Assembly (NCBI RefSeq): GCF_004139715.1
Contig: NZ_CP035544.1
Coordinates: 2,855,501-2,919,500, forward strand
Length of the DNA: 64,000 nucleotides
Source: Muriicola soli
GTDB lineage: Bacteria > Bacteroidota > Bacteroidia > Flavobacteriales > Flavobacteriaceae
Direction: 5' to 3'
Of the stretch, positions 1-64,000 are shown one piece after another. The notes under the pieces are model-generated. The model searched no databases, was not told where the DNA came from, and worked only from the letters and a program-made list of their open reading frames with translations. Position 1 is the first letter of the stretch. Each line of letters begins with the position of its first letter. Made by a program: the position numbers and the translations under genes.

Positions 1-3000
1 TTGTGATTATATTGCTGTCTTCAATACACAATGGAAGTGCCGTTTCTGTGATCCGCACAAAATAATTTCCTGCAGGAATACCGTTTATGGTCAGCGGATT
101 TACAGCTGTATCCCCAACACCCGTAATACCTGTTGAGACAGCAGCACTCGTAAATACTTCATAAGAGTAGGTGCCGGAATATCCCGTAATATCAATTTCC
201 AGCGCACCATTAGAGTCGCCAAAACAAACAACAGGCGCCGTTGCAGTAGCCACAACATCAATTAAGTCGTAAGCCATGATTTCGTAAGGAGCTGTATCTA
301 TATAGCAGCCCGTTGCATTATCCGTAATACGGAATACATAAGTGCCTACGGCACTAAGGTCGTATTCCGCGGTAGTATTGGTTGGAGTAGCTGTTTGGGT
401 TGCATTCGGATTACCCAGAGGCAAGGCATCTACCGTGTAGGTATTAGCCGGATTGCCATCATCACTTATGGTGATTAATACCTGTTCCGGATTAGCACAG
501 GAAATGGCAGTAACCTGACTTACAGCAGCCGTAAATACATTCAGGGGATCGATGGTCACCATTACTGTATCGGTACAACCATTATCATCTCTGACAGTAA
601 CGGTAATATTCTGTACAACTCCGGTATCATTGATGTTAAACGTATTGGAAGAGAAGAAATTAACCCCGTCAATACTGTACGAATAAGGTGCGGTACCATC
701 GGAAGCCGTGGCCGTGATAACTGCTTGAGTTACACTGTTGTCTGCGGCACAAGCAAAAGCCGTGGCCGTAGCACCTAATGAGAGCACAACAGGCTCGTTG
801 ATAACGACGGCTTCAGTATGAGTACAATTCCTGTCTGAAGTAACGGTAATGTCGTAAGACCCGGCAATTAAGCCATTAAATATTGGGCTCGACTGAACCG
901 TTGGAGGATTCACCCCATCATCTAAGGTATAGGTATATGGCGGATTGTCATTTGATGGGTCCAGACTTATGTTAATAGATCCATCACTACCACCAAAACA
1001 AGAAACATCTTCTTTGGAATAAGTAAAAGTAACCGGTGTTGGAACCTCAAGGGTGATTGGCGCCTGAGCATCACAACCAGACCCAGAGATATCGTAAACA
1101 ATAGCGGTATAAGTGTCAGGAGCCAATCCCGTAAAGGTATTGGAAACCTGAGGCACCCCACCCGTAACGCTAACTCCGCCGCCGTCTAAAAGGTCGTATT
1201 CGTAACTACCGGATCCACCAGTAGCCGTTATGCTAATTTCACCATCATTTAGAGCACATGAAGGCTGCAGATCTACTTCCGGAGTAAGACTCAATGGAGG
1301 CAAGATCGTAATGGTATCGGTATCTGTACAACCATTGGCATCTCTAACCGTAACCGTGTAGGTACCTGCAGAAGACACAGTAATGGTAGAACTCGACTGG
1401 AATCCTGCTCCAATACTGTATTCAAGAGGCGCCACACCAGTACCAACAACGGTAAAAGTATATGAATTTCCGGTTGAGGTACACTGGTCTGTAGCATAAG
1501 CCGGGGCAGTTACTGTTGGTAACGGATCTTCATCTACCGTTACGGTAATGAAGGTATAACAGCCGTTAGTATCCTGAACATAAACATCATAGTCTGCCGG
1601 GTATACAGCGGGTGAAAGCGTTGCGCTGGCGCTTGCTGTGTAGTCTGCCGGAACAGGGATATTGCCTGTTGGCATAAAGGCATAGGTATACCCAGGCGTC
1701 CCACCAGCTCCCTGTACTGTAAGTTGAGCACCGATATTACAATTTGCATTGATATTTGACAATACAGAAACAGCAACCGGAGCACTTGGTGAGCCTATGG
1801 TTATTGTATTCGAAATATCGTCACAGAAAGGAGTGTCTGTTGCAATTACCTCAACGTAGAGGTTTCCTGCAGGCAGTCCTGAAATCGTTCTTGGGTTTAC
1901 CGAAGTATCAGTTCCAATAACTCCTGTGATTGGCGTAGCTGTGTCATCAAAGATTTGGTAGGTATAGTTACCGAGGTAATTATTGACCTGAATAGACAAT
2001 TCACCATCTGTATCACCAAAACAGGTAACCGGTGTCACTGCCGTGGCAACAGCTTCAATAAGATCATATGGGGCAATTGTATAAGGAGCAGATGTAAAGT
2101 AGCATCCTGTTACATTATCTGTTACCCTAAAGACGTAGTCTCCGGGGGCAGTCAGGATGAAATCAGAGGTATACACTCCGGCACCCGGGGATTGCGTTGG
2201 AACAGACCCAAGAGGAAGTAGATCAAAATCAAAATCACCTGACCCACCGGTAACAGTCACCCGCGCTGTTTCGTCATTTGAACAAGTAATTGCCGTGATC
2301 TGAGCAACAGACACATCGGTAATTGTTGGCATGGGGTTGATAGTGACCAGATCTGTATCTGTACAACCATTATTATCACGGATAGTCACGGTAATATTTT
2401 GGACAACTCCCGTATCGTTGATATTGAAGGTGTTGCTGCTGAAGAAATTAACGCCATCGATACTATAAGTGTACGGAGCAGTCCCATCAGAACCAACAGC
2501 AGTGATCACTGCCTGTGTAGGCGAATTGTTTACATTACAAGCAAAATCGGTTGCAGTAGCCGCAACATCCACCGGAAGCGGTTCTGTAATAGTTATCGCA
2601 ACACGATCCTCACATAATCTGGAAGACCTAGTTAGTACTTCATAATCTCCTGCGGCGAGTCCGGTAAAGGTATTATTGGTCTGCGGTCCGGCCAGTAAGA
2701 TCAGCCCTGTGCTATCGTATAATTCATAGACATAAGGCGGATTGTTCATACCCGGATCCAAAATAGCGGTTACAGAGCCATCGTTTGCTCCGGTACAAGA
2801 AACATTAGTCTGTGTAGTTGTGAACGAAACGGCGGCGGGAACTTCCAACTCGATGTTAACCGAGGCACCACATCCTGCAACAAGACCGTCATAGACATAA
2901 GCTGTATATAATCCCGGAGCAAGATTTATAAATAATGGAGAGGCTTGTGGTGGTCCCTGACTAACAGCCCCCAGGAATAGCTCATAGGTATAGACCCCGG

Positions 3001-3600
3001 AGCCACCGTAGGGCGTAAGTAGGATTCGTCCATCATTTGCAAAGCAATTTGGTTGTACCTGAGCTTCTGCCGACAGTGAGGCCGGCGGATAAATATCTAC
3101 AGAAACTAAATTTCCACAATCGTTAGCGTCTTTAATTTCAAAGGTATAGCTACCGGAATTCAATCCTGTAAAGTCTACAAAATCACTTGCATTTGTAAGT
3201 GTGGTACTTTGAAAAGCGCCACCATTTACACTAATGTTATAAGGCCCTACACCCGCAACATCAAGTGTTACCCGGATGATAAACCCACCTTCGGGCGCAG
3301 CACATTGATTTAGGACTGCCGCAGAAATAACAGCTTCGGGGTCTGCAGCTATAACCACATCTAAAACCGGTGACATACACCCACTTGCATCCTGAGCATA
3401 TACATCCCAGTCAGTATTGACTGCAGGGTCTAATTCTGCGTAGTTACTGGCGGTAAAGTCGCCCGCAACGGGCGCAACTCCATCTTGGACAAAGGCGTAG
3501 GTAAATGAACCCGTTCCACCACTTGCCAGGACAGTTACCTGAGCATCTTCATTACAATTAGCATTGTTATTGTCAACCAGATTCAGGCTTATCGGTGTAG
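1..3600 (-). repeat. Long-period internal repeat of the giant adhesin, about 1.8 kb unit
   Basis: Two adjacent multi-domain blocks (about 1-1790 and 1790-3600) align across their length. Anchors: the gaagaaatta-type segment at 653 recurs at 2441 (offset 1788), and atcctgaaca at 1571 recurs as atcctgagca at 3389 (offset 1818). Each block holds about seven SprB/Ig-like domains in the same order. Offsets vary by multiples of three, as expected for coding DNA. Further copies may lie beyond the left edge. Confidence 0.75.
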
Positions 3601-6600
3601 GCTCGATAATTCTGAAGGGATAGGTGTTTGAACACTGGGTTCCACCAACCTCTTCAAAATACAAGACGTAATCTCCGGGAACAATGTCGTTAATAGTCAC
3701 GGATCCGGTAGGACCTCCGGCAGGACCGGTGGCAGTTCCTGTATACACGCCCGGACCGGACGCAGGATTATTGGTTAGCGTCTCTAAAACGCTATAATTA
3801 ATATCCGTCACTGTAGGATCAAAACCTTCTATCTGGAAGGTGATACTACCATTAGTGTCTCCGAAACACAATACATCGGTAACGGTAGGCGTAGCCACCA
3901 CATCTATCGAGGAAAGTGTTGGAATAGTTTCTTCTACATAACTAGAGCAACCACTAACATTATCGATGGCCTGGAAAATATAGGTTTGTCCGGAATTTAA
4001 TCCCGTAAAGGTTGCTATTTCTTCTAGCGGACCACCTGGTACTTCAGTAGTAGGCCCAATCGCTGTTCCGTAAATGGTAAAGGTATAATCCCCTGAACCT
4101 CCGTCAGCAGAAAGTTCTACTGTTCCTCCGGTAGGACAATCTACAATGGCCGTCCCGGCATTCAGGGTTAAGAACGGGTTGGCGCGAATCCTAACGGGGT
4201 TTTCGTAGTACTCACAACCATTGGCATCGATGATCCTTACGTAATAATCACCAAATAAAAGACCGTCAAAAGTAGCTGTCGTAGATGGGGTATTTACAAT
4301 GGGGTTAGGCCCTGTTGTTGCAACGATATTATTTGAATTATCGTAAAGCGTATAGGTAAAGTTGGCCACGCCCCCACTGGTTATATTAATATCGATCCTT
4401 CCGGGAATATCTCCACCTACCCCACAGGAAACATCCGTAGGCACAACATTGGCATCGAATAGAGCTGGGTCTGTTAGGGTGACTGAGTCTGTATAGGTAC
4501 AACCTTTATCATCTTGCACGGTGTAATTATAGGTTCCTGCAGACAGGCCGGTATACACAGTTTGTGCAGTGTATGGGGACCCGTCAAAACTTATCAAATA
4601 AGGCGAAATTCCAAAGTTGGGATCAACGTTTATTTCTACTATTCCATTGGTATCCCCATTACAGGTAGGATCAATAGCGGTCGCCGTCGCAACAGGATTT
4701 ACTGCCGGTGTTACAGTAATTATATTCGATTCTGAAACACAACCCTGGTTATCAGTAACCCTGAATTGGTAAGTTCCTGCCACAGAGGTAGTATAGGGGA
4801 AGCCACCACCGTAAGCGACATATCCGGCGCTGTTGATATCAATTTCGTAAGTAAATGGCGCATAGCCAGGGCCTACGATAAGGTCGATTTCTGCATCTGG
4901 TGAGGCGGAGCAATCCAGATCTTTGTCCAGTACCGCATTCGACGTGAGTTCAGGTTCTATAGTGATCATAACATCATCACTACATCCATAGGAATCTAAT
5001 ACTGTAAAGGTGTAATTCCCGGGAATCAGATCGTTAAAAGTGTTCGATGTTTGTGTAGGCCCTCCGTTTATGCTGTAGAAATACGGGGATTGACCTCCGG
5101 TGGCGCCTACAACTATTGTAGCAAGGCTGGTAGAGGAATAGCACAAATCCGAAGAAGGGTCAATACTCGCTACCGGATTGGCCGGGGTAACAATATCAAA
5201 AGTGTCTGTAACGGTACATCCACCGGCATCAGTAACACTAATAGTATAGGTCCCCAATTGGGTTAGCCCAAAGAAACTATTGCTAGCCTGAGGCCCTAAT
5301 ACGCTGGTATCAGGCTGTTCCAACTCGTAAGTATATCCACCCCAGCCATCCGTGGCATTGATGGTTACACTGGCATCAGTGGAGCAGGTCAAAGGAGATA
5401 CCACAAAAGTAAAGGCCAGTGGCAAGGCAGGCTCAGACACTGTAATCGTGTCGGTATCTGTACAATTGGTAGTCTCGTCGGTTACGACGATGGTGTAATT
5501 TCCGGCAGTAAGGCCCGTTAAATTGATGGTTGCGGCAGACTGTCCCGTAACCGAAGCCCCTCCGTTCACGGAATAAGCATACGTTGTTGAAAAGTCGCTA
5601 ACAGCAAAATCTATAGCGCCATCAGCAGCCCCCACACAGGAAGCATTATTTACCAAAGAACCTGCTACCTGTACTTTATTTACCGGGTTCAGGGTATAGT
5701 TTTCATCGTAACTACAGCCATAGCTATCGGTTACCCGGAAGGTATAGGTGTCCGGGGCCAATCCCGTAAACACATTATTATTTCCGTTGTTTACAACTGC
5801 CAATGCCGGCGCAATAATTTCGTATGTAATCGCTCCGATTCCACCGGTTACGGTAAGCGTAATATCTGAGGTTTCCGCCGGGCAATTGGGAGGCGTAGCA
5901 GCAAAAGAAATATCAGTAGGCGGATCAAGTGGTGGCACTACGGCATTGGCGGTGACAAAAGTACAGCCATTGCTGTCCATTACGGTAATGGTATATGAAC
6001 CATCGGTCAATCCTGTAAAGGTATTTGAGGCGCCAAAATTGATCCCGTCAATACTGTAAGTATAGCCCGGAGTACCTCCGGTCACATTTTGTGCTTCAAT
6101 TGTTGCGGTTTGCACACAGGTATAAGTCTGTGTAATTACGGCATCCGCATTGATGGGGTTAGGATTTGTCAGTGTTACACTACCCGCGTAGGTACACTCC
6201 TTACTGTCCTGAACAATATAATTGTAGGTACCGGCAGCCAGGTTAGAATAAACAGTTTGATTAGACAATCCAGCTCCGTCAAAGTCGACCTGATAAGGCG
6301 GAGTTCCGAAATTTGTATCAATTAAGATTTCTACTGAACCGTCAGTAGCTCCGTCACAAGTTGGATCCGTAAAATTATGTGTCGCAACGGGGTTGGTAAT
6401 AGGGTCTACAACTATGGTAGTTTGGGCGGTACATCCTTCATTATCAGTAATAAGGAAGGTAAAAGAACCGTCAACTGCTGTTGTATACGTAAAAGTATTT
6501 CCTACAACCGCCGTACTGGCTCCTCCATTTACCTGATACGAATAAGGAGCATAACCATCATTGATCGTAATGTCTATGACTGCATCGGGAGATACCGTAC

Positions 6601-9600
6601 AATCGAGCTCTTTTGTCAAAACTCCGGTAACCGTAAGCTGGGGCTCAATAGTAACCGTATTTGAGGTAGCGGTACATCCAAAAGAATCAGTGACCACTAC
6701 TGAATAAGCACCCGGAGTTAAATTGGCAAATACATTGGAGCTTTGGTTGGCCCCTCCATTAAGACTGTAAGAATAAGGAGCAATTCCACCACTTACATTC
6801 GCATTAAGGGTTACTCCTGTTGAAGGATTATAACACAGGTCTGTATCCGGATCCAGGGTAAGGGTTGGAATATCCGGGGCGGTAATTACAAACGTATCAG
6901 TAACAACGCAACCTTCAGAATCGGTTAGTGTTATTGTATAGGTTCCGGTCTGACTTAAGCCCGAAAAAACATTACTTCCTTGAGGGCCCACAACTGAGGT
7001 GTCGGGCTGTTCTAGCTCATAAGAATATCCACCCCATCCACCGCTTGCGGTGATGGTTGCAGAAGCATCTGAAGAACAGGTAAGAGGTGTTGTTGTAAAG
7101 GTAAACGAAAGTGCTGTTACGGGTTCACTTACCGTGATGGTATCTGTATCCGTACAGTTTGTAGTTTCATCAGTAACAATGATCGTATAGTCCCCAGCGG
7201 CAAGTCCGCTAAGGCTAACGGTATTAGCCGATTGGCCAGTTACTGCTGTACCTCCGTTAATTGTATAAGCATAAGTGCCGTTAAATCCACCAACATTATA
7301 TTCGACTTCGCCATCAGATCCCCCAAAACATGTAACATTGCTTACTAGGGTTCCAGCAACCTGAATAGGCACAACAGGCGTAATGGTGTAATTTTCTTCA
7401 TAAAAACAACCATTGGCATCTGTAACCCTAAAAGTATAGGTATCCGGACTCAACCCGGCAAATACATTATTGTTCCCATTATTTATAACCACAGGCGCGA
7501 TCATGTCATAAGTAATAGCCCCTATACCACCGGTTACAGAGAGGGAAACATCAGAAGTTAAGGCAGGACAGTTTGGAGTTGTCGCAGAAAAGCTGATATC
7601 AGTCGGAACATCCAGTGGATTTACTACTACCGGATTCGTAACTAAAAGACATCCGTTAGCGTCTCTGACAGTTATTGTATATGTGCCATCTGTTAGGCCG
7701 GAGAATGTTTCCGCACCGGCACCTGAGACAAAATTCACCCCGTCTATACTATATTCATAAGGGGCTGTTCCTCCAGTAGTGCCCTGTGCTTCAATGATAC
7801 CAAACTGAGTACAGCTATAGTCCTGAATCAACACAGCTGTTGATGTTACACCGTTTGTGGGCCCGGAAATGGTATAATCTTCGAAGAAATCACAGGAGGA
7901 ACCTCCCTTTCTCTGGTTGAGGCGAACTGTATAATCACCCTGCGCCAGGCCTGTAAATACTCCGGAAGAATTATTTGCGATTTCAACTCCATTCTCATCT
8001 AGAAGAAAGAAAGTTAGCTGGTAACCATTTGTATTAGTTAGATTCCAGCTGATAGATCCATCCGCGGCGCCAAAACAAGTTTCGTCAATAACTGTAGTAG
8101 GGTCATATTCAATAGAAGGCACCAAAACTATGGTAACTGTATTTGAAATTGCAGAACAGTTGTTTTTGTCAACAACCACAAAGGTGTAGTCACCAGGGAT
8201 TAAAACATCAAATATAACGCTGGTTTGAAACTCTGATGCAGGGATGTCATTTACCGTGGGATATGAAGTTACGGTATTGCCACTCTCATCTACAAAAGAC
8301 CAAATTGCATAGACATGCGGAGTACGGCCACCGGTAGAATTCATTTGAATATTACCTTCCCTACAACTGATGTGTTGAGAGATGCTTGCCTCTAGGTCGA
8401 GATCTGACAGGTCATTTATTGTAACTTGTTCAGTATAATTACAGCCATCATCTGTAGTAATCAACACATCGTATACTCCATCATTTAAGTTGGCGAAGGT
8501 GTAATTGTTATCTGTACTTGGCCCGAAGGTGTCGACGGTAGTTCCTCCTTGGGATATTTCGTAATAGTATTGAGGTTCTACATCCAGGACTGAAATGGAA
8601 ATTTCGCCAAGCCCGGAACAGTCGGTATCCCTGGTAGTGATATCTACCTGGAAATCACGGGTTAACACGCCGATGTTCTCCAATCTGAAAATGCATCCGC
8701 CCGTAACTCCCTGCTGGCGCATTTCTACGGTATAGGCTCCATTATTATTGATTGTAAAACTTGGGCCATTATTTGCGCTGTATGGTACCAGGATATTTCC
8801 ATTGGTAGCATCTAGTAATTGATATTCGTAATCGACAGGCATATTGGTAACGGTGATGTTACCAGGAGAGGCACAGATAAGGTCTGTAACATTAGCCTGG
8901 GGATTAAGAGGGTTCTTAAAAATATTAAAGTAGAAACGGGTAAAACAACCGTTCTGATAGTTGATAATCAAACGATATTCCCCCGCATCAGAGGCGAGGA
9001 AGTTATTTCCATTCCCTACATTATTCCAGGTACAGCCCGAATTTTTATTCGCACAATCGGCTCCTGCTGAAGAACAACTGGCGGTATCGAGCTGCTCCCA
9101 TTCAATGCTATCCGCATCAGGGATATTTATCTGAATTAATTCGGTATCATTAAGTCCGCACAAGAATACCTTGGGCAAGAGTTCACCATCATTAGGACAA
9201 GTGACCACTTCTCCCTCAACAGTGTTTGTTGGGTCATTGATCAGGTCAATGATAGGGTTCGTTTGGGTGGCCCCGAAGTTCTCTACGGTAATGATTTCCT
9301 GAAAACCTTTGCATGGATCTGCAACGATCTTATCCACAATATACATCCCGAGTTCCGTTACCAGTTGGGTACTGGGGTCTCCGTCAGGATCCCCGTCATC
9401 AATGATCGTATCCCCTGCATCAATCAATCCGTCCATATTTTCATCCCTGTACCATACGTAACTGTCAAAGTTATCCCCGGCGTCGAGCAGGACATCATCT
9501 CCACAGAGTTGAACGGTGCGGCTGTAGTCACAGCTTTCGAGGTCATCAAGCAGAAAGTTAGTTGCCCCCGGGGTAACAAATCCACAACTGTCGAAATCAG

Positions 9601-11158
9601 ACACACTGGGGTCATCCGTGATCACGTTGTTATTGATCACGCCCTGATAGGTGGAATAGGCCTGGTTTGGAATCTGGTCCGTACAAGCATCGACAAAGTC
9701 GAAGCAGTTTTCAGCTACCTGTACCCGCATCCTGATTTCACTTATGGGGTCGCCATCTTCTACCAGATTGTCAGGTATGTTAAACAAAATTTCGTGGGCA
9801 ACAGGGTCGTAAACATATGTAACTCCCGGAGGTAGAACCAGGTTGGATTCATCGATGGTTACATTAACCGGCAATACATCTCTTAGCACATAATTTGTAG
9901 CATCGTCATTCCCTGTATTCTGAAACGCCAACACATAATCCAGAAGCTGACCTAAATTAACTCCTTGGCCGGTGATGTCATTACCTGCAATATCCTCCAC
10001 CGTTTTTTCAACAACGATATTAGGCTCAATAATTTCAATATTGAAGGAGTTAAAGAAGGGATAATATTGATCACCATTAGAGGTGAACCGAAGGGTTGCA
10101 GCGGTTTCAGCATTGGGTATTACTGTATTAAGCGGGTTGTTCAGAAAGAACATATCCGTATCATATCCGAGCGTATTCACGCTATTTGGAGTACGGTTGT
10201 TTGTTATCGCCCCGTTTAGAGTAATGTTACTATTAAAGAAATTATTGGACGGATTAACAGGATCGCTTATGTCAGTGAAAAATGGGTTACTCGCAGCCCT
10301 TATTCTCATTTGATCACCGGTAATTCGGTTGTCCCCCTCTAAAGCTGCTGCACCTATATGGGCATTTACAGGTCCTGCAGGGATCGTATTAAAACCGGTG
10401 TAATTAATGTCCACGGTAGGATTAGCACTTCGCACGCGGGCAAAACCGTCGAAAGTGGTGATTAGTTTTCCTGTAAGAGTCGGGTTTTCGTAAACGATAA
10501 CTAAGGTCCATCCGGCAGCGGCACCACCACCAGGGGAAAGGGATCCCACCACAGAGCGTACGTTGGCTACGGTATAATCTCCCGAAGGATCTGCAAGGGC
10601 GGTAATCAACGGCGTTACGTCTGCATAACAGGCGTATGGGCTATTTTGTGTTACCGATGGATCGCCGCTGGTAAAGCCATCATAAAGCACCTGATCTGCT
10701 GTGATGTCTACATATGTGCCACTTCCGGGCAACATAAGTTTTACCTGGTTAAAATCGTTTTGTCTGTTAGTTCCCACAGCCTGCCCCGCCTGTTCACTGG
10801 GATAAGTGGCAGACCAATACAGGCCTGCGTACCTGATAAGGTTACAATTGGCATTGGGAAATGCAAAATTAGCCGAACTGGAACTGAAAGTAGTGGCATC
10901 GCTATCTACGTCGATATATTGCTGGTTGAGCCAGTCATTGTAGGTAGATGAATTGCCAGTTGCATTGTAGGGGTCTTCCGGTTCGGTATTACTGGTGCCT
11001 CCGTCGCGGTTTACGATATTGTTTGCAATAAAGGTCAGGTCACCCTTAATATTATTTTGATACCGAATGGTAAAAGGAGTAAATTCCTGACTATAGCCGA
11101 AATATGAAATAAGGGCTATACAGACAAGCAATAATTTTTGGGTAGAGTTCTGTTTCAT
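1..11158 (-). CDS. SprB-like giant cell-surface adhesin (3' end outside window)
   Basis: The reading frame is open from the ATG at 11158 to the left edge, about 3,719 codons, with no C-terminus in the window. The protein starts with a Sec signal peptide ([20 protein letters not shown], then GYSQ). A non-repetitive region of roughly 300 residues follows, then a DUF11-like segment ([10 protein letters not shown]...[10 protein letters not shown]). The rest is a long array of about 85-residue SprB/Ig-like repeats with motifs such as [34 protein letters not shown] and a closing GC. SprB of Flavobacterium johnsoniae, the mobile gliding adhesin (about 6,500 residues), has this architecture and is exported by the type IX system. 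The start overlaps the stop of the SprF-like gene (TAATG), so translation is probably coupled. Adhesin function is inferred; a type B sorting domain is expected but lies outside. Confidence 0.88.
4450..7850 (-). repeat. Second long-period internal repeat of the giant adhesin, about 1.69 kb unit
   Basis: Two adjacent blocks (about 4450-6150 and 6150-7850) match in order and sequence. The segment tcaggctgttcc at 5310 recurs as tcgggctgttct at 7002, an offset of 1692 bases or 564 codons. The segment at 4531 recurs at 6226, an offset of 1695. This family of blocks differs from the 1-3600 pair, so two separate duplications are implied. Boundaries were judged by eye and are approximate. Confidence 0.75.
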
Positions 11159-13227
11159 TAAGCAATGAGATTTGGGGTGACGCGCATTATCCACATCTTA
11201 TCCTCATAGGCGTCATTGAGTTTTGAGTAGTAGGTTATTAATGCGTTATTCCAGGAGTTGTGCTTTTTTAAATATACGTATCGGTATTTATTCTTTGGAT
11301 TAACAAAGTAACTTGCACTTAAGCCTCTGGAATTAAGTAATCTAACGAATCTTTTAGCGTTGTTTGGATTGGCGAAGACATTGGCAATGATGTAGTAATC
11401 CGTGTTGCCTCCGTAAAGCCCGGGATCCTGATCTTCCGGGATATTTGCCGCTACCTTATCCTGAACAACCACATTTTTCTGCAGCACATCAGTTCCGAAT
11501 TCGGAAGAGCGTTCTTTTATCTTATTGGCATTAGCCAGATATGTATCATTTCTGTACCTGTTTTGTACATTCATCACCCAAAGGTCACCTGTGTAATTAC
11601 CACCGAGCTTAGTGCGGTACGCCTGCTCAGCTTCTTCCCAGCTGTCATAACGTTGCAGGTATACGTACTTCATTCCGTTTTCAGGGTTATCGATATAATT
11701 AGCAGGGAACCCTTCTTCAGTCATCGCGTCTACAAATTTGTTGAGGTAGTGCTCGTCTTTGTAAACATTGGCGACTACATAATACCCGTCCTGAACCCCT
11801 TCCAGGTCTCTGAACTTTCTGCTTTTTACCCCCGATGTAGACTGATTGGTTTTCCTTTTTACAGCTGAGGTCTGTACTTGTGCAACTGCATCCCTGCTTT
11901 GTTGTTTTTCAAGTACAGGCGTTTTGTCAGCCTGTTTCTTTACAGGCTTGTTAAATTCTTTAGGATCTGCTGTAGTTTGTGCTACAGCAGATTTATCATT
12001 GTTGATAAAGTACATTTCTTCAGCCCGTTGTTCCAGATCCGGCCTGTCACCGGAGGTCTCTCTTCGCACCATACGCATTACCCTTTCAAAGCGATCTTCC
12101 AGGTCTTTCTGTCGATTGCTTTCGATAGAATCCTGCCTGTACATAAGCTCTGCAAGAATGGCATCGTTTTCTGCCAGTCGGCGCTTGAGTTCCTGGATTT
12201 CCTCATCTTTATCGGTCAGGTTCTCATCGAGAAGATCTTCCGGATCTTCCTCATTCTGGGCAAGCATTTCTTCTGAATCTTCAAGCATTACCCTGTCTTC
12301 GGTGAGGTTTGGTGTAATTGAATACGCAAAGGAAAGTTCGTGGGTAACTCCAAAGTTGTCGAAGTTATTAGAAAGGCCTTTTTCCATGGTATAACCGATA
12401 GAAAGCCTTTTATTTAAGTTAAAACCAACTCCGGCAGAAGCCCCGTAAAAGCTGTCGTAACCCCCTTGAATCCAACCCAATTTTGGCAGGTCCAAGATGA
12501 GATTTCCCCCGAGGACAAAGTCGTCTTGTCCCACTTTTCTGGCCCGGGCCAGGGGCATAAGTCGGCCATTTTCTAAAATACCTGAAGCGTTTTCAAACTG
12601 ATGGGTATATTGTAAGTGACCTGAAAATGTCTTGTCTTGAAAATCCGATACGGATTCCTGTGATTTCAGATTGTAGTCAAAAAGGTTTTCAGCAAAAAGA
12701 CCAAAGTCGAACTTCCCATAAGACAGGTTGAATCCCGGTTGAAAGGACAAAAGGGATACATCCTGGAAACCGCCTAAAAGCGGATCCTCTTCCACGGGGT
12801 TAGCCCTATTCTCATCGAAACCACTGTTGTAATAAGATACGTTGGCACCGAAGGTGAAATTACTTTTGTCGCTTAACTTAATCCCGTAAGCGTAATTGGC
12901 AAGCACTCCATAATTACTTACAATTCCCTCTCGCTGAGTGTAAAGACTAAGGCCTAAACCTGTGCGGTCACCCATCCGTCCGCTGTAACTCAGGAAATAT
13001 GTCTGGTTGTTATCGTCAAATGTAACCGACTGATTTCTGTGCAGGAGGTTGATGTACGACTTGTCTTCCCTTACTGTTGAAAAGGTCGGGTTGATTAAAA
13101 ACCGATTGAACTTCAACAGGTTTTGCGAAGGCACATCATAGGTAATAAACGGATTGTCATCCTGAGCTTTTACACCCAGAAAGGCCATCACGCATACTAT
13201 TACTAAGAGGATTATTCTTGGTTTCAT
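11158..13227 (-). CDS. PorP/SprF-family outer-membrane protein with coiled coil and two C-terminal SPOR-like modules
   Basis: Residues 1-300 form a PorP/SprF beta-barrel domain after a signal peptide ([22 protein letters not shown]), with the typical opening on an NRFLINP-like segment and repeated Y/F-rich strands. A charged coiled coil follows at about 335-400 ([19 protein letters not shown]). Two SPOR-like modules are at about 470-550 and 605-685, each running from a GYYVVANVY-type strand through NP..G..YVYL to LWVMNV or MWIMRV. SprF proteins are needed for export or surface attachment of SprB-type, type B-sorted proteins, and the position between two such proteins fits this role. At 689 residues it is about twice the usual SprF length because of the fused tail. 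It lies 8 bp after the upstream gene and shares TAATG with the adhesin. SPOR-like modules usually bind peptidoglycan, so an envelope anchor is possible. Confidence 0.87.
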
Positions 13228-13235
13228 TGGTTGGC

Positions 13236-15491
13236 TTAACGTATAACGGTAATTGTACCTTGTTTTAGCACTTCAGCTCCGTTCCTGATCTTGTAGAAGA
13301 ACACCATGTTCTGCTTCGCAAAGGTGACCGAAGATGAAGGCCAGTTATTTTGATAATTAAATTCGTTCAGGACCTCAACGCCCTTTTCATTGTAAATGAT
13401 CACATTTACATCTGTTTTATTAGAATAAGAGTTGGGAATGATCCACTGATCATTAACCCCGTCTCCATTGACCGTAATTACATTGGGCACCTTAAAGGTG
13501 TCCAGGTAAGTCACGTTTATATTTCTTATCACCTGGCAATTCCCGACAGCTGCAATAAGGACGAAATCTCCTTCTGTAGTAAAAGTCATGGAAGCACCGC
13601 TGCTCATTTCCACATTATTACTGTCTAACCAACGATAACTTGTTCCTCCCGTAGCAGTTACAGTTCTGGAACCGCCTTCTGGAAATACGATATCCGCTCC
13701 CGGATCAAGAACAATTAGGTCCTCGTCAAAAGGAGAAATAACAATCTCATTGGAAGGCAAAGGACATCCGTTACGCATTAATACCAATTGGTATGTGCCT
13801 GCTTCAATTACCGAAAGTTCAGGAGTAGATACTCCCATATCAGCGCCATCTTGATACCAGCTAAATGTCTCTCCACTTAAATCAGTGGTCGTACTCACTG
13901 TAATAGGTTCTGCAGGTCCACAGCTCACTGAGCCGGTACTGCTAATTGTTAGGGTTTCATTGACCAATAATTGCACACTTAATGAGTTAGAAGTGCTCGA
14001 ATAAGTACTAATGTTTCCATCGACCTCATAGGCACCATTTTCAGAAGGGTCAGTTAGACTCAATGAACTGGCAGTTGCGCCGGATACATCTACTCCATCC
14101 TTTTTCCATTGATAAGAGAAGTCACCGATCACTGAACTGGTAACATCTGTTCTATTACCGCCCGAGTCTACCGCATTAATGGTAGATACTTCCAGGACAA
14201 TACTTGTATTTTCACAGGCTACATATGAGGTAGCATAGTCAATAATGAGTTCAAAGGATGCGGGAGTCACTACTTCGGTTACTTCCGAATCTAAAGAAGT
14301 GGAGGAACAGGCACCACCACTGAGGGTGACCCTGGCAAAGTAACTTCCGGTTTCTGTATCGCTAACTACTAAACTTGAAGAGGTAGCTCCGGCTACAGGA
14401 CTACCATCTCTGTACCATTGGTAGGTAGGTGAAGTGGCATCAGTACTGACACTTAAAGTAGTATTTTGGCCGGGAAGCAATACTACGTTTGCAGGATTGT
14501 CCCTTGTTACGGTGAAATCACCGGCATTGGTTATTGTCACCGCAGCAGAACGCTCAATACACGCTCCTGGCCCGAAGATCTCTACCTGATAGTCGCCTTC
14601 AAAACCGGGGCTTGAGGCGTCTACCGTATAAATATAATTGTCTGAAGATGGAATTACTGCACCATCTTTATACCAGGTATAAGTGAGACTCGGATTATTT
14701 ATATTAGCCTCCAGTGGCTGGGTTTCACCGGAACAAAGATCAGTTTTAGCCGGAGGATTAATCGCAATACCCAGGCTTGTCCCTGTGGTTACGTCTATAA
14801 TATTGGATAGGGTATTACCGGATCCCGAACAGGCTCCGTAATCAATTTCAACATTGTACATCCCGGAAGTTGATACTGTAATCGATTCTGATTTCTCAGA
14901 GAGCAGAGTACCTGATCGGTACCAATTGTAGGAGTAGGTTTCAGGATTAGCCAGATCGTATACTTCAAGGGTGATGGAATTTCCGTCACATACTTCCGCA
15001 GTTCCATCGCCGAAATCGGCCTGACCTTGAGGCCTGATGCTTAATCCTGAGTTTACGCTGATGTAATACATAGGATAAGGATCAGAAGCGGGGCCTGTAA
15101 CTGCCGGACTCGTACTTCGCACTCTTAGACGATAAGCCTCGCCACGGGTATCTGTGGGCACGGCAAATTGCATATAGAAGTCAAAAACAAGATTTTTACT
15201 ACCATCTCTTGCCAATTCAACCGGACTACTGAAATCGCCGGTGGCATCTGAAAGTTCCAGTACAAATTCATTATCTGTGTTCACCATAGGTGGATTCCAG
15301 GTGAACCTCACCCAATAATCGTTAAATGCAGAGGAGGCACATGCCTGGTTCCAGGGCGTAGAGCCTGGAGGAGGGGTCTGGTTTGGAGCTGCAACGGGAG
15401 CGTTGAGCACCTGGGCCTGCATATTGCTCAATACCAGCAGGAAGACCGGCAACAGCAAAACCCGAAAGTTGTTTAGTAATTTTGTTTTCAT
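13236..15491 (-). CDS. Type IX-secreted Ig-like protein with type B (gliding-associated) C-terminal sorting domain
   Basis: The 751-residue protein has a signal peptide (MKTKLLNNFRVLLLPVFLLV, ending SNMQAQ). Several Ig/PKD-like domains follow, with repeating motifs such as YSYNWYRSG, LTYTWYKDG, PTYQWYRDG, FSYQWKKDG and ETFSWYQDG. Residues from about 665 to the end form a type B sorting domain: VPNVITVNGDGVNDQW, then VIIYNEKGVEVL, NNWP and a closing strand KQGTITVIR. This domain directs transport by the type IX system. It is the first gene of the operon with the SprF-like gene and giant adhesin, in the position of sprC/sprD-type genes of F. johnsoniae, though direct orthology cannot be claimed. 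The partner or ligand is unknown. Confidence 0.87.
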   Translation of the reverse strand: MKTKLLNNFRVLLLPVFLLVLSNMQAQVLNAPVAAPNQTPPPGSTPWNQACASSAFNDYWVRFTWNPPMVNTDNEFVLELSDATGDFSSPVELARDGSKNLVFDFYMQFAVPTDTRGEAYRLRVRSTSPAVTGPASDPYPMYYISVNSGLSIRPQGQADFGDGTAEVCDGNSITLEVYDLANPETYSYNWYRSGTLLSEKSESITVSTSGMYNVEIDYGACSGSGNTLSNIIDVTTGTSLGIAINPPAKTDLCSGETQPLEANINNPSLTYTWYKDGAVIPSSDNYIYTVDASSPGFEGDYQVEIFGPGACIERSAAVTITNAGDFTVTRDNPANVVLLPGQNTTLSVSTDATSPTYQWYRDGSPVAGATSSSLVVSDTETGSYFARVTLSGGACSSTSLDSEVTEVVTPASFELIIDYATSYVACENTSIVLEVSTINAVDSGGNRTDVTSSVIGDFSYQWKKDGVDVSGATASSLSLTDPSENGAYEVDGNISTYSSTSNSLSVQLLVNETLTISSTGSVSCGPAEPITVSTTTDLSGETFSWYQDGADMGVSTPELSVIEAGTYQLVLMRNGCPLPSNEIVISPFDEDLIVLDPGADIVFPEGGSRTVTATGGTSYRWLDSNNVEMSSGASMTFTTEGDFVLIAAVGNCQVIRNINVTYLDTFKVPNVITVNGDGVNDQWIIPNSYSNKTDVNVIIYNEKGVEVLNEFNYQNNWPSSSVTFAKQNMVFFYKIRNGAEVLKQGTITVIR

Positions 15492-15695
15492 AAGTGGGTG
15501 TAGTTTTGGGGGACTACTCTGGTGTAATTTTCTTCGTTTCCACCAGTTTTTCTAAATCCCATAGTATTCATTAACAAATATGTCATATATATACCGCGGG
15601 GAGAATTTAATGTTGTGGGCCTGATTAAATATGTTGTGAAATGGCTCTATTTGTATGGATAGGCTTTTTTATGGGCCTTATAGCCCCATTTTTCT

Positions 15696-15703
15696 TAACT
15701 TTG
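15696..15703 (+). promoter_or_regulatory. Probable glnS promoter, -7 box TAACTTTG
   Basis: This is a perfect match to the Bacteroidota -7 consensus TAnnTTTG, 19 bases before the glnS ATG. No clear TTG -33 box was seen at the expected distance. The remaining 15492-15695 stretch, between divergent genes, is AT-rich and should also hold the promoter of the minus-strand gliding operon, which I could not place. Confidence 0.6.
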
Positions 15704-15722
15704 CAGCTTCTAAACATGGGGT

Positions 15723-17408
15723 ATGTCCGAAGAAAAAAAAGCACTGAATTTTATTGAACATATCGTGGAGGAAGACCTCGAGGCAGGCTTTCCAAAAAAG
15801 CATTTGAGATTTCGGTTTCCTCCGGAACCTAATGGCTATTTGCACGTTGGGCATGCAAGTTCCATTTGCCTGAATTTTGGGCTGGGATTGCGTTACTCAG
15901 CACCGGTCAATCTCAGATTTGACGATACCAATCCCGTAAAGGAAGAAAAGGAGTTTGTAGACGCCATTAAAAAAGATGTGAGCTGGCTGGGATTTGAATG
16001 GGAGAATGAATGCTATGCTTCAGACTATTTTCAACAGCTATATGACTGGGCAGTTCAACTGATCAAGGAAGGAAAAGCATATGTTGACAGTCAGACTTCA
16101 GAAGATATGGCATTGCAGAAGGGCACTCCCACAGAGCCGGGGACGAACAGTCCATATAGAAACAGGAATATTGAAGAAAATCTCGAGCTTTTTGCCGGGA
16201 TGAAAGAGGGTAAATATCCGGAAGGAAGCCATGTTCTAAGGGCTAAAATTGACATGGCAGCTTCTAATATGCTTATGCGGGACCCAATCATGTATCGCAT
16301 CTTACACAAAGCCCATCATCGCACAAATACCGATTGGTGTATTTATCCGATGTACGATTGGACACATGGGGAGAGCGATTATATTGAACAGGTATCTCAT
16401 TCGCTTTGCACCCTGGAATTTGCTCCGCACAGAGAATTGTACGATTGGTTTTTAGACCAGGTAGTTGATAAGAATAAGATAAGGCCTAAACAAAGAGAAT
16501 TCGCCAGGAGAAACTTAAGTCATACCGTTGTCAGCAAACGGAAATTGCTCCAATTGGTAGAACAAAATGTTGTGAAGGGCTGGGACGACCCCAGAATGCC
16601 TACTATATCAGGGATGAGAAGAAGGGGATATACTCCTGAGGCTATTCGCAATTTCGCAGACACCATTGGGATCGCCAAGAGAGAGAATCTCATAGACGTT
16701 TCTTTGCTGGAATTTCATGTGCGGGAAGACCTGAATAAAAAGGCACCTCGCGTAATGGCTGTTCTGAACCCCGTTAAAGTGGTAATCACCAATTACGACA
16801 AGGAAAATACCGAATGGTTGAAAACGGAGAATAACCCAGAAGACGAAAGTGCAGGTTTTCGCGAGATACCATTTACGAGGGAAATATATATTGAAAAGGA
16901 AGATTTCAGGGAGGAGGCCAACAGAAAGTTTTTCAGACTTAAATTAGGGGGAGAGGTTCGGTTAAAGAGCGGATATATAATTAAAGCTGAAACTTGTACT
17001 AAGGATGCGCAGGGTAACATTACAGAAATACAATGTACTTATGATCCTAAAAGTAAGAGTGGCAGCGGCACTGAGGAGAGCTTGCGAAAAGTAAAGGGAA
17101 CCCTGCACTGGGTTTCTGTACCACATGCCGTAGCAGCTGAAGTGCGTGTGTACGACAGGTTATTCACAGACGAATCTCCGGATACGCATAAGGATAAGGA
17201 GTTTATGGATTTTGTAAACCCCGATTCTTTGAAAATTATAACCGCCCAGGTAGAACCCAGCCTATCTTCGGCCAAAGTGGAAGAACATTTTCAATTCCAG
17301 CGACTCGGATATTTTAATATTGATCCCGATTCAACTGCGGAGAAATTGGTTTTTAACCGGACAGTCCCTTTAAGGGATAGTTGGGCAAAAATTGCGAATA
17401 AAGGATAA
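15723..17408 (+). CDS. glnS: Glutaminyl-tRNA synthetase
   Basis: This class I synthetase charges tRNA-Gln with glutamine in the cytoplasm. The HIGH-type motif is in PPEPNGYLHVGHASS near residue 40, and the KMSKS-equivalent is VVSKRKL near residue 270. The anticodon-binding beta-barrels fill the C-terminal half and include a typical HWVSVPHAVAAEVRVYDRLF segment. The length of 561 residues is normal. GlnRS has a patchy bacterial distribution, and a separate gltX lies 1.3 kb downstream on the other strand, so Gln-tRNA is made directly. Monocistronic, with its own promoter. The start is the ATG at 15723, giving MSEEKKALNFIEHIV, as in relatives. Confidence 0.97.
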   Translation: MSEEKKALNFIEHIVEEDLEAGFPKKHLRFRFPPEPNGYLHVGHASSICLNFGLGLRYSAPVNLRFDDTNPVKEEKEFVDAIKKDVSWLGFEWENECYASDYFQQLYDWAVQLIKEGKAYVDSQTSEDMALQKGTPTEPGTNSPYRNRNIEENLELFAGMKEGKYPEGSHVLRAKIDMAASNMLMRDPIMYRILHKAHHRTNTDWCIYPMYDWTHGESDYIEQVSHSLCTLEFAPHRELYDWFLDQVVDKNKIRPKQREFARRNLSHTVVSKRKLLQLVEQNVVKGWDDPRMPTISGMRRRGYTPEAIRNFADTIGIAKRENLIDVSLLEFHVREDLNKKAPRVMAVLNPVKVVITNYDKENTEWLKTENNPEDESAGFREIPFTREIYIEKEDFREEANRKFFRLKLGGEVRLKSGYIIKAETCTKDAQGNITEIQCTYDPKSKSGSGTEESLRKVKGTLHWVSVPHAVAAEVRVYDRLFTDESPDTHKDKEFMDFVNPDSLKIITAQVEPSLSSAKVEEHFQFQRLGYFNIDPDSTAEKLVFNRTVPLRDSWAKIANKG

Positions 17409-17585
17409 ATAGAAAAAAACTATCTAAATTAGTATACCAATAAGTTTATATAATAAATTTTGGACCCACAGGGGCCTTTTTGTGAAGATATTGGGATTGA
17501 TGAAGAGTATTATATTAAGAAGAGGCTGAAAACGCCCTAAAAAGGCTTTAAAACGTTAATTCTTATTTATAAAGTTAATTAGCAT

Positions 17586-17620
17586 AAAAAAGCCTGAAGA
17601 TTTGAATCTTCAGGCTTTTT
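17586..17620. terminator. Bidirectional terminator hairpin between glnS and the SPFH gene
   Basis: AAAAAAGCCTGAAGATT and AATCTTCAGGCTTTTT form a 16-bp perfect stem with a 2-base loop, A-rich on the left and T-rich on the right. It works for the convergent plus- and minus-strand genes. The rest of 17409-17585 shows no gene. Confidence 0.85.
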
Positions 17621-17636
17621 AAATTTATTTCTCCTC

Positions 17637-18557
17637 CTACTTCTTGGTATTGTCTTTTTTCATGGCCTCACCTATCATATTACTTGCGGTAAAAGAGGCG
17701 ACCATATTGTTGAGCATATCACTTCCTGCCTGGGGAGAATTGGGAAGGAGGATAAGATTGGTGTTGGTTTCTTCCCCAATGGCCTGCAGTGTATCGTAGT
17801 GTTGTGTTACAACGATCAGGGCAGACGCTTCCTGAGAGTTTATACCAACCTTATTGAGAACTTCAACGGACTCTTCAAGGCCACGTGCAATTTCTCTTCG
17901 CTGATCGGCGATACCTTGTCCTTGTAGTCTTTTGCTTTCGGCTTCGGCCTTAGCTTTTTCAACAATAAGGATCCGCGCTGCGTCTCCTTCAAATTGAGCC
18001 GCGATCTTTTCCCTTTCGGAGGCATTGATCCGGTTCATCGCAGCTTTTACCTGAGAATCAGGATCAATATCTGTTACCAGGGTTTTGATGATGTCGTACC
18101 CATAGTCGAGCATGGCATCCTGTAATTCTGATTTTACCGCTATGGCGATGTCATCCTTCTTAACAAAAACGTCATCGAGTTTCATCTTAGGAACTTCGGC
18201 TCTAACCACGTCAAATACATATGAAGTAATCTGCTCGTGCGGATATTCCAATTTGTAAAAGGCTTCATATACCTTATCCCTGATCACCACGTATTGCACC
18301 GAAACTTTGAGTTTAACAAATACGTCGTCCAGGGTTTTGGTTTCCACGATTACATCTAATTGTGTGATTTTTAAACTAACTCGGCCCGCAATGCGATCCA
18401 CCAGAGGGATCTTCATTTGTAAACCAGAATTTCGAACACTGTGGAACCTGCCAAAACGTTCAACAATTACAGCCGTTTGTTGTTTTACAACGAAAAACGA
18501 CATCAGAAGAATAAAAAATCCGATAGTTAGAATCGGAATAAGAATAAAATTGCCCAT
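17637..18557 (-). CDS. SPFH/Band 7 family membrane protein (stomatin/QmcA-like)
   Basis: The 306-residue protein has one N-terminal membrane anchor (MGNFILIPILTIGFFILLMS) followed at once by a Band 7 domain: KQQTAVIVERFGRFHSV, then GLQMKIPLVDR. A helical region with alanine- and lysine-rich coiled coil follows (EREKIAAQFEGDAARILIVE, then KAKAEAESKRLQGQG). The family oligomerises at the membrane, organises microdomains and modulates membrane proteases; a partner NfeD gene is not adjacent. The final 40 residues, with QAGSDMLNNMVASFTASNM, are typical of flavobacterial members. The gene ends on the hairpin at 17586. No TAnnTTTG box was found upstream. Confidence 0.93.
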   Translation of the reverse strand: MGNFILIPILTIGFFILLMSFFVVKQQTAVIVERFGRFHSVRNSGLQMKIPLVDRIAGRVSLKITQLDVIVETKTLDDVFVKLKVSVQYVVIRDKVYEAFYKLEYPHEQITSYVFDVVRAEVPKMKLDDVFVKKDDIAIAVKSELQDAMLDYGYDIIKTLVTDIDPDSQVKAAMNRINASEREKIAAQFEGDAARILIVEKAKAEAESKRLQGQGIADQRREIARGLEESVEVLNKVGINSQEASALIVVTQHYDTLQAIGEETNTNLILLPNSPQAGSDMLNNMVASFTASNMIGEAMKKDNTKK

Positions 18558-18676
18558 AAAATTTATTGATTTAGAAAGTGTGTTGGAAATAGTGTAACTA
18601 ATGTGTCGCTAAAAAAACGTAATTGTTACAATATACGCCTTATTTCAGATGTAATAAAAAGGGATTCAACCGTATT

Positions 18677-20188
18677 TTAAGACAATTGCCTTAAAGCTAA
18701 ATCGATTCGCTTTGTACTTTCTTCTCGTCCTATCCTTGCGAGAATATCAAACAAATGAGGACCTTTAAGTCCGCCCACAATGACCAATCTCAAAGGGGCC
18801 ATCACCATTCCAAATGACAAGCCTTGTTCTCCTATCCATTCCTTTACCGAATTCTCGATGGTTTCAGAATCAAAAACCTGGATATCATTCAATAACACGA
18901 CCAGTTTACTAAGAATTTCGGGGGTTTGTTCTTTCCATTGTTTTTTGACTGCTTTTTCCTCGTAGATCTGAGGTCTGACAAAGAAGTAAGAACCCAGTTC
19001 CCAAAAGTCATTGACAAAATCAGCCCTCTCTTTTATAAGGGAGACAACTGAAGTAACATATTTTAAATCAAGGTGTTCTGGAAGCGACCCTAACTTCTCT
19101 TCTAGTATAGGCATAAAGGAAGTCGCCAGTTCCCCATCTGTTTTTTGTTGGAGATACTGATGATTGTACCATTTGGTCTTTTCAGGGTCGAAACGCGCCC
19201 CGGAGTTGTGAACACGATCAAGGCTAAATGCCGCGATCAATTCCGACAAGGAATAGATTTCTTTATCATCTCCGGAATTCCATCCGAGCATAGCGAGGAA
19301 ATTTAGTACAGCTTCGGGAAAATAACCCGCCTCTCTGTACCCCATTGAGGAGTTCCACGAAAGGGGGAATACCGGAAACCCCATTTTTTCTCCATCCCTT
19401 TTACTTAACTTTCCTTTACCCGTGGGCTTCATGATAAGGGGAAGGTGGGCAAAGACCGGCGGGGTCCATTCAAAGGCTTCGTATAATTGATAATGCAAGG
19501 CCAGAGACGGAAGCCATTCCTCTCCCCTGATCACGTGGGTGATCTCCATAAGATGGTCGTCTACTACATTGGCCAGGTGGTAAGTGGGCATACCGTCGCC
19601 CTTGAATAAAACCTTGTCATCTAACAGAGAAGCATCAATACTGATATCACCGCGGATCTCGTCCTTTAATGCAATTGTTTCTTTATACGGGGTTTTAAAA
19701 CGAATTACATGCTCCTCCCCTGCTTCAATTCTGGCTTTGGTTTCTTCCGGGCTCAGGGTTAATGAGTTGGAAAGCTTTTCGCGATTATGCCAGTTGTAAA
19801 TAAAAGTTTTCCCTTTTTCTTCGTGGTCCTTTCTGTGGAAATCAAGAGTTTCTGCAGTATCGAATGCATAGTATGCCTTGCCGTTTTTAACGAGTTGTTC
19901 AGCGTACTTTTTGTAGAGGCCTTTCCGTTCGCTCTGTCTGTAAGGACCAAAATTGGCCTCCTTGCCAGGTCCTTCATCAAAGGGAATCCCGCACCAATTT
20001 AGGGCATCTATGATGTATTCTTCAGCTCCTTCTACGTATCTGTTCTGATCGGTATCCTCAATCCTGAGGATAAACGTCCCCTTATTCTTTTTTGCAAATA
20101 AATAATTGAACAGAGCCGTCCGTACCCCTCCGATATGAAGCGGGCCTGTTGGACTGGGAGCAAAGCGTACGCGGATATTTTTATTCAT
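18677..20188 (-). CDS. gltX: Glutamate-tRNA ligase
   Basis: Class I synthetase that charges tRNA-Glu, feeding protein synthesis and C5-pathway tetrapyrrole synthesis. The HIGH motif is in FAPSPTGPLHIGGVRTALF near residue 10, and the KMSKS motif is KLSKRDG near residue 250. The catalytic-core signature HVIRGEEWLPSLALHYQLYE is also present. The 503-residue length is usual. The ATG at 20188 is 19 nt downstream of a good -7 box. It is monocistronic between the SPFH and AlkB-type genes, all three on the minus strand. Confidence 0.97.
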   Translation of the reverse strand: MNKNIRVRFAPSPTGPLHIGGVRTALFNYLFAKKNKGTFILRIEDTDQNRYVEGAEEYIIDALNWCGIPFDEGPGKEANFGPYRQSERKGLYKKYAEQLVKNGKAYYAFDTAETLDFHRKDHEEKGKTFIYNWHNREKLSNSLTLSPEETKARIEAGEEHVIRFKTPYKETIALKDEIRGDISIDASLLDDKVLFKGDGMPTYHLANVVDDHLMEITHVIRGEEWLPSLALHYQLYEAFEWTPPVFAHLPLIMKPTGKGKLSKRDGEKMGFPVFPLSWNSSMGYREAGYFPEAVLNFLAMLGWNSGDDKEIYSLSELIAAFSLDRVHNSGARFDPEKTKWYNHQYLQQKTDGELATSFMPILEEKLGSLPEHLDLKYVTSVVSLIKERADFVNDFWELGSYFFVRPQIYEEKAVKKQWKEQTPEILSKLVVLLNDIQVFDSETIENSVKEWIGEQGLSFGMVMAPLRLVIVGGLKGPHLFDILARIGREESTKRIDLALRQLS

Positions 20189-20207
20189 CGGACCTTAAAT
20201 CAGGTGG

Positions 20208-20237
20208 CAAAGATAGGAGGAAGCATCCGAAAGCCAA
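20208..20237 (-). promoter_or_regulatory. gltX promoter (TTG, 19-bp spacer, TATCTTTG)
   Basis: Reading the minus strand, TTG at 20237-20235 is followed after 19 bases by TATCTTTG at 20215-20208. This matches the Bacteroidota -33/-7 form (TTG, 17-23 bp, TAnnTTTG). Confidence 0.65.
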
Positions 20238-20248
20238 AAATAAGATGC

Positions 20249-21334
20249 TTAGCGGGCCGACTTTGTAGACAGTTGATTTAAATCAGAAACAAAATTACTT
20301 TTCATGGGCCCGGGAATCCGCGGATTCATGATTGAAAACCAGAGGGGAGGAATCAGGGACAAGACCATTGAGGTTGGATAACCATAAGGCATTTGCGGAG
20401 AGTCCTCGTGGCAATCGAGAACCTGATACTTTTTAGAAGAAATATAGTGATGGTCACTGTGTCTGGTCAGTTCATATAGAATGATTCGTCCCATTACGTG
20501 ATTGCTATTCCAGGAATGCACTTCTCTAACCCTTTCGTAGCGCCCAGAGGGCAGTTTTTTACGAAGCAGGCCGTAGTGTTCAATATAATTGACAGTTTCC
20601 AACAGCAAAAAGCCGACAACGGCAGCACCCAGGGCAAACCACAATCCGGTTATCCCAAACAGTGAATATACAGCCGACAAATACGCAAATTGAATCAAAA
20701 GGTACCAGAGCATGTCATTCTTTACTGAAAAGAAGGTAAGATTATTAGATTGAAGTAATCTGTGTTGGATTTTCCATGCTTTGATGTATTGCCTGCTTAC
20801 AGAACTGAGCCAGAAAGAATATACAGTTTGATTGAATCTCGCAGTAGCCGGATCTTCCTTTGTGGCAGCGTGAACGTGATGCCCAAAATTATGTTCGATA
20901 TAAAAATGCATGTACAGAGACGGAAGTAGAAGTAATTTGCCCAGATAGCGTTCAAATGATTCCTGTCTGTGCCCCAGTTCGTGGCCCACATTAATACCGT
21001 TGGTCCCCAGGACAATACCCAGGGATAACACAAGTCCGATTATCTCGTAGATCGAATAACCCCCTTGAGACACAGACCATAAAAAGTAAATCAGCAAACC
21101 AAAAACCACGGGGACATTAAGATAAAGCAACCAGTCAAAAAGCACATTTATATTTCGCTTATTGCGAGTTGCCTGATCGTAATTTCTTGTGTCCTGGGGC
21201 AGCAGAATCTCAAGAAATGGAATTAATCCGAAGGCGTATACCGGAGTGAAAAAGCTCCAAAGACCTCCCAGAGAAATACTAATCAGTGCCGAGAGAGGTA
21301 TCGTAAGTGCCGCCAAGTATTTTAAATCGTTCAC
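20249..21334 (-). CDS. AlkB-type alkane 1-monooxygenase / membrane fatty-acid hydroxylase family
   Basis: Integral-membrane di-iron oxygenase of 361 residues. The histidine boxes of the AlkB branch are all visible: NVGHELGHR, EHNFGHHVH, NYIEHYG and RHSDHHY, set among about six hydrophobic segments. AlkB enzymes hydroxylate the terminal methyl of medium-chain alkanes and need rubredoxin and rubredoxin reductase, neither of which is adjacent. The electron donor and substrate are therefore unknown here. The gene stands alone between gltX and the divergent DUF4175 gene. An alternative is a related xylene-monooxygenase-like or lipid hydroxylase, but the NxGHELGHR and HSDHHY boxes favour AlkB. Confidence 0.85.
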   Translation of the reverse strand: MNDLKYLAALTIPLSALISISLGGLWSFFTPVYAFGLIPFLEILLPQDTRNYDQATRNKRNINVLFDWLLYLNVPVVFGLLIYFLWSVSQGGYSIYEIIGLVLSLGIVLGTNGINVGHELGHRQESFERYLGKLLLLPSLYMHFYIEHNFGHHVHAATKEDPATARFNQTVYSFWLSSVSRQYIKAWKIQHRLLQSNNLTFFSVKNDMLWYLLIQFAYLSAVYSLFGITGLWFALGAAVVGFLLLETVNYIEHYGLLRKKLPSGRYERVREVHSWNSNHVMGRIILYELTRHSDHHYISSKKYQVLDCHEDSPQMPYGYPTSMVLSLIPPLWFSIMNPRIPGPMKSNFVSDLNQLSTKSAR

Positions 21335-21407
21335 CTTTAGCTTTTTAACAAATTTTTACGCCTCTATAAGGGCATATCCGGTATCTTGGTATTAAATATA
21401 ACGGAAT

Positions 21408-24400
21408 TTGAAGAGTTACGATAACATACTGCAAAAACTAGCTGTCTTTGTCAGGAAGTACTATAAAACACAGATCCTAAAAGGAGGTTTCCTGTTTTTA
21501 GTGTTGGCCTTAATATTTTGGATGGTTTTACTCACTATAGAGTATTTCCTGTGGATGGGAAGTAGTTTAAGAACGGTAGTTTTTGTATTAGCAATAACAA
21601 CCACCATTTTTTTGTTCGTGAAATACATCGGTAATCCACTCTTATCTCTTTTCAAATTACGCAGAGGGCTGGATCTTAGAAATGCAGCGGAAATCATCGG
21701 AAACCATTTTCCCCAGGTAGGAGACCGACTGCTGAACCTGCTGGAATTGGCAGAGGACAAACAACGGACTGAACTACTGCTAGCGAGTATCGAACAGCGT
21801 TCAGATGAATTATCTCCAATCCCATTCCAACAGGCCATTGATATCAAAAAAGGCCTGAAATATGCCAAATACCTTACTATTCCTGTTCTTTTGCTGGGAA
21901 TTGTTTGGATTACAGGAAAAATGGAAGAGTTCCTGGATTCCTACAACCGTGTCGTAAATTATGATCTGGCCTATGAGAAACCAGCACCGTTTAAGTTTCT
22001 GGTGCTCAATAATCAGTTAAAGACCATCGAAAAACAAGATATTACAATTTTGGTAATGACAGAGGGAGAGGTTAAGCCGGAGTTGGCCTATATCGTGGTA
22101 GATGGCAAGAAGCGTTTAATGCAGGAATCTAATGGCCAATATAATTATACCTTTAATGCGCCTCAAGGTGCGCAAGAATTTTACTTTACGGCAAACGGGG
22201 TGCGCTCCAGGGCCTATACTTTAGAAACGATTGCTGCCCCCTCTATCCTTCAATTTTATAGTATTCTCGATTATCCAAAATACATCAATAGAACGAGTGA
22301 CACCTTATTGGGTACCGGCAATGCAATAGTTCCTGAAGGCACCAATGTGAAATGGGTTATTAAAGGAGAGAATACGAATAACATCAAACTAGTCACTGCC
22401 GATACTTCTTATTCCTTTATAAAGAACCAGAACAATTTTCAATTTAATCGCAGCCTTAAAGCCGACCTCGATTACAGGGTTACCACTTCGAATGAAGAAC
22501 TGAAAGACTACGAAAGCCTGAATTACAGTATCAGGGTGGTAAAGGACCAAGCCCCTACAATAAATGTACTTGAGATCAGAGACACCATTGATAATTCGGT
22601 GAGTTATCAGGGGATAGCTAATGACGATTACGAGCTTACAAAGCTTTATATTGTCTATTACAAGAAGGGTGAGGAAATGAATCCTAATCGATTGGAATTG
22701 GATCAAATCGAATCAAAAGATTATGAGTTTTATTATGATTTTCCAACCGGGCTTGATCTCGAGAAGGGGAGCACATACAATTATTACTTTAGGGTAATTG
22801 ATAACGATGCATTGCGTTCAGGGAAAGCAGCTCAAAGTCGGGTTTTTTCAACAAGCATACTTAATGATGATCAGGAAATTAGAAGAAAACTGGGGGAACA
22901 AAAGGAAGTAATAGACAATTTAGACAAGGGCATTGAGGAAATGGATAAACAGGAAGAGATGCTCAAAGCTATCGAACAGAACCAAAGGGAGAAGAGCAAC
23001 TTAAATTACAATGATAAAAAGGAGATAAAGGATTTTCTGCAGGCCCAGCAACAACAAGAGGCCCTTATGAAAAAGTTTAGCAGGCAGCTTCAGGAAACCA
23101 TGGACAAAAATAAAGAAAGCAATGTGGTAGATGAGCTTTTAAAAGAAAGATTGGAAAGACAGGAATTGGAGGCTAAGAAGAATGAGAAATTGTTGAAAGA
23201 ACTCAGTGAATTGGCTGAAAAGATAGACAAAGAGGAGTTGGCCAAAAAACTGGATGAGTTAGGTAAGCGCCAACAGAATAGTAAAAGAAACCTCAGTCAA
23301 TTATTAGAATTAACCAAGAAATACTATGTAACGGAAAAGGCGAATCAGCTGGCAAAAGACCTAAAGGAATTATCCGAGAAACAAGAGCTGCTTCCCAGAT
23401 TAAAACAGGAACAAGATTATAATACAGAAGAACAGAAAAAAATCAATGAAGATTTTGATGGCTTGGCGCAAGAATTGGAGGAATTGAGAAAAGCAAATTC
23501 AGATCTGCAAAAACCCTTGTCTATTGATACTTCCGAAGAAAAGGAGAAGGAGGTAAAGTCAGATTTACAGGAGGCCATAGAGGAATTGAAAAAGGAAAAG
23601 GGAGAAGAGGAAGCATCTGATGGATCTGAGATGGAACAAGCCGGAGACAAGGCTAAAAAGAAGCAAAGGTCGGCAGCGACAAAAATGAAGCAAATGTCTG
23701 ACGCATTACAACAATCAGCAATGAGCGGGGGCGCATCAACTATGGCAGAAGATGCAGAAATGCTTAGACAAATACTGGATAATCTCGTTGTATTTTCATT
23801 CAAACAAGAGGGTTTGTTGGATCAGTTGAGCAGCAATGATCAGCAGAGGGGTTATTTTACCAATGTTGTAAAAGAAGAACAAGAGTTGAAAAAACTATTT
23901 GAACATGTAGATGATAGTTTGTTTACGTTGTCATTAAGGCAGGTGGAGATCGCAGAGTTTGTTAATGAGCAGATCACAGAAGTATATTATAATATTGATC
24001 AATCCCTGGAAAGTTTGTCAGAAGGGCAGAACTATCAGGGTGCATCTTATCAGCAATATGTTCTTACAGCGGCTAATAATTTAGCTGATTTTCTCGCTAA
24101 TGTTCTGAACAACATGCAGCAATCATTAGGACAAGGGCAGGGGAAGGGAAATCCTCAGGACGGTTTTCAGTTACCTGATATTATAAAAGAACAACAGGGC
24201 ATAAAAGATAGTATGAACGCTAAAAAGGAAGGAGAAGAGGGGAAAGAGGGCGAAAAAGGAAAGGATGGGAAAGAAGGAGAAGGGGAAAATGAATTAAAAG
24301 GGGAAGGTGAGGAGCTAGAAGGAAAAGCGGCCGAAGGAAATGGTTTTGGATATGACGATCAGGAGATGAAGGAAATATATGAGATCTATAAGCAACAGCA

Positions 24401-24779
24401 ATTGATAAGACAAAAGTTAGAAGAGCAGTTAAAAACATTGATTGTAAATGAAGATCGCGAACTTGCTGCACGACTAGCTAAGCAAATGGAGGATTTTGAA
24501 AAGGATCTTATTGAGAATGGAATCACTGAAAGAACGATAGAGAAGGCTAATCGAATACAACAACAGCTGCTAAAGTTAGAGAATGCCGCTATGGAGCAGG
24601 GAGAGAAGGAAGAGCGGGAAAGTAAGGTTGGGAGTGAGGAGGCAGACAGACCACTTATCCTTAAAAGAGTTGATTTTATTGAGGAGGAAGGGATAGATGA
24701 ATTATTAAGACGACAAGTATTACCTTTGCAGGAATTTTATAAAACCCGTGCGAAACAATATTTCAGAAAAGATGATTGA
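21408..24779 (+). CDS. DUF4175 family membrane-anchored coiled-coil protein
   Basis: The 1,123-residue protein has two membrane helices in the first 80 residues (LKGGFLFLVLALIFWMVLL and SLRTVVFVLAITTTIFLFV) and a third near residue 160 (YLTIPVLLLGIVWITG). A beta-rich periplasmic part follows, then from about residue 500 a very long charged coiled coil (DNLDKGIEEMDKQEEMLKAI). A glycine/glutamate/lysine low-complexity stretch lies near residue 945 (EGEEGKEGEKGKDGKEGEGE). The length and layout are those of flavobacterial DUF4175 proteins, whose function is unknown. The start is TTG at 21408. A near -7 box (TATCTTGG) sits at 21382, leaving a leader of about 20 nt. Its stop overlaps the start of ybeY by 8 bases, so the two are probably co-transcribed with mnmG. 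Confidence 0.85.
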   Translation: MKSYDNILQKLAVFVRKYYKTQILKGGFLFLVLALIFWMVLLTIEYFLWMGSSLRTVVFVLAITTTIFLFVKYIGNPLLSLFKLRRGLDLRNAAEIIGNHFPQVGDRLLNLLELAEDKQRTELLLASIEQRSDELSPIPFQQAIDIKKGLKYAKYLTIPVLLLGIVWITGKMEEFLDSYNRVVNYDLAYEKPAPFKFLVLNNQLKTIEKQDITILVMTEGEVKPELAYIVVDGKKRLMQESNGQYNYTFNAPQGAQEFYFTANGVRSRAYTLETIAAPSILQFYSILDYPKYINRTSDTLLGTGNAIVPEGTNVKWVIKGENTNNIKLVTADTSYSFIKNQNNFQFNRSLKADLDYRVTTSNEELKDYESLNYSIRVVKDQAPTINVLEIRDTIDNSVSYQGIANDDYELTKLYIVYYKKGEEMNPNRLELDQIESKDYEFYYDFPTGLDLEKGSTYNYYFRVIDNDALRSGKAAQSRVFSTSILNDDQEIRRKLGEQKEVIDNLDKGIEEMDKQEEMLKAIEQNQREKSNLNYNDKKEIKDFLQAQQQQEALMKKFSRQLQETMDKNKESNVVDELLKERLERQELEAKKNEKLLKELSELAEKIDKEELAKKLDELGKRQQNSKRNLSQLLELTKKYYVTEKANQLAKDLKELSEKQELLPRLKQEQDYNTEEQKKINEDFDGLAQELEELRKANSDLQKPLSIDTSEEKEKEVKSDLQEAIEELKKEKGEEEASDGSEMEQAGDKAKKKQRSAATKMKQMSDALQQSAMSGGASTMAEDAEMLRQILDNLVVFSFKQEGLLDQLSSNDQQRGYFTNVVKEEQELKKLFEHVDDSLFTLSLRQVEIAEFVNEQITEVYYNIDQSLESLSEGQNYQGASYQQYVLTAANNLADFLANVLNNMQQSLGQGQGKGNPQDGFQLPDIIKEQQGIKDSMNAKKEGEEGKEGEKGKDGKEGEGENELKGEGEELEGKAAEGNGFGYDDQEMKEIYEIYKQQQLIRQKLEEQLKTLIVNEDRELAARLAKQMEDFEKDLIENGITERTIEKANRIQQQLLKLENAAMEQGEKEERESKVGSEEADRPLILKRVDFIEEEGIDELLRRQVLPLQEFYKTRAKQYFRKDD

Positions 24780-25191
24780 GTATGTGTATAAGACAAGGCA
24801 CACACTAGAAAACGAATCAAAATATACCGAATGGTTTAAACGAGTACTAGCATCGGAGTCCAAGAATTTATCTGAACTGTGTTTTGTATTAACCAATGAT
24901 GAAGAGTTATTAGAAATAAATCAGGAATATCTCGGGCATGATTATTATACAGATATCATTACATTTAATTATAACAACGGAAATGAGATTCAGGGGGATA
25001 TATTTATATCTGTAGATCGTGTAAAAGAAAACGCGGTAGATTTCAATGTTGAGTTTGATAGGGAATTACAAAGAGTAATGGTACACGGTCTATTACATCT
25101 TCTCGGATATAATGATGAAACGGAATATGAGAAGAGTGAGATGCGGAAATTAGAGGAAAATAAGATGGAGATGTTCCACGTGGAACAATAA
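24772..25191 (+). CDS. ybeY: Endoribonuclease YbeY (16S rRNA maturation)
   Basis: UPF0054 metallo-RNase acting in 16S rRNA 3'-end maturation and ribosome quality control. The metal site is in the MVHGLLHLLGYND segment near residue 105. The canonical HGxLHLxGyDH motif has a third histidine; here the corresponding position is aspartate/glutamate, as I recall for many Bacteroidota members. The conserved HDYYTDIITFNY segment is present. The start chosen is ATG 24772 (MIEYVYKTR), overlapping the DUF4175 stop; an upstream in-frame ATG at 24748 gives a less typical extension. The last five residues (FHVEQ) are encoded by a perfect parS-type palindrome. mnmG begins 7 bases after the stop. Confidence 0.92.
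   Translation: MIEYVYKTRHTLENESKYTEWFKRVLASESKNLSELCFVLTNDEELLEINQEYLGHDYYTDIITFNYNNGNEIQGDIFISVDRVKENAVDFNVEFDRELQRVMVHGLLHLLGYNDETEYEKSEMRKLEENKMEMFHVEQ
25172..25187. promoter_or_regulatory. parS-type centromere site inside the 3' end of ybeY
   Basis: TGTTCCACGTGGAACA is a perfect 16-bp palindrome. It differs by one base from the Bacillus parS TGTTCCACGTGAAACA and should bind ParB for chromosome segregation. It lies in the coding frame of ybeY, spelling the residues FHVEQ before the stop. Confidence 0.82.
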
Positions 25192-25198
25192 GAAAGCT

Positions 25199-27067
25199 AT
25201 GTTTGAGAAGGAATATGATGTAATAGTAGTTGGAGGAGGCCATGCTGGTGCTGAGGCTGCAGCTTCAGCCGCTAATATGGGATCTAAAACGCTTTTGGTG
25301 ACCATGAATCTGCAGACAATAGGTCAGATGTCATGTAATCCGGCAATGGGCGGAATAGCCAAAGGACAAATTGTTCGGGAAATTGATGCTCTGGGAGGTT
25401 ATAGCGGAATAGTTTCTGATAAGTCGGCCATCCAGTATAAAATGCTCAATAAGAGCAAGGGTCCTGCTATGTGGAGTCCGCGGACCCAGAATGACAGAAT
25501 GAGATTTGCCGAAGAATGGAGATTAATGTTGGAACGAACGCCTAATGTTGACTTCTATCAGGAGATGGTTAGTGGCTTGCTTATAGAAAAAGGGAGAATT
25601 GCAGGTGTAAGGACATCACTTGGTTTAGATATTAAGGCTAAATCAGTGGTCCTTACTAATGGTACTTTTTTAAATGGCTTAATACATATTGGGGATAAAC
25701 AGTTTGGAGGAGGAAGGGCTGGTGAAAGAGCGGCTACCGGTATTACAGAACAATTAACGGATATCGGCTTCGAAAGCGGAAGAATGAAAACTGGAACACC
25801 ACCCAGAGTGGATGGCAGATCCCTGGATTATACCAAAATGATTCCGCAGCCTGGAGATCCGCATCCCGAGAAATTTTCATATTTAGACACAATAGTCCTT
25901 AAAAGTCAGCGAGATTGTCACATGACCCATACTTCTAGGGAAGTGCACGATTTGCTAAAAGAAGGCTTTGATCGATCTCCCATGTTCAATGGAAGAATAA
26001 AGAGCATAGGTCCTCGCTATTGCCCTTCTATAGAAGATAAGATCCATAGGTTTGCTGATAAAGACAGTCATCAAATCTTTGTTGAGCCTGAAGGTTGGGA
26101 TACCGTTGAAGTCTATGTCAATGGCTTCTCAACTTCGCTTCCTGAGGATGTTCAATTTAAAGCCCTTAGATCGGTAAAAGGATTTGAAAAAGTGAAGTTC
26201 TTTCGTCCCGGATATGCAATTGAGTATGATTATTTTCCTCCTACCCAGTTAAAGCACACTCTAGAGACCAAGATTATTGAGAATTTATATTTTGCCGGTC
26301 AGATAAATGGTACTACTGGTTATGAAGAAGCAGCTTCACAGGGATTAATGGCAGGTGTAAACGCGCATTTAAAGATAAATGATCTTCCTCCCTTTACTCT
26401 GCAAAGAGACGAGGCCTATATAGGGGTGTTGATAGATGATCTGATCACTAAAGGCACAGAAGAACCGTATAGGATGTTTACGTCCAGAGCTGAATACCGA
26501 ACACTACTCAGACAAGACAATGCAGATCTGCGACTAACACCAAAGGGATATGCAATTGGACTTGCCTCCGAAGAACGGCTAAGGAAAATGATGGAGAAAG
26601 AGGAAAAATCAAAAGAATTTATAGATTTTTTCAGGTCAACAAGCTTTAATCCTGAAGACATGAATACTATCCTGGAGGATGTAGATTCTTCCCCGGTAAA
26701 ACAGGCCGATAAGATGTATAAAGTATTTTCAAGGCCCAGAGTAAGTATGGACCATATGCTTAGATTAAAAGAAGTAGCGGACTATGTAAAACACAATGAT
26801 CTGGATAAAGAAGTAATGGACCAGGCTGAAATCCAGGTGAAGTATTCAGGTTATATTGAAAAGGAAAAGAACAATGCCGATAAACTTCAGCGTTTGGAGA
26901 ATATAAAGATTCCTGATCATTTCGATTATTCTAAATTAAAATCACTTTCATATGAGGCGCGAGAAAAGCTACAAGCCATTAGACCTGTGACTATCTCACA
27001 AGCATCGAGAATAAGCGGTGTATCGCCTAGTGATATAAGTGTTTTACTTGTTTTTCTTGGCCGTTAA
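25199..27067 (+). CDS. mnmG: tRNA uridine-5-carboxymethylaminomethyl modification enzyme MnmG (GidA)
   Basis: FAD-dependent enzyme that, with MnmE, builds the cmnm5 group on wobble uridine 34 of certain tRNAs. The Rossmann FAD site is VIVVGGGHAGAEAAASAANM at the N-terminus. The family signatures CNPAMGGIAKGQIVREIDAL and GYEEAASQGLMAG are both present. The 622-residue length is normal. It follows ybeY by 7 bases and is flanked on both sides by parS-type palindromes. In many bacteria this gene lies close to the replication origin and parAB, which agrees with the parS sites. Confidence 0.97.
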   Translation: MFEKEYDVIVVGGGHAGAEAAASAANMGSKTLLVTMNLQTIGQMSCNPAMGGIAKGQIVREIDALGGYSGIVSDKSAIQYKMLNKSKGPAMWSPRTQNDRMRFAEEWRLMLERTPNVDFYQEMVSGLLIEKGRIAGVRTSLGLDIKAKSVVLTNGTFLNGLIHIGDKQFGGGRAGERAATGITEQLTDIGFESGRMKTGTPPRVDGRSLDYTKMIPQPGDPHPEKFSYLDTIVLKSQRDCHMTHTSREVHDLLKEGFDRSPMFNGRIKSIGPRYCPSIEDKIHRFADKDSHQIFVEPEGWDTVEVYVNGFSTSLPEDVQFKALRSVKGFEKVKFFRPGYAIEYDYFPPTQLKHTLETKIIENLYFAGQINGTTGYEEAASQGLMAGVNAHLKINDLPPFTLQRDEAYIGVLIDDLITKGTEEPYRMFTSRAEYRTLLRQDNADLRLTPKGYAIGLASEERLRKMMEKEEKSKEFIDFFRSTSFNPEDMNTILEDVDSSPVKQADKMYKVFSRPRVSMDHMLRLKEVADYVKHNDLDKEVMDQAEIQVKYSGYIEKEKNNADKLQRLENIKIPDHFDYSKLKSLSYEAREKLQAIRPVTISQASRISGVSPSDISVLLVFLGR

Positions 27068-27073
27068 ATAAAT

Positions 27074-27089
27074 TGTTCCACGTGGAACA
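27074..27089. promoter_or_regulatory. parS-type centromere site downstream of mnmG
   Basis: A second perfect TGTTCCACGTGGAACA lies 7 bases after the mnmG stop. The dyad symmetry extends to 24 bp (27070-27093) with flanking AAAT/ATTT. It is 1,902 bases from the first copy and is intergenic. Confidence 0.87.
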
Positions 27090-27131
27090 ATTTGAATTTA
27101 TTAATATACCTTACTTCAGGCAAGAGCTTCC

Positions 27132-27965
27132 ATGATTGAGTATTTAAATACGAGAGATTACAGCATTACCCAAGAAGAATTCGTCCTGATGTACGACGAA
27201 CAAAGGGAACTACTGAAAACTGAGCCTCAGCCTGACAATTTAGATCCTTATTATCAGCATGAAGAATACATTTCACATACCGATAATAATAAAACATTTC
27301 TGGAGAAAATATACCAATTAGTAAAAACGATTGGTCTTTCAAGAAAAAGGAAATGGCTTCAGAAGTTTGTTCTTGAGAATAGTAAGGTGCTGGATGTTGG
27401 TGCAGGAACGGGATCTTTTGTTGCCTACTTAAGGGATAATGATTTTAATGCTGTAGGAGTAGAGCCTAGCGATAGAGCGAGGAAGTTAGCCTCAATCAAA
27501 GGGGTTTCTTTAAGCGAAAGCATTGATGAAATTGCAAAGCAGGAGTTTGATGCTATTACGCTCTGGCATGTATTGGAGCACTTCAAGGATCTGGACCGGG
27601 AAATTACTAAGCTCAAAGAGCGACTTAAAACAGGGGGTTGCCTTTTTATTGCTGTTCCCAACTTCCGTTCTTACGACGCTAAACACTACGGAGAATATTG
27701 GGCGGCTTATGACGTTCCTCGTCACCTCTGGCATTTTTCCAGGGCAGCAATTCAGAACATTTTTAATAAAAAGGGTTTTCAACTTATGGATACCAAACCT
27801 ATGTTGTTCGACTCTTTTTATATCGCCTTGCTGTCTGAGCATTACAAACACGGAAGAAAGCGTTGGTTATCGGCAATCTGGCATGGATTGCGATCTAATC
27901 TGTACGGATTTCGCACAGGAGAATACTCTTCGCTAGTATATATTCTCAGGAAGCGCCCAGAATGA
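27132..27965 (+). CDS. Class I SAM-dependent methyltransferase (type 12-like)
   Basis: The 277-residue protein has a standard class I methyltransferase core: motif I VLDVGAGTGSFVAYL near residue 90, an acidic residue in VGVEPSD, and the post-I segment FDAITLWHVLEHFKDLD. A GGCLFIAVPNF strand and a YGEYWAAYDVPRHLWHFS region follow, typical of methyltransferases found beside lipid or polysaccharide genes. The substrate cannot be read from the sequence. It follows the parS site and ends before a 240-bp AT-rich intergenic stretch. Confidence 0.87.
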   Translation: MIEYLNTRDYSITQEEFVLMYDEQRELLKTEPQPDNLDPYYQHEEYISHTDNNKTFLEKIYQLVKTIGLSRKRKWLQKFVLENSKVLDVGAGTGSFVAYLRDNDFNAVGVEPSDRARKLASIKGVSLSESIDEIAKQEFDAITLWHVLEHFKDLDREITKLKERLKTGGCLFIAVPNFRSYDAKHYGEYWAAYDVPRHLWHFSRAAIQNIFNKKGFQLMDTKPMLFDSFYIALLSEHYKHGRKRWLSAIWHGLRSNLYGFRTGEYSSLVYILRKRPE

Positions 27966-27966
27966 T

Positions 27967-28056
27967 TTAGAGACGATCTGCACGGCGATTGATATCACCG
28001 CCTAAGAATGTACCGGAGCCCATAAGAAAGGCGCTAATACCACATTTTAGACCCAT
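27967..28056 (-). CDS. Possible 29-residue ORF or remnant, unknown
   Basis: The minus strand reads MGLKCGISAFLMGSGTFLGG followed by DINRRADRL and TAA. It is more GC-rich and less repetitive than the surrounding AT-rich intergenic DNA. The first stop upstream in frame is two codons before the ATG. The tail reads like a conserved protein end, but I do not recognise it. It could be a real microprotein, a decayed gene end, or chance. The rest of 28057-28180 is AT-rich with no gene seen. Confidence 0.25.
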   Translation of the reverse strand: MGLKCGISAFLMGSGTFLGGDINRRADRL

Positions 28057-28183
28057 GCATTATATAGATATATTCAATACTATATAAATATATCATAATT
28101 TAAATCTATTATACCTAAATCAAAATATTAGCTCCATAATTTAGAATTATAGAATAATTCAATCTACTAAGCATTTGCTTTGT

Positions 28184-28191
28184 TATTTTTG
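28184..28191 (+). promoter_or_regulatory. Probable promoter -7 box (TATTTTTG) of the OmpH-like gene
   Basis: This is a perfect TAnnTTTG match, 19 bases before the ATG at 28211. No well-spaced TTG was found. Confidence 0.5.
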
Positions 28192-28210
28192 TCGCACTAA
28201 AAATGAAATC

Positions 28211-28717
28211 ATGAAAAGATTACTTCTCGCATTAGTTGTTATTTTGACCTGGTCATGCCAGCAAGATAAAATTGGATATGTTAACAATGTCCGATTGATG
28301 GATGGATATAAAGAAAAAGTTGCGGTAGAAGAGCGTTTTGCAGAAAGGAGAAAAGCTTTTGACATGAAAAGGGATAGTATCTCCAGACAATTTCAAATGG
28401 AAGCAGAGGCAATAGAAGCGCAGATTCAATCTATGAGTCAGACAAAAGCTCAGGAAACGTATGCAGCCCTACAGCAGAAAGGGCAGCAGATCGGGCAGCA
28501 ACTTCAACAACAAGAACAGCAGTTACAATTGATGGGACAAGCCGATATGGATAGCGTAGTTGAAAAAGTAAAGCGCGAGATAACAGCATTCGGTAAAGCC
28601 AACGGCTACACCTATATTCTCGGCGGAGGAGAAGGTGGAAGCGTTTTATTTGGAGCAGAATCCAAGGATCTTACCGATGAAATTCTCAAAGTCCTTAATG
28701 AGGAAAAGCAACAATAA
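28211..28717 (+). CDS. OmpH/Skp-family periplasmic chaperone-like lipoprotein
   Basis: The 168-residue protein starts at ATG 28211 (MKRLLLALVVILTWSC). Its signal peptide ends in a lipobox with cysteine 16, so it is predicted to be a lipoprotein. Residues 20-150 match OmpH/Skp: IGYVNNVRLMDGYKEK at the start, a long alpha-helical coiled coil rich in Q/E (QQKGQQIGQQLQQQEQQLQL), and a closing VEKVKREITAFGKANGYTYI segment. Skp holds unfolded outer-membrane proteins in the periplasm. Classical Skp is soluble, so the lipid anchor is a variant. An in-frame ATG at 28175 would precede the signal peptide and is not favoured. Confidence 0.87.
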   Translation: MKRLLLALVVILTWSCQQDKIGYVNNVRLMDGYKEKVAVEERFAERRKAFDMKRDSISRQFQMEAEAIEAQIQSMSQTKAQETYAALQQKGQQIGQQLQQQEQQLQLMGQADMDSVVEKVKREITAFGKANGYTYILGGGEGGSVLFGAESKDLTDEILKVLNEEKQQ

Positions 28718-28718
28718 A

Positions 28719-29120
28719 TCAGCTCAATTGCAGTAACACCACCAGGATTATCGCAGGAATAAAATAGATGACGATAGTTTTCGCCCCCTCGTAGTCCTTT
28801 GCTATACGTTGTCCGAACAAGAGCATCAGCAAGGTTAGACAGGCGATTACAGCTCCTGCTTCTGCATAGAAAAAACTCTCGGCGTTCAATATCTGAACAA
28901 AACCGATTAAACTCAATGCGCCCGCAATCAGTTCCATACAAGTGATCACGACAAGGAGAAGGGGCACTACATTGCGAAAGGGAGATTTTGAAAAATGCCC
29001 TTTCAGCCAAGCCAAATTCCCTTTCCAATCAACTACCTTATCCATACCACTTTGCAAGAATGTGATGATAATAAAAAGTAAAAGAAGCAGGACGGCTGCA
29101 TTCTGAATTATGGTATCCAT
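28719..29120 (-). CDS. DoxX-family small membrane protein
   Basis: The 133-residue protein has four predicted membrane helices, for example AAVLLLLLFIIITFLQSGMD and VVPLLLVVITCMELIAGAL. An early FLQSGMDKVVDW segment is typical of DoxX-like proteins. The biochemical role of most DoxX proteins is not established; links to quinone or redox chemistry are known for some. It converges on the OmpH-like gene, with one base between stops and no obvious hairpin, so transcripts may overlap. Confidence 0.78.
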   Translation of the reverse strand: MDTIIQNAAVLLLLLFIIITFLQSGMDKVVDWKGNLAWLKGHFSKSPFRNVVPLLLVVITCMELIAGALSLIGFVQILNAESFFYAEAGAVIACLTLLMLLFGQRIAKDYEGAKTIVIYFIPAIILVVLLQLS

Positions 29121-29148
29121 ATATAAAAATTGTTTATTAGGTTATCCA

Positions 29149-30300
29149 TTAGGCGGCTGATTTGTGTAATAATCGGGTCAGTTTTATGGAGAGGTCGGTA
29201 AGTATGATCTTGGAGTTACCATTGCGTTCCACATGGTAGATGGCCTCCTCGAGTTCCTCCATAATTTTAAGCACATTGTTTTCGTGTACAAAGCCGGCGA
29301 ATTTATCAAACTGAAATCCGTCCACCCTGATCTTCATATAGGCAAGAGAATTTGCCTGGTAATTGACCAACATGGCTTGTCTGAATACAGCCATACAATA
29401 CTTCAGGAAGTTTTTCTGGGTTTCGCGACCTGTTTTGGCCACTTCCTCGCTCCAAAGAATCAGCTCGTGAATCGCCCCTTTCTTTCCTTTGGCCTGGAAG
29501 GCACTTCGCACCCATTGTACAAACCACCTCTCAAAGATCAATTCCTCAGAATCCTTGTTCATGAGTTCCAGGGCCTTGTTAAAATTTCCATTCGATTCAT
29601 GAGCCAAATGGCCGGCTTCTTCACGCGGCACTCCTCTTTCTACCAGGGCTTGTGCAATAGCTTGCTCGGGAAGAGGAGGAAAATGCAGCAATTGACAACG
29701 CGAACGAATGGTCTGCAGGATTTTCTCCTCATCCTCTGCTACCAATAAAAAAATAGTCTTATTTGGCGGCTCTTCAAGCAGTTTCAACAATTTATTTGCC
29801 GCCGAAGTATTCATCCGCTCAGCCATCCAGATGATCATTACTTTGTATCCTCCTTCGTACGACTTTAAGGAGAGCTTTTTAACAATTTCCACGGCTTCAT
29901 CAACTCCGATCTGACCTTGTTTTTTCTCGATTCCAATATACCTGTACCAATCAAAAAGGCTCCCATAAGGATCCTCCTTCAGGAACCGCCTCCACTCCGG
30001 GAGGAAGTTGTCGCTTACGGCATGACTTTTAATACGGTCTGTGTTTGAAACCGGAAAAGTAAAATGGAGATCAGGATGAGAAAATGAATTGCATTTGATG
30101 TTGCAAGCCTCATTTCCATTGTTGTTTTCACTTGATGAGTTTCCACATAGAATATATTGAGCGTAAGCAAGAGCAACGGGAAGAGTGCCAGAACCCTCTG
30201 GTCCAACAAAGAGTTGTGCGTGGGGAATACGCCCCGAATCCGCACTGTGGGTGAGGTGATTCTTTATATGAGGGAGGCCTAAAATGTCCTTAAACATCAT
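29149..30300 (-). CDS. holB: DNA polymerase III delta-prime-type clamp-loader subunit
   Basis: The 383-residue AAA+ protein begins MMFKDILGLPHIKNHL. A Walker A-like loop VGPEGSGTLPVA follows, with T in place of the usual K, so ATP hydrolysis is unlikely, as in delta-prime. A cysteine cluster (LCGN...EACNIKC) fits a zinc module. Sensor regions are VMIIWMAERMNTSAANKLLK and LEEPPNKTIFLLVAE, and IRSRCQLLHFPPLP is the SRC motif. Delta-prime is the stator of the clamp loader that opens the sliding clamp. The ATG is 5 nt after a perfect -7 box, so the message may be leaderless. Confidence 0.93.
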   Translation of the reverse strand: MMFKDILGLPHIKNHLTHSADSGRIPHAQLFVGPEGSGTLPVALAYAQYILCGNSSSENNNGNEACNIKCNSFSHPDLHFTFPVSNTDRIKSHAVSDNFLPEWRRFLKEDPYGSLFDWYRYIGIEKKQGQIGVDEAVEIVKKLSLKSYEGGYKVMIIWMAERMNTSAANKLLKLLEEPPNKTIFLLVAEDEEKILQTIRSRCQLLHFPPLPEQAIAQALVERGVPREEAGHLAHESNGNFNKALELMNKDSEELIFERWFVQWVRSAFQAKGKKGAIHELILWSEEVAKTGRETQKNFLKYCMAVFRQAMLVNYQANSLAYMKIRVDGFQFDKFAGFVHENNVLKIMEELEEAIYHVERNGNSKIILTDLSIKLTRLLHKSAA

Positions 30301-30305
30301 AAAGT

Positions 30306-30313
30306 CAAAGATA
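30306..30313 (-). promoter_or_regulatory. holB -7 box (TATCTTTG), nearly leaderless
   Basis: On the minus strand TATCTTTG ends 5 bases before the holB ATG at 30300. With the usual Bacteroidota spacing, transcription would begin at or next to the start codon. Confidence 0.5.
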
Positions 30314-30357
30314 CAGATTAATGCAATGATCTATTGCTTTAATAACTCCCGCATCTT

Positions 30358-30386
30358 TTGCTGAGTTCTTTTATTCTTTACATTTG
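30358..30386 (+). promoter_or_regulatory. pgk promoter (TTG, 18 bp, TACATTTG)
   Basis: TTG at 30358-30360 and TACATTTG at 30379-30386 match the -33/-7 consensus with an 18-base spacer. The ATG of pgk is 23 bases downstream. Confidence 0.7.
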
Positions 30387-30409
30387 TTCTTCTTTAAACA
30401 CGCACTAAG

Positions 30410-31603
30410 ATGAAAACGATTGACGATATTGATTTTTCTAATAAAAAGGCGCTAATCCGTGTCGATTTTAATGTTCCTCTAAACAGTGAATTCGAGGTAA
30501 CAGATACCAACAGGATTGAAGCCGCGAAACCCAGCATCCTTAAAGTTTTAGAAGATGGGGGTAGTGCAATTTTAATGAGCCATTTGGGAAGACCCAAAGG
30601 GAAGGTCAGTCAGGATTTGTCTTTAAAACACATTTGCGAAACGGTAAGTGAGATCATTGGCGTGGAAGTGAAATTTGTAGATGATTGTGTTGGTGAGAGA
30701 GCAGAAGAGGCTGTAAAGGAACTTGAAAACGGAGAAGTCCTCCTGCTTGAGAATCTCCGGTTCCACGCAGAGGAAGAACAGGGAGATGAAAATTTCGCCA
30801 AAGCTCTATCCAGGCTTGGTGATATCTATGTAAATGATGCTTTTGGTACTGCGCACCGGGCACATGCTTCAACTACCATCGTCGCTAAATATTTTCCTGA
30901 AAACAAGTGTTTTGGATACCTGTTAGCTAAGGAAATAGAAGCGATAGAAAAGGTAATGCGCACCGGAGAGAAGCCTATAACAGCTATCCTTGGAGGAGCA
31001 AAAGTTTCATCCAAGATCACCATAATTGAAAATATCCTAAGCAAGGTAGACCACCTCATCATAGGCGGGGGAATGACTTACACCTTTGTTAAGGCAATGG
31101 GTGGAAAAGTTGGAGCTTCCATTTGCGAGGATGACAAGATGCAGCTGGCCCTTGAGATACTGGAGAAGGCCAAGAAAGAAGGTGTTGAGGTTCATCTTCC
31201 GGTTGATGTCTTGGCCGCAGACAGCTTTAGTAATGACGCACAGACGCAAACGGTTTCAGTAAGCAGTATTCCAGATAACTGGCAGGGACTAGATGCAGGA
31301 CCGGAAACCCTCAAGATTTTTAAGGAGGTGATTTTAGCCTCAAAAACGATTCTCTGGAATGGGCCGGTCGGTGTTTTTGAGATGGAGAATTTTGCCAAAG
31401 GCACTATTGCAGTGGGAAATTTTATCGAAGAAGCAACCAAAAACGGTGCATTTTCCCTCGTAGGTGGGGGCGATTCCGTCGCTGCAGTAAAACAATTCGG
31501 TTTTGAGGACAAAGTGAGCTATGTTTCCACGGGCGGCGGCGCCATGCTCGAGAGTTTAGAGGGTAAGACCTTACCCGGGATAGCCGCAATATCAGAAGCC
31601 TAA
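30410..31603 (+). CDS. pgk: Phosphoglycerate kinase
   Basis: Glycolytic and gluconeogenic enzyme transferring phosphate between 1,3-bisphosphoglycerate and ADP. Substrate-binding segments are visible: [13 protein letters not shown] near the N-terminus, [12 protein letters not shown] near residue 55, [13 protein letters not shown] and [11 protein letters not shown]. The nucleotide side includes [12 protein letters not shown] and [14 protein letters not shown]. The 397-residue length is standard. It is monocistronic and diverges from holB. The start ATG agrees with the family N-terminus ([12 protein letters not shown]). Confidence 0.98.
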
Positions 31604-31713
31604 GTCCGTTAATTTATAAAGCCCCTATTGCCGGTTAGGAAGAAGAGATTATTATTTTATTCTTTCGGAAAAAAATTGCATTTTAGTAGATCCCCACAGC
31701 CAAAAGCAGATTT

Positions 31714-33296
31714 ATGATTGTGAAAAGTAAACGGTTGTTTGCCTGCGCCCTTCTGGGGGAGCAATCCTGGTCAATGCTCAGAATTCAGATACGTTGATCC
31801 TGAGGAACGATGTAGTTGAACTTTCAAGGATAGATTCTTTACCATCTCAAGAGAATGCGGCACCTACCTTTATAGTAAAGCCGGATAATACCATTGAATT
31901 AAAAGACCTTGCAGAGGCTTCAAATTACGACAGTTTATGGATGAAGGAACTGTATCAAAGTGCACAACTCTCAGGACAAATGTACAATCTGGTGGGAAGT
32001 ATGGGGGAGGTTATTTCCGACACAATAGCGCATCAAAGCGTTGAACTTGACACGGAGTTGTTAAAAGCGCGACTTAAGGCATTAGATGAAAAAACACCAT
32101 TCAACATTGCATACAACCCCTCTTTAGAATCTGTAATCAAATCCTTTCTGATTCGTAAAAAAGACCTGATGGAACGTATGCTAACGGCCAGTCAGTTTTA
32201 CTTTCCACTATTTGAACAGGAACTGGACAACCACAACATACCCCTTGAGATAAAATATCTCGCTATTGTGGAATCTGCCCTCAATCCAAGGGCAAAGTCG
32301 CGTGTTGGTGCCACAGGTCTATGGCAGTTTATGTATAGTACAGGAAAGATGTACGACCTGGATGTGAGCAGTTATGTCGATGAGCGCAGCGATCCCGTAA
32401 AGTCTACCAAAGCTGCCTGTCAATACCTATCCAAGTTGTACGATATCTTCGGGGATTGGGATCTGGCCCTGGCCGCGTATAATTCCGGTCCCGGAAATGT
32501 GAACAAGGCGATAAGAAGATCAGGAGGCTACACCAATTACTGGAATATAAGAAGGAACCTGCCCCGTGAAACTGCAGGATATCTGCCCGCCTTTCTCGCC
32601 ACGATGTACCTGTTTGAATACGCCGAGGAACACGGACTAAAACCCGTAGAGGCAGCACGCCCGTATTTTGAAACAGATACGGTTCGGGTAAAGCGACTGA
32701 TAACATTTGATCAGATCAGCAGAATGGTCGAAGTAAGCAAAGAAGAACTCACAGTACTGAACCCCTCCTATAAACTAAACATCATTCCTTATTTATCAGA
32801 TAAAAAATACACCTTGCGTTTGCCTAGAAGGGAAATCGGCAAATTTGTTACCAATGAAGATTCTATCTATGCTTTTGTAGAAGAAGAATTAAAGTCTAAA
32901 GAATCGCCTCTCCCTCAATTGGTCAAAGCTGATTCACGTATTAGGTACAGGGTAAAAAGCGGAGATTACCTCGGTAAAATTGCAGAACGTTACGGAGTGG
33001 GTGTTAGTCAGATTAAGAATTGGAATGGTTTGAGAAGTAATAACCTGAGGATTGGCCAACGCCTGACCATATATCCTAGGAAACCATTTGTGGCCGCCAC
33101 TTCACCAAAAAGCGCCGTTAAAACGGTTAACAACAGCGAACTAAAGTTCCATACGGTTAAGGAAGGAGACTCTTTGTGGACCATTTCCCAAAAATATCCA
33201 GGAATTTCCATAGAAAATTTACGAGAATGGAACGGTATTCGCGGTAATAAGTTATTGCCGGGCACTAGGCTCAAACTTTGCGAGTGCCCATCTTAG
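31714..33296 (+). CDS. LysM-containing lytic transglycosylase (MltD-like), apparent frameshift in signal peptide
   Basis: The catalytic part has an SLT domain with the glutamate in IVESALNPRAKSRVGATGLW and the AAYNSGPGNVNKAIR motif. Two LysM domains follow (RVKSGDYLGKIAERYGV and TVKEGDSLWTISQKYPG). It cleaves peptidoglycan with 1,6-anhydro product formation in the periplasm. The main frame starts only at TTG 31794. ATG 31714 encodes MIVKSKRLFACALLG, and the main frame upstream of 31794 reads AILVNAQNSDT. Joined, these make a classic signal peptide. One extra G in the five-G run at 31755-31759 would join them. Either the sequence lacks a G or the gene is truly out of frame and depends on TTG 31794, without an export signal. 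Confidence 0.85.
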
Positions 33297-33336
33297 GTTT
33301 AACTTATAAAGCGAATTAACACTATACTAAAATTCA

Positions 33337-34314
33337 ATGAAAAATTTCTCTCTGCTACTGATTGCTCTTCTTCTTTTTTCTTGTAACGATGGGCCAAAAA
33401 AGAAGTATCTGCCCGAGTCGATTGGGGCTATTAATAGCCTGGGCGTTGTGATCAGCAATGATCTTTGGGAAGGTGCGGTTGGAGATAAGCTCAGAGAGCA
33501 TTTTGCTGCTCCCGTAGTTGGACTCACCTGGGAAGAACCTCTATTTAGCCTGGAGCAAATGCCACAAAAAGTGTTTACCGGAACTACCAGATACAGAAGG
33601 GCCGTATTATTTGTGGACCTGGATACGGTTAATGTGGCACATCTGAAAACTGATCTCTACGCTGCCCCTCAGGAAATAGGAGTGATCAAGGGCCGTACAC
33701 AAGAGGAACTTATCACCAATATTGAAACCTATGCCGATGAGTTTATTGCAGCTATTAAAGGAATGGAGTTAGAGGAGACCCAGAAGCGTTTTCTTCGCTC
33801 ACTGAGTAAGGATAAAATCTTAGAAGAAAAATTCGGGGTCACATTCAGGCTGCCATCCATCTATAAGTTGGGGAAACAGGAAGATAATTTCGTTTGGATA
33901 GACAGAGAAATTCAAAAAGGGAGTATGAATATCATTGCCTATGAAATCCCCTGGGAAAGTCTTGATAATGATTCTACTTTGGTAACTGATTTTATTAGAA
34001 TGCGGGATTCAATAGGTGAAAAGTACATTCCCGGACCGGACATAAGGAATAAAAAGACCTACATGACCACTGAAGATGCCTTCGCTCCGCATTTCTTTGA
34101 AACGGAAATAGACGGGCATAAAGCCTTGGAAGCACGAAGTATTTGGGATATTGAGAACTACCCTATGGCAGGGCCTTTTTTAACCTTTGTCATCGATGAC
34201 GAAGCTAATAATCGCAAACTGGTTGTAGAGGGCTTTACATTCGCTCCAGCCACCAATAAAAGGGATTATATGTTTGAATTGGAGGCGATCCTGAGATCTG
34301 TGAAGTTTAAATAA
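33337..34314 (+). CDS. DUF4837 family lipoprotein
   Basis: The 325-residue protein has a lipoprotein signal (MKNFSLLLIALLLFSC) with the lipid cysteine at residue 16. The body carries DUF4837-type segments: ISNDLWEGAVGDKLREHFAA, LFSLEQMPQKVF and KTYMTTEDAFAPHFFE. The family is restricted to Bacteroidota and has no assigned function. It follows the transglycosylase by 40 bases, possibly as an operon, and ends on the hairpin at 34330. Confidence 0.82.
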   Translation: MKNFSLLLIALLLFSCNDGPKKKYLPESIGAINSLGVVISNDLWEGAVGDKLREHFAAPVVGLTWEEPLFSLEQMPQKVFTGTTRYRRAVLFVDLDTVNVAHLKTDLYAAPQEIGVIKGRTQEELITNIETYADEFIAAIKGMELEETQKRFLRSLSKDKILEEKFGVTFRLPSIYKLGKQEDNFVWIDREIQKGSMNIIAYEIPWESLDNDSTLVTDFIRMRDSIGEKYIPGPDIRNKKTYMTTEDAFAPHFFETEIDGHKALEARSIWDIENYPMAGPFLTFVIDDEANNRKLVVEGFTFAPATNKRDYMFELEAILRSVKFK

Positions 34315-34329
34315 AATCTCTGTGCTATA

Positions 34330-34364
34330 AAAAAGCGCTCTCATTTAATGAAAGCGCTTTTTTT
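34330..34364. terminator. Bidirectional terminator after the DUF4837 gene
   Basis: AAAGCGCTCTCATT and AATGAAAGCGCTTT pair with one mismatch around a single base, flanked by A-rich and T-rich tails. It lies between the plus-strand DUF4837 stop and the minus-strand small ORF stop at 34372. Confidence 0.8.
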
Positions 34365-34371
34365 ATCTCTT

Positions 34372-34542
34372 TTAGTCAAAGGCAAAGCCCGTTGACAGCC
34401 TGAAAATAAAGGCGTACATAGTTATTAGCCACAAAGCGAAACAGAACCAGGAAAACGCCTTAAAATATTTCTTAAGGAACATATTTCTCCAATTCCTGAA
34501 TGCTTCTACATAAATTTCTTTTACGAGTATAATTTTCTGCAT
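34372..34542 (-). CDS. 56-residue membrane microprotein, copy A
   Basis: The minus strand encodes 56 residues starting MQKIILVKEIYVEAFRNW. A membrane helix follows (FSWFCFALWLITMYAFIF), and the end is RLSTGFAFD. It is a paralogue of the ORF at 34748-34918, with the same length and matching motifs KEIYxEAFxN, FKxFxWFCxA, YAFIFR and TGFAFD. Conservation at the protein level shows it is a real gene. It resembles a flavobacterial small-protein family that I believe is catalogued as DUF6747, which I could not check. Function unknown. Confidence 0.75.
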   Translation of the reverse strand: MQKIILVKEIYVEAFRNWRNMFLKKYFKAFSWFCFALWLITMYAFIFRLSTGFAFD

Positions 34543-34698
34543 ATCCTGCCTTTTAATGTTTATCCTAAGGCAAAGATCATGCTATGAGGTGGTTAAGAAG
34601 CAATAAATAGACCAAGAACGAATAAATCGGATTACTTAAAACGAGAGTTGAAACATCCTCTTTTAACAGTATTCTTTATCCGATATACGGCATGCAAT

Positions 34699-34729
34699 AA
34701 AAAAACACGATCGTCGGATCGTGTTTTTT
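34699..34729. terminator. Terminator hairpin after microprotein copy B
   Basis: AAAAAACACGATC and GATCGTGTTTTTT form a perfect stem around a 4-base loop. On the minus strand it follows the stop at 34748 by about 20 bases, so the two paralogues have separate transcripts. No gene is seen in 34543-34698. Confidence 0.85.
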
Positions 34730-34747
34730 ACAAAAGAAATGGGTTGG

Positions 34748-34918
34748 TTAATCGAATGCGAAACCTGTAGCTACTCTGAAAATGAAAGCGTAGAGTACAA
34801 TCACTAAACATGCGAGGCAAAACCAGGTAAAAATCTTAAAGAGGTTTCTGATAAAAAATGACCCCAGATTTTTAAAGGCCTCCAGGTAAATTTCCTTTAT
34901 GAGTAAAATGTGTTTCAT
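34748..34918 (-). CDS. 56-residue membrane microprotein, copy B
   Basis: The minus strand encodes 56 residues: MKHILLIKEIYLEAFKNL, a helix FTWFCLACLVIVLYAFIF, and the end RVATGFAFD. It is about 50% identical by eye to copy A at 34372-34542, with identical length and the same positively charged segment (RNLFK) just before the helix. One membrane span is predicted, with a basic amphipathic N-terminal stretch inside. The gene has its own terminator. No TAnnTTTG box was found in front of it. Function unknown. Confidence 0.75.
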   Translation of the reverse strand: MKHILLIKEIYLEAFKNLGSFFIRNLFKIFTWFCLACLVIVLYAFIFRVATGFAFD

Positions 34919-35084
34919 ATGGTGAGATTTAGGTTAACTATTTTATGGATATAACTGTGATTATTGACCTTACGTATTTTGACCCTTCAAATTTGTTGTA
35001 TAGTTGCCGAAAGATGTTGAGAACAGCTTAAATAGGGTATTTAGTCCATGACATCTTTAAGGTTAATAAGGTTTTCAAAAAAAA

Positions 35085-35105
35085 CCACTTGCAATTTGCA
35101 AGTGG
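35085..35105 (-). terminator. Terminator hairpin of the OmpA-family gene
   Basis: CCACTTGCAA and TTGCAAGTGG pair perfectly around one base. The A run at 35077-35084 on the plus strand gives a U-run on the minus-strand transcript. It is 30 bases past the OmpA gene stop. The 34919-35084 stretch holds no gene I can see. Confidence 0.8.
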
Positions 35106-35134
35106 TGAGTTGGGTAGGTTAGTTCACAAGCTAC

Positions 35135-37933
35135 TTACATTTTTACTATGATAAATTCCGAGCGCCTGTTGAGCTGGTGTTGTTCACTACTGCATCGAAT
35201 ACTGCCGTCACAACCGTTCAGCAACCTTTCTTCTCCATATCCAACAGCGCTTTCTATACGTTTTGGATCAATTCCTTTTGAAATGATATAATCCCTGGTT
35301 GATTTCGCCCTTCTGTCTGAAAGGTATTTGTTGTAGACAGCTTTACCCCTGCTGTCTGTATGCGATTCAATTTTGATCACCATGGTGGGGTTATCCCTCA
35401 TTACTCCTACGAGCTTATCTAGTTCTTCTGCCGCATCTCTTCGAATATTAAACTTGTCAAAATCGAAATAGATCATATCCAGTTTGATCTTCTTGATCCC
35501 TTCTTCCATCACTACAAGCTCTTTTAATTTATTCAGAGAAACATCCACATTAATGACCTCATTCTCTTTGGTGGAAACGTCCGTAACCACTTCAGAATAA
35601 CCTTCTTTGTTGGTTTGAACCTTGTATTTTGTGTTGCTGTCGAGATCTTCAAAAACAAAGCTACCGTCCTCATCAGATATAACTTCCTTCAGCTTTATAT
35701 TGTTCTCATCCAGCAAGGTTACCAGTGCTTCTGGCATAACTTCTCCGGTAACCAGATCTGTAATCACTCCTTCTATAGCATTGAGATTGAGTTCTTCCGG
35801 CATTAGCTTTGAAAATGAATAAATATCATCATCACCTTTTCCCCCTCGCCTGTTTGAGGCAAAGAATCCTTTCTGTGTGGCCTCATCAACGATATAGGAA
35901 AAATCATCCTTCTTACTATTGATGGGTTTCCCCATATTTTTAACTTGTCCGAAGCCATCCTCCTCACTGTAAGCCACCTCGTATACGTCTAGACCACCCA
36001 GGCTTATATGACCGTTTGAAGAAAAGTATAATTTTTTATCGGTGATAAAAGGGAACATTTCCTTGCGCTCCGTATTGATCTCAGGCCCGAGATTACGGGG
36101 ATCTGAGAAGCTTCCGTTATCATTAACATCAACGACAAAAAGATCGGTTTCACCAAGACTTCCGGGTCGGTCGGAAACGAAGTACAATTGTTTTCCATCC
36201 GGACTTAAAGCAGGATGGCCTGTAGAAAATTCGTCACTGTTAAAAGGGAGTTCGGTGGCCTCTGTCCAGTTACCATCTACCTTTTTAGACCGGTATATTT
36301 TTAAATTATTTACCCCGTTTTTATCTCGTTTTAACTTCTTCCCGTAATTATTTCGGGTAAAATACATGGTAGTATTGTCTGGCGAGAAGGCAACCGAAGC
36401 CTCATGGTATTTTGTATTGATCTTTTTTGAAAACTTAATGGCGTCTTTAACCTCTTGTGATTCCTGATTTACCTTGGCTACATAGAGGTCTAGATAAGGC
36501 TGATTATTCCATTTATACCGTCTGGTACTAAAAAATGAAGAGTCCATTGCAGAAGCAAAAACCAGTTCATCGTCATTGTAGAACATTGGAGAAAAGTCGG
36601 AATACTCAGAATTGGTTGCCACATTTCGCAAAGTGTATTCTAATTCGGTGTCCAGGATGTTATCCAGCACTTTTTCTTTTGGGGTGGTACGCGGATCGTT
36701 TACCGTATACCTCATCCCTTCTTTTCGTACCCGTCTGTCGTAAATACGCATCAGGCGTTTCGCCCTTGAGTATTTGCCTGTTCCTTTGAGGCTATGAGCG
36801 TACTTAAAGATGTTTTCACTGCTAATCTCGTTCTCGTATCTGTTGTATAGAATGTCGTACCAGTAGTAGGCGCGTTCCATATTGGAGTTAAAATAATGAG
36901 AGTCACCAGCTTTTTGAATGACCTCGTATGTATAGTTATCATCATTATTTGCGAGGAATTGCTCGTAAAGTTCAGCGGCTTCAGCATACCACATCTTCTC
37001 AAAATACAAATCTGCTTTCTGCAATAATTTCGTTGGGGGATCCTTTGTAAATGATGAGGCTTTTGATTTTGAATTTTGTGATGCGGTTTGGCTGTTAGCC
37101 GGTTTATTTCTACTAACAACGCCTTTCATAGTCTCTGTGATGACTGCAGAAGAGGTCGCGGGAACGTGCATGATCCATATCTTTCCCTGATATTTTCCAT
37201 TCAGTTTAGATTTGGTGTCCGCTACGACAGATTCCCAGTTTGAATTGCTTGTCAGGTAAACGTAGGATAATTTGGTTTTCGGATGCAGTACCGATTGGGC
37301 GTCAATTCCCCTGGCCCGCATCTTGTCAAGAAATTTTGAGACGTTGTTCTGGTCTCCGAAAACTCCGGCGACAGCGAAATAACCGCCTTCTGGAATATTG
37401 CTGTTTTCAATTGTTCTGGAGGCGATGGATAGGCCTTTTGCGGCCTGGAGAAACTCGCTATGTGCTCTTTTCTTCAAAGCTTTGTCAACATCAGCTCCCG
37501 GTTGTAAAGAAACCCGCGAACTTCTGTCTTTTTCCACATGTAGGATCCACATTTTCTTCTTATATGAATCACTTAGGTAAAATGAAATGGCTTGATCTCC
37601 TGAATTGTATCGATTGATATAAACGTAATGCATCCCATTTTGGACGTCTTTATAGATGCCAGCTGCAAAATCCTTTTGTTTTAACTGGGATACAAATGAG
37701 CGGGCATTTCCATCAACGCCGAAAACACCGGCTACCATGTAGTATCCGGAAGATATACTGGTATTGGCCTTAATGGTTTTGGTGGCAATGTTATATTGCT
37801 TTGCTTTACTTTTGAAAACCTCAAATGCTGTAACAGGCTCATTACTGCCTTCCAAGCTTGGGGTAAAGCCATAGGTGCAGACAAGGCCAGCGAGCAGCAA
37901 TAGGATTAATAAGCAATAGGATTTGAATCGCAT
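35135..37933 (-). CDS. PorE-like OmpA-family protein with two SPOR-like modules, TPR, PD40 propeller and carboxypeptidase-regulatory-like domain
   Basis: The 932-residue protein has a signal peptide (MRFKSYCLLILLLLAGLVCT). Two SPOR-like modules follow at about 60-135 (GYYMVAGVFGVDGNAR to MWILHV) and 180-255 (YFAVAGVFGDQNNV to IWIMHV). A TPR region is at about 300-380 (KADLYFEKMWYAEAAELYEQ). PD40 blades are at about 440-690 (FSTGHPALSPDGKQLYFVSD, then RPGSLGETDLF). A beta-sandwich is at about 705-790 (LVTGEVMPEALVTL, VFEDLDSNTKYKV). The C-terminal OmpA domain has IESHTDSRGKAVYNKYLSDR and NRRSEFI. From TPR to OmpA this matches PorE of the type IX system, which binds peptidoglycan. The SPOR-like front is extra and matches the tail of the SprF-like protein at 11158-13227. 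Monocistronic. Confidence 0.87.
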   Translation of the reverse strand: MRFKSYCLLILLLLAGLVCTYGFTPSLEGSNEPVTAFEVFKSKAKQYNIATKTIKANTSISSGYYMVAGVFGVDGNARSFVSQLKQKDFAAGIYKDVQNGMHYVYINRYNSGDQAISFYLSDSYKKKMWILHVEKDRSSRVSLQPGADVDKALKKRAHSEFLQAAKGLSIASRTIENSNIPEGGYFAVAGVFGDQNNVSKFLDKMRARGIDAQSVLHPKTKLSYVYLTSNSNWESVVADTKSKLNGKYQGKIWIMHVPATSSAVITETMKGVVSRNKPANSQTASQNSKSKASSFTKDPPTKLLQKADLYFEKMWYAEAAELYEQFLANNDDNYTYEVIQKAGDSHYFNSNMERAYYWYDILYNRYENEISSENIFKYAHSLKGTGKYSRAKRLMRIYDRRVRKEGMRYTVNDPRTTPKEKVLDNILDTELEYTLRNVATNSEYSDFSPMFYNDDELVFASAMDSSFFSTRRYKWNNQPYLDLYVAKVNQESQEVKDAIKFSKKINTKYHEASVAFSPDNTTMYFTRNNYGKKLKRDKNGVNNLKIYRSKKVDGNWTEATELPFNSDEFSTGHPALSPDGKQLYFVSDRPGSLGETDLFVVDVNDNGSFSDPRNLGPEINTERKEMFPFITDKKLYFSSNGHISLGGLDVYEVAYSEEDGFGQVKNMGKPINSKKDDFSYIVDEATQKGFFASNRRGGKGDDDIYSFSKLMPEELNLNAIEGVITDLVTGEVMPEALVTLLDENNIKLKEVISDEDGSFVFEDLDSNTKYKVQTNKEGYSEVVTDVSTKENEVINVDVSLNKLKELVVMEEGIKKIKLDMIYFDFDKFNIRRDAAEELDKLVGVMRDNPTMVIKIESHTDSRGKAVYNKYLSDRRAKSTRDYIISKGIDPKRIESAVGYGEERLLNGCDGSIRCSSEQHQLNRRSEFIIVKM

Positions 37934-37955
37934 GTGTGTGTTATCCCCTTAATTG

Positions 37956-37972
37956 TGTCCTGAATCAGGACA
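37956..37972. promoter_or_regulatory. 17-bp palindrome, possible operator upstream of the OmpA-family gene
   Basis: TGTCCTGAATCAGGACA has 8-base perfect arms around a central A. It begins 23 bases upstream of the start codon at 37933. The position suits a repressor site or a short 5'-UTR hairpin. No matching regulator is in the window. Confidence 0.4.
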
Positions 37973-38213
37973 ACTCATTTTTGGTTTTCTTTGACTTTCT
38001 GGGCGGAAATCAGTTGATTCCCATTCCATAACGCCGAATTTAGAGGTTCTTATGCTAAGGGATTACTTTTTGTTGTGAAACGGATGTTTTCTGTCGTGAA
38101 TCTCCATTATATGTGGCTTTGCGCGAAGTCTGGAGGGCTTATGAAGTGCGATTTTGAATTAGCGAACCAAAGAATGTAACAGAAACTTTGGCAATAAATT
38201 AAAAATTCTTGCT

Positions 38214-38227
38214 ATACCAATTGGTAT
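38214..38227. other. 14-bp palindrome in the 37973-38280 intergenic stretch
   Basis: ATACCAATTGGTAT is a perfect palindrome. Around it lies a wider inverted repeat (AAATTCTTG before, CAAGAATTT after). Nothing else was recognised in this gene-free stretch of about 400 bases between the OmpA-family gene and tatA. Confidence 0.4.
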
Positions 38228-38285
38228 TCTAAATTAATCAAGAATTTGGCGGGGATGTCTTAGGAATGAATGGAGAATAAATAAA

Positions 38286-38310
38286 AAAAGCACCCTATTA
38301 AGGTGCTTTT
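38286..38310 (-). terminator. tatA terminator hairpin
   Basis: AAAAGCACC and GGTGCTTTT pair around a 7-base loop, 21 bases beyond the tatA stop. The A-run on the plus strand gives the U-tract. Confidence 0.8.
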
Positions 38311-38330
38311 CTTGCCATTGTATATTAAAT

Positions 38331-38513
38331 CTAGTCTTTTTTCTCTTCTAATTTATCGTCTTCCTTGGAAGCGTCTTTAAATTCTTTTATCCCGCTGCCC
38401 AATCCCCTCATTAATTCAGGAATCTTTTTTCCGCCGAACAAAAGGAGTACCAGTACTACGATGACGGCTATTTGCCAGGGGCCTATGGCCAGAAAAGGTA
38501 TTGCTAAGATCAT
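38331..38513 (-). CDS. tatA: Twin-arginine translocase subunit TatA/TatE
   Basis: The 60-residue protein has the TatA plan: a short N-terminal membrane helix ([19 protein letters not shown]), the hinge [20 protein letters not shown] forming an amphipathic helix, and an acidic/lysine tail ([15 protein letters not shown]). TatA multimers form the pore for folded proteins carrying twin-arginine signals. tatC is not adjacent in this window. Single gene, own terminator and -7 box. Confidence 0.95.
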
Positions 38514-38535
38514 TGCTTTAAATTATTTTGGTAAA

Positions 38536-38543
38536 CAAAGGTA
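38536..38543 (-). promoter_or_regulatory. tatA -7 box (TACCTTTG)
   Basis: This is a perfect TAnnTTTG on the minus strand, 22 bases before the tatA ATG. The -33 TTG is not evident. Confidence 0.55.
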
Positions 38544-38702
38544 GTAAAAATCTCGATAGACTTACGCGTTATAAAACGTTAAGATCACGGTTTAATTGTC
38601 TGTCAACAACCTAAGAGGAAGTATTTTATCAAAGAAAATTTGGACCGCTTTGTACTATAGTCAAATTTATGATTCTTCTGTGCTGATATTCAATTCGAAA
38701 TG

Positions 38703-38710
38703 TATCTTTG
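38703..38710 (+). promoter_or_regulatory. -7 box (TATCTTTG) directly before the M23 peptidase
   Basis: A perfect TAnnTTTG ends 6 bases before the ATG at 38717, so the transcript should start at or just before the start codon. TGAGGA between them resembles a weak Shine-Dalgarno sequence but would mostly not be transcribed. Confidence 0.5.
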
Positions 38711-38716
38711 TGAGGA

Positions 38717-39586
38717 ATGGAGAAAAAAGGTAAAAAACGCAAGGAAATAAAGCGGAAGTTACTTCATAAGTACCGACTTGTAATCCTCAACGAAAGCACA
38801 TTTGAAGAAAAAATATCCTTCAAATTAAGTCGGCTTAACGTTTTTATTACCGGTACCTTATTTATCATTGTCCTGATTGGTTTGACCACCCTTCTCATTG
38901 CGTTTACGCCTTTGCGGGAATACATTCCGGGCTACTCCTCTACGCGTTTGAAAAAACAAGCAACAGAACTTACCTATAAAACCGATTCTCTTGTTAATGT
39001 TCTCAGTTATACCAATCGGTATTTGGAAAATATTCGAATGGTACTCAGGGGAGACTTTGAGAACAATGAGATGAACAGGGATTCCCTGTTTGAGCAATTT
39101 AAAATTGATCCCTCAACAATAGATCTGTCACCCATAAGGGAAGATTCGCTTTTGAGAGCGCAGGTTGCACTGGAGGATAAATACAACCTGTTTCAAAGGA
39201 ATGTGAGCAGCGGAAATCTCGTTTTGTTCTCTCCCGTTTCAGGTGTGGTCTCACAGGAATACGATGCCCAAAAGAAACATTTTGCGGTGGATATAGTGGC
39301 CGAGAAGGATGCACCGGTTAAAGCAGTCGCCAATGGAACAGTCATCTTTTCTGAATGGACGATAGGCACAGGCTACGTGATTATCATGGAGCATGAAGAA
39401 GGACTTTTGTCCGTCTATAAGCATAACGGATCTCTCAATAAGGAACAAGGTGAAATTGTTCGGGCGGGAGAGGTTATTGCTTCTGTCGGGAATACCGGCG
39501 AATTGACGACCGGTCCCCATTTACATTTTGAACTTTGGAACAACGGTAGTCCTGTAAATCCATCCGATTACATAGATTTCAATTAA
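38717..39586 (+). CDS. M23-family peptidoglycan endopeptidase, membrane anchored
   Basis: The 289-residue protein has a basic cytoplasmic tail and one membrane helix (VFITGTLFIIVLIGLTTLLI). A periplasmic coiled coil and a C-terminal LytM/M23 domain follow. Metal ligands are visible in KKHFAVDIVAE (HxxxD) and GPHLHFELWNNGSPVNP (HxH). Such enzymes cut peptide cross-links or serve as envelope scaffolds. It is followed 5 bases later by the GH3-family gene, so the two are probably co-transcribed. Confidence 0.92.
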   Translation: MEKKGKKRKEIKRKLLHKYRLVILNESTFEEKISFKLSRLNVFITGTLFIIVLIGLTTLLIAFTPLREYIPGYSSTRLKKQATELTYKTDSLVNVLSYTNRYLENIRMVLRGDFENNEMNRDSLFEQFKIDPSTIDLSPIREDSLLRAQVALEDKYNLFQRNVSSGNLVLFSPVSGVVSQEYDAQKKHFAVDIVAEKDAPVKAVANGTVIFSEWTIGTGYVIIMEHEEGLLSVYKHNGSLNKEQGEIVRAGEVIASVGNTGELTTGPHLHFELWNNGSPVNPSDYIDFN

Positions 39587-39591
39587 GGAGC

Positions 39592-41091
39592 ATGTCATTT
39601 AAATCAATTGCTGCCAGCATTTTTGCCAATATCATTTCCAAGAGAACTTTGAAATGGGTTAAAAACCCTGTAGAGACACAGAAACAAGTATTCAAAGGGC
39701 TGATCAAAGCAGCGAAGAATACAAAATTCGGGCTTGACCACGATTTTGAGTCCATAGAGACTCATAAGGACTTTGTAGACAAAGTGCCCATCAGGGATTA
39801 CGAAGCCCTTAAGGGATACGTAGAGCAGGTGGTCGCCGGAGAGGAAGACATTCTCTGGCCGGGAAAACCAGTTTATTTCGCCAAAACGAGCGGTACTACT
39901 TCAGGCGCTAAATACATTCCCATTACCGAGGTGTCTATTAAACACCAGGTGGAAGCCTCCAGAAATGCCATTCTCAATTATATTCACGAAACCGGACGCA
40001 CTGCCATTGTTGATGGAAAGATGATCTTTTTACAGGGCAGCCCCGTACTTTCCGAAAAGAATGGGATTAAATTTGGGCGTCTATCTGGCATTTCTGCTCA
40101 CTACGTGCCGGCCTATCTGCAAAAAAACCGCCTTCCGAGCTGGGAGACAAACTGTATAGAAGATTGGGAAACCAAGGTCGATAAAATTGTAGAGGAGACC
40201 ATTGATGAGGATATGCGGGTGATTGCCGGTATTCCTTCATGGGTGCAGATGTATTTTGAAAGGCTGAATTCAGTTTCCGGAAAGAAAGTAGGGGATCTCT
40301 TTAAGAATTTTGAATTATTTATCTACGGAGGGGTTAACTATGAACCTTATCGCGCCGCTTTTGAAGAACTTATTGGCAGGAAGGTGGCCAGTATCGAATT
40401 ATTTCCTGCAAGTGAGGGATTCTTTGCTTATCAGGATAAGCAAGGCGAAAGAGGAATGTTACTTCTCTTGAATTCCGGGATATTTTACGAGTTTATTAAG
40501 GCCGATGAATTCTATAGTGAAAACCCAGATAGGATTACTATTGAAGATGTTGAAATAGGAGTAAACTATGCAATGATCATCTCCACAAACGCCGGTTTAT
40601 GGGGCTACGACCTGGGAGATACCGTTCAGTTTATTTCTAAAAACCCTTATCGCGTTATAGTATCAGGAAGAATAAAACACTTTATTTCAGCATTTGGAGA
40701 ACACGTTATCGCCAAGGAAGTTGAATACGCCATGGAAGCAGCCATAAAAAAAACAGGCGCCCAGGTCCATGAATTTACAGTTGCTCCGCAGATTACCCCT
40801 GAGGGCAAAGAACTGCCTTATCACGAATGGTTTATTGAATTTGTGAAGAAGCCGGCAGATATCAAAGACTTTGCAGGGCAGCTCGATCGTTCGCTACAGG
40901 ATCAAAATAGTTATTATTTGGACCTCATTCAAGGAAAGATACTTCAACCTTTAAAAGTCACCCCGGTAAGGAAAGACGGATTTAAGGCGTATATGAAATC
41001 AGTTGGCAAACTCGGAGGTCAGAATAAAGTACAACGACTTTCAAATGACAGGAAGGTAGCAGAAGGATTAGAACAACAAAAGGAGGTCTAG
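39592..41091 (+). CDS. GH3-family acyl-adenylate-forming protein
   Basis: The 499-residue protein belongs to the GH3 branch of ANL enzymes. The ATP-binding loop is YFAKTSGTTSGAKYIPITE near residue 100, and the later adenylation segments are FPASEGFFAYQD and WGYDLGDTVQFISKNPYRV. The C-terminal lid carries VSGRIKHFISAFGEHVIAKE. Plant GH3 enzymes join amino acids to jasmonate or auxin; the bacterial substrate is unknown. It is common beside M23 peptidases in flavobacteria, and here the two are 5 bases apart. Confidence 0.9.
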   Translation: MSFKSIAASIFANIISKRTLKWVKNPVETQKQVFKGLIKAAKNTKFGLDHDFESIETHKDFVDKVPIRDYEALKGYVEQVVAGEEDILWPGKPVYFAKTSGTTSGAKYIPITEVSIKHQVEASRNAILNYIHETGRTAIVDGKMIFLQGSPVLSEKNGIKFGRLSGISAHYVPAYLQKNRLPSWETNCIEDWETKVDKIVEETIDEDMRVIAGIPSWVQMYFERLNSVSGKKVGDLFKNFELFIYGGVNYEPYRAAFEELIGRKVASIELFPASEGFFAYQDKQGERGMLLLLNSGIFYEFIKADEFYSENPDRITIEDVEIGVNYAMIISTNAGLWGYDLGDTVQFISKNPYRVIVSGRIKHFISAFGEHVIAKEVEYAMEAAIKKTGAQVHEFTVAPQITPEGKELPYHEWFIEFVKKPADIKDFAGQLDRSLQDQNSYYLDLIQGKILQPLKVTPVRKDGFKAYMKSVGKLGGQNKVQRLSNDRKVAEGLEQQKEV

Positions 41092-41140
41092 GATAACACC
41101 TCTGAGGTGAAAATTACCCTAAAATCACCAATTTATAATG

Positions 41141-41148
41141 TATTTTTG
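41141..41148 (+). promoter_or_regulatory. -7 box (TATTTTTG) before the DUF6909-like gene
   Basis: A perfect TAnnTTTG ends 8 bases before the ATG at 41157, giving a leader of only a few bases. This may be the main promoter feeding into the polysaccharide operon. Confidence 0.5.
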
Positions 41149-41156
41149 CCCTTAGA

Positions 41157-42842
41157 ATGAATAAGATCAAAGACACTACACGCGCCCAAGAATCTACAAA
41201 TGCCATAGAGCGATTGTACATTACGATGCGCCATTTGTTCAACCGCGGATTTTACAAACCCATGGGCGTTTCAGGCGAAACCCTCCGCAATGCTTTACTC
41301 CTGCTCCGTCCTGAAATCTACGGTACGGTCGCAGAGGAAAAGACCGAGCTCAACGGTCTGATTTATGTTTTGGAGCGATTACCCGAAGGCATTGAACAAT
41401 GTCGTTTTATCAACCTAACGTCAGATGAGGGCTATTCAAAATCTCATTTTGATGCCATAATTCCTCCGAAACGAAGGAGGAACTGCTACAGGATCGATGA
41501 TGAACAAATGAATATTGAGATTACGCGCGGCCGTTCAGATATCTATGATATTCTTACCCACCTCACCTTTCTTTTTATAGAATCGGGAAAGATCTGCAAC
41601 AAGGTGCTTATTGAAGAGACCAATAAGACCATTCGCGATTGGCAGAAACTCTCTGAAGCTGCTAACAAGTCGAAATTGAGCCAGGCAGACAGAGAAGTAG
41701 CGCTGATCCATACAGCCAATATTCTGGGAAGATCATTTGTGGAAACGATGGAAGTGTACCAGAAACTGGCCACTAAGAAGAACCCTGAACGATTTCTAAA
41801 AATCATTTATTGGTTGGGCAAATTAGCTATTGAAGAAGAGACAGGAGGCGAGAAAAGAATCATCACTTTCAGCACCTTGTTACGTGAACGGTTGGGGCAC
41901 CACATTCACGGGGAGAAATGGGCCGATCAGATTAAAGAGACTCTACACCAACATGGTTTACTACGAAGGCCAGTTCACATCATAAGTGCCAATATGCACT
42001 CTGTGGTGAATTCGCTATATGCCAAAAAAGCGTTATCAAAAGAGTTCCCCGGCGAAGGGAAACTTGAAATGTTTCAGCAACTCAGTTTGGAGAAAAACTC
42101 TGCCTTGAGGGAGAAAGTTCTTACAGCAGCACGAAAGAACGGGATGATAGAGATCGATGACAAATCGGGCACCAATATAGATGTTCAGATCTTTGATATG
42201 GCCCGATTAGGAACAGATGCCTGTTGTTATGAACTGGACCAAAGCATACCTGAAGCAGAAAAACCTGTTATCTTCGTAATGGACTATGCATTCGGAGAGC
42301 AGGCATACGAGTCTATTGATGAACTGTTAAAGCCTTATAAGCGCAAGAAGCAGAAGCCGGTTTTTTTAGATGTTGCTTCAATATCAATCATGGGCAAGGC
42401 TGGAATTCTTGAAGGCGGAAAAGGAGATTTAATGATCCCTACGGCACATATCTTTGAAGGAACGGCAGATAACTACCCATTTCACAATGAACTTGGGACT
42501 GCGGATTTTCAAGGAAACGGATTAAAAGTTATGGAAGGCACCATGGTAACTGTTTTGGGGACCTCACTTCAGAACAAGGATATTCTCAAGTTCTTTCACG
42601 AATCAACCTGGGGTGTCATCGGGCTGGAAATGGAAGGGGTACACTATCAGAAGGCTATACAGTCGGCCTCAAAGATCAGAAAAAGCATTCGGGATGATGT
42701 TAAGGTGAGATATGCTTATTATGCTTCAGACAACCCTCTTGAAACTGGTAGCACACTGGCATCCGGAGGTCTGGGCACCACAGGGGTAAAACCGACCTAT
42801 TTAATTACTGATAAGATTCTCACTCAAATATTTAATACTTAA
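41157..42842 (+). CDS. Conserved flavobacterial protein, probably DUF6909, with C-terminal nucleoside-phosphorylase-like domain
   Basis: The 561-residue protein has a helical N-terminal half (to about residue 300) with no fold I can name (ERLYITMRHLFNRGFYKPMG). The second half has features of the PNP/UDP phosphorylase fold: VIFVMDYAFGEQAYESIDEL, ISIMGKAGILEGGKGDLMIP, the substrate-type GLEMEGVHYQKAIQSA, and YASDNPLETGSTLASGGLG near the end. The EMEG motif normally binds ribose. No enzyme activity is known to me. The next gene, the Wzz-like one, starts 4 bases after the stop, so it heads the operon. I recall the family as DUF6909 but could not check. Confidence 0.72.
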   Translation: MNKIKDTTRAQESTNAIERLYITMRHLFNRGFYKPMGVSGETLRNALLLLRPEIYGTVAEEKTELNGLIYVLERLPEGIEQCRFINLTSDEGYSKSHFDAIIPPKRRRNCYRIDDEQMNIEITRGRSDIYDILTHLTFLFIESGKICNKVLIEETNKTIRDWQKLSEAANKSKLSQADREVALIHTANILGRSFVETMEVYQKLATKKNPERFLKIIYWLGKLAIEEETGGEKRIITFSTLLRERLGHHIHGEKWADQIKETLHQHGLLRRPVHIISANMHSVVNSLYAKKALSKEFPGEGKLEMFQQLSLEKNSALREKVLTAARKNGMIEIDDKSGTNIDVQIFDMARLGTDACCYELDQSIPEAEKPVIFVMDYAFGEQAYESIDELLKPYKRKKQKPVFLDVASISIMGKAGILEGGKGDLMIPTAHIFEGTADNYPFHNELGTADFQGNGLKVMEGTMVTVLGTSLQNKDILKFFHESTWGVIGLEMEGVHYQKAIQSASKIRKSIRDDVKVRYAYYASDNPLETGSTLASGGLGTTGVKPTYLITDKILTQIFNT

Positions 42843-42846
42843 CAGC

Positions 42847-43851
42847 ATGAGTACAAATCCTAAGAATTCTCCTGAATATTCTGATGAAATTGACATGGGA
42901 CAAATCCTCAAGCTATTTTCCAGAATTTCTAATAGTATTTTTCAAGGTATCCTTGCCATTTTTATTTTTCTAAAAAGAAACATTATTTGGTTTGCTGTCG
43001 TTTTATTTTTAGGGCTCTTAACGGGGTTTATTCTTAATAACACTACACCTAAACTGCAGAAAATAGATGTAATTGTAACTCCGAATGTTACAAGTTCAAC
43101 CTATTTGAACGACATTGTCTCAGAATTACAATCTGACCTCAGAGCAAAAGACACTGCTTTTTTCAAAAATTTGGGAGTAGATATTGGCAGACTCGAGGTA
43201 TTAGACATTGAAATCACACCTCTTCGAACCCTGGATCCTGCAAATCAAGATTCAGAGATGAAATTCTTGGAACTTTTAAAGGACTTTGGCAATTCGCCAG
43301 CCATAGAGAGTATACTTCGAACAGAATTACAGGAAAAAACAACTAAGGATCAGCGTATTACTTTTTATTTTTCCGATAAGGACTTAGGCGCAGAATACGC
43401 GCAGAAAATATTGGACTACATCAATGCTAACTCCTACTATTCGGACCTTCTAAAGGTTCTTAACGATAACGCTAAAGAAAGAATAACTAAAAACGACTCA
43501 ATCATAAGACAGATCGATATACTGATCGAAAACTATTCGCAAAAAATATTGACTGATAAAAGCACTTCTGAGGGCCGACTAGTACTTGACAATCAAGAAT
43601 CCCTTGATATCCCGTCTTTGATCGAACTTAAAAATAATTTGGTTCGGGATACGGAGCTGAAGAAAGTTGAGCTTGAATCGAGAGAACAAGCAGTGACCAT
43701 TGTAAATTTTGGACAGGCATACCAACTTCAAAAACCGTTTCTTCTCAAGAATATGGTATTTTATCCTTTAATTTTTATCGCAATATTTTTATTGATTTCA
43801 CTCATAGTGTTTCTCAATAGGAAAGCCATCGAAAAAGATTCTCAAAACTAG
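42847..43851 (+). CDS. Wzz-like polysaccharide co-polymerase / chain-length determinant
   Basis: The 334-residue protein has two membrane helices, near residues 45-65 (IIWFAVVLFLGLLTGFIL) and 305-325 (FYPLIFIAIFLLISLIVFL). They flank a periplasmic coiled-coil domain, the PCP-1 topology of Wzz. It sets the modal chain length of Wzy-dependent polymers. It lacks a cytoplasmic tyrosine kinase, as in O-antigen rather than capsule-type co-polymerases. It follows the DUF6909-like gene by 4 bases, and rfbB starts 1 base after its stop. Confidence 0.78.
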   Translation: MSTNPKNSPEYSDEIDMGQILKLFSRISNSIFQGILAIFIFLKRNIIWFAVVLFLGLLTGFILNNTTPKLQKIDVIVTPNVTSSTYLNDIVSELQSDLRAKDTAFFKNLGVDIGRLEVLDIEITPLRTLDPANQDSEMKFLELLKDFGNSPAIESILRTELQEKTTKDQRITFYFSDKDLGAEYAQKILDYINANSYYSDLLKVLNDNAKERITKNDSIIRQIDILIENYSQKILTDKSTSEGRLVLDNQESLDIPSLIELKNNLVRDTELKKVELESREQAVTIVNFGQAYQLQKPFLLKNMVFYPLIFIAIFLLISLIVFLNRKAIEKDSQN

Positions 43852-43852
43852 T

Positions 43853-44863
43853 ATGTCAAAAAAGGGCATTTTAATCACGGGAGGTGCCGGATTCATCGGG
43901 AGTAATTTTATTCCCTATCTTTTAAATAAATACCCTGATTACCACATCATCAACCTCGACAAACTGACCTATGCAGGCGACTTGTCTAATTTAAAAGAGG
44001 TAGAAGACCTACAACAATATGAGTTTATTCAAGGTGATATTTGTGATGAGCAATTAGTTGGAGATGTCTTTAAACAACACAGCATTTCCTCAGTTATTCA
44101 CTTTGCTGCTGAGTCGCATGTAGACAACTCCATTCACTCCCCCAATAGTTTTATAAAGACCAATATTGAGGGCACCTTTGTACTACTGGAGGCAGCCAGG
44201 AAGTACTGGAGTAATTCCCGGTATCCTAACCAGAGGAACAGATTCCATCATATTTCTACAGATGAGGTTTACGGGAGTCTGGGGGAAACGGGATTGTTCT
44301 CAGAAAACAGCCCATACGCACCTAATAGTCCTTATAGCGCCTCCAAAGCCGCATCAGACCTATTAGTCAGGAGTTATCACAAAACCTACGGCCTCGATAC
44401 CGTTATCAGTAATTGTTCTAACAATTACGGACCAAAACAACACGATGAAAAACTGATACCCACAGTGATTAGAAAAGCGATTGAAGACAAACCGATTCCC
44501 ATTTATGGGGACGGCAGCAATGTTCGCGACTGGATTTATGTTCTGGATCATTGCAAGGCATTGGACCTTGTATTTCACAAAGGACAAACCGGGGAATCGT
44601 ATGTGATTGGCGGCAATAATGAGTATGCGAATTTGTATCTTGCTAAAACAATTTGTGAACTCCTGGACCAATTAAGTCCGAAAGAAAAGGGCAGTTATAC
44701 AGATCAAATCTCTTTCGTGAAAGATCGACTGGGTCACGACTTCAGATACGGGTTAGACATCTCTAAAATGAACAGGACTTTGGCCTGGAATCCTGAAGAA
44801 GATTTTATAGGCGGCCTGACTAAAACCGTAAAATGGTATTTACGCAAATACGAAAAGGCATAA
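43853..44863 (+). CDS. rfbB: dTDP-glucose 4,6-dehydratase
   Basis: Extended SDR of 336 residues, second step of dTDP-L-rhamnose synthesis. The NAD site is [19 protein letters not shown]. The substrate region is [19 protein letters not shown] and the active-site loop is [13 protein letters not shown]. The catalytic pair lies in [15 protein letters not shown], and [17 protein letters not shown] follows. First of four rhamnose genes; rfbA starts 1 base after its stop. Confidence 0.96.
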
Positions 44864-44864
44864 A

Positions 44865-45722
44865 ATGAAGGGAATTATTTTAGCTGGTGGCTCCGGAACC
44901 CGCTTGTATCCAATAACCCTGGTTACGAGTAAACAACTTATGCCCGTTTACGATAAGCCTATGATCTATTATCCGCTGGCAACTTTAATGGAGGCTGGAA
45001 TCAGGGAAATACTGATCATAACGAGTAAGGCAGACGCACATCTATTTAAACAGCTTCTTGGTGATGGAACCCAGCTCGGATGTCATTTTTCTTACGCCAT
45101 CCAAAAAGAACCAAAAGGAATTGCAGAGGCATTTATTATTGGTGCCAACTTTATAGGAACAGACAAGGTTGCTTTAATTCTCGGCGACAATATATTTTAC
45201 GGAGCTGGGTTGGCTTCTTTGTTGCAGCAAAACAATGATCCTGATGGAGGTATCATCTACGGCTACCATGTACAGGATCCTCAGCGATACGGAGTAGTGG
45301 ATTTTGACGATTTAGGGAATGCCGTTTCAATTCAGGAAAAACCCGAAAAGCCCAAATCAAATTACGCCATACCAGGCATCTATTTTTACGACAATGAGGT
45401 AATTGAAATTGCGAGGCAGATCAAACCCAGTAAACGCGGAGAACTTGAGATCACTGATATTAATAAAACCTATCTCTTAAAGGGAAAATTAAAGGTCAGT
45501 ATCCTTGACAGAGGGACCGCCTGGTTAGACACTGGCACTTTTTCTTCTCTTATGCAGGCTGCACAGTTTGTGGAAGTAATTGAGGAAAGGCAGGGATTGA
45601 AAATTGGAGCGATTGAAGAGACTGCTTACAAGATGGGATATATTACTAAAGCGCAATTAAGAATATTAGCCAAACCCTTGTTGAAAAGCGGTTACGGCGA
45701 GTATTTGATGCAATTAAAATAA
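44865..45722 (+). CDS. rfbA: Glucose-1-phosphate thymidylyltransferase
   Basis: The 285-residue nucleotidyltransferase makes dTDP-glucose from dTTP and glucose-1-phosphate. The [20 protein letters not shown] loop is at the N-terminus. Metal/sugar motifs are [13 protein letters not shown] and [40 protein letters not shown] is the usual later motif. The length is standard and the order rfbB-A-C-D is intact. Confidence 0.96.
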
Positions 45723-45729
45723 CGACTCT

Positions 45730-46275
45730 TTGAAACTTATACCTACATCTCTTGAAGATTGTTTTATTGTTGAACCGGTTGTTTATAAGGACAATAGAGG
45801 CGAATTTTTTGAATCGTACAATAAGAGAATTCTAGAAAAAGCGCTTGGGACCTCCCTTTCTTTTGTCCAGGATAATCACTCGGTTTCTCACAAGGGTGTA
45901 CTTCGCGGGCTGCATTTTCAAATTGGAAGCAAAGCACAAGCTAAGTTAGTCCGCGTACTAAAAGGAGAAGTATTGGATGTGGTTGTTGACTTGCGTAAAA
46001 AGAGTCCTACATTCAAACAAGTTTTTAAAACTGTCCTTTCAGACAAAAAAAATCAAATGTTGTTTATTCCCGCGGGTATGGCTCATGGATTTCTGTCACT
46101 TTCAGACGACACTGTTTTTTTGTACAAATGCGATGAATACTATGATAGAGAAGCCGAATCTGGGATAATCTTCAACGATCCCGATCTGAATCTCAACTGG
46201 GGACTTCCTTCAAGTGAAATAATATTATCGGAGAAAGACAGAAAATTGCCCAGACTAAAGGACTTAAAGCTATGA
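45730..46275 (+). CDS. rfbC: dTDP-4-dehydrorhamnose 3,5-epimerase
   Basis: Cupin-type epimerase of 181 residues and the third step to dTDP-rhamnose. The catalytic histidine region is GVLRGLHFQIGSKAQAKLVR, and a second motif is FIPAGMAHGFLSLSDDTVF. The start is TTG at 45730 (MKLIPTSLEDCFIVEP), as no nearby ATG keeps the N-terminus. The stop overlaps the rfbD start by 4 bases (ATGA). Confidence 0.95.
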   Translation: MKLIPTSLEDCFIVEPVVYKDNRGEFFESYNKRILEKALGTSLSFVQDNHSVSHKGVLRGLHFQIGSKAQAKLVRVLKGEVLDVVVDLRKKSPTFKQVFKTVLSDKKNQMLFIPAGMAHGFLSLSDDTVFLYKCDEYYDREAESGIIFNDPDLNLNWGLPSSEIILSEKDRKLPRLKDLKL

Positions 46276-47048
46276 TTCGGGTAGTGGTAACCGGAGCAAA
46301 AGGACAATTAGGAACAAGCATTCAACACCGGGCTGCAGCATACCCCGACTTGCATTTTCACTACACAGACAAGACCCAGCTTGATATTACAGATCCTCGT
46401 TCTATACGCAACTTTTTTTCGAAAAACGATTTTGAGTATTGCATCAATTGCGCTGCTTATACCCAGGTAGAAGAGGCAGAGAGAAATCCTGATATGGCAT
46501 TATTGGTAAATGCCGAAGGAGTAAAAAACCTGGCTTTGGCCTGTAAAAGAGATGGTATAGTTCTTTTCCACATATCAACAGACTATGTTTTTGACGGCAA
46601 GAAGGAAAAGGGATACCTGCCATCAGACTCTCCCAACCCTATCAACAAATATGGGCAATCAAAGCTAAAAGGAGAACAGTATATTGAGGAAATATTAAAG
46701 AACTATCTTATAATAAGAACTTCCTGGTTATACTCCGAGCACGGTAAAAATTTTTACAACACCATCCTTGAAAAGGCCAGAAAGGGCGAAGATCTCAAGG
46801 TTACCGATGCCCAAGTTGGCTGCCCCACAAATGCTGGAAATTTGGCCGAATTTATTCTTAGCCTGATTACTAATAGGAATTGGAAGCCCGGGATCATCCA
46901 TTTCACAGATGGAAAGCCAATGTCTTGGTTTGATTTTGCCGTTTCAATTGTAAAATCGCATAATTTGGATCAGGAGATTGAGATTGTCAGGGATAGGAAT
47001 TATCGTAGTTTTGCACAAAGACCCGAGTATAGTATATTACTCGAATAA
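46272..47048 (+). CDS. rfbD: dTDP-4-dehydrorhamnose reductase, C-terminally short
   Basis: SDR that reduces the 4-keto group in the last step of dTDP-L-rhamnose synthesis. The NAD(P) site is VVTGAKGQLGTSIQHRA. INCAAYTQVEEAERNP and the FHISTDYVFDG...PINKYGQSKLKGE active-site region are intact. The protein ends after QRPEYSILLE at 258 residues. Relatives continue for about 25-35 residues beyond RPxYSxLD with a W-containing helix, and only 14 bases separate this stop from wecB. The tail seems to have been lost, perhaps by a deletion at the gene junction. Activity is uncertain but the catalytic core is complete. Confidence 0.92.
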   Translation: MIRVVVTGAKGQLGTSIQHRAAAYPDLHFHYTDKTQLDITDPRSIRNFFSKNDFEYCINCAAYTQVEEAERNPDMALLVNAEGVKNLALACKRDGIVLFHISTDYVFDGKKEKGYLPSDSPNPINKYGQSKLKGEQYIEEILKNYLIIRTSWLYSEHGKNFYNTILEKARKGEDLKVTDAQVGCPTNAGNLAEFILSLITNRNWKPGIIHFTDGKPMSWFDFAVSIVKSHNLDQEIEIVRDRNYRSFAQRPEYSILLE

Positions 47049-47062
47049 AAGTCGGGTACCGG

Positions 47063-48193
47063 ATGATAAAGAAAAATCTGATTGTGTTTGGAACTCGCCC
47101 AGAGGCTATTAAAATGGCACCTTTGGTTAAAGAATTCTACAAATACCCCGAAAAATTTGAGACCAGGGTCTGTGTAACAGCACAACATAGGGAGATGCTG
47201 GATCAGGTCCTTGCTTTTTTTGAAATAACACCGGATTACGACCTTGATCTAATGCGTCCTAATCAAAATTTATTTACGTTAACGGCAGACATAATTACTC
47301 ATCTCAAGGAAGTTTTGGAGGATTTTGAGCCAGACTATGTATATGTTCACGGGGATACATCCACAACAATGGCTGCTTCACTGGCGTCCTTTTACTCAGG
47401 CTCCAAAGTATGCCATGTAGAAGCGGGTTTACGAACCTTTGATAAGCTCTCGCCTTTTCCTGAAGAAATGAATCGGCGTATAGCAGGTGTAGTCAGTGAT
47501 TATCATTTCCCTCCTACTGATAAATCTGAAGAGAACTTACTGAATGAGAATGTCAGTAGGAACCAACTGCTGGTGACCGGAAATACAGTAATAGACGCCT
47601 TAAATTTCAGTTCTGAAAAAGTTAATAGCAAAGACTTTAAAGATGAGGAAATAGAAGGATTAAAAACGTCTATTGACGCTTCCAAAAGAATAATTCTTGT
47701 AACAGGACATCGAAGGGAAAACCATGGACAGGGTTTTATAAATATATGCCAGGCTTTGAGCAATATAGCTAAGGCAAATCCCGAGGTTGAAATCATCTAC
47801 CCCGTGCATTTAAATCCCAATGTCCAACAGCCTGTGTATGACTTATTGGATGGTATATCCAACATAAAATTGATTGCCCCGCTTTCTTATCCGGCATTTG
47901 TTTGGTTGATGTCGAAGTCATATTTAATTATAACCGATAGCGGAGGTGTACAGGAAGAAGCGCCCAGCCTGGGCAAGCCTGTGCTAGTGATGCGCAACAC
48001 AACAGAAAGACCGGAAGCCGTGAGTGCGGGCACGGTTATACTGGTAGGCACCGATGTTTTAAAAATTACCCAAGAAACGGAAAGATTGTTAAAGGATTCA
48101 ACTCATTATAAGGAAATGAGCGCAAAGCACAACCCTTATGGCGATGGTAGCGCCTGTAAAAGAATTGTGAAGTTTATAGAAAACCTGGCTTAA
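47063..48193 (+). CDS. wecB: UDP-N-acetylglucosamine 2-epimerase (non-hydrolysing)
   Basis: The 376-residue GT-B-fold epimerase turns UDP-GlcNAc into UDP-ManNAc. Signatures are IVFGTRPEAIKMAPLV at the N-terminus, YVYVHGDTSTTMAASLA, VCHVEAGLRTFDKLSPFPEE, LVTGHRRENHG and IITDSGGVQEEAPSLGKPVL. Coupled with the next gene, it makes UDP-ManNAcA for the polymer. It begins 14 bases after the shortened rfbD. Confidence 0.96.
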   Translation: MIKKNLIVFGTRPEAIKMAPLVKEFYKYPEKFETRVCVTAQHREMLDQVLAFFEITPDYDLDLMRPNQNLFTLTADIITHLKEVLEDFEPDYVYVHGDTSTTMAASLASFYSGSKVCHVEAGLRTFDKLSPFPEEMNRRIAGVVSDYHFPPTDKSEENLLNENVSRNQLLVTGNTVIDALNFSSEKVNSKDFKDEEIEGLKTSIDASKRIILVTGHRRENHGQGFINICQALSNIAKANPEVEIIYPVHLNPNVQQPVYDLLDGISNIKLIAPLSYPAFVWLMSKSYLIITDSGGVQEEAPSLGKPVLVMRNTTERPEAVSAGTVILVGTDVLKITQETERLLKDSTHYKEMSAKHNPYGDGSACKRIVKFIENLA

Positions 48194-48194
48194 T

Positions 48195-49429
48195 ATGGAA
48201 AATAAGGATGTGGTTATGATGGGATTGGGGTACATAGGCCTCCCAACGGCTGCCTTGATTGCAAAAAGCGGCAGTACAGTTCACGGGGTAGATGTAAATC
48301 CACACATTGTTGAAACTATAAATAAGGGCAAAATACATATTGTTGAACCATCCCTTGATCATGAAGTTTCTAGGGCTGTAGAAAAGGGATTTTTAAAAGC
48401 AGCACTTGAACCTGTAGCCGCCAACGCTTACCTTATTGTAGTTCCAACACCCTTTAAAGGCAAGAATGAGCCCGATATTTCCTTTGTAGAAGCCGCCACA
48501 AAAGCAATAATACCTCTATTAAAGGAGGGAGACCTGTATATAATTGAATCGACTTCCCCAATCGGTACTACTGATAAGATGAAAGACCTTATCTGCGACC
48601 AAAGACCTGAGTTAAAGGATAAAATTTATATTGCCTACTGTCCTGAAAGGGTCTTACCCGGAAACGTGATGTACGAATTAGTTCACAACGACAGGGTAAT
48701 CGGAGGAATTGATGATAAGTCAACCGAAAAGGCAGCTGAATTCTACTCAAAATACGTCAAGGGCGCACTTCACAAAACCAATGCGCGAACAGCTGAGATG
48801 TGTAAGCTTGTGGAGAACTCATCAAGAGATGTTCAGATAGCTTTCGCAAACGAATTATCCCTTATTTGCGATAAGGCCGATGTGGATGTATGGGAACTTA
48901 TAGATCTGGCCAATAAGCACCCGCGCGTAAATATCCTTAAGCCAGGATGTGGCGTTGGGGGTCATTGTATAGCCGTGGACCCCTATTTTATTGTTTCCGA
49001 TTATCCCTGGAATCAAAAATTATAGGTGCCGCCAGGGAGATCAATAATTACAAGTCGTTTTGGTGTGCCGAGAAAATACAGTCAGCAAAACTTCAGTTTG
49101 AATTAGAACACGGGCGCAAACCCAAGATAGCGATTATGGGTCTTGCTTTTAAACCTGATATAGATGATCTAAGAGAATCGCCAGCTAAATATATCGCTCA
49201 AAAAGTATTGCAGAATGCAAATAATGAGGAATTCTATATCGTAGAACCTAATATTCAGACGCATAATGTTTTCAAACTAACAGCTGTGAAAGAAGCCCTT
49301 GAAAAAGCGGATATCATAGTATACCTGGTGGCTCACAAGGAATTTCTGGAAAATTCCCCGAGAGAAGACAAAATCATCTTGGATTTTGCAGGAGTTACTA
49401 CCCGACACAATAATAAAATCATCAAATAA
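48195..49429 (+). pseudogene. wecC: UDP-N-acetyl-D-mannosamine dehydrogenase, frameshifted near 49009
   Basis: The first frame (48195-49025) carries the NAD-binding start MGLGYIGLPTAALIAKSGST, the catalytic-cysteine segment NILKPGCGVGGHCIAVDPYF and then a stop after WNQKL. The second frame takes up the protein without loss: SKIIGAAREINNYKSFWC, KIAIMGLAFKPDIDDLRES and the C-terminal NAD/UDP domain, to 49429. One extra G at 49008-49010 (TGG to TGGG) would restore a normal protein of about 411 residues. It oxidises UDP-ManNAc to the uronate in two NAD-dependent steps. The whole reading is intact on both sides, so a sequencing or assembly error is plausible; a real recent mutation is the alternative. 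Confidence 0.88.
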
Positions 49430-49437
49430 ATCTATAA

Positions 49438-50550
49438 ATGAAAGTTGCACTACTCACAGGGGTCACAGGACAAGACGGAGCATATTTAAGTGAGTTCTTA
49501 CTTAAAAAAGGGTATGAAGTTCACGGGATAAAAAGAAGGTCCTCGATTTTCAATACAGAACGTATTGATCATATCTATGAGGATCCCCATGTAGAAAATC
49601 CTCATTTTTTTCTCCATTACGGAGACATGACAGACAGCACAAATCTCATCCGTTTGATACAACAAATACAACCTGATGAGATCTACAATCTGGCGGCAAT
49701 GAGCCATGTCCACGTTTCTTTTGAAATTCCCGAATACACGGCCAATACAGACGCCCTGGGAACATTGAGGATCCTGGACGCGGTAAGGCTTCTGGGGATG
49801 GAGAAGAAAACCAGAATCTACCAGGCGTCAACATCGGAACTCTATGGAAAAGTACAGGAAGTTCCACAAACGGAAACAACACCTTTTTACCCCAGAAGTC
49901 CGTATGCGGTGGCTAAAATGTACGCCTACTGGATTACAGTGAATTACAGGGAGGCATATGATATGTTCGCGTGCAATGGAATTCTTTTTAATCATGAATC
50001 GCCTATACGAGGAGAGACCTTTGTTACCAGAAAGATAACCCGAGCGGTATCCCGAATTGTCCTGGGACTCCAGGATAAGTTTTATCTCGGGAATCTGGAC
50101 GCACAGAGAGATTGGGGTCACGCCAAAGACTACATTCGAATGATGTGGATGATCCTACAGGCCGATGAAGCTGAGGACTGGGTGATAGCTACAGGTAAGA
50201 CCACCAAGGTCAGAGAATTTGTCAGAATGAGCTTTGCTGAGGCAGGTGTTGAACTTGAATTCAAAGGAGAGGGAGTTGAAGAAAAGGCAATAGTAAAGGC
50301 ATGTAACAACGAGAAATACCAACTGCCTGCTGGGAAGGAAGTGCTGAGCATTGACCCACGTTATTTCAGGCCAACAGAGGTAGATATCCTTGTAGGTGAT
50401 GCTACAAAGGCGAGAGAGAAATTAGGGTGGATTCCTAAATATGACCTTCAGGGCCTTGTAAAGGATATGATGGAAAGCGATTTAAAACTTATGCAAAAAC
50501 AACAATACCTTAGGGATGGAGGCTACCGCATTAAAAATTATTTTGAATAA
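49438..50550 (+). CDS. gmd: GDP-mannose 4,6-dehydratase
   Basis: SDR of 370 residues giving GDP-4-keto-6-deoxy-D-mannose. NADP site [35 protein letters not shown]; active-site region [20 protein letters not shown] with [39 protein letters not shown] and [18 protein letters not shown]. All are typical. It feeds both the fucose-type and the colitose-type pathways. No GDP-mannose synthesis genes (manB/manC) are in the window. Confidence 0.97.
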
Positions 50551-50561
50551 GACTATTTCCA

Positions 50562-51497
50562 ATGCCTGAAAAAATCCTTATTACCGGAGGAACCGGAATG
50601 GTCGGAAAGAACATTCTGGAGCATCCTAAAGCCCAAGACTATGAAATCCTGCATCCGAGCAGTAAGGAACTAAACCTGCTAAGTAAGGAGCAGGTGAAGG
50701 AGTATTTGACAAAATACCATCCTGATGTCATTATCCACGCTGCAGGTCTGGTAGGAGGAATACAAGCTAATATGGCTAATCCTGTAGGATTTCTTGTCCA
50801 GAATCTCGACATGGCGAGAAACCTGATAGGAGTAGCATATGAACTAAAAATTCCGAAACTTCTCAATATAGCCAGTTCCTGTATGTATCCGAGGAGAGCT
50901 GCGAACCCCTTAAAGGAGTCAATGATACTCACTGGAGAGCTTGAACCTACAAATGAAGGCTACGCTCTAGCCAAAATATTCGGTACCCGTTTGTGTGAAT
51001 ATATCAGCAAAGAAGACACACAATTGTCCTATAAAACATTGATTCCTTGTAATCTCTACGGTAAATTCGACAAATTTGATCCTAAAAACTCCCATATGCT
51101 TCCAGCTGTAATCAGGAAGATAGACCAGGCAGTTCAACAGCAAAATAATGAGGTGGAAATATGGGGAGATGGCGAGAGCAGGAGGGAATTCATGTATTCA
51201 GAAGATCTTGCTGATTTTATATTTTATGCAATGCCTAGATTTGAAAAATTACCACAGAATCTCAATGTAGGCTTGGGCTTCGACTATTCAATCAACGAAT
51301 ACTATGCAACCATAGCCAAGATTTTGGGATATAAGGGAGGGTTCAAACACGATTTGTCTAAACCCGTGGGGATGAAAAGGAAATTGATAGATAACTCCGC
51401 ACTGAAAAATTTTGGATGGCAAGCGAAAACATCTCTCGAAGAAGGGATCTTAAAAACGTATCAGTATTATAAAACTCTTGAGAATGACAAATTATAA
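50562..51497 (+). CDS. fcl: GDP-L-fucose synthase / GDP-L-colitose synthase (Fcl/ColC-type epimerase-reductase)
   Basis: The 311-residue SDR has NADPH loop ILITGGTGMVGKNILEHPK, IHAAGLVGGIQANMANP, the active-site IASSCMYPRRAANPL with serine and cysteine, the NEGYALAKIFG tyrosine-lysine pair and the histidine in KNSHMLPAVIRK. These residues are shared by Fcl (GDP-fucose) and ColC (GDP-colitose), so sequence alone does not separate them. It sits between gmd and the colD-type gene, which argues for use in GDP-colitose synthesis, perhaps with fucose as an alternative. It overlaps the next gene. Confidence 0.9.
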   Translation: MPEKILITGGTGMVGKNILEHPKAQDYEILHPSSKELNLLSKEQVKEYLTKYHPDVIIHAAGLVGGIQANMANPVGFLVQNLDMARNLIGVAYELKIPKLLNIASSCMYPRRAANPLKESMILTGELEPTNEGYALAKIFGTRLCEYISKEDTQLSYKTLIPCNLYGKFDKFDPKNSHMLPAVIRKIDQAVQQQNNEVEIWGDGESRREFMYSEDLADFIFYAMPRFEKLPQNLNVGLGFDYSINEYYATIAKILGYKGGFKHDLSKPVGMKRKLIDNSALKNFGWQAKTSLEEGILKTYQYYKTLENDKL

Positions 51498-52647
51498 ATT
51501 AGCTTCTTCTACCTGGGATGATGCAGAAATTAAGGCTATCCAGTCTGTAATTGACAGGGACATGTATACGATGTCTGATAGTGTTAAGCAGTTTGAATCT
51601 GAGTTTGCCGATTACGTGGGTTCGAAATACTGCGTGATGGTTAATTCTGGCTCCTCTGCCAACTTATTGGCAATCGCTGCACTATTCTATACTAAAAAGC
51701 CAAAATTAAAACGTGGCGATGAGGTAATTGTACCGGCTGTTTCCTGGTCTACCACCTATTTCCCTTTATATCAATACGGCCTGAAGTTGAAATTTGTGGA
51801 TGTAGACCTTAAGACCCTTAATTATGATCTGGACGCTCTGGAAGAAGCCGTCACTGAATCCACGAAAATGATCCTTGCCGTAAATCTCCTGGGAAATCCG
51901 AATGATTTTAGAAAGATAAAAAAGATCATTGGGTCAAAAGATATTTTGCTCTTTGAAGACAATTGCGAGTCCATGGGTGCTACCTTCGAAAACAAACATG
52001 CCGGTACCTTTGGGATTATGGGGAGTTTTTCTACCTTCTTTTCCCACCATATTTCTACTATGGAAGGAGGTCTAATTGTTACTGATGACGAAGAATTATA
52101 TCATATACTGCTATCCACAAGGGCCCATGGTTGGACGAGAAACTTACCTGATGACAATCGGGTTTCACCTAGAGGATCAGATTGGTTTCTGGAATCATTT
52201 CGGTTTGTCCTTCCCGGATATAATTTAAGACCCCTGGAAATGAGCGGGGCCATCGGAATTGAGCAACTAAAGAAACTTCCCGGTTTTATTGATCAAAGGA
52301 GGAAGAACGCGGCTTATTTCACCAGTAAATTTAAAAACCATCCTCATTTCCTGATTCAGCAGGATACGGATAAGAGCAGTTGGTTCGGTTTTAGTCTTAT
52401 TATTAAACCCGATTCGCCTCTTGACAGAGCATCGATTATCGATAAATTAAATAAAAATGGGATAGAATCCAGACCCATTGTGACCGGGGATTTTACAAAG
52501 AATGAAGTACTCCGATACTTTGATTATGAGATTCACGAATCGCTTTCTAACGCAAAATATCTTGATAAGAAAGGTTTTTTTGTAGGAAATCACCAAATCC
52601 CGCTAAACAAGGAAATCGATCATTTGTATGAAGTTCTTCGAGGATAG
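51484..52647 (+). CDS. colD: GDP-4-keto-6-deoxy-D-mannose 3-dehydratase (ColD-type, PLP/glutamate dependent)
   Basis: The 387-residue DegT-fold protein is of the unusual dehydratase type. The residue that holds PLP as a lysine in aminotransferases is histidine here: SFSTFFSHHISTMEGG, with the catalytic histidine at residue 188 counting from ATG 51484. Escherichia ColD uses His188 in the same way to remove the C3 hydroxyl. N-terminal MTNYKLASSTWDDAEIKAIQ and GDEVIVPAVSWSTTYFPLYQ closely follow remembered ColD sequences. ATG 51484 is preferred to TTG 51478 by that likeness. Overlaps fcl by 14 bases. RfbH (CDP-sugar) shares the histidine, but the GDP-sugar neighbours favour ColD. Confidence 0.93.
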   Translation: MTNYKLASSTWDDAEIKAIQSVIDRDMYTMSDSVKQFESEFADYVGSKYCVMVNSGSSANLLAIAALFYTKKPKLKRGDEVIVPAVSWSTTYFPLYQYGLKLKFVDVDLKTLNYDLDALEEAVTESTKMILAVNLLGNPNDFRKIKKIIGSKDILLFEDNCESMGATFENKHAGTFGIMGSFSTFFSHHISTMEGGLIVTDDEELYHILLSTRAHGWTRNLPDDNRVSPRGSDWFLESFRFVLPGYNLRPLEMSGAIGIEQLKKLPGFIDQRRKNAAYFTSKFKNHPHFLIQQDTDKSSWFGFSLIIKPDSPLDRASIIDKLNKNGIESRPIVTGDFTKNEVLRYFDYEIHESLSNAKYLDKKGFFVGNHQIPLNKEIDHLYEVLRG

Positions 52648-53983
52648 AAAATCTCGTTTGCATGCAAGGAGCCTTAATCTGCTCGTGCAATTAAAGCGTT
52701 CATTTTTATTTAAGGTCCTTTCAATGGGCCTTTCCTTTTTACTGGTAAGATTCCTTTTAAAGTACCTTGAAATCGAAGATTACGGACTTTGGGCTGTTGT
52801 CCTTTCTTTTCTACATTGGATCGTATTTTTTGATTTAGGAATCGCCAATGGAGTAAAAAACAAACTCGCCGAAGCCCTGAGTAATGATAATATGGCACTG
52901 GCGCGGAAATACCTCAGCACTGGGTACATTGCGCTCTTCGGCTTTTCGGCATTGATCTACCTCTCAGTATTTTTATTTTCCGGGCTAATCAATTGGAAAG
53001 CCCTCCTGAATTCTCAGAAATACGACAATGAATATCTTGGAACGCTAGTATTAATTGTTTTGTTTTTCACTCTGGCAAACTTTGTTCTATCACTCATCAA
53101 TGCGGTTTTCAATGCAGTACAAAAGGCGTCATTAGTAGTTGTTAACCAGTTTTGTTTTCAACTCTTAGCCATGGGTGTCGTCCTTTTACTCATTAGTTAT
53201 ACAAGTTCTGATTTACACCTTCTGGCCATCGGCTACGGCTTGAGTATGTTTTTCGCAAATTTAGGATTGAGTATATGGTTCTACTCGCGTAACCTTGAAC
53301 TGAGACCTTCTTGGAAACTGTATGAAAAGGAATTGCTGAAACCCGTTCTTTCTCTGGGGTTAAGGTTCTTTTTTCTTCAAACCACAATGATGGTTATCCT
53401 TACAACAGACCGCTTCATTCTTTTACAACTGACCAATCCTGAAGAGGTTACGCGCTATGATGTGATATTCAGATATTTCAATCTGTTGATGGTGCTGCAC
53501 ACTTTAATAAACGCGCCTCTGTGGTCAATGTACACCGAGGTTTACGAGAAAAAGGATTTTTTATGGATAGAGAAAACCATGAAAAATCTGCTGCGCTTAA
53601 GCGGGGGATACCTAGTCATTCTTGTGGTGATGATCTTACTGGGAGATTCAGTAATTAAGATCTGGCTGAGCAAAGGAGACATGGGACTTACTACTACAAA
53701 TTATATACTGATGGCCATATTGATATTATTCAGTATAGTTCATTCAATCCTGGCGTATTTTTCAAACGGAATATCTCAAACAAACCTTCAATTAATTACC
53801 TCTCTTATAGGTGCTGCTATAAATATTCCTCTCTCAATTGTATTTGTGAATTACTACCATATGGGTCTTAACGGGGTAATTCTGGCCACAATAATTAGCC
53901 TATCTTTGTTTTGTTTTACAGGACCATTCCAAGTAATTAAGGTCATCCGATCACTGAAACAAGAACTGCAAAGTCCAGCCTGA
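52628..53983 (+). CDS. Wzx-type polysaccharide flippase
   Basis: The 451-residue membrane protein has about 12 helices in the MATE/MOP fold, for example LFKVLSMGLSFLLVRFLLKY, VVLSFLHWIVFFDLGIANGV and IPLSIVFVNYYHMGLNGVIL. The LEIEDYGLWAVVLSF and FDLGIANGVKNKLAEALS stretches are typical of O-unit flippases. It flips lipid-linked repeat units to the periplasm. It overlaps the colD end by 20 bases. Confidence 0.9.
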   Translation: MKFFEDRKSRLHARSLNLLVQLKRSFLFKVLSMGLSFLLVRFLLKYLEIEDYGLWAVVLSFLHWIVFFDLGIANGVKNKLAEALSNDNMALARKYLSTGYIALFGFSALIYLSVFLFSGLINWKALLNSQKYDNEYLGTLVLIVLFFTLANFVLSLINAVFNAVQKASLVVVNQFCFQLLAMGVVLLLISYTSSDLHLLAIGYGLSMFFANLGLSIWFYSRNLELRPSWKLYEKELLKPVLSLGLRFFFLQTTMMVILTTDRFILLQLTNPEEVTRYDVIFRYFNLLMVLHTLINAPLWSMYTEVYEKKDFLWIEKTMKNLLRLSGGYLVILVVMILLGDSVIKIWLSKGDMGLTTTNYILMAILILFSIVHSILAYFSNGISQTNLQLITSLIGAAINIPLSIVFVNYYHMGLNGVILATIISLSLFCFTGPFQVIKVIRSLKQELQSPA

Positions 53984-53986
53984 TCT

Positions 53987-54889
53987 ATGGAACATCGAAT
54001 TAGTATACTAATCCCGGTATTCAATGAACTGCAATACACTAAACTATGCCTGGAAAATCTCTCTTCAACTTTAGAGTATTACAAGGAACACACTGATTCT
54101 CCCTGGACATTTGAGATTGTGGTCATAGATGACGGATCAACCGATGGAACATCTGCCTGGATCCAGGAAAACTATCCTGAGGTGATTCTTCTTTTCGGGA
54201 ATGGAAATTTGTTCTGGTCTGCCGGAGTAAATAAGGGAGTGGAATACGCTTTGTCACAAAGTAAAAAACCATCTCATATCCTATTTTGGAACAAGGATCT
54301 ATTTATTGAAAAAACATATTTCAATCTACTTCATAATCTGATCGTTAATAATCCTGAAAACACCATCATATCTTCAAAAATGTACAGGAAAAGTACTCCT
54401 GATATATTGTTCTCCTTCGGAGGTAAATACAAGCCATGGACAGACACCAAAATAAATGTTGGAACCGGACAAAAAGACGGGAAAGCTTTCAATAGCAAAA
54501 TGGAAATTGACTGGTGCGGAGGAATGGCAGTAACCATTCCTACAGAAGTCTTCAATCAGATTGGGCTGTGTGACGCTGTTAACTTTCCTCAGTATGACGG
54601 AGATACCGATTTCTTTTTACGAGCTGGCTATGCAGGATTTAAAGTATTGATATTTCCTGAGTTAAAAGCCTGGAATGTTCATGAAAACACAGGGAGAAAG
54701 GAAAAATTTTCACTACAAAATCTCAAGTGGTATCTTACCAATATACGATCGTACAAGAATTTTCAGATCAGTTATACTTTTTTGAGAAAGCACTCTAAAG
54801 GTCCTATTGCTTATTTGTTTTTTATCAGTCGTTATATTGTTTTTATCAGTAAGTATTGCGTTAAGATCCTTATACATTCAAGGCGATGA
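53987..54889 (+). CDS. Family 2 glycosyltransferase
   Basis: The 300-residue GT-A transferase starts ISILIPVFNELQYTKLCLEN. The nucleotide-binding IVVIDDGSTDGTSAWIQENY follows, then the metal/acceptor part EIDWCGGMAVTIPTEVFNQI and FPQYDGDTDFFLRAGYAGFK. The layout fits inverting transferases of the rhamnosyltransferase-like branch. The donor is probably one of the sugars made upstream; which one is unknown. The stop overlaps the next ATG. Confidence 0.88.
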   Translation: MEHRISILIPVFNELQYTKLCLENLSSTLEYYKEHTDSPWTFEIVVIDDGSTDGTSAWIQENYPEVILLFGNGNLFWSAGVNKGVEYALSQSKKPSHILFWNKDLFIEKTYFNLLHNLIVNNPENTIISSKMYRKSTPDILFSFGGKYKPWTDTKINVGTGQKDGKAFNSKMEIDWCGGMAVTIPTEVFNQIGLCDAVNFPQYDGDTDFFLRAGYAGFKVLIFPELKAWNVHENTGRKEKFSLQNLKWYLTNIRSYKNFQISYTFLRKHSKGPIAYLFFISRYIVFISKYCVKILIHSRR

Positions 54890-56082
54890 GGTCTGCAGGT
54901 CTTTTATTAAATATTCAAATATTCCTTGTAGCTCTGGCAATCGCCATTTTTACGCTGGGGTTTACCTATTTTACCCTCTTCGTAAGTCTCTTGATAGTCA
55001 CGACTAGCTATCCGAAGTTTGTAGTACCCAGGAATACTCTTTTGTTTTATATTATCGTATTCATGTCAGGAAGCCTGATTGCCCTGATCATGGTTCTGTT
55101 CAATACATTCCCTGATTCGGAAGTAAAAGCGGTATTCTTGAGGAACCGTCTTTTCTTAATCCGTATTTTGTTTGCTCTTGCTGTTTGCCTCTTCCTCATG
55201 AGATTGACCTGGGAAAGAGTTCTTTATCTGTTGTTCATCATCGTGATAATTCAGGTAATAACAGGGGTATATGAATTGCTCTTCACAGATACGACGAGAA
55301 TTTCTATGTTGACCTCCGAACCAAGTGCCGCTGCCATGTATTACGTATTGCTGGCACCGCTTATGATAGGTTATTATAAGATCAATAAAAGCGCAAGGAT
55401 CTGGATTGTTTTGTATCTCATTATGGGATTGTTCATTCAATCCAAGGCATTGTTCCTGGTAATTCCTATTCTCATTCTATATCTGGTATTTAAATCGGAC
55501 AATAAAAACTTAAAAATAGCGGTTTGGGGAGTGTTGATCGTCTCCGTACTGAGCATTCCGTTTCTATTAGGGATAAAGGAGGTAGACCGCCTGGTCTACT
55601 TTATCGATATTCTAAAGGAACAGGGTATTGAGGGCTTGACTGAGCAAAATAAAATATGGAGCACTTTCACACTTCGATTTAGTTCAGTTTTGACCTCTAT
55701 TCAGCTTCTTTTTGAAAATCCATGGGGAATTGGCTTTGGAAGCTTTCATTGGATGTATATTGACAAAATGACTTCAAATACAATTCAGAGTACGCTTACA
55801 GGAGTCGAGATTCGCGGAATTCTCAATGGTGAACTCTATGCGACTCCAAAGTCTTTGTTTTTGGAATATGCAATTAGTTGTGGCATTTTTTTCCTTCTTC
55901 CCGTATTCGTTTTGGCAAAGAGAATTTTAAGTAAAGCCATACCATCTACCATAAAGGTCGCTTTTATTGGAGTTATCCTTATATCTTTGATCGTAGAATT
56001 ATCCCCTTTTATGACATTTCTCGGTGTCCTGATGATTTTGAGCCATAAAATTAAAAAGGAGAATTACCTAGTATTACCATGA
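54886..56082 (+). CDS. O-antigen polymerase/ligase-family membrane protein (Wzy candidate)
   Basis: The 398-residue protein has about 10 or more helices, for example [20 protein letters not shown] and [21 protein letters not shown] large loop carries the feature [16 protein letters not shown] typical of Wzy_C-type polymerases. It overlaps the preceding glycosyltransferase by 4 bases and the next acyltransferase by 4. A second protein of this superfamily at 57761 shows the ligase-like motif more clearly, so this one is taken as polymerase. Confidence 0.78.
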
Positions 56083-56636
56083 AGCAAATTGTACTCTTCT
56101 TAAAAAGTCTTCGCCTGTACCTGATAAATAAACTGGTACTTAAAATACCTTTTCCTCACTTACGGAATTTTCTTTTAAAGGGTTATTTAATAAAAGGAAA
56201 GCGCAGTAATATAATGAGTTCAGTTACGGTCCTGAACAAGACTTTTAAACGAAATAAAATTCAAATTGGGGATAATTGCATAGTCAATTCCGGTTGTATT
56301 CTCGATGGGCGTGGAGGATACTTAAAAATTGGCAATAATGTGGATATTGCAAAAGGGGTCTGGATTTTCACGGTTGGCCATGATCCGCATTCTGACATCC
56401 ACGATACCATTTCTAAAGATGTCGTAATCGAAGATTCAGTTTGGATCGCTTCACGGGCGATTATACTTCCAGGCGTAACTATTGGTAAAGGAAGTGTGAT
56501 TGCAGCAGGATCGGTGGTTACCAAAGATGTACCACCCAAAAGCATAGTTGGCGGAAATCCGGCCAAAATTATAGGGGAAAGGAGATCATCTCTTGAATAC
56601 CGCAATAATTTTTTCCCTTATTTGGATATGATATGA
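56079..56636 (+). CDS. Left-handed beta-helix acyltransferase (WcaF/Maa-like)
   Basis: The 185-residue hexapeptide-repeat transferase shows successive turns: [79 protein letters not shown] and a closing [12 protein letters not shown]. The catalytic histidine is in TVGHDPHS. It probably O-acetylates the polymer or a precursor. Confidence 0.92.
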
Positions 56637-56648
56637 TACTCTTAAACT

Positions 56649-57764
56649 TTGAATAAACCAGCTGATCACTTGGTAGAATTGTATACATATGAAGAGGTTG
56701 TTGATGCCGAACAAACCTTACTGATGTTGTCTCCGGGTATTTTTCAGAAGGATGGAGGAATGTTCAGTTATGCCAAAGTGTGGATAAATGAGATTCGTAA
56801 TTTTTCACAGAACTACACCTTTCTCTTTTCAAGGCGATATCAACAAGACCTTTCCGGAGATCATTTAATTTTTAGAACGATTAAGTCTGATAATAAGAAG
56901 TATGCAATGGTCATTTCTTTATTGTCTGTAATTCTGCCTTTTTCCCTGTTAAAATATTTTTTCAATGATTACAGGGAATTCGCTATAAACAACAATCAAA
57001 TACATATACTCACAAGTTTCCTCCTCGCTTATCCTTTGATCAGGTGTCTTATGAAGTTCAAGAAGGAGCTTACTATAATTTACACCCTTCATGATCCTGT
57101 CCCGCATCAGGAGAAAAGAGGCCCAATTGGCAAAAAGCTGAAGTTTCATTACTTACATAAGATTTACGAATTATCGAGGGTCCACCCTAACTTCTATTTA
57201 CATCTTCACAGTAAAAAATTACTGGAAGATTGCCAACACACAGCAGGCAAAGTCATAATAAAACCACACCCTCTGCCTGAGAAGCTTGTAGTACCAAAGA
57301 ATTCTAATTTCGATGGTTTTGTTTTTGGTGTTCTGGGAAGGATGGAAGCCTATAAAGGATTGGACATATTGCTGGAGGCATTTCAAGTGCTATCCAAAGA
57401 TGCAGATATTAACAACAAAATAAAATTGGCAATCGTGGGTAGCGGTGAGATCGATAAAGAATCATGGGAACAACTTCCAATCCTAACGGATATCCAAAAC
57501 AGAAGGGTGGATGAGATCGAATTTCATGAATATATATCATCTCTGGATTGCCTGTTATTACCCTACAGAAAAGCAAGTCAGTCTGGGGTCGGATATCTGG
57601 CCCTTGCCTATGAAATTCCCATAATTGCGACAAATACCGGTGGGCTACCGGATATTATTAAACAAAGCAGCGACCCTAGAAGCAGGCTTATTTCTCCTAA
57701 TAAAAGCGGGGAACTTGTGGATGCCATCTTGAGTTTTATGAAAATTGAACAGCATTCTTTATGA
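56649..57764 (+). CDS. Family 4-like glycosyltransferase
   Basis: The 371-residue GT-B protein has its C-terminal donor domain with FVFGVLGRMEAYKGLDILLE, IVGSGEID and the closing LPYRKASQSGVGYLALAYEI, a variant of the EX7E motif, then IIATNTGGLPDII. The start is TTG at 56649 (MNKPADHLVELYTYEEV); no ATG is closer. The stop overlaps the next gene by 4 bases. Acceptor and donor are unknown. Confidence 0.86.
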   Translation: MNKPADHLVELYTYEEVVDAEQTLLMLSPGIFQKDGGMFSYAKVWINEIRNFSQNYTFLFSRRYQQDLSGDHLIFRTIKSDNKKYAMVISLLSVILPFSLLKYFFNDYREFAINNNQIHILTSFLLAYPLIRCLMKFKKELTIIYTLHDPVPHQEKRGPIGKKLKFHYLHKIYELSRVHPNFYLHLHSKKLLEDCQHTAGKVIIKPHPLPEKLVVPKNSNFDGFVFGVLGRMEAYKGLDILLEAFQVLSKDADINNKIKLAIVGSGEIDKESWEQLPILTDIQNRRVDEIEFHEYISSLDCLLLPYRKASQSGVGYLALAYEIPIIATNTGGLPDIIKQSSDPRSRLISPNKSGELVDAILSFMKIEQHSL

Positions 57765-59020
57765 AATCAGGAATTGTGGGAGAAAAAAATCCCTTCAGAC
57801 ATATTAATTTCTACCAAATAGCCTTATTTCTATTTCTCTTCACGCTTCCATTAGAGAATAGATATAGCAATATTGGCCTGATTCTTCTAACTGCAGCCTG
57901 GATATTACAGTTTGAGAGACAAACAGTCTTGAGCTCTTTTAAAAAGTTCGCTTACATTTTTCTTATTCTCAATTTGATTTGGTTCCTCATAGGCTTGATT
58001 TTTTCTTTCCAGGAGTTTTTTTGGGACTATATGGAAAAAGTAGGGAAGTATTTTTTATTAGTTCTGCTGCCACTACTTATGATTCCTGCGAAAAATTTAA
58101 ACAGAAGACAACTAGCTTTTTCATTCTCAGGATTCGTCATCTCCATGGTATTGATCCTCTTAATCAGCTATGCCAATGCTGCGGGACAGTATCAGGCAGG
58201 AATAGAAAATCCTTTTAATTACTCTGTTTTTGTTTCAAAAGGCGGCGATTTTCACCCGGCTTATATTTCAATGTTCGTCGTATGTGCTTTTTTTCTATGT
58301 CTGGAAGGATTACAGATATTTAAAAGCCTTGGAGCTCGTATTGTAATCACTGCTATTCTGATCTTGTTTTTTCTCTCAGTTTTTGTAATTCAAGCCCGAA
58401 CGGCTATACTAGCTATGGCTATTCTAATCCCAATTTATGCTTTGCTGGCGATTAATAAAAGAAGAGCTTTCTATGCAAGGCTCGTACTTGTCATCTCTGT
58501 TTTTGTAATAGGGACCATCTTGGTTTTCAAGGTAGGCAATACACCCTTTTTACTAATGAAAGAAAGGGTTGTAAACGGCTTTACAAACAGCTTGTCCATC
58601 AGGATAGAAACCTGGAAGTGCGCCCTTGAGGTATTTACATCTAATTCGTGGATAATCGGCGTGGGCTCCGGAAATGAGCATCTCGCTTTAAAAGAGTGTT
58701 ATTACAATAATTTCCTTACTCGTCAGTACTTTGACAATTACAATACTCATAACGATTTTTTACATATCCTTCTGCGAAATGGAATAATCGGGCTGCTTTT
58801 GTGGATTGGATTTCTCGGAACGATGTTGATCAGGAACTATCAGGTTAAAAATCATATCGGCATTATCTTCGTTTTGTTATTTTGTATAAGCGGTTTAACT
58901 GAAAACTTACTTAGCAGAATTTGGGGAATTTTATTTATTGGTACCGGGATTGGTTTTTGTCTCCTGTCGTATTTCAATGATGCCCGATTTATTAGTGGAT
59001 CTAAAAGAATTACTGAATGA
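57761..59020 (+). CDS. O-antigen ligase/polymerase-family protein (WaaL-like candidate)
   Basis: The 419-residue protein has about 11 helices and the PF04932-type signature in the large periplasmic loop: WIIGVGSGNEHLALKECY followed by NYNTHNDFLHILLRNGIIGL with a conserved histidine. Its second half has typical helices such as LLLWIGFLGTMLI. WaaL joins lipid-linked polymer to lipid A core. Two such proteins in one operon suggest one polymerises and one ligates, but the sequence cannot settle which. Overlaps both neighbours by 4 bases. Confidence 0.8.
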   Translation: MKSGIVGEKNPFRHINFYQIALFLFLFTLPLENRYSNIGLILLTAAWILQFERQTVLSSFKKFAYIFLILNLIWFLIGLIFSFQEFFWDYMEKVGKYFLLVLLPLLMIPAKNLNRRQLAFSFSGFVISMVLILLISYANAAGQYQAGIENPFNYSVFVSKGGDFHPAYISMFVVCAFFLCLEGLQIFKSLGARIVITAILILFFLSVFVIQARTAILAMAILIPIYALLAINKRRAFYARLVLVISVFVIGTILVFKVGNTPFLLMKERVVNGFTNSLSIRIETWKCALEVFTSNSWIIGVGSGNEHLALKECYYNNFLTRQYFDNYNTHNDFLHILLRNGIIGLLLWIGFLGTMLIRNYQVKNHIGIIFVLLFCISGLTENLLSRIWGILFIGTGIGFCLLSYFNDARFISGSKRITE

Positions 59021-60054
59021 GCAATAGAAAAGACATCTTGGTATTTGCCAAGAGGTATAATGTTAAAAATCCGGAACAAATTGGGGGAGCGATTAGGTTG
59101 TCCGAGGAACTAATTGACGATTTGCAAACCCTGAAAGAATCATTTACTGTTATAGATATTAACCCTGCCAATGGCGGTGGATTCTTTTTGACGTATATCA
59201 AGGTAATTTGGAAAACCATAATCCAAACAAAAAAACACAATAGTGTACTATTTATTGGGAGTGACAGGGTTGTGGTTCATTTGGCCCCGGTGGTATTGTT
59301 GATCGGGAAGTTGTGTAATAGAAAAGTCACCTTGAAAAAGGTAGGAGGAGGTTTTGACCGATTTTACAATGAAAGTGGTTACCTGGTTAAATTAAGAATC
59401 AGATGGTTGATGAAAAATGTAGTGGCCACCCTATTTGAAACCAAACAATTGGTTAATTACTTTAAGTCTTTTGGCAGGACCGTTTGGTTCCCTAATGTCA
59501 GAAATTTCCCGGAGAGAAAAATTATTCCCGGAGCTTACCAGAAACGGTTTGCTTTTATTAGTCAGGTAAAGAACACAAAAGGAGTAATTGAAATTCTGGA
59601 GGCATGCCAAATTTTGGGGAGTGATTATCGGATTCATATCTACGGGCCTATCGTGGACCTAGTTATCCCCGATCATTTAAAATCAATTTTTGATGAGATA
59701 TACAAGGGTGCTCTGAAACCTGATGAGGTACTCAAAACCATCGAAAATTACGATGTCATCATGCTTCCCACTTACTATCCCGGTGAGGGATATCCTGGAA
59801 TACTAATCGAATCCTACTCCATGGGTAAGCCTGTAATTAGCACCATCTGGAATTCGATCCCGGAGATTATTGATCATGAAAAAACGGGCTTGCTAATTGC
59901 TCCAAAAGATAAAACAGCCCTTGTTGAAGCTATTGAATGGTACAATGTCAAAAATTATCCAATACTGAGTGAGAACGCTTTGAACTATTCCAAACAATTC
60001 AACAGTCTTTATCAAACCAGTGACAAATTAAATCTGATTAAAGGTAATGCGTGA
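59017..60054 (+). CDS. Family 4-type glycosyltransferase
   Basis: The 345-residue GT-B protein has a donor domain with FAFISQVKNTKGVIEILEAC, the motif PTYYPGEGYPGILIESYSMG (EX7E-type) and VISTIWNSIPEIIDHEKTGL. It starts ATG 59017, overlapping the previous stop by 4 bases. Its role is inferred as adding one sugar to the repeat unit. Confidence 0.9.
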   Translation: MSNRKDILVFAKRYNVKNPEQIGGAIRLSEELIDDLQTLKESFTVIDINPANGGGFFLTYIKVIWKTIIQTKKHNSVLFIGSDRVVVHLAPVVLLIGKLCNRKVTLKKVGGGFDRFYNESGYLVKLRIRWLMKNVVATLFETKQLVNYFKSFGRTVWFPNVRNFPERKIIPGAYQKRFAFISQVKNTKGVIEILEACQILGSDYRIHIYGPIVDLVIPDHLKSIFDEIYKGALKPDEVLKTIENYDVIMLPTYYPGEGYPGILIESYSMGKPVISTIWNSIPEIIDHEKTGLLIAPKDKTALVEAIEWYNVKNYPILSENALNYSKQFNSLYQTSDKLNLIKGNA

Positions 60055-60976
60055 TATCTATATCGTAGGGGTAGGGCGATCAGGAACAAGTTTACTGCAA
60101 TCTATGTTGCATGCGCATTCTGAATTAACCTCCTCCCCTGAATCGCATTTTTTTAGAAGTTATATTGCCTCTGAAAAGCGCCAGAAAAAGATGGAACTGA
60201 GAGGACCTGAAAATTTCAAAGAGGTGCTCAGAAAAGATCGATTTTTTAACCGTTTAGAGGTTGACCCTGACCAACTAAAAACATTATCCGGTTCCTCCTT
60301 CACCATACTTGATGTGAATAAGGAAATAACAGATTTGTTGAAAGAGAAATACGGGAAAGAGGTATTGGTAGACAAAGACCCAAGGAACCTCGAAAACATT
60401 TCGAAGATTCACAATTATTTTCAGGATGCGAGAATCGTCCATATTATTCGAGACCCCAGAGATGTTGTTTACTCAAAAACAAAGGCAAATTGGTCGTCTA
60501 GAAGGCCTTATTGGTTGCATGCAATGATTGGGGAGGCACAGATGAAAAAAGGATTAGCTTCAGCAAGTAAGTTGGACTCAACGACCTATCATCAACTTAA
60601 ATATGAGGACTTGCTTGAATTTCCTGAAGAAGTTCTACAAAAACTGTGTTTATTTTTAGACCTGACGTACGAGCAAGGTATGCTGAACTTCAATGAAAAG
60701 GCAAAAGAACTCGTCACCAAAGATGAAATGCAATGGAAAAAGGAAACGCTGCAACCTTTAAAAAAAGGGAACAGGTTTAAGTGGAAAGAATTTTACAGCC
60801 CCTTCCAATTGGCAGTTATTGAGAAGATATCTCAAGACAGTATGACAGCGTTTGGATATAAGAATTTAGCAGACAGGAGCAAGCTCAATATTTGGCTTAG
60901 GATGAATATTTCTCTGGCCAACTATGCCTCAATATTATTCTCTCCAGCGTACTTAGTTTTAAAAAAATGGATTTAA
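60047..60976 (+). CDS. PAPS-dependent sulfotransferase
   Basis: The 309-residue protein has the 5'-phosphosulfate loop IYIVGVGRSGTSLLQSMLHA at the N-terminus and the 3'-phosphate motif IVHIIRDPRDVVYSK near residue 140, diagnostic of the sulfotransferase family. It transfers sulfate from PAPS to an acceptor, most likely a polysaccharide hydroxyl given its place. The PAPS synthesis genes (cysDNC) are not in the window. Overlaps the genes on both sides (by 8 and 10 bases). Confidence 0.9.
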   Translation: MRDIYIVGVGRSGTSLLQSMLHAHSELTSSPESHFFRSYIASEKRQKKMELRGPENFKEVLRKDRFFNRLEVDPDQLKTLSGSSFTILDVNKEITDLLKEKYGKEVLVDKDPRNLENISKIHNYFQDARIVHIIRDPRDVVYSKTKANWSSRRPYWLHAMIGEAQMKKGLASASKLDSTTYHQLKYEDLLEFPEEVLQKLCLFLDLTYEQGMLNFNEKAKELVTKDEMQWKKETLQPLKKGNRFKWKEFYSPFQLAVIEKISQDSMTAFGYKNLADRSKLNIWLRMNISLANYASILFSPAYLVLKKWI

Positions 60977-62079
60977 ATCTCATTTCGCAAACTGGATTTT
61001 CCATTCCCCCTAAAGAACTAAGAAAGGGATCAACCCCTTTGTGGGTAACATCTAACAACGATTTAATTTATGCCAGGGGGTTGAAGATAAGATTGGAATC
61101 AGATTCCGGATCCTGTAGTTATAGTATTCCCAAAACCCCGGCAGAAAAGCTCTTGGGATGGAATGCGCTGTGCAGAAGGGTATTGCGCATGGATATTTCT
61201 GCTTTAACAGTGTTAGACGAGAATCTAATTGCAATTAAAAAAGGCGCAATTGTTTTCAAAGGTCGTAATCAACAAAATTTTCGAAGAGTATTTAAAATTT
61301 CAAGAGGCAGCCGCCCTTTGAATATTTGCCATTGGGAGGATCGATTGTATTGGGGGGAATACTTTTCCAATCCGACCCGTTGCGAGGTACATATTTATGG
61401 AAGTAAAGATGGTGAAAAGTGGGAAAAGGCCTATACATTTCCAGAAGGCAGGATCCGTCATGTTCATGGAATTTATGAGGATACTTTTCGCAATGGAATG
61501 TGGGTACTGACGGGCGATACAGATTCCGAATCGGGGATATGGTTTACAGGAGATCATTTTCAAACACTCGAATGTGTGGTTACGGGGAGTCAGAAAGCCA
61601 GAGCAGTATCTGTAATTCCTATGAAAAAGGGACTAATTGTTCCGATGGACAGTCCAAACGAAATCAATTTTATTCAGAAATATGATATGTATAAGAGGGA
61701 ATTCAGCCCTTTGGTACAGATAGCGGGAAGTGCTTTTTACCGCTACACCTCACCTTCTGTTTCACTTATTTCTACTGTCGTGGAACCAAGTGAGGTAAAT
61801 CAGGCTAGATATATCGAATTATACGCTTCCCTCGACTTGAAGCACTGGACAAAAATTGCAGAACTTAAAATGGATTTCTGGTCATCCCTTTCGATGAAAT
61901 TATTCAGATATCCGGAAATACGATTTCCGGAAGTAAGCCGAGGCGATCCTGATCAGATATATTTGTATTGTTCAGGTGTTCGCGGATACAACAGAAAAAT
62001 GGTCATTTTGGACAGGCAGGTATTGGTAAAGTTTCTAAAGTTCCGCAGTTCATTTCATAACGACCAAACTTCTGAATGA
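60967..62079 (+). CDS. Unknown protein with Asp-box beta-propeller-like sequence
   Basis: The 370-residue protein has no signal peptide or membrane helix. Repeated strands and Asp-box-like turns are seen: IYGSKDGEKWEKAYTF near 150 and LYASLDLKHWTKIAELKMD near 285, each S/A-x-D-x-x-x-x-W. TGDTDSESGIWFTGDHFQTL lies between. These turns are typical of sialidase-like propellers. It is co-transcribed with the sulfotransferase, with a 10-base overlap. The lack of a signal suggests a cytoplasmic role, for example in monitoring or processing a sugar, but this is a guess. Confidence 0.65.
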   Translation: MDLNLISQTGFSIPPKELRKGSTPLWVTSNNDLIYARGLKIRLESDSGSCSYSIPKTPAEKLLGWNALCRRVLRMDISALTVLDENLIAIKKGAIVFKGRNQQNFRRVFKISRGSRPLNICHWEDRLYWGEYFSNPTRCEVHIYGSKDGEKWEKAYTFPEGRIRHVHGIYEDTFRNGMWVLTGDTDSESGIWFTGDHFQTLECVVTGSQKARAVSVIPMKKGLIVPMDSPNEINFIQKYDMYKREFSPLVQIAGSAFYRYTSPSVSLISTVVEPSEVNQARYIELYASLDLKHWTKIAELKMDFWSSLSMKLFRYPEIRFPEVSRGDPDQIYLYCSGVRGYNRKMVILDRQVLVKFLKFRSSFHNDQTSE

Positions 62080-62091
62080 CTAAATTGCCAT

Positions 62092-62739
62092 ATGTTGACA
62101 TCCTATTCATATAACCAAACAAAACGATTCCTATTTGTAGTCGTGGTTTTTTTCAGTGCCTGCAGAGAGGGATATACACCCCCCTGGGACACTTTTAATT
62201 CTAGTGTAAATGAGTGCAACAACATGTTGAACTATACGGAAGATTTTCAGGATGAAACCTGGTTTAGAGATGAAGCACAGGTTGTAAACAACATAACTGA
62301 GGATCCTTTTGATAAGCCTACAGCAGATCTGTTAGACATTTCAGATAATCCAAAAGAATCGAGAATCTATCAATTTTTAGATTCGATCCCTGAAGGAGAA
62401 TATATATTTTCTCTCTTTTTAAAAGCCCCTCCCGGAACTGAAGGAAAATATGCAATAGGGATGGAGTTTAATGGAGATAAACGACTTTGGAACAAATCAA
62501 TTGTAAGCCTTAATGACTCAAGTTGGACAAGAGCTTCCGTAAGACTTAAAACCGAAGGAACGGGTAGATTAACGGTTTTTCCTGCATATGCTTTAATTAA
62601 GGGGTCAACGATGGATAAAGTATACGCCTGGGGTGCACAACTCGAGCAAGTAAATAGTGATAAAAGTGCTGATTTATATTGCGGAAGAAATACCTTCAAA
62701 GGCGGATCATCAAACGCCTATTTTTTTATTCAGGAATAA
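62092..62739 (+). CDS. Probable lipoprotein with jelly-roll/CBM-like domain, unknown
   Basis: The 215-residue protein has an N-terminal hydrophobic segment (FLFVVVVFFSAC) ending in a lipobox, so it is probably lipid anchored. The remainder is beta-rich and like carbohydrate-binding or concanavalin-like sandwich domains: FLDSIPEGEYIFSLFLKAPP, WTRASVRLKTEGTGRLTVFP and VYAWGAQLEQV, the last common in phage and surface CBM domains. It starts 12 bases after the propeller gene. Its place beside the sulfotransferase and lyase genes suggests binding of the polymer at the envelope. Confidence 0.6.
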   Translation: MLTSYSYNQTKRFLFVVVVFFSACREGYTPPWDTFNSSVNECNNMLNYTEDFQDETWFRDEAQVVNNITEDPFDKPTADLLDISDNPKESRIYQFLDSIPEGEYIFSLFLKAPPGTEGKYAIGMEFNGDKRLWNKSIVSLNDSSWTRASVRLKTEGTGRLTVFPAYALIKGSTMDKVYAWGAQLEQVNSDKSADLYCGRNTFKGGSSNAYFFIQE

Positions 62740-62770
62740 AGATCCATAGGTCTTGCAGTATTAGTAACGA

Positions 62771-64000
62771 ATGGGAAGATTGCAAAACTTGAAAAGACTA
62801 CTGATAACTGTTAGGTATCTGAAGCCTATTCAAATACGTTATCAATTCTATTACAGATTTCTCTATCCCATATTTTCTTATCTAAGAGCCGATCCTGAAT
62901 ATTCTAAAGCAGCCTCCGCTTCATTGACATGGGAAGGAGGGTTGACTAATCCCAAGACTTTGATCGGAGATAGAGAATTTGAATTTCTAAATCAACCCTA
63001 CAGCTTTGAGAACGATATAGACTGGGAGATATCAGAATTTGGCAAACTGTGGACATATAATTTGAACTACTTTGATTTTCTCCATCAGGAAAGCCTCGAT
63101 CGGGCTGTTGGCCTAGATCTGATAGAGAACTACATGTCCTGGGATAAGCACAATACAGGGAACGAACCTTATCCTACTTCACTTAGAGGCATGAATTGGA
63201 TAAAATTTCTCACCAGGCATAGAATTTCTAACCTAGAAATAGATTCCTTTTTATTCAAGGATTATATAAGATTAAGCAGTAGGCTTGAGTACCATATTAT
63301 GGGCAATCACCTCCTCGAAAATGGGTTTTCCCTCTTATTTGCTGGACTTTACTTCAAGGATCAAAGGTTTTTAAAACTCGCCAATCAAATTCTGCAGGAT
63401 CAACTTCAGGAACAATTTCTCGGTGATGGCGCTCATTTTGAACGCTCACCGATGTACCACAGTATTTTACTACACCGAATATTGGATTGCATCAATTTCT
63501 TAAAACTCAACAATATCACTGAAGGGATTTATAGAAGATTATGCAATACGGCAACTAAGATGATTTCCTGGCTAGAGGCAATGTGTTATACTGATGGATC
63601 TTTGCCAATGGTTAATGATTCTATTCATAATCTCTCTTTTAAACCTCAGGAACTGTTGTCATTTGCTCGGAGTCTGAATATAAAGTGGGATGCTGTGAAT
63701 CTCAATGAATCGGGATATCGAAAAATGATAAATCCTCCTTTTGAACTCTTTGCTGATTTTGGCAACATAGGTCCCGACTACATTCCCGGACATGCTCATT
63801 CTGACACCTTCAACTTTGAAATCTATTTTGAAGGGAAACCGCTCATTGTCGATACAGGGACTTCCACCTACGAGCTTGGGGAAAGACGACTAACTGAACG
63901 CAGTACGATCTCACATAATACGGTATTGGTTGATGAAAAGGAACAATCAGACATGTGGGACAACTTCAGAGTGGGTCGCAGAGCAAAGATCATTCATTTA
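62771..64000 (+). CDS. Heparinase II/III-family protein (3' end outside window)
   Basis: The frame is open from ATG 62771 to the right edge, giving 410 residues. N-terminal helical toroid features include NLNYFDFLH, EPYPTSLRGMNWIKFLTRH and HIMGNHLLENGFSLLFAGL. The C-terminal anti-parallel beta part begins with IPGHAHSDTFNFEIYFEGKP and RSTISHNTVLVDEKEQSDMW, the heparinase_II_III hallmark. Such enzymes are eliminases for uronate-containing polymers; members in surface-polysaccharide operons usually trim or remodel the cell's own polymer. No signal peptide is seen. Confidence 0.87.
   Translation, partial: MGRLQNLKRLLITVRYLKPIQIRYQFYYRFLYPIFSYLRADPEYSKAASASLTWEGGLTNPKTLIGDREFEFLNQPYSFENDIDWEISEFGKLWTYNLNYFDFLHQESLDRAVGLDLIENYMSWDKHNTGNEPYPTSLRGMNWIKFLTRHRISNLEIDSFLFKDYIRLSSRLEYHIMGNHLLENGFSLLFAGLYFKDQRFLKLANQILQDQLQEQFLGDGAHFERSPMYHSILLHRILDCINFLKLNNITEGIYRRLCNTATKMISWLEAMCYTDGSLPMVNDSIHNLSFKPQELLSFARSLNIKWDAVNLNESGYRKMINPPFELFADFGNIGPDYIPGHAHSDTFNFEIYFEGKPLIVDTGTSTYELGERRLTERSTISHNTVLVDEKEQSDMWDNFRVGRRAKIIHL

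Follow-up and report, generated by a model that had tools for sequence, protein, structure and literature searches.

The window, a 64,000-nucleotide stretch of Muriicola soli DNA, holds a polysaccharide locus (Table 1) in which gmd, colC and colD lie as three intact, co-directional open reading frames (ORFs), just where the first-pass annotation had placed them. The colD ORF as called spans 51478-52647 and contains an in-frame ATG at 51484; with this ATG as the start, colD therefore overlaps colC by 14 nt. Of the wecB-like and wecC-like ORFs between the rml genes and the trio, the dehydrogenase is split over two frames (48195-49025 and 48947-49429). Downstream, the first Wzy-like ORF (54886-56082) falls below the Pfam cut-off.

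Table 1. Genes of the polysaccharide locus, with positions in the window
Feature	Position	Strand	Basis
rmlB, rmlA, rmlC, rmlD (dTDP-L-rhamnose genes)	43853..47048	+	Pfam for rmlB, rmlC and rmlD; rmlA by sequence alone
wecB-like UDP-GlcNAc 2-epimerase and wecC-like dehydrogenase	47063..49429	+	Pfam
gmd, GDP-mannose 4,6-dehydratase, 370 aa	49438..50550	+	TIGR01472, PDB 1db3
colC, predicted GDP-L-colitose synthase (C5 epimerase / C4 reductase SDR), 311 aa	50562..51497	+	Homology, tree
colD, predicted GDP-4-keto-6-deoxymannose 3-dehydratase, PMP-dependent, 387 aa	51484..52647	+	Homology, His188
Wzx-like flippase	52628..53983	+	PF01554 and PF01943 over cut-offs; Wzx name inferred
GT2, Wzy-like, acetyltransferase, GT4, Wzy/ligase-like, GT4 (putative repeat-unit builders)	53987..60054	+	Pfam
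Sulfotransferase-like gene	60047..60976	+	PF13469, 109 bits

With the gmd equivalog TIGR01472 (cut-off 415), Gmd reaches 598 bits, and its match to PDB 1db3 has an E value of 1.2e-168. It is of the hexose type; no other full-length Gmd was found in the genome, nor was a second full-length Fcl or ColC. Matches as strong as those of the trio lie far beyond chance.

The SDR encoded by the second gene was credited in the first-pass annotation with all catalytic residues common to GDP-L-fucose synthase (Fcl) and ColC. This proved correct: the five Fcl residues, presumably S107, C109, Y136, K140 and H179 in E. coli Fcl numbering, are all kept, as they are in 77 of 77 ColC rows. Membership of the same family with the same residues would also suit an SDR that is a GDP-L-fucose synthase, with mainly fucose being made and ColD a side branch or inactive, as would the RefSeq names of the E. 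coli O55 orthologue ('GDP-L-fucose synthase family protein') and of a plasmid orthologue ('GDP-L-fucose synthase'). However, the window SDR groups with 77 ColC rows and splits from 29 Fcl-type rows with an SH-aLRT of 100, in a quick tree that carries SH-aLRT support and no bootstrap and in which rows were labelled ColC partly for their closeness to colD and for a resemblance of 46% or more to the window protein. Of 15 diagnostic columns, the protein has the ColC residue state in 13 and the Fcl state in none, it is 57% identical to the ColC-position protein of E. coli O55, and its gene adjoins colD. Its score with the NCBIfam Fcl model NF047922 is 316.7 bits against a cut-off of 500, but likely true Fcls score 402-497 and 0 of 80 sampled family genomes reach that cut-off, which by itself is therefore weak evidence. 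We consider it improbable that this SDR is a GDP-L-fucose synthase and that fucose is the main product. Its ancestry is that of ColC rather than Fcl, and the earlier ambiguity resolves to ColC. The SDR trees leave out L072 (141 aa of ColC only) and L086 (no SDR match), and the second one also L071, for its very long branch; the Fcl-model matches number 34, four of them without a fetched locus, and the Fcl set excludes two loci, L118 (which is the window) and L127 (which is the G002 ColC).

In the third protein, the position of the PLP lysine is occupied by the catalytic His188, as the same annotation had read it. The HH pair (residues 188-189, numbered from the ATG at 51484) is kept by all 89 ColD rows of the alignment, a count that takes in the window itself and second copies from two genomes, and the residue aligned to the first histidine is Asn in PDB 3b8x and Lys in 2r0t. 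The relation to characterised ColD is close over the full length: the E. coli O55 protein in the ColD position is 69% identical over 386 aa, and 2gms/2gmu, 3b8x, 2r0t and 3gr9 are matched with E values of about 1e-180 to 1e-182. Since E1 also has His for Lys, with the HH aligned, and RfbH is the best NCBIfam match of the window protein, the same features would accommodate an enzyme of the E1/RfbH type that serves a CDP-sugar route, such as those to abequose, paratose and tyvelose. Yet this match, at 269 bits, stays below the RfbH cut-off of 423, and the protein scores 610 bits to ColD versus 180 bits to E1. The four-cysteine [2Fe-2S] motif of E1/RfbH is absent, cysteines occurring only at positions 50 and 161, and in the alignment the cysteine-rich stretch of E1 has no counterpart. 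The neighbouring gene, moreover, is gmd, with no CDP-glucose dehydratase. An enzyme acting on CDP-sugars is extremely improbable here. As a separate observation, the structure of E. coli ColD has already been solved.

The identity of ColD alone does not fix its substrate, because C. jejuni homologues that are 62-67% identical to known ColD use GDP-heptose (excerpts of PMC10440746). According to the same excerpts, the HS:5/HS:11 GDP-heptose C3-dehydratase pathway employs a ColD-type enzyme and PMP chemistry, as in the window, but it works on a heptose, and the tasks of ColC are divided between a C5 epimerase and a C4 reductase. The window protein could by analogy with HS:5 convert GDP-6-deoxy-4-keto-heptose to 3,6-dideoxyheptose, and four of 80 loci (L017, L027, L028 and L030) indeed have only a Gmd-like gene of less than 35% identity. 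The C. jejuni-type partner set (GDP-mannoheptose dehydratase, separate epimerase and reductase, no ColC) is nevertheless not what accompanies the window enzyme: its partners are ColC and a true Gmd, the sole full-length one found in the genome. Furthermore, the four heptose-type ColDs fall inside a 10-row Campylobacterota clade (SH-aLRT 99), which also includes ColC-associated rows, and the window lies outside it. One alignment column has Tyr in all four heptose-type ColDs, Cys in 66 of 78 ColC-associated ones and a third residue, Ser329, in the window, and so does not assign the window protein to either type. We regard a heptose substrate as highly improbable.

The products of gmd, colC and colD very probably act together to make GDP-L-colitose. 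Mechanistically, Gmd would convert GDP-D-mannose to GDP-4-keto-6-deoxymannose. ColD, charged with PMP from glutamate, would remove the C3 hydroxyl with His188 as acid/base, and the PMP-bound intermediate would be hydrolysed to GDP-4-keto-3,6-dideoxymannose, from which C5 epimerisation and C4 reduction by ColC, a chemistry reportedly described by Alam in 2004, would give GDP-L-colitose. The ColD mechanism is taken from excerpts of PMC8987622. The route from GDP-mannose to GDP-L-colitose, which the first-pass annotation had called complete, is so on paper, with the SDR now placed as ColC; gene identities and catalytic residues are established, and from them we infer the activity and substrate specificity of the enzymes. 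As for the precursor, the genome has two PGM/PMM-type genes and, outside the window (C1:2268354-2269391), a mannose-1-phosphate guanylyltransferase-like gene whose score does not reach the cut-off for GMP_PMI, a two-domain model.

The enzymes (Gmd/ColC/ColD) and their catalytic residues are those of the colitose pathway of E. coli O55 and Yersinia. ColC lies directly upstream of ColD in E. coli O55 as in the window, but Gmd directly precedes ColC in the window whereas the E. coli O55 stretch examined (L011) has no gmd beside ColC. The E. coli O55 cluster also contains ManC and a GT11-type gene, while the ManC-like gene of the window's genome lies elsewhere and no GT11 (WbgN-type) gene was found there, in a search without a positive control, as no control genome matched; this result is therefore not evidence of absence.

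In Muriicola marianensis (L012/L132), 20 of 23 queried ORFs, the trio included, recur in the same order on a 20-kb stretch, the other three falling beyond its end. The rml genes also keep their order, with rmlB cut by the stretch end, and identities are 95% for gmd, 74% for colC and 82-83% for colD. The locus looks inherited within the genus, because this order is common to both species. Three genes of the wider locus (wecC-like, GT4 and UXS-like) are split by frame in the M. soli assembly but unbroken in M. marianensis, where the wecC-like gene is one 406-aa ORF. The polymer may therefore not be made, and we predict it with less certainty than the nucleotide sugar. We infer that colitose would be present in a polymer, most likely the Wzx/Wzy-type polysaccharide encoded around the trio, perhaps alongside rhamnose.

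Regarding the origin of the pathway, lateral transfer, which had been proposed earlier, is a plausible account of the whole pathway because of its patchy presence in many phyla, and its lateral spread is likely. Specific enterobacterial and Vibrio sources fared differently. Grouping the window and M. marianensis ColDs with those of E. coli alone (AU p 0.0043), Yersinia similis alone (0.0018), Vibrio fujianensis alone (1.5e-7), Vibrio ouci alone (2.4e-140) or 17 marine gammaproteobacteria (p 2e-4) was rejected in each case, but a join at the base of the whole 26-row gammaproteobacterial-type ColD group was not (p 0.207), so the window ColD may or may not have its source there. The groups in all donor tests were picked with the tree already in view. 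A six-row test that preceded them (p 1.6e-5) was set aside as poorly constructed, its four non-window rows being rejected as a clade by themselves (p 0.00065). A single clade of all 11 flavobacterial ColDs is compatible with the tree (p 0.229), so ColD may have entered flavobacteria once or repeatedly. Flavobacteriia and Campylobacterota ColDs stand apart from most proteobacterial ones, a separation that is weakly supported; second copies (L132 of L012, L138 of L019) were left out of the trees. The GC content of the trio (0.39-0.42) is like that of the upstream ORFs (0.39-0.43), so there is no compositional sign of recent transfer.

Taken more broadly, 8 of 397 Flavobacteriaceae genomes are positive for the pathway, as is 1 of 86 in the family of genome G679, a sample of small genomes of two genera only. 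Echinicola vietnamensis is presumably a member of Cyclobacteriaceae, a family other than Flavobacteriaceae. Excerpts of PMC8707317 report 3,6-dideoxy-L-xylo-hexose in the O-chain of this species, likewise of Bacteroidota. Colitose is further reported in Pseudoalteromonas carrageenovora (excerpts of PMC4052302) and, for Colwellia psychrerythraea 34H, in the LOS (excerpts of PMC8914368), so the sugar is not confined to enterobacterial and Vibrio polysaccharides, where it had been said mainly to occur. A Zunongwangia paper was discarded as a colitose report, 'dideoxyhexose' appearing only in a cited reference about lipid A. ColC is directly upstream of ColD in 68 of 80 fetched relatives, gmd and ColC are both present in 67 of these 80 stretches, and across the 80 loci the full trio is found in eight named phyla; among 50,697 phage records there was no ColD at E 1e-60.

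The pathway is of a kind already known, patchy over many bacterial groups, and Muriicola is a further case of it. We give even chances to a wider proposal, namely that colitose is an environmental sugar of wide occurrence and no peculiarity of enterobacteria, that the gmd-colC-colD block moves across at least eight named phyla and also on plasmids, that it has been overlooked through the naming of ColC and ColD, and that heptose-specific ColD arose in the Flavobacteriia/Campylobacterota part of the tree. The records examined list ColC as GDP-L-fucose synthase and ColD as a DegT aminotransferase, and the present comparison offers a sequence-based way to tell apart ColC and GDP-fucose synthase, which annotation there has mixed up. 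For Muriicola it yields a specific, checkable sugar prediction which, if confirmed, would extend the chemically known range of colitose in Bacteroidota beyond Cyclobacteriaceae to Flavobacteriaceae and supply a surface marker.

The DegT-fold protein of the Muriicola soli trio is matched by four solved ColD sequences at E values of about 1e-180 to 1e-182 and shares 69% identity with the ColD-position protein of the E. coli O55:H7 locus. The first-pass annotation had read two histidines (HH) in place of the PLP lysine, as in ColD, and this holds: the first is His188, numbered from the ATG at 51484, and the motif is conserved in 89/89 aligned ColD rows. The solved variants 3b8x and 2r0t carry Asn or Lys aligned to this residue. 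Replacement of the lysine by histidine is described for ColD (PMC8987622), an enzyme that, unlike E1 and SpnQ, has no [2Fe-2S] cluster and in whose reaction the intermediate is hydrolysed and glutamate regenerates PMP. The next match after the solved ColDs is the CDP-sugar 3-dehydrase E1, at only 4e-52; its cysteine-rich stretch has no counterpart in the M. soli protein, where cysteines occur at positions 50 and 161 only. A role in a CDP-sugar pathway is thus disfavoured.

The first-pass annotation had left open whether the preceding SDR (311 aa, its gene overlapping that of the DegT-fold protein by 14 nt) is ColC or Fcl. Its identity to the ColC-position protein of E. coli O55 is 57%, and it reaches 317 bits with the Fcl model (cut-off 500), a score that alone is little proof because none of 80 family genomes reaches 500 bits. 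The model is matched in 34 of these 80 (E 1e-60): in 12 along its full length with 402-497 bits, in 19 along no more than the first 189-197 positions with 295-320 bits, inside longer frames, and in three along the full length with 306-316 bits. The last three genomes are M. soli, G002 and G059, and it is these three of the 80 that have ColD. In a tree of 113 SDRs (quick search, no bootstrap), one branch (SH-aLRT 100) has on one side 77/77 ColC rows, a label that is partly circular because the rows were picked by similarity to the M. soli protein and presence in a colD locus; the group is tied to known chemistry through its E. coli O55 row, next to which a Yersinia row stands. The opposite side holds 29 Fcl-type rows, all flavobacterial but for one from E. 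coli, and seven other SDRs from colD loci. At 15 diagnostic columns, each at least 90% fixed and differing between the ColC and Fcl sets, the M. soli SDR carries the ColC residue in 13 and the Fcl residue in none. On these sequence comparisons the SDR is ColC, not Fcl, and a fucose pathway through it is disfavoured.

Longer Fcl-like SDRs, with open frames from about 350 aa upwards, are frequent in Flavobacteriaceae, being found in 19/80 genomes (among loci L113-L130 except L118 and L127); eight of them form one branch in an SDR tree.

Searches of the genome (a single contig of 3.07 Mb, with the window at C1:2855501-2919500) bear out the earlier proposal of a complete predicted route from GDP-mannose to GDP-colitose, no required gene being absent. 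Gmd (370 aa) lies above the equivalog cut-off of its profile, and at E 0.001 there is one full-length Gmd and one full-length Fcl/ColC protein. The genome also encodes one mannose-1-phosphate guanylyltransferase-like protein (371 aa; PDB 2x5s at 1.9e-62) and two PGM/PMM-type genes. A search run without a positive control found no GT11 glycosyltransferase in the genome.

Features of the predicted polysaccharide locus (window numbering unless marked)
Feature	Position	Strand	Remarks
gmd-SDR-DegT row	49438-52647	+	open frames; all three intact and consecutive
rmlD	46272-47048		short, 258 aa; M. marianensis open frame 264 aa
wecC-like UDP-sugar dehydrogenase, split	48195-49429		two overlapping frames, 48195-49025 and 48947-49429; single 406-aa ORF in M. 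marianensis
GT4, split	64436-65625		just past window; 2433-3640 in stretch L131
UXS-like decarboxylase, split	68547-69514		just past window; 6547-7514 in L131

The trio is surrounded by rhamnose genes, wecB-like and wecC-like genes, a Wzx-like flippase, an acetyltransferase, a sulfotransferase, GT2 and GT4 enzymes and two Wzy-like proteins, one under the Pfam cut-off. Past the window follow GT4, initiating-transferase-like, ugd-like and UXS-like genes and then purD (names from sequence). A 20-kb Muriicola marianensis stretch has 20 of 23 queried ORFs in the same order at 53-95% identity, with wecC counted as two pieces and rmlB truncated at its end; the three remaining ORFs, upstream of rmlB, fall beyond the stretch. 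The short rmlD is probably natural, since the M. marianensis copy is similarly short.

Relatives above 50% identity exist in the M. soli genome for 72 of 86 region ORFs of M. marianensis; three of these relatives are split by frame and four matched only in part. The reverse comparison gave none split among 74 and one partial. All three split genes belong to this locus (the GT4 and UXS-like genes within G000:C1:2919933-2925014), and no long homopolymers were seen at the split sites. The splits may reflect assembly error or real decay; gmd, colC and colD themselves are unbroken.

A scan of one genome per species (84,980 species, loose E 1e-3) found 286 stretches encoding a ColD relative. The best 80 of these (62-83% identity) span ten named phyla and one unassigned row, and 67 hold gmd and ColC together, spread over eight named phyla plus the unassigned row. 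Four have ColC but no gmd in the fetched stretch, and nine lack ColC, four of them with only a Gmd-like gene below 35% identity; in 68 of the 80, ColC immediately precedes ColD. At E 1e-120, ColD occurs in 8/397 sampled genomes of the family, 2/9 of the genus and 2/395 of the phylum sample, M. soli included each time. Three loci (L049, L068, L071) combine ColD and a true gmd with an SDR only 32-41% like ColC, possibly making other 3,6-dideoxyhexose stereoisomers, not colitose. Four Campylobacterota loci (L017, L027, L028, L030) have ColD and a Gmd-like gene below 35% identity, lack ColC, and resemble the C. jejuni 3,6-dideoxyheptose pathway.

Thirteen plasmid records carry ColD relatives (five at 60-80% identity, eight below 60%). 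Among the ten listed (H11-H20; Paracoccus, Azospirillum, Phaeobacter and others, of alphaproteobacterial genera) two are predicted conjugative, and the one plasmid read, H11, has gmd, an SDR annotated 'GDP-L-fucose synthase' and a DegT gene in a row. None of 50,697 phage records gave a ColD match at E 1e-60.

The serious rival to colitose is a GDP-heptose pathway as in C. jejuni, whose HS:5, HS:11 and HS:45 C3-dehydratases share 62-67% identity with known ColD; for the HS:5 and HS:11 enzymes, action on GDP-6-deoxy-4-keto-heptose has been demonstrated (PMC10440746). However, the M. soli ColD is partnered by a true Gmd and a true ColC and falls outside the Campylobacterota clade with heptose-type rows, so that this reading is disfavoured against colitose.

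In a ColD tree of 87 rows, M. soli is sister to M. marianensis (SH-aLRT 100), whose ColD (locus L012) is identical to that of G355, a genome labelled as the same genus. The pair falls in a 32-row group, mainly flavobacteria and Campylobacterota (SH-aLRT 93); 23 of 84 inner branches are starred and 36 open, so the deeper order is weak. Tree tests rejected the pair as sister of the E. coli, Yersinia similis or either of two Vibrio ColDs, and its grouping with 17 marine gammaproteobacteria. Neither its placement with a 26-row gammaproteobacterial-type group (p 0.207) nor a single clade of 11 flavobacterial rows (p 0.229) was rejected. From these outcomes, the lateral transfer first suggested stands as long-term mobility, which the gene looks to have, but there is no support for a recent donor among enterobacteria or Vibrio; a more ancient connection with the gammaproteobacterial group may exist.

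Colitose had been described as known mainly from enterobacterial and Vibrio-type O antigens, which is too narrow: papers on Pseudoalteromonas carrageenovora (PMC4052302) and on Colwellia psychrerythraea 34H (PMC8914368) state its presence there too, and a verrucomicrobial endosymbiont has been noted to carry ColC and ColD (PMC8204192). Colitose is mentioned once, as absent in TACK archaea, in the main text of a survey covering 12,939 genomes (PMC7725333). Our search of the open-access literature found no report of colitose in Flavobacteriaceae, and absence from print is not claimed. In Bacteroidota the sugar was already known, Echinicola vietnamensis KMM 6221 being cited for a tetrasaccharide O-chain with 3,6-dideoxy-L-xylo-hexose (PMC8707317). 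Taken globally, the annotation of the trio is correct, and the well-supported prediction is of a known colitose pathway in a new host.
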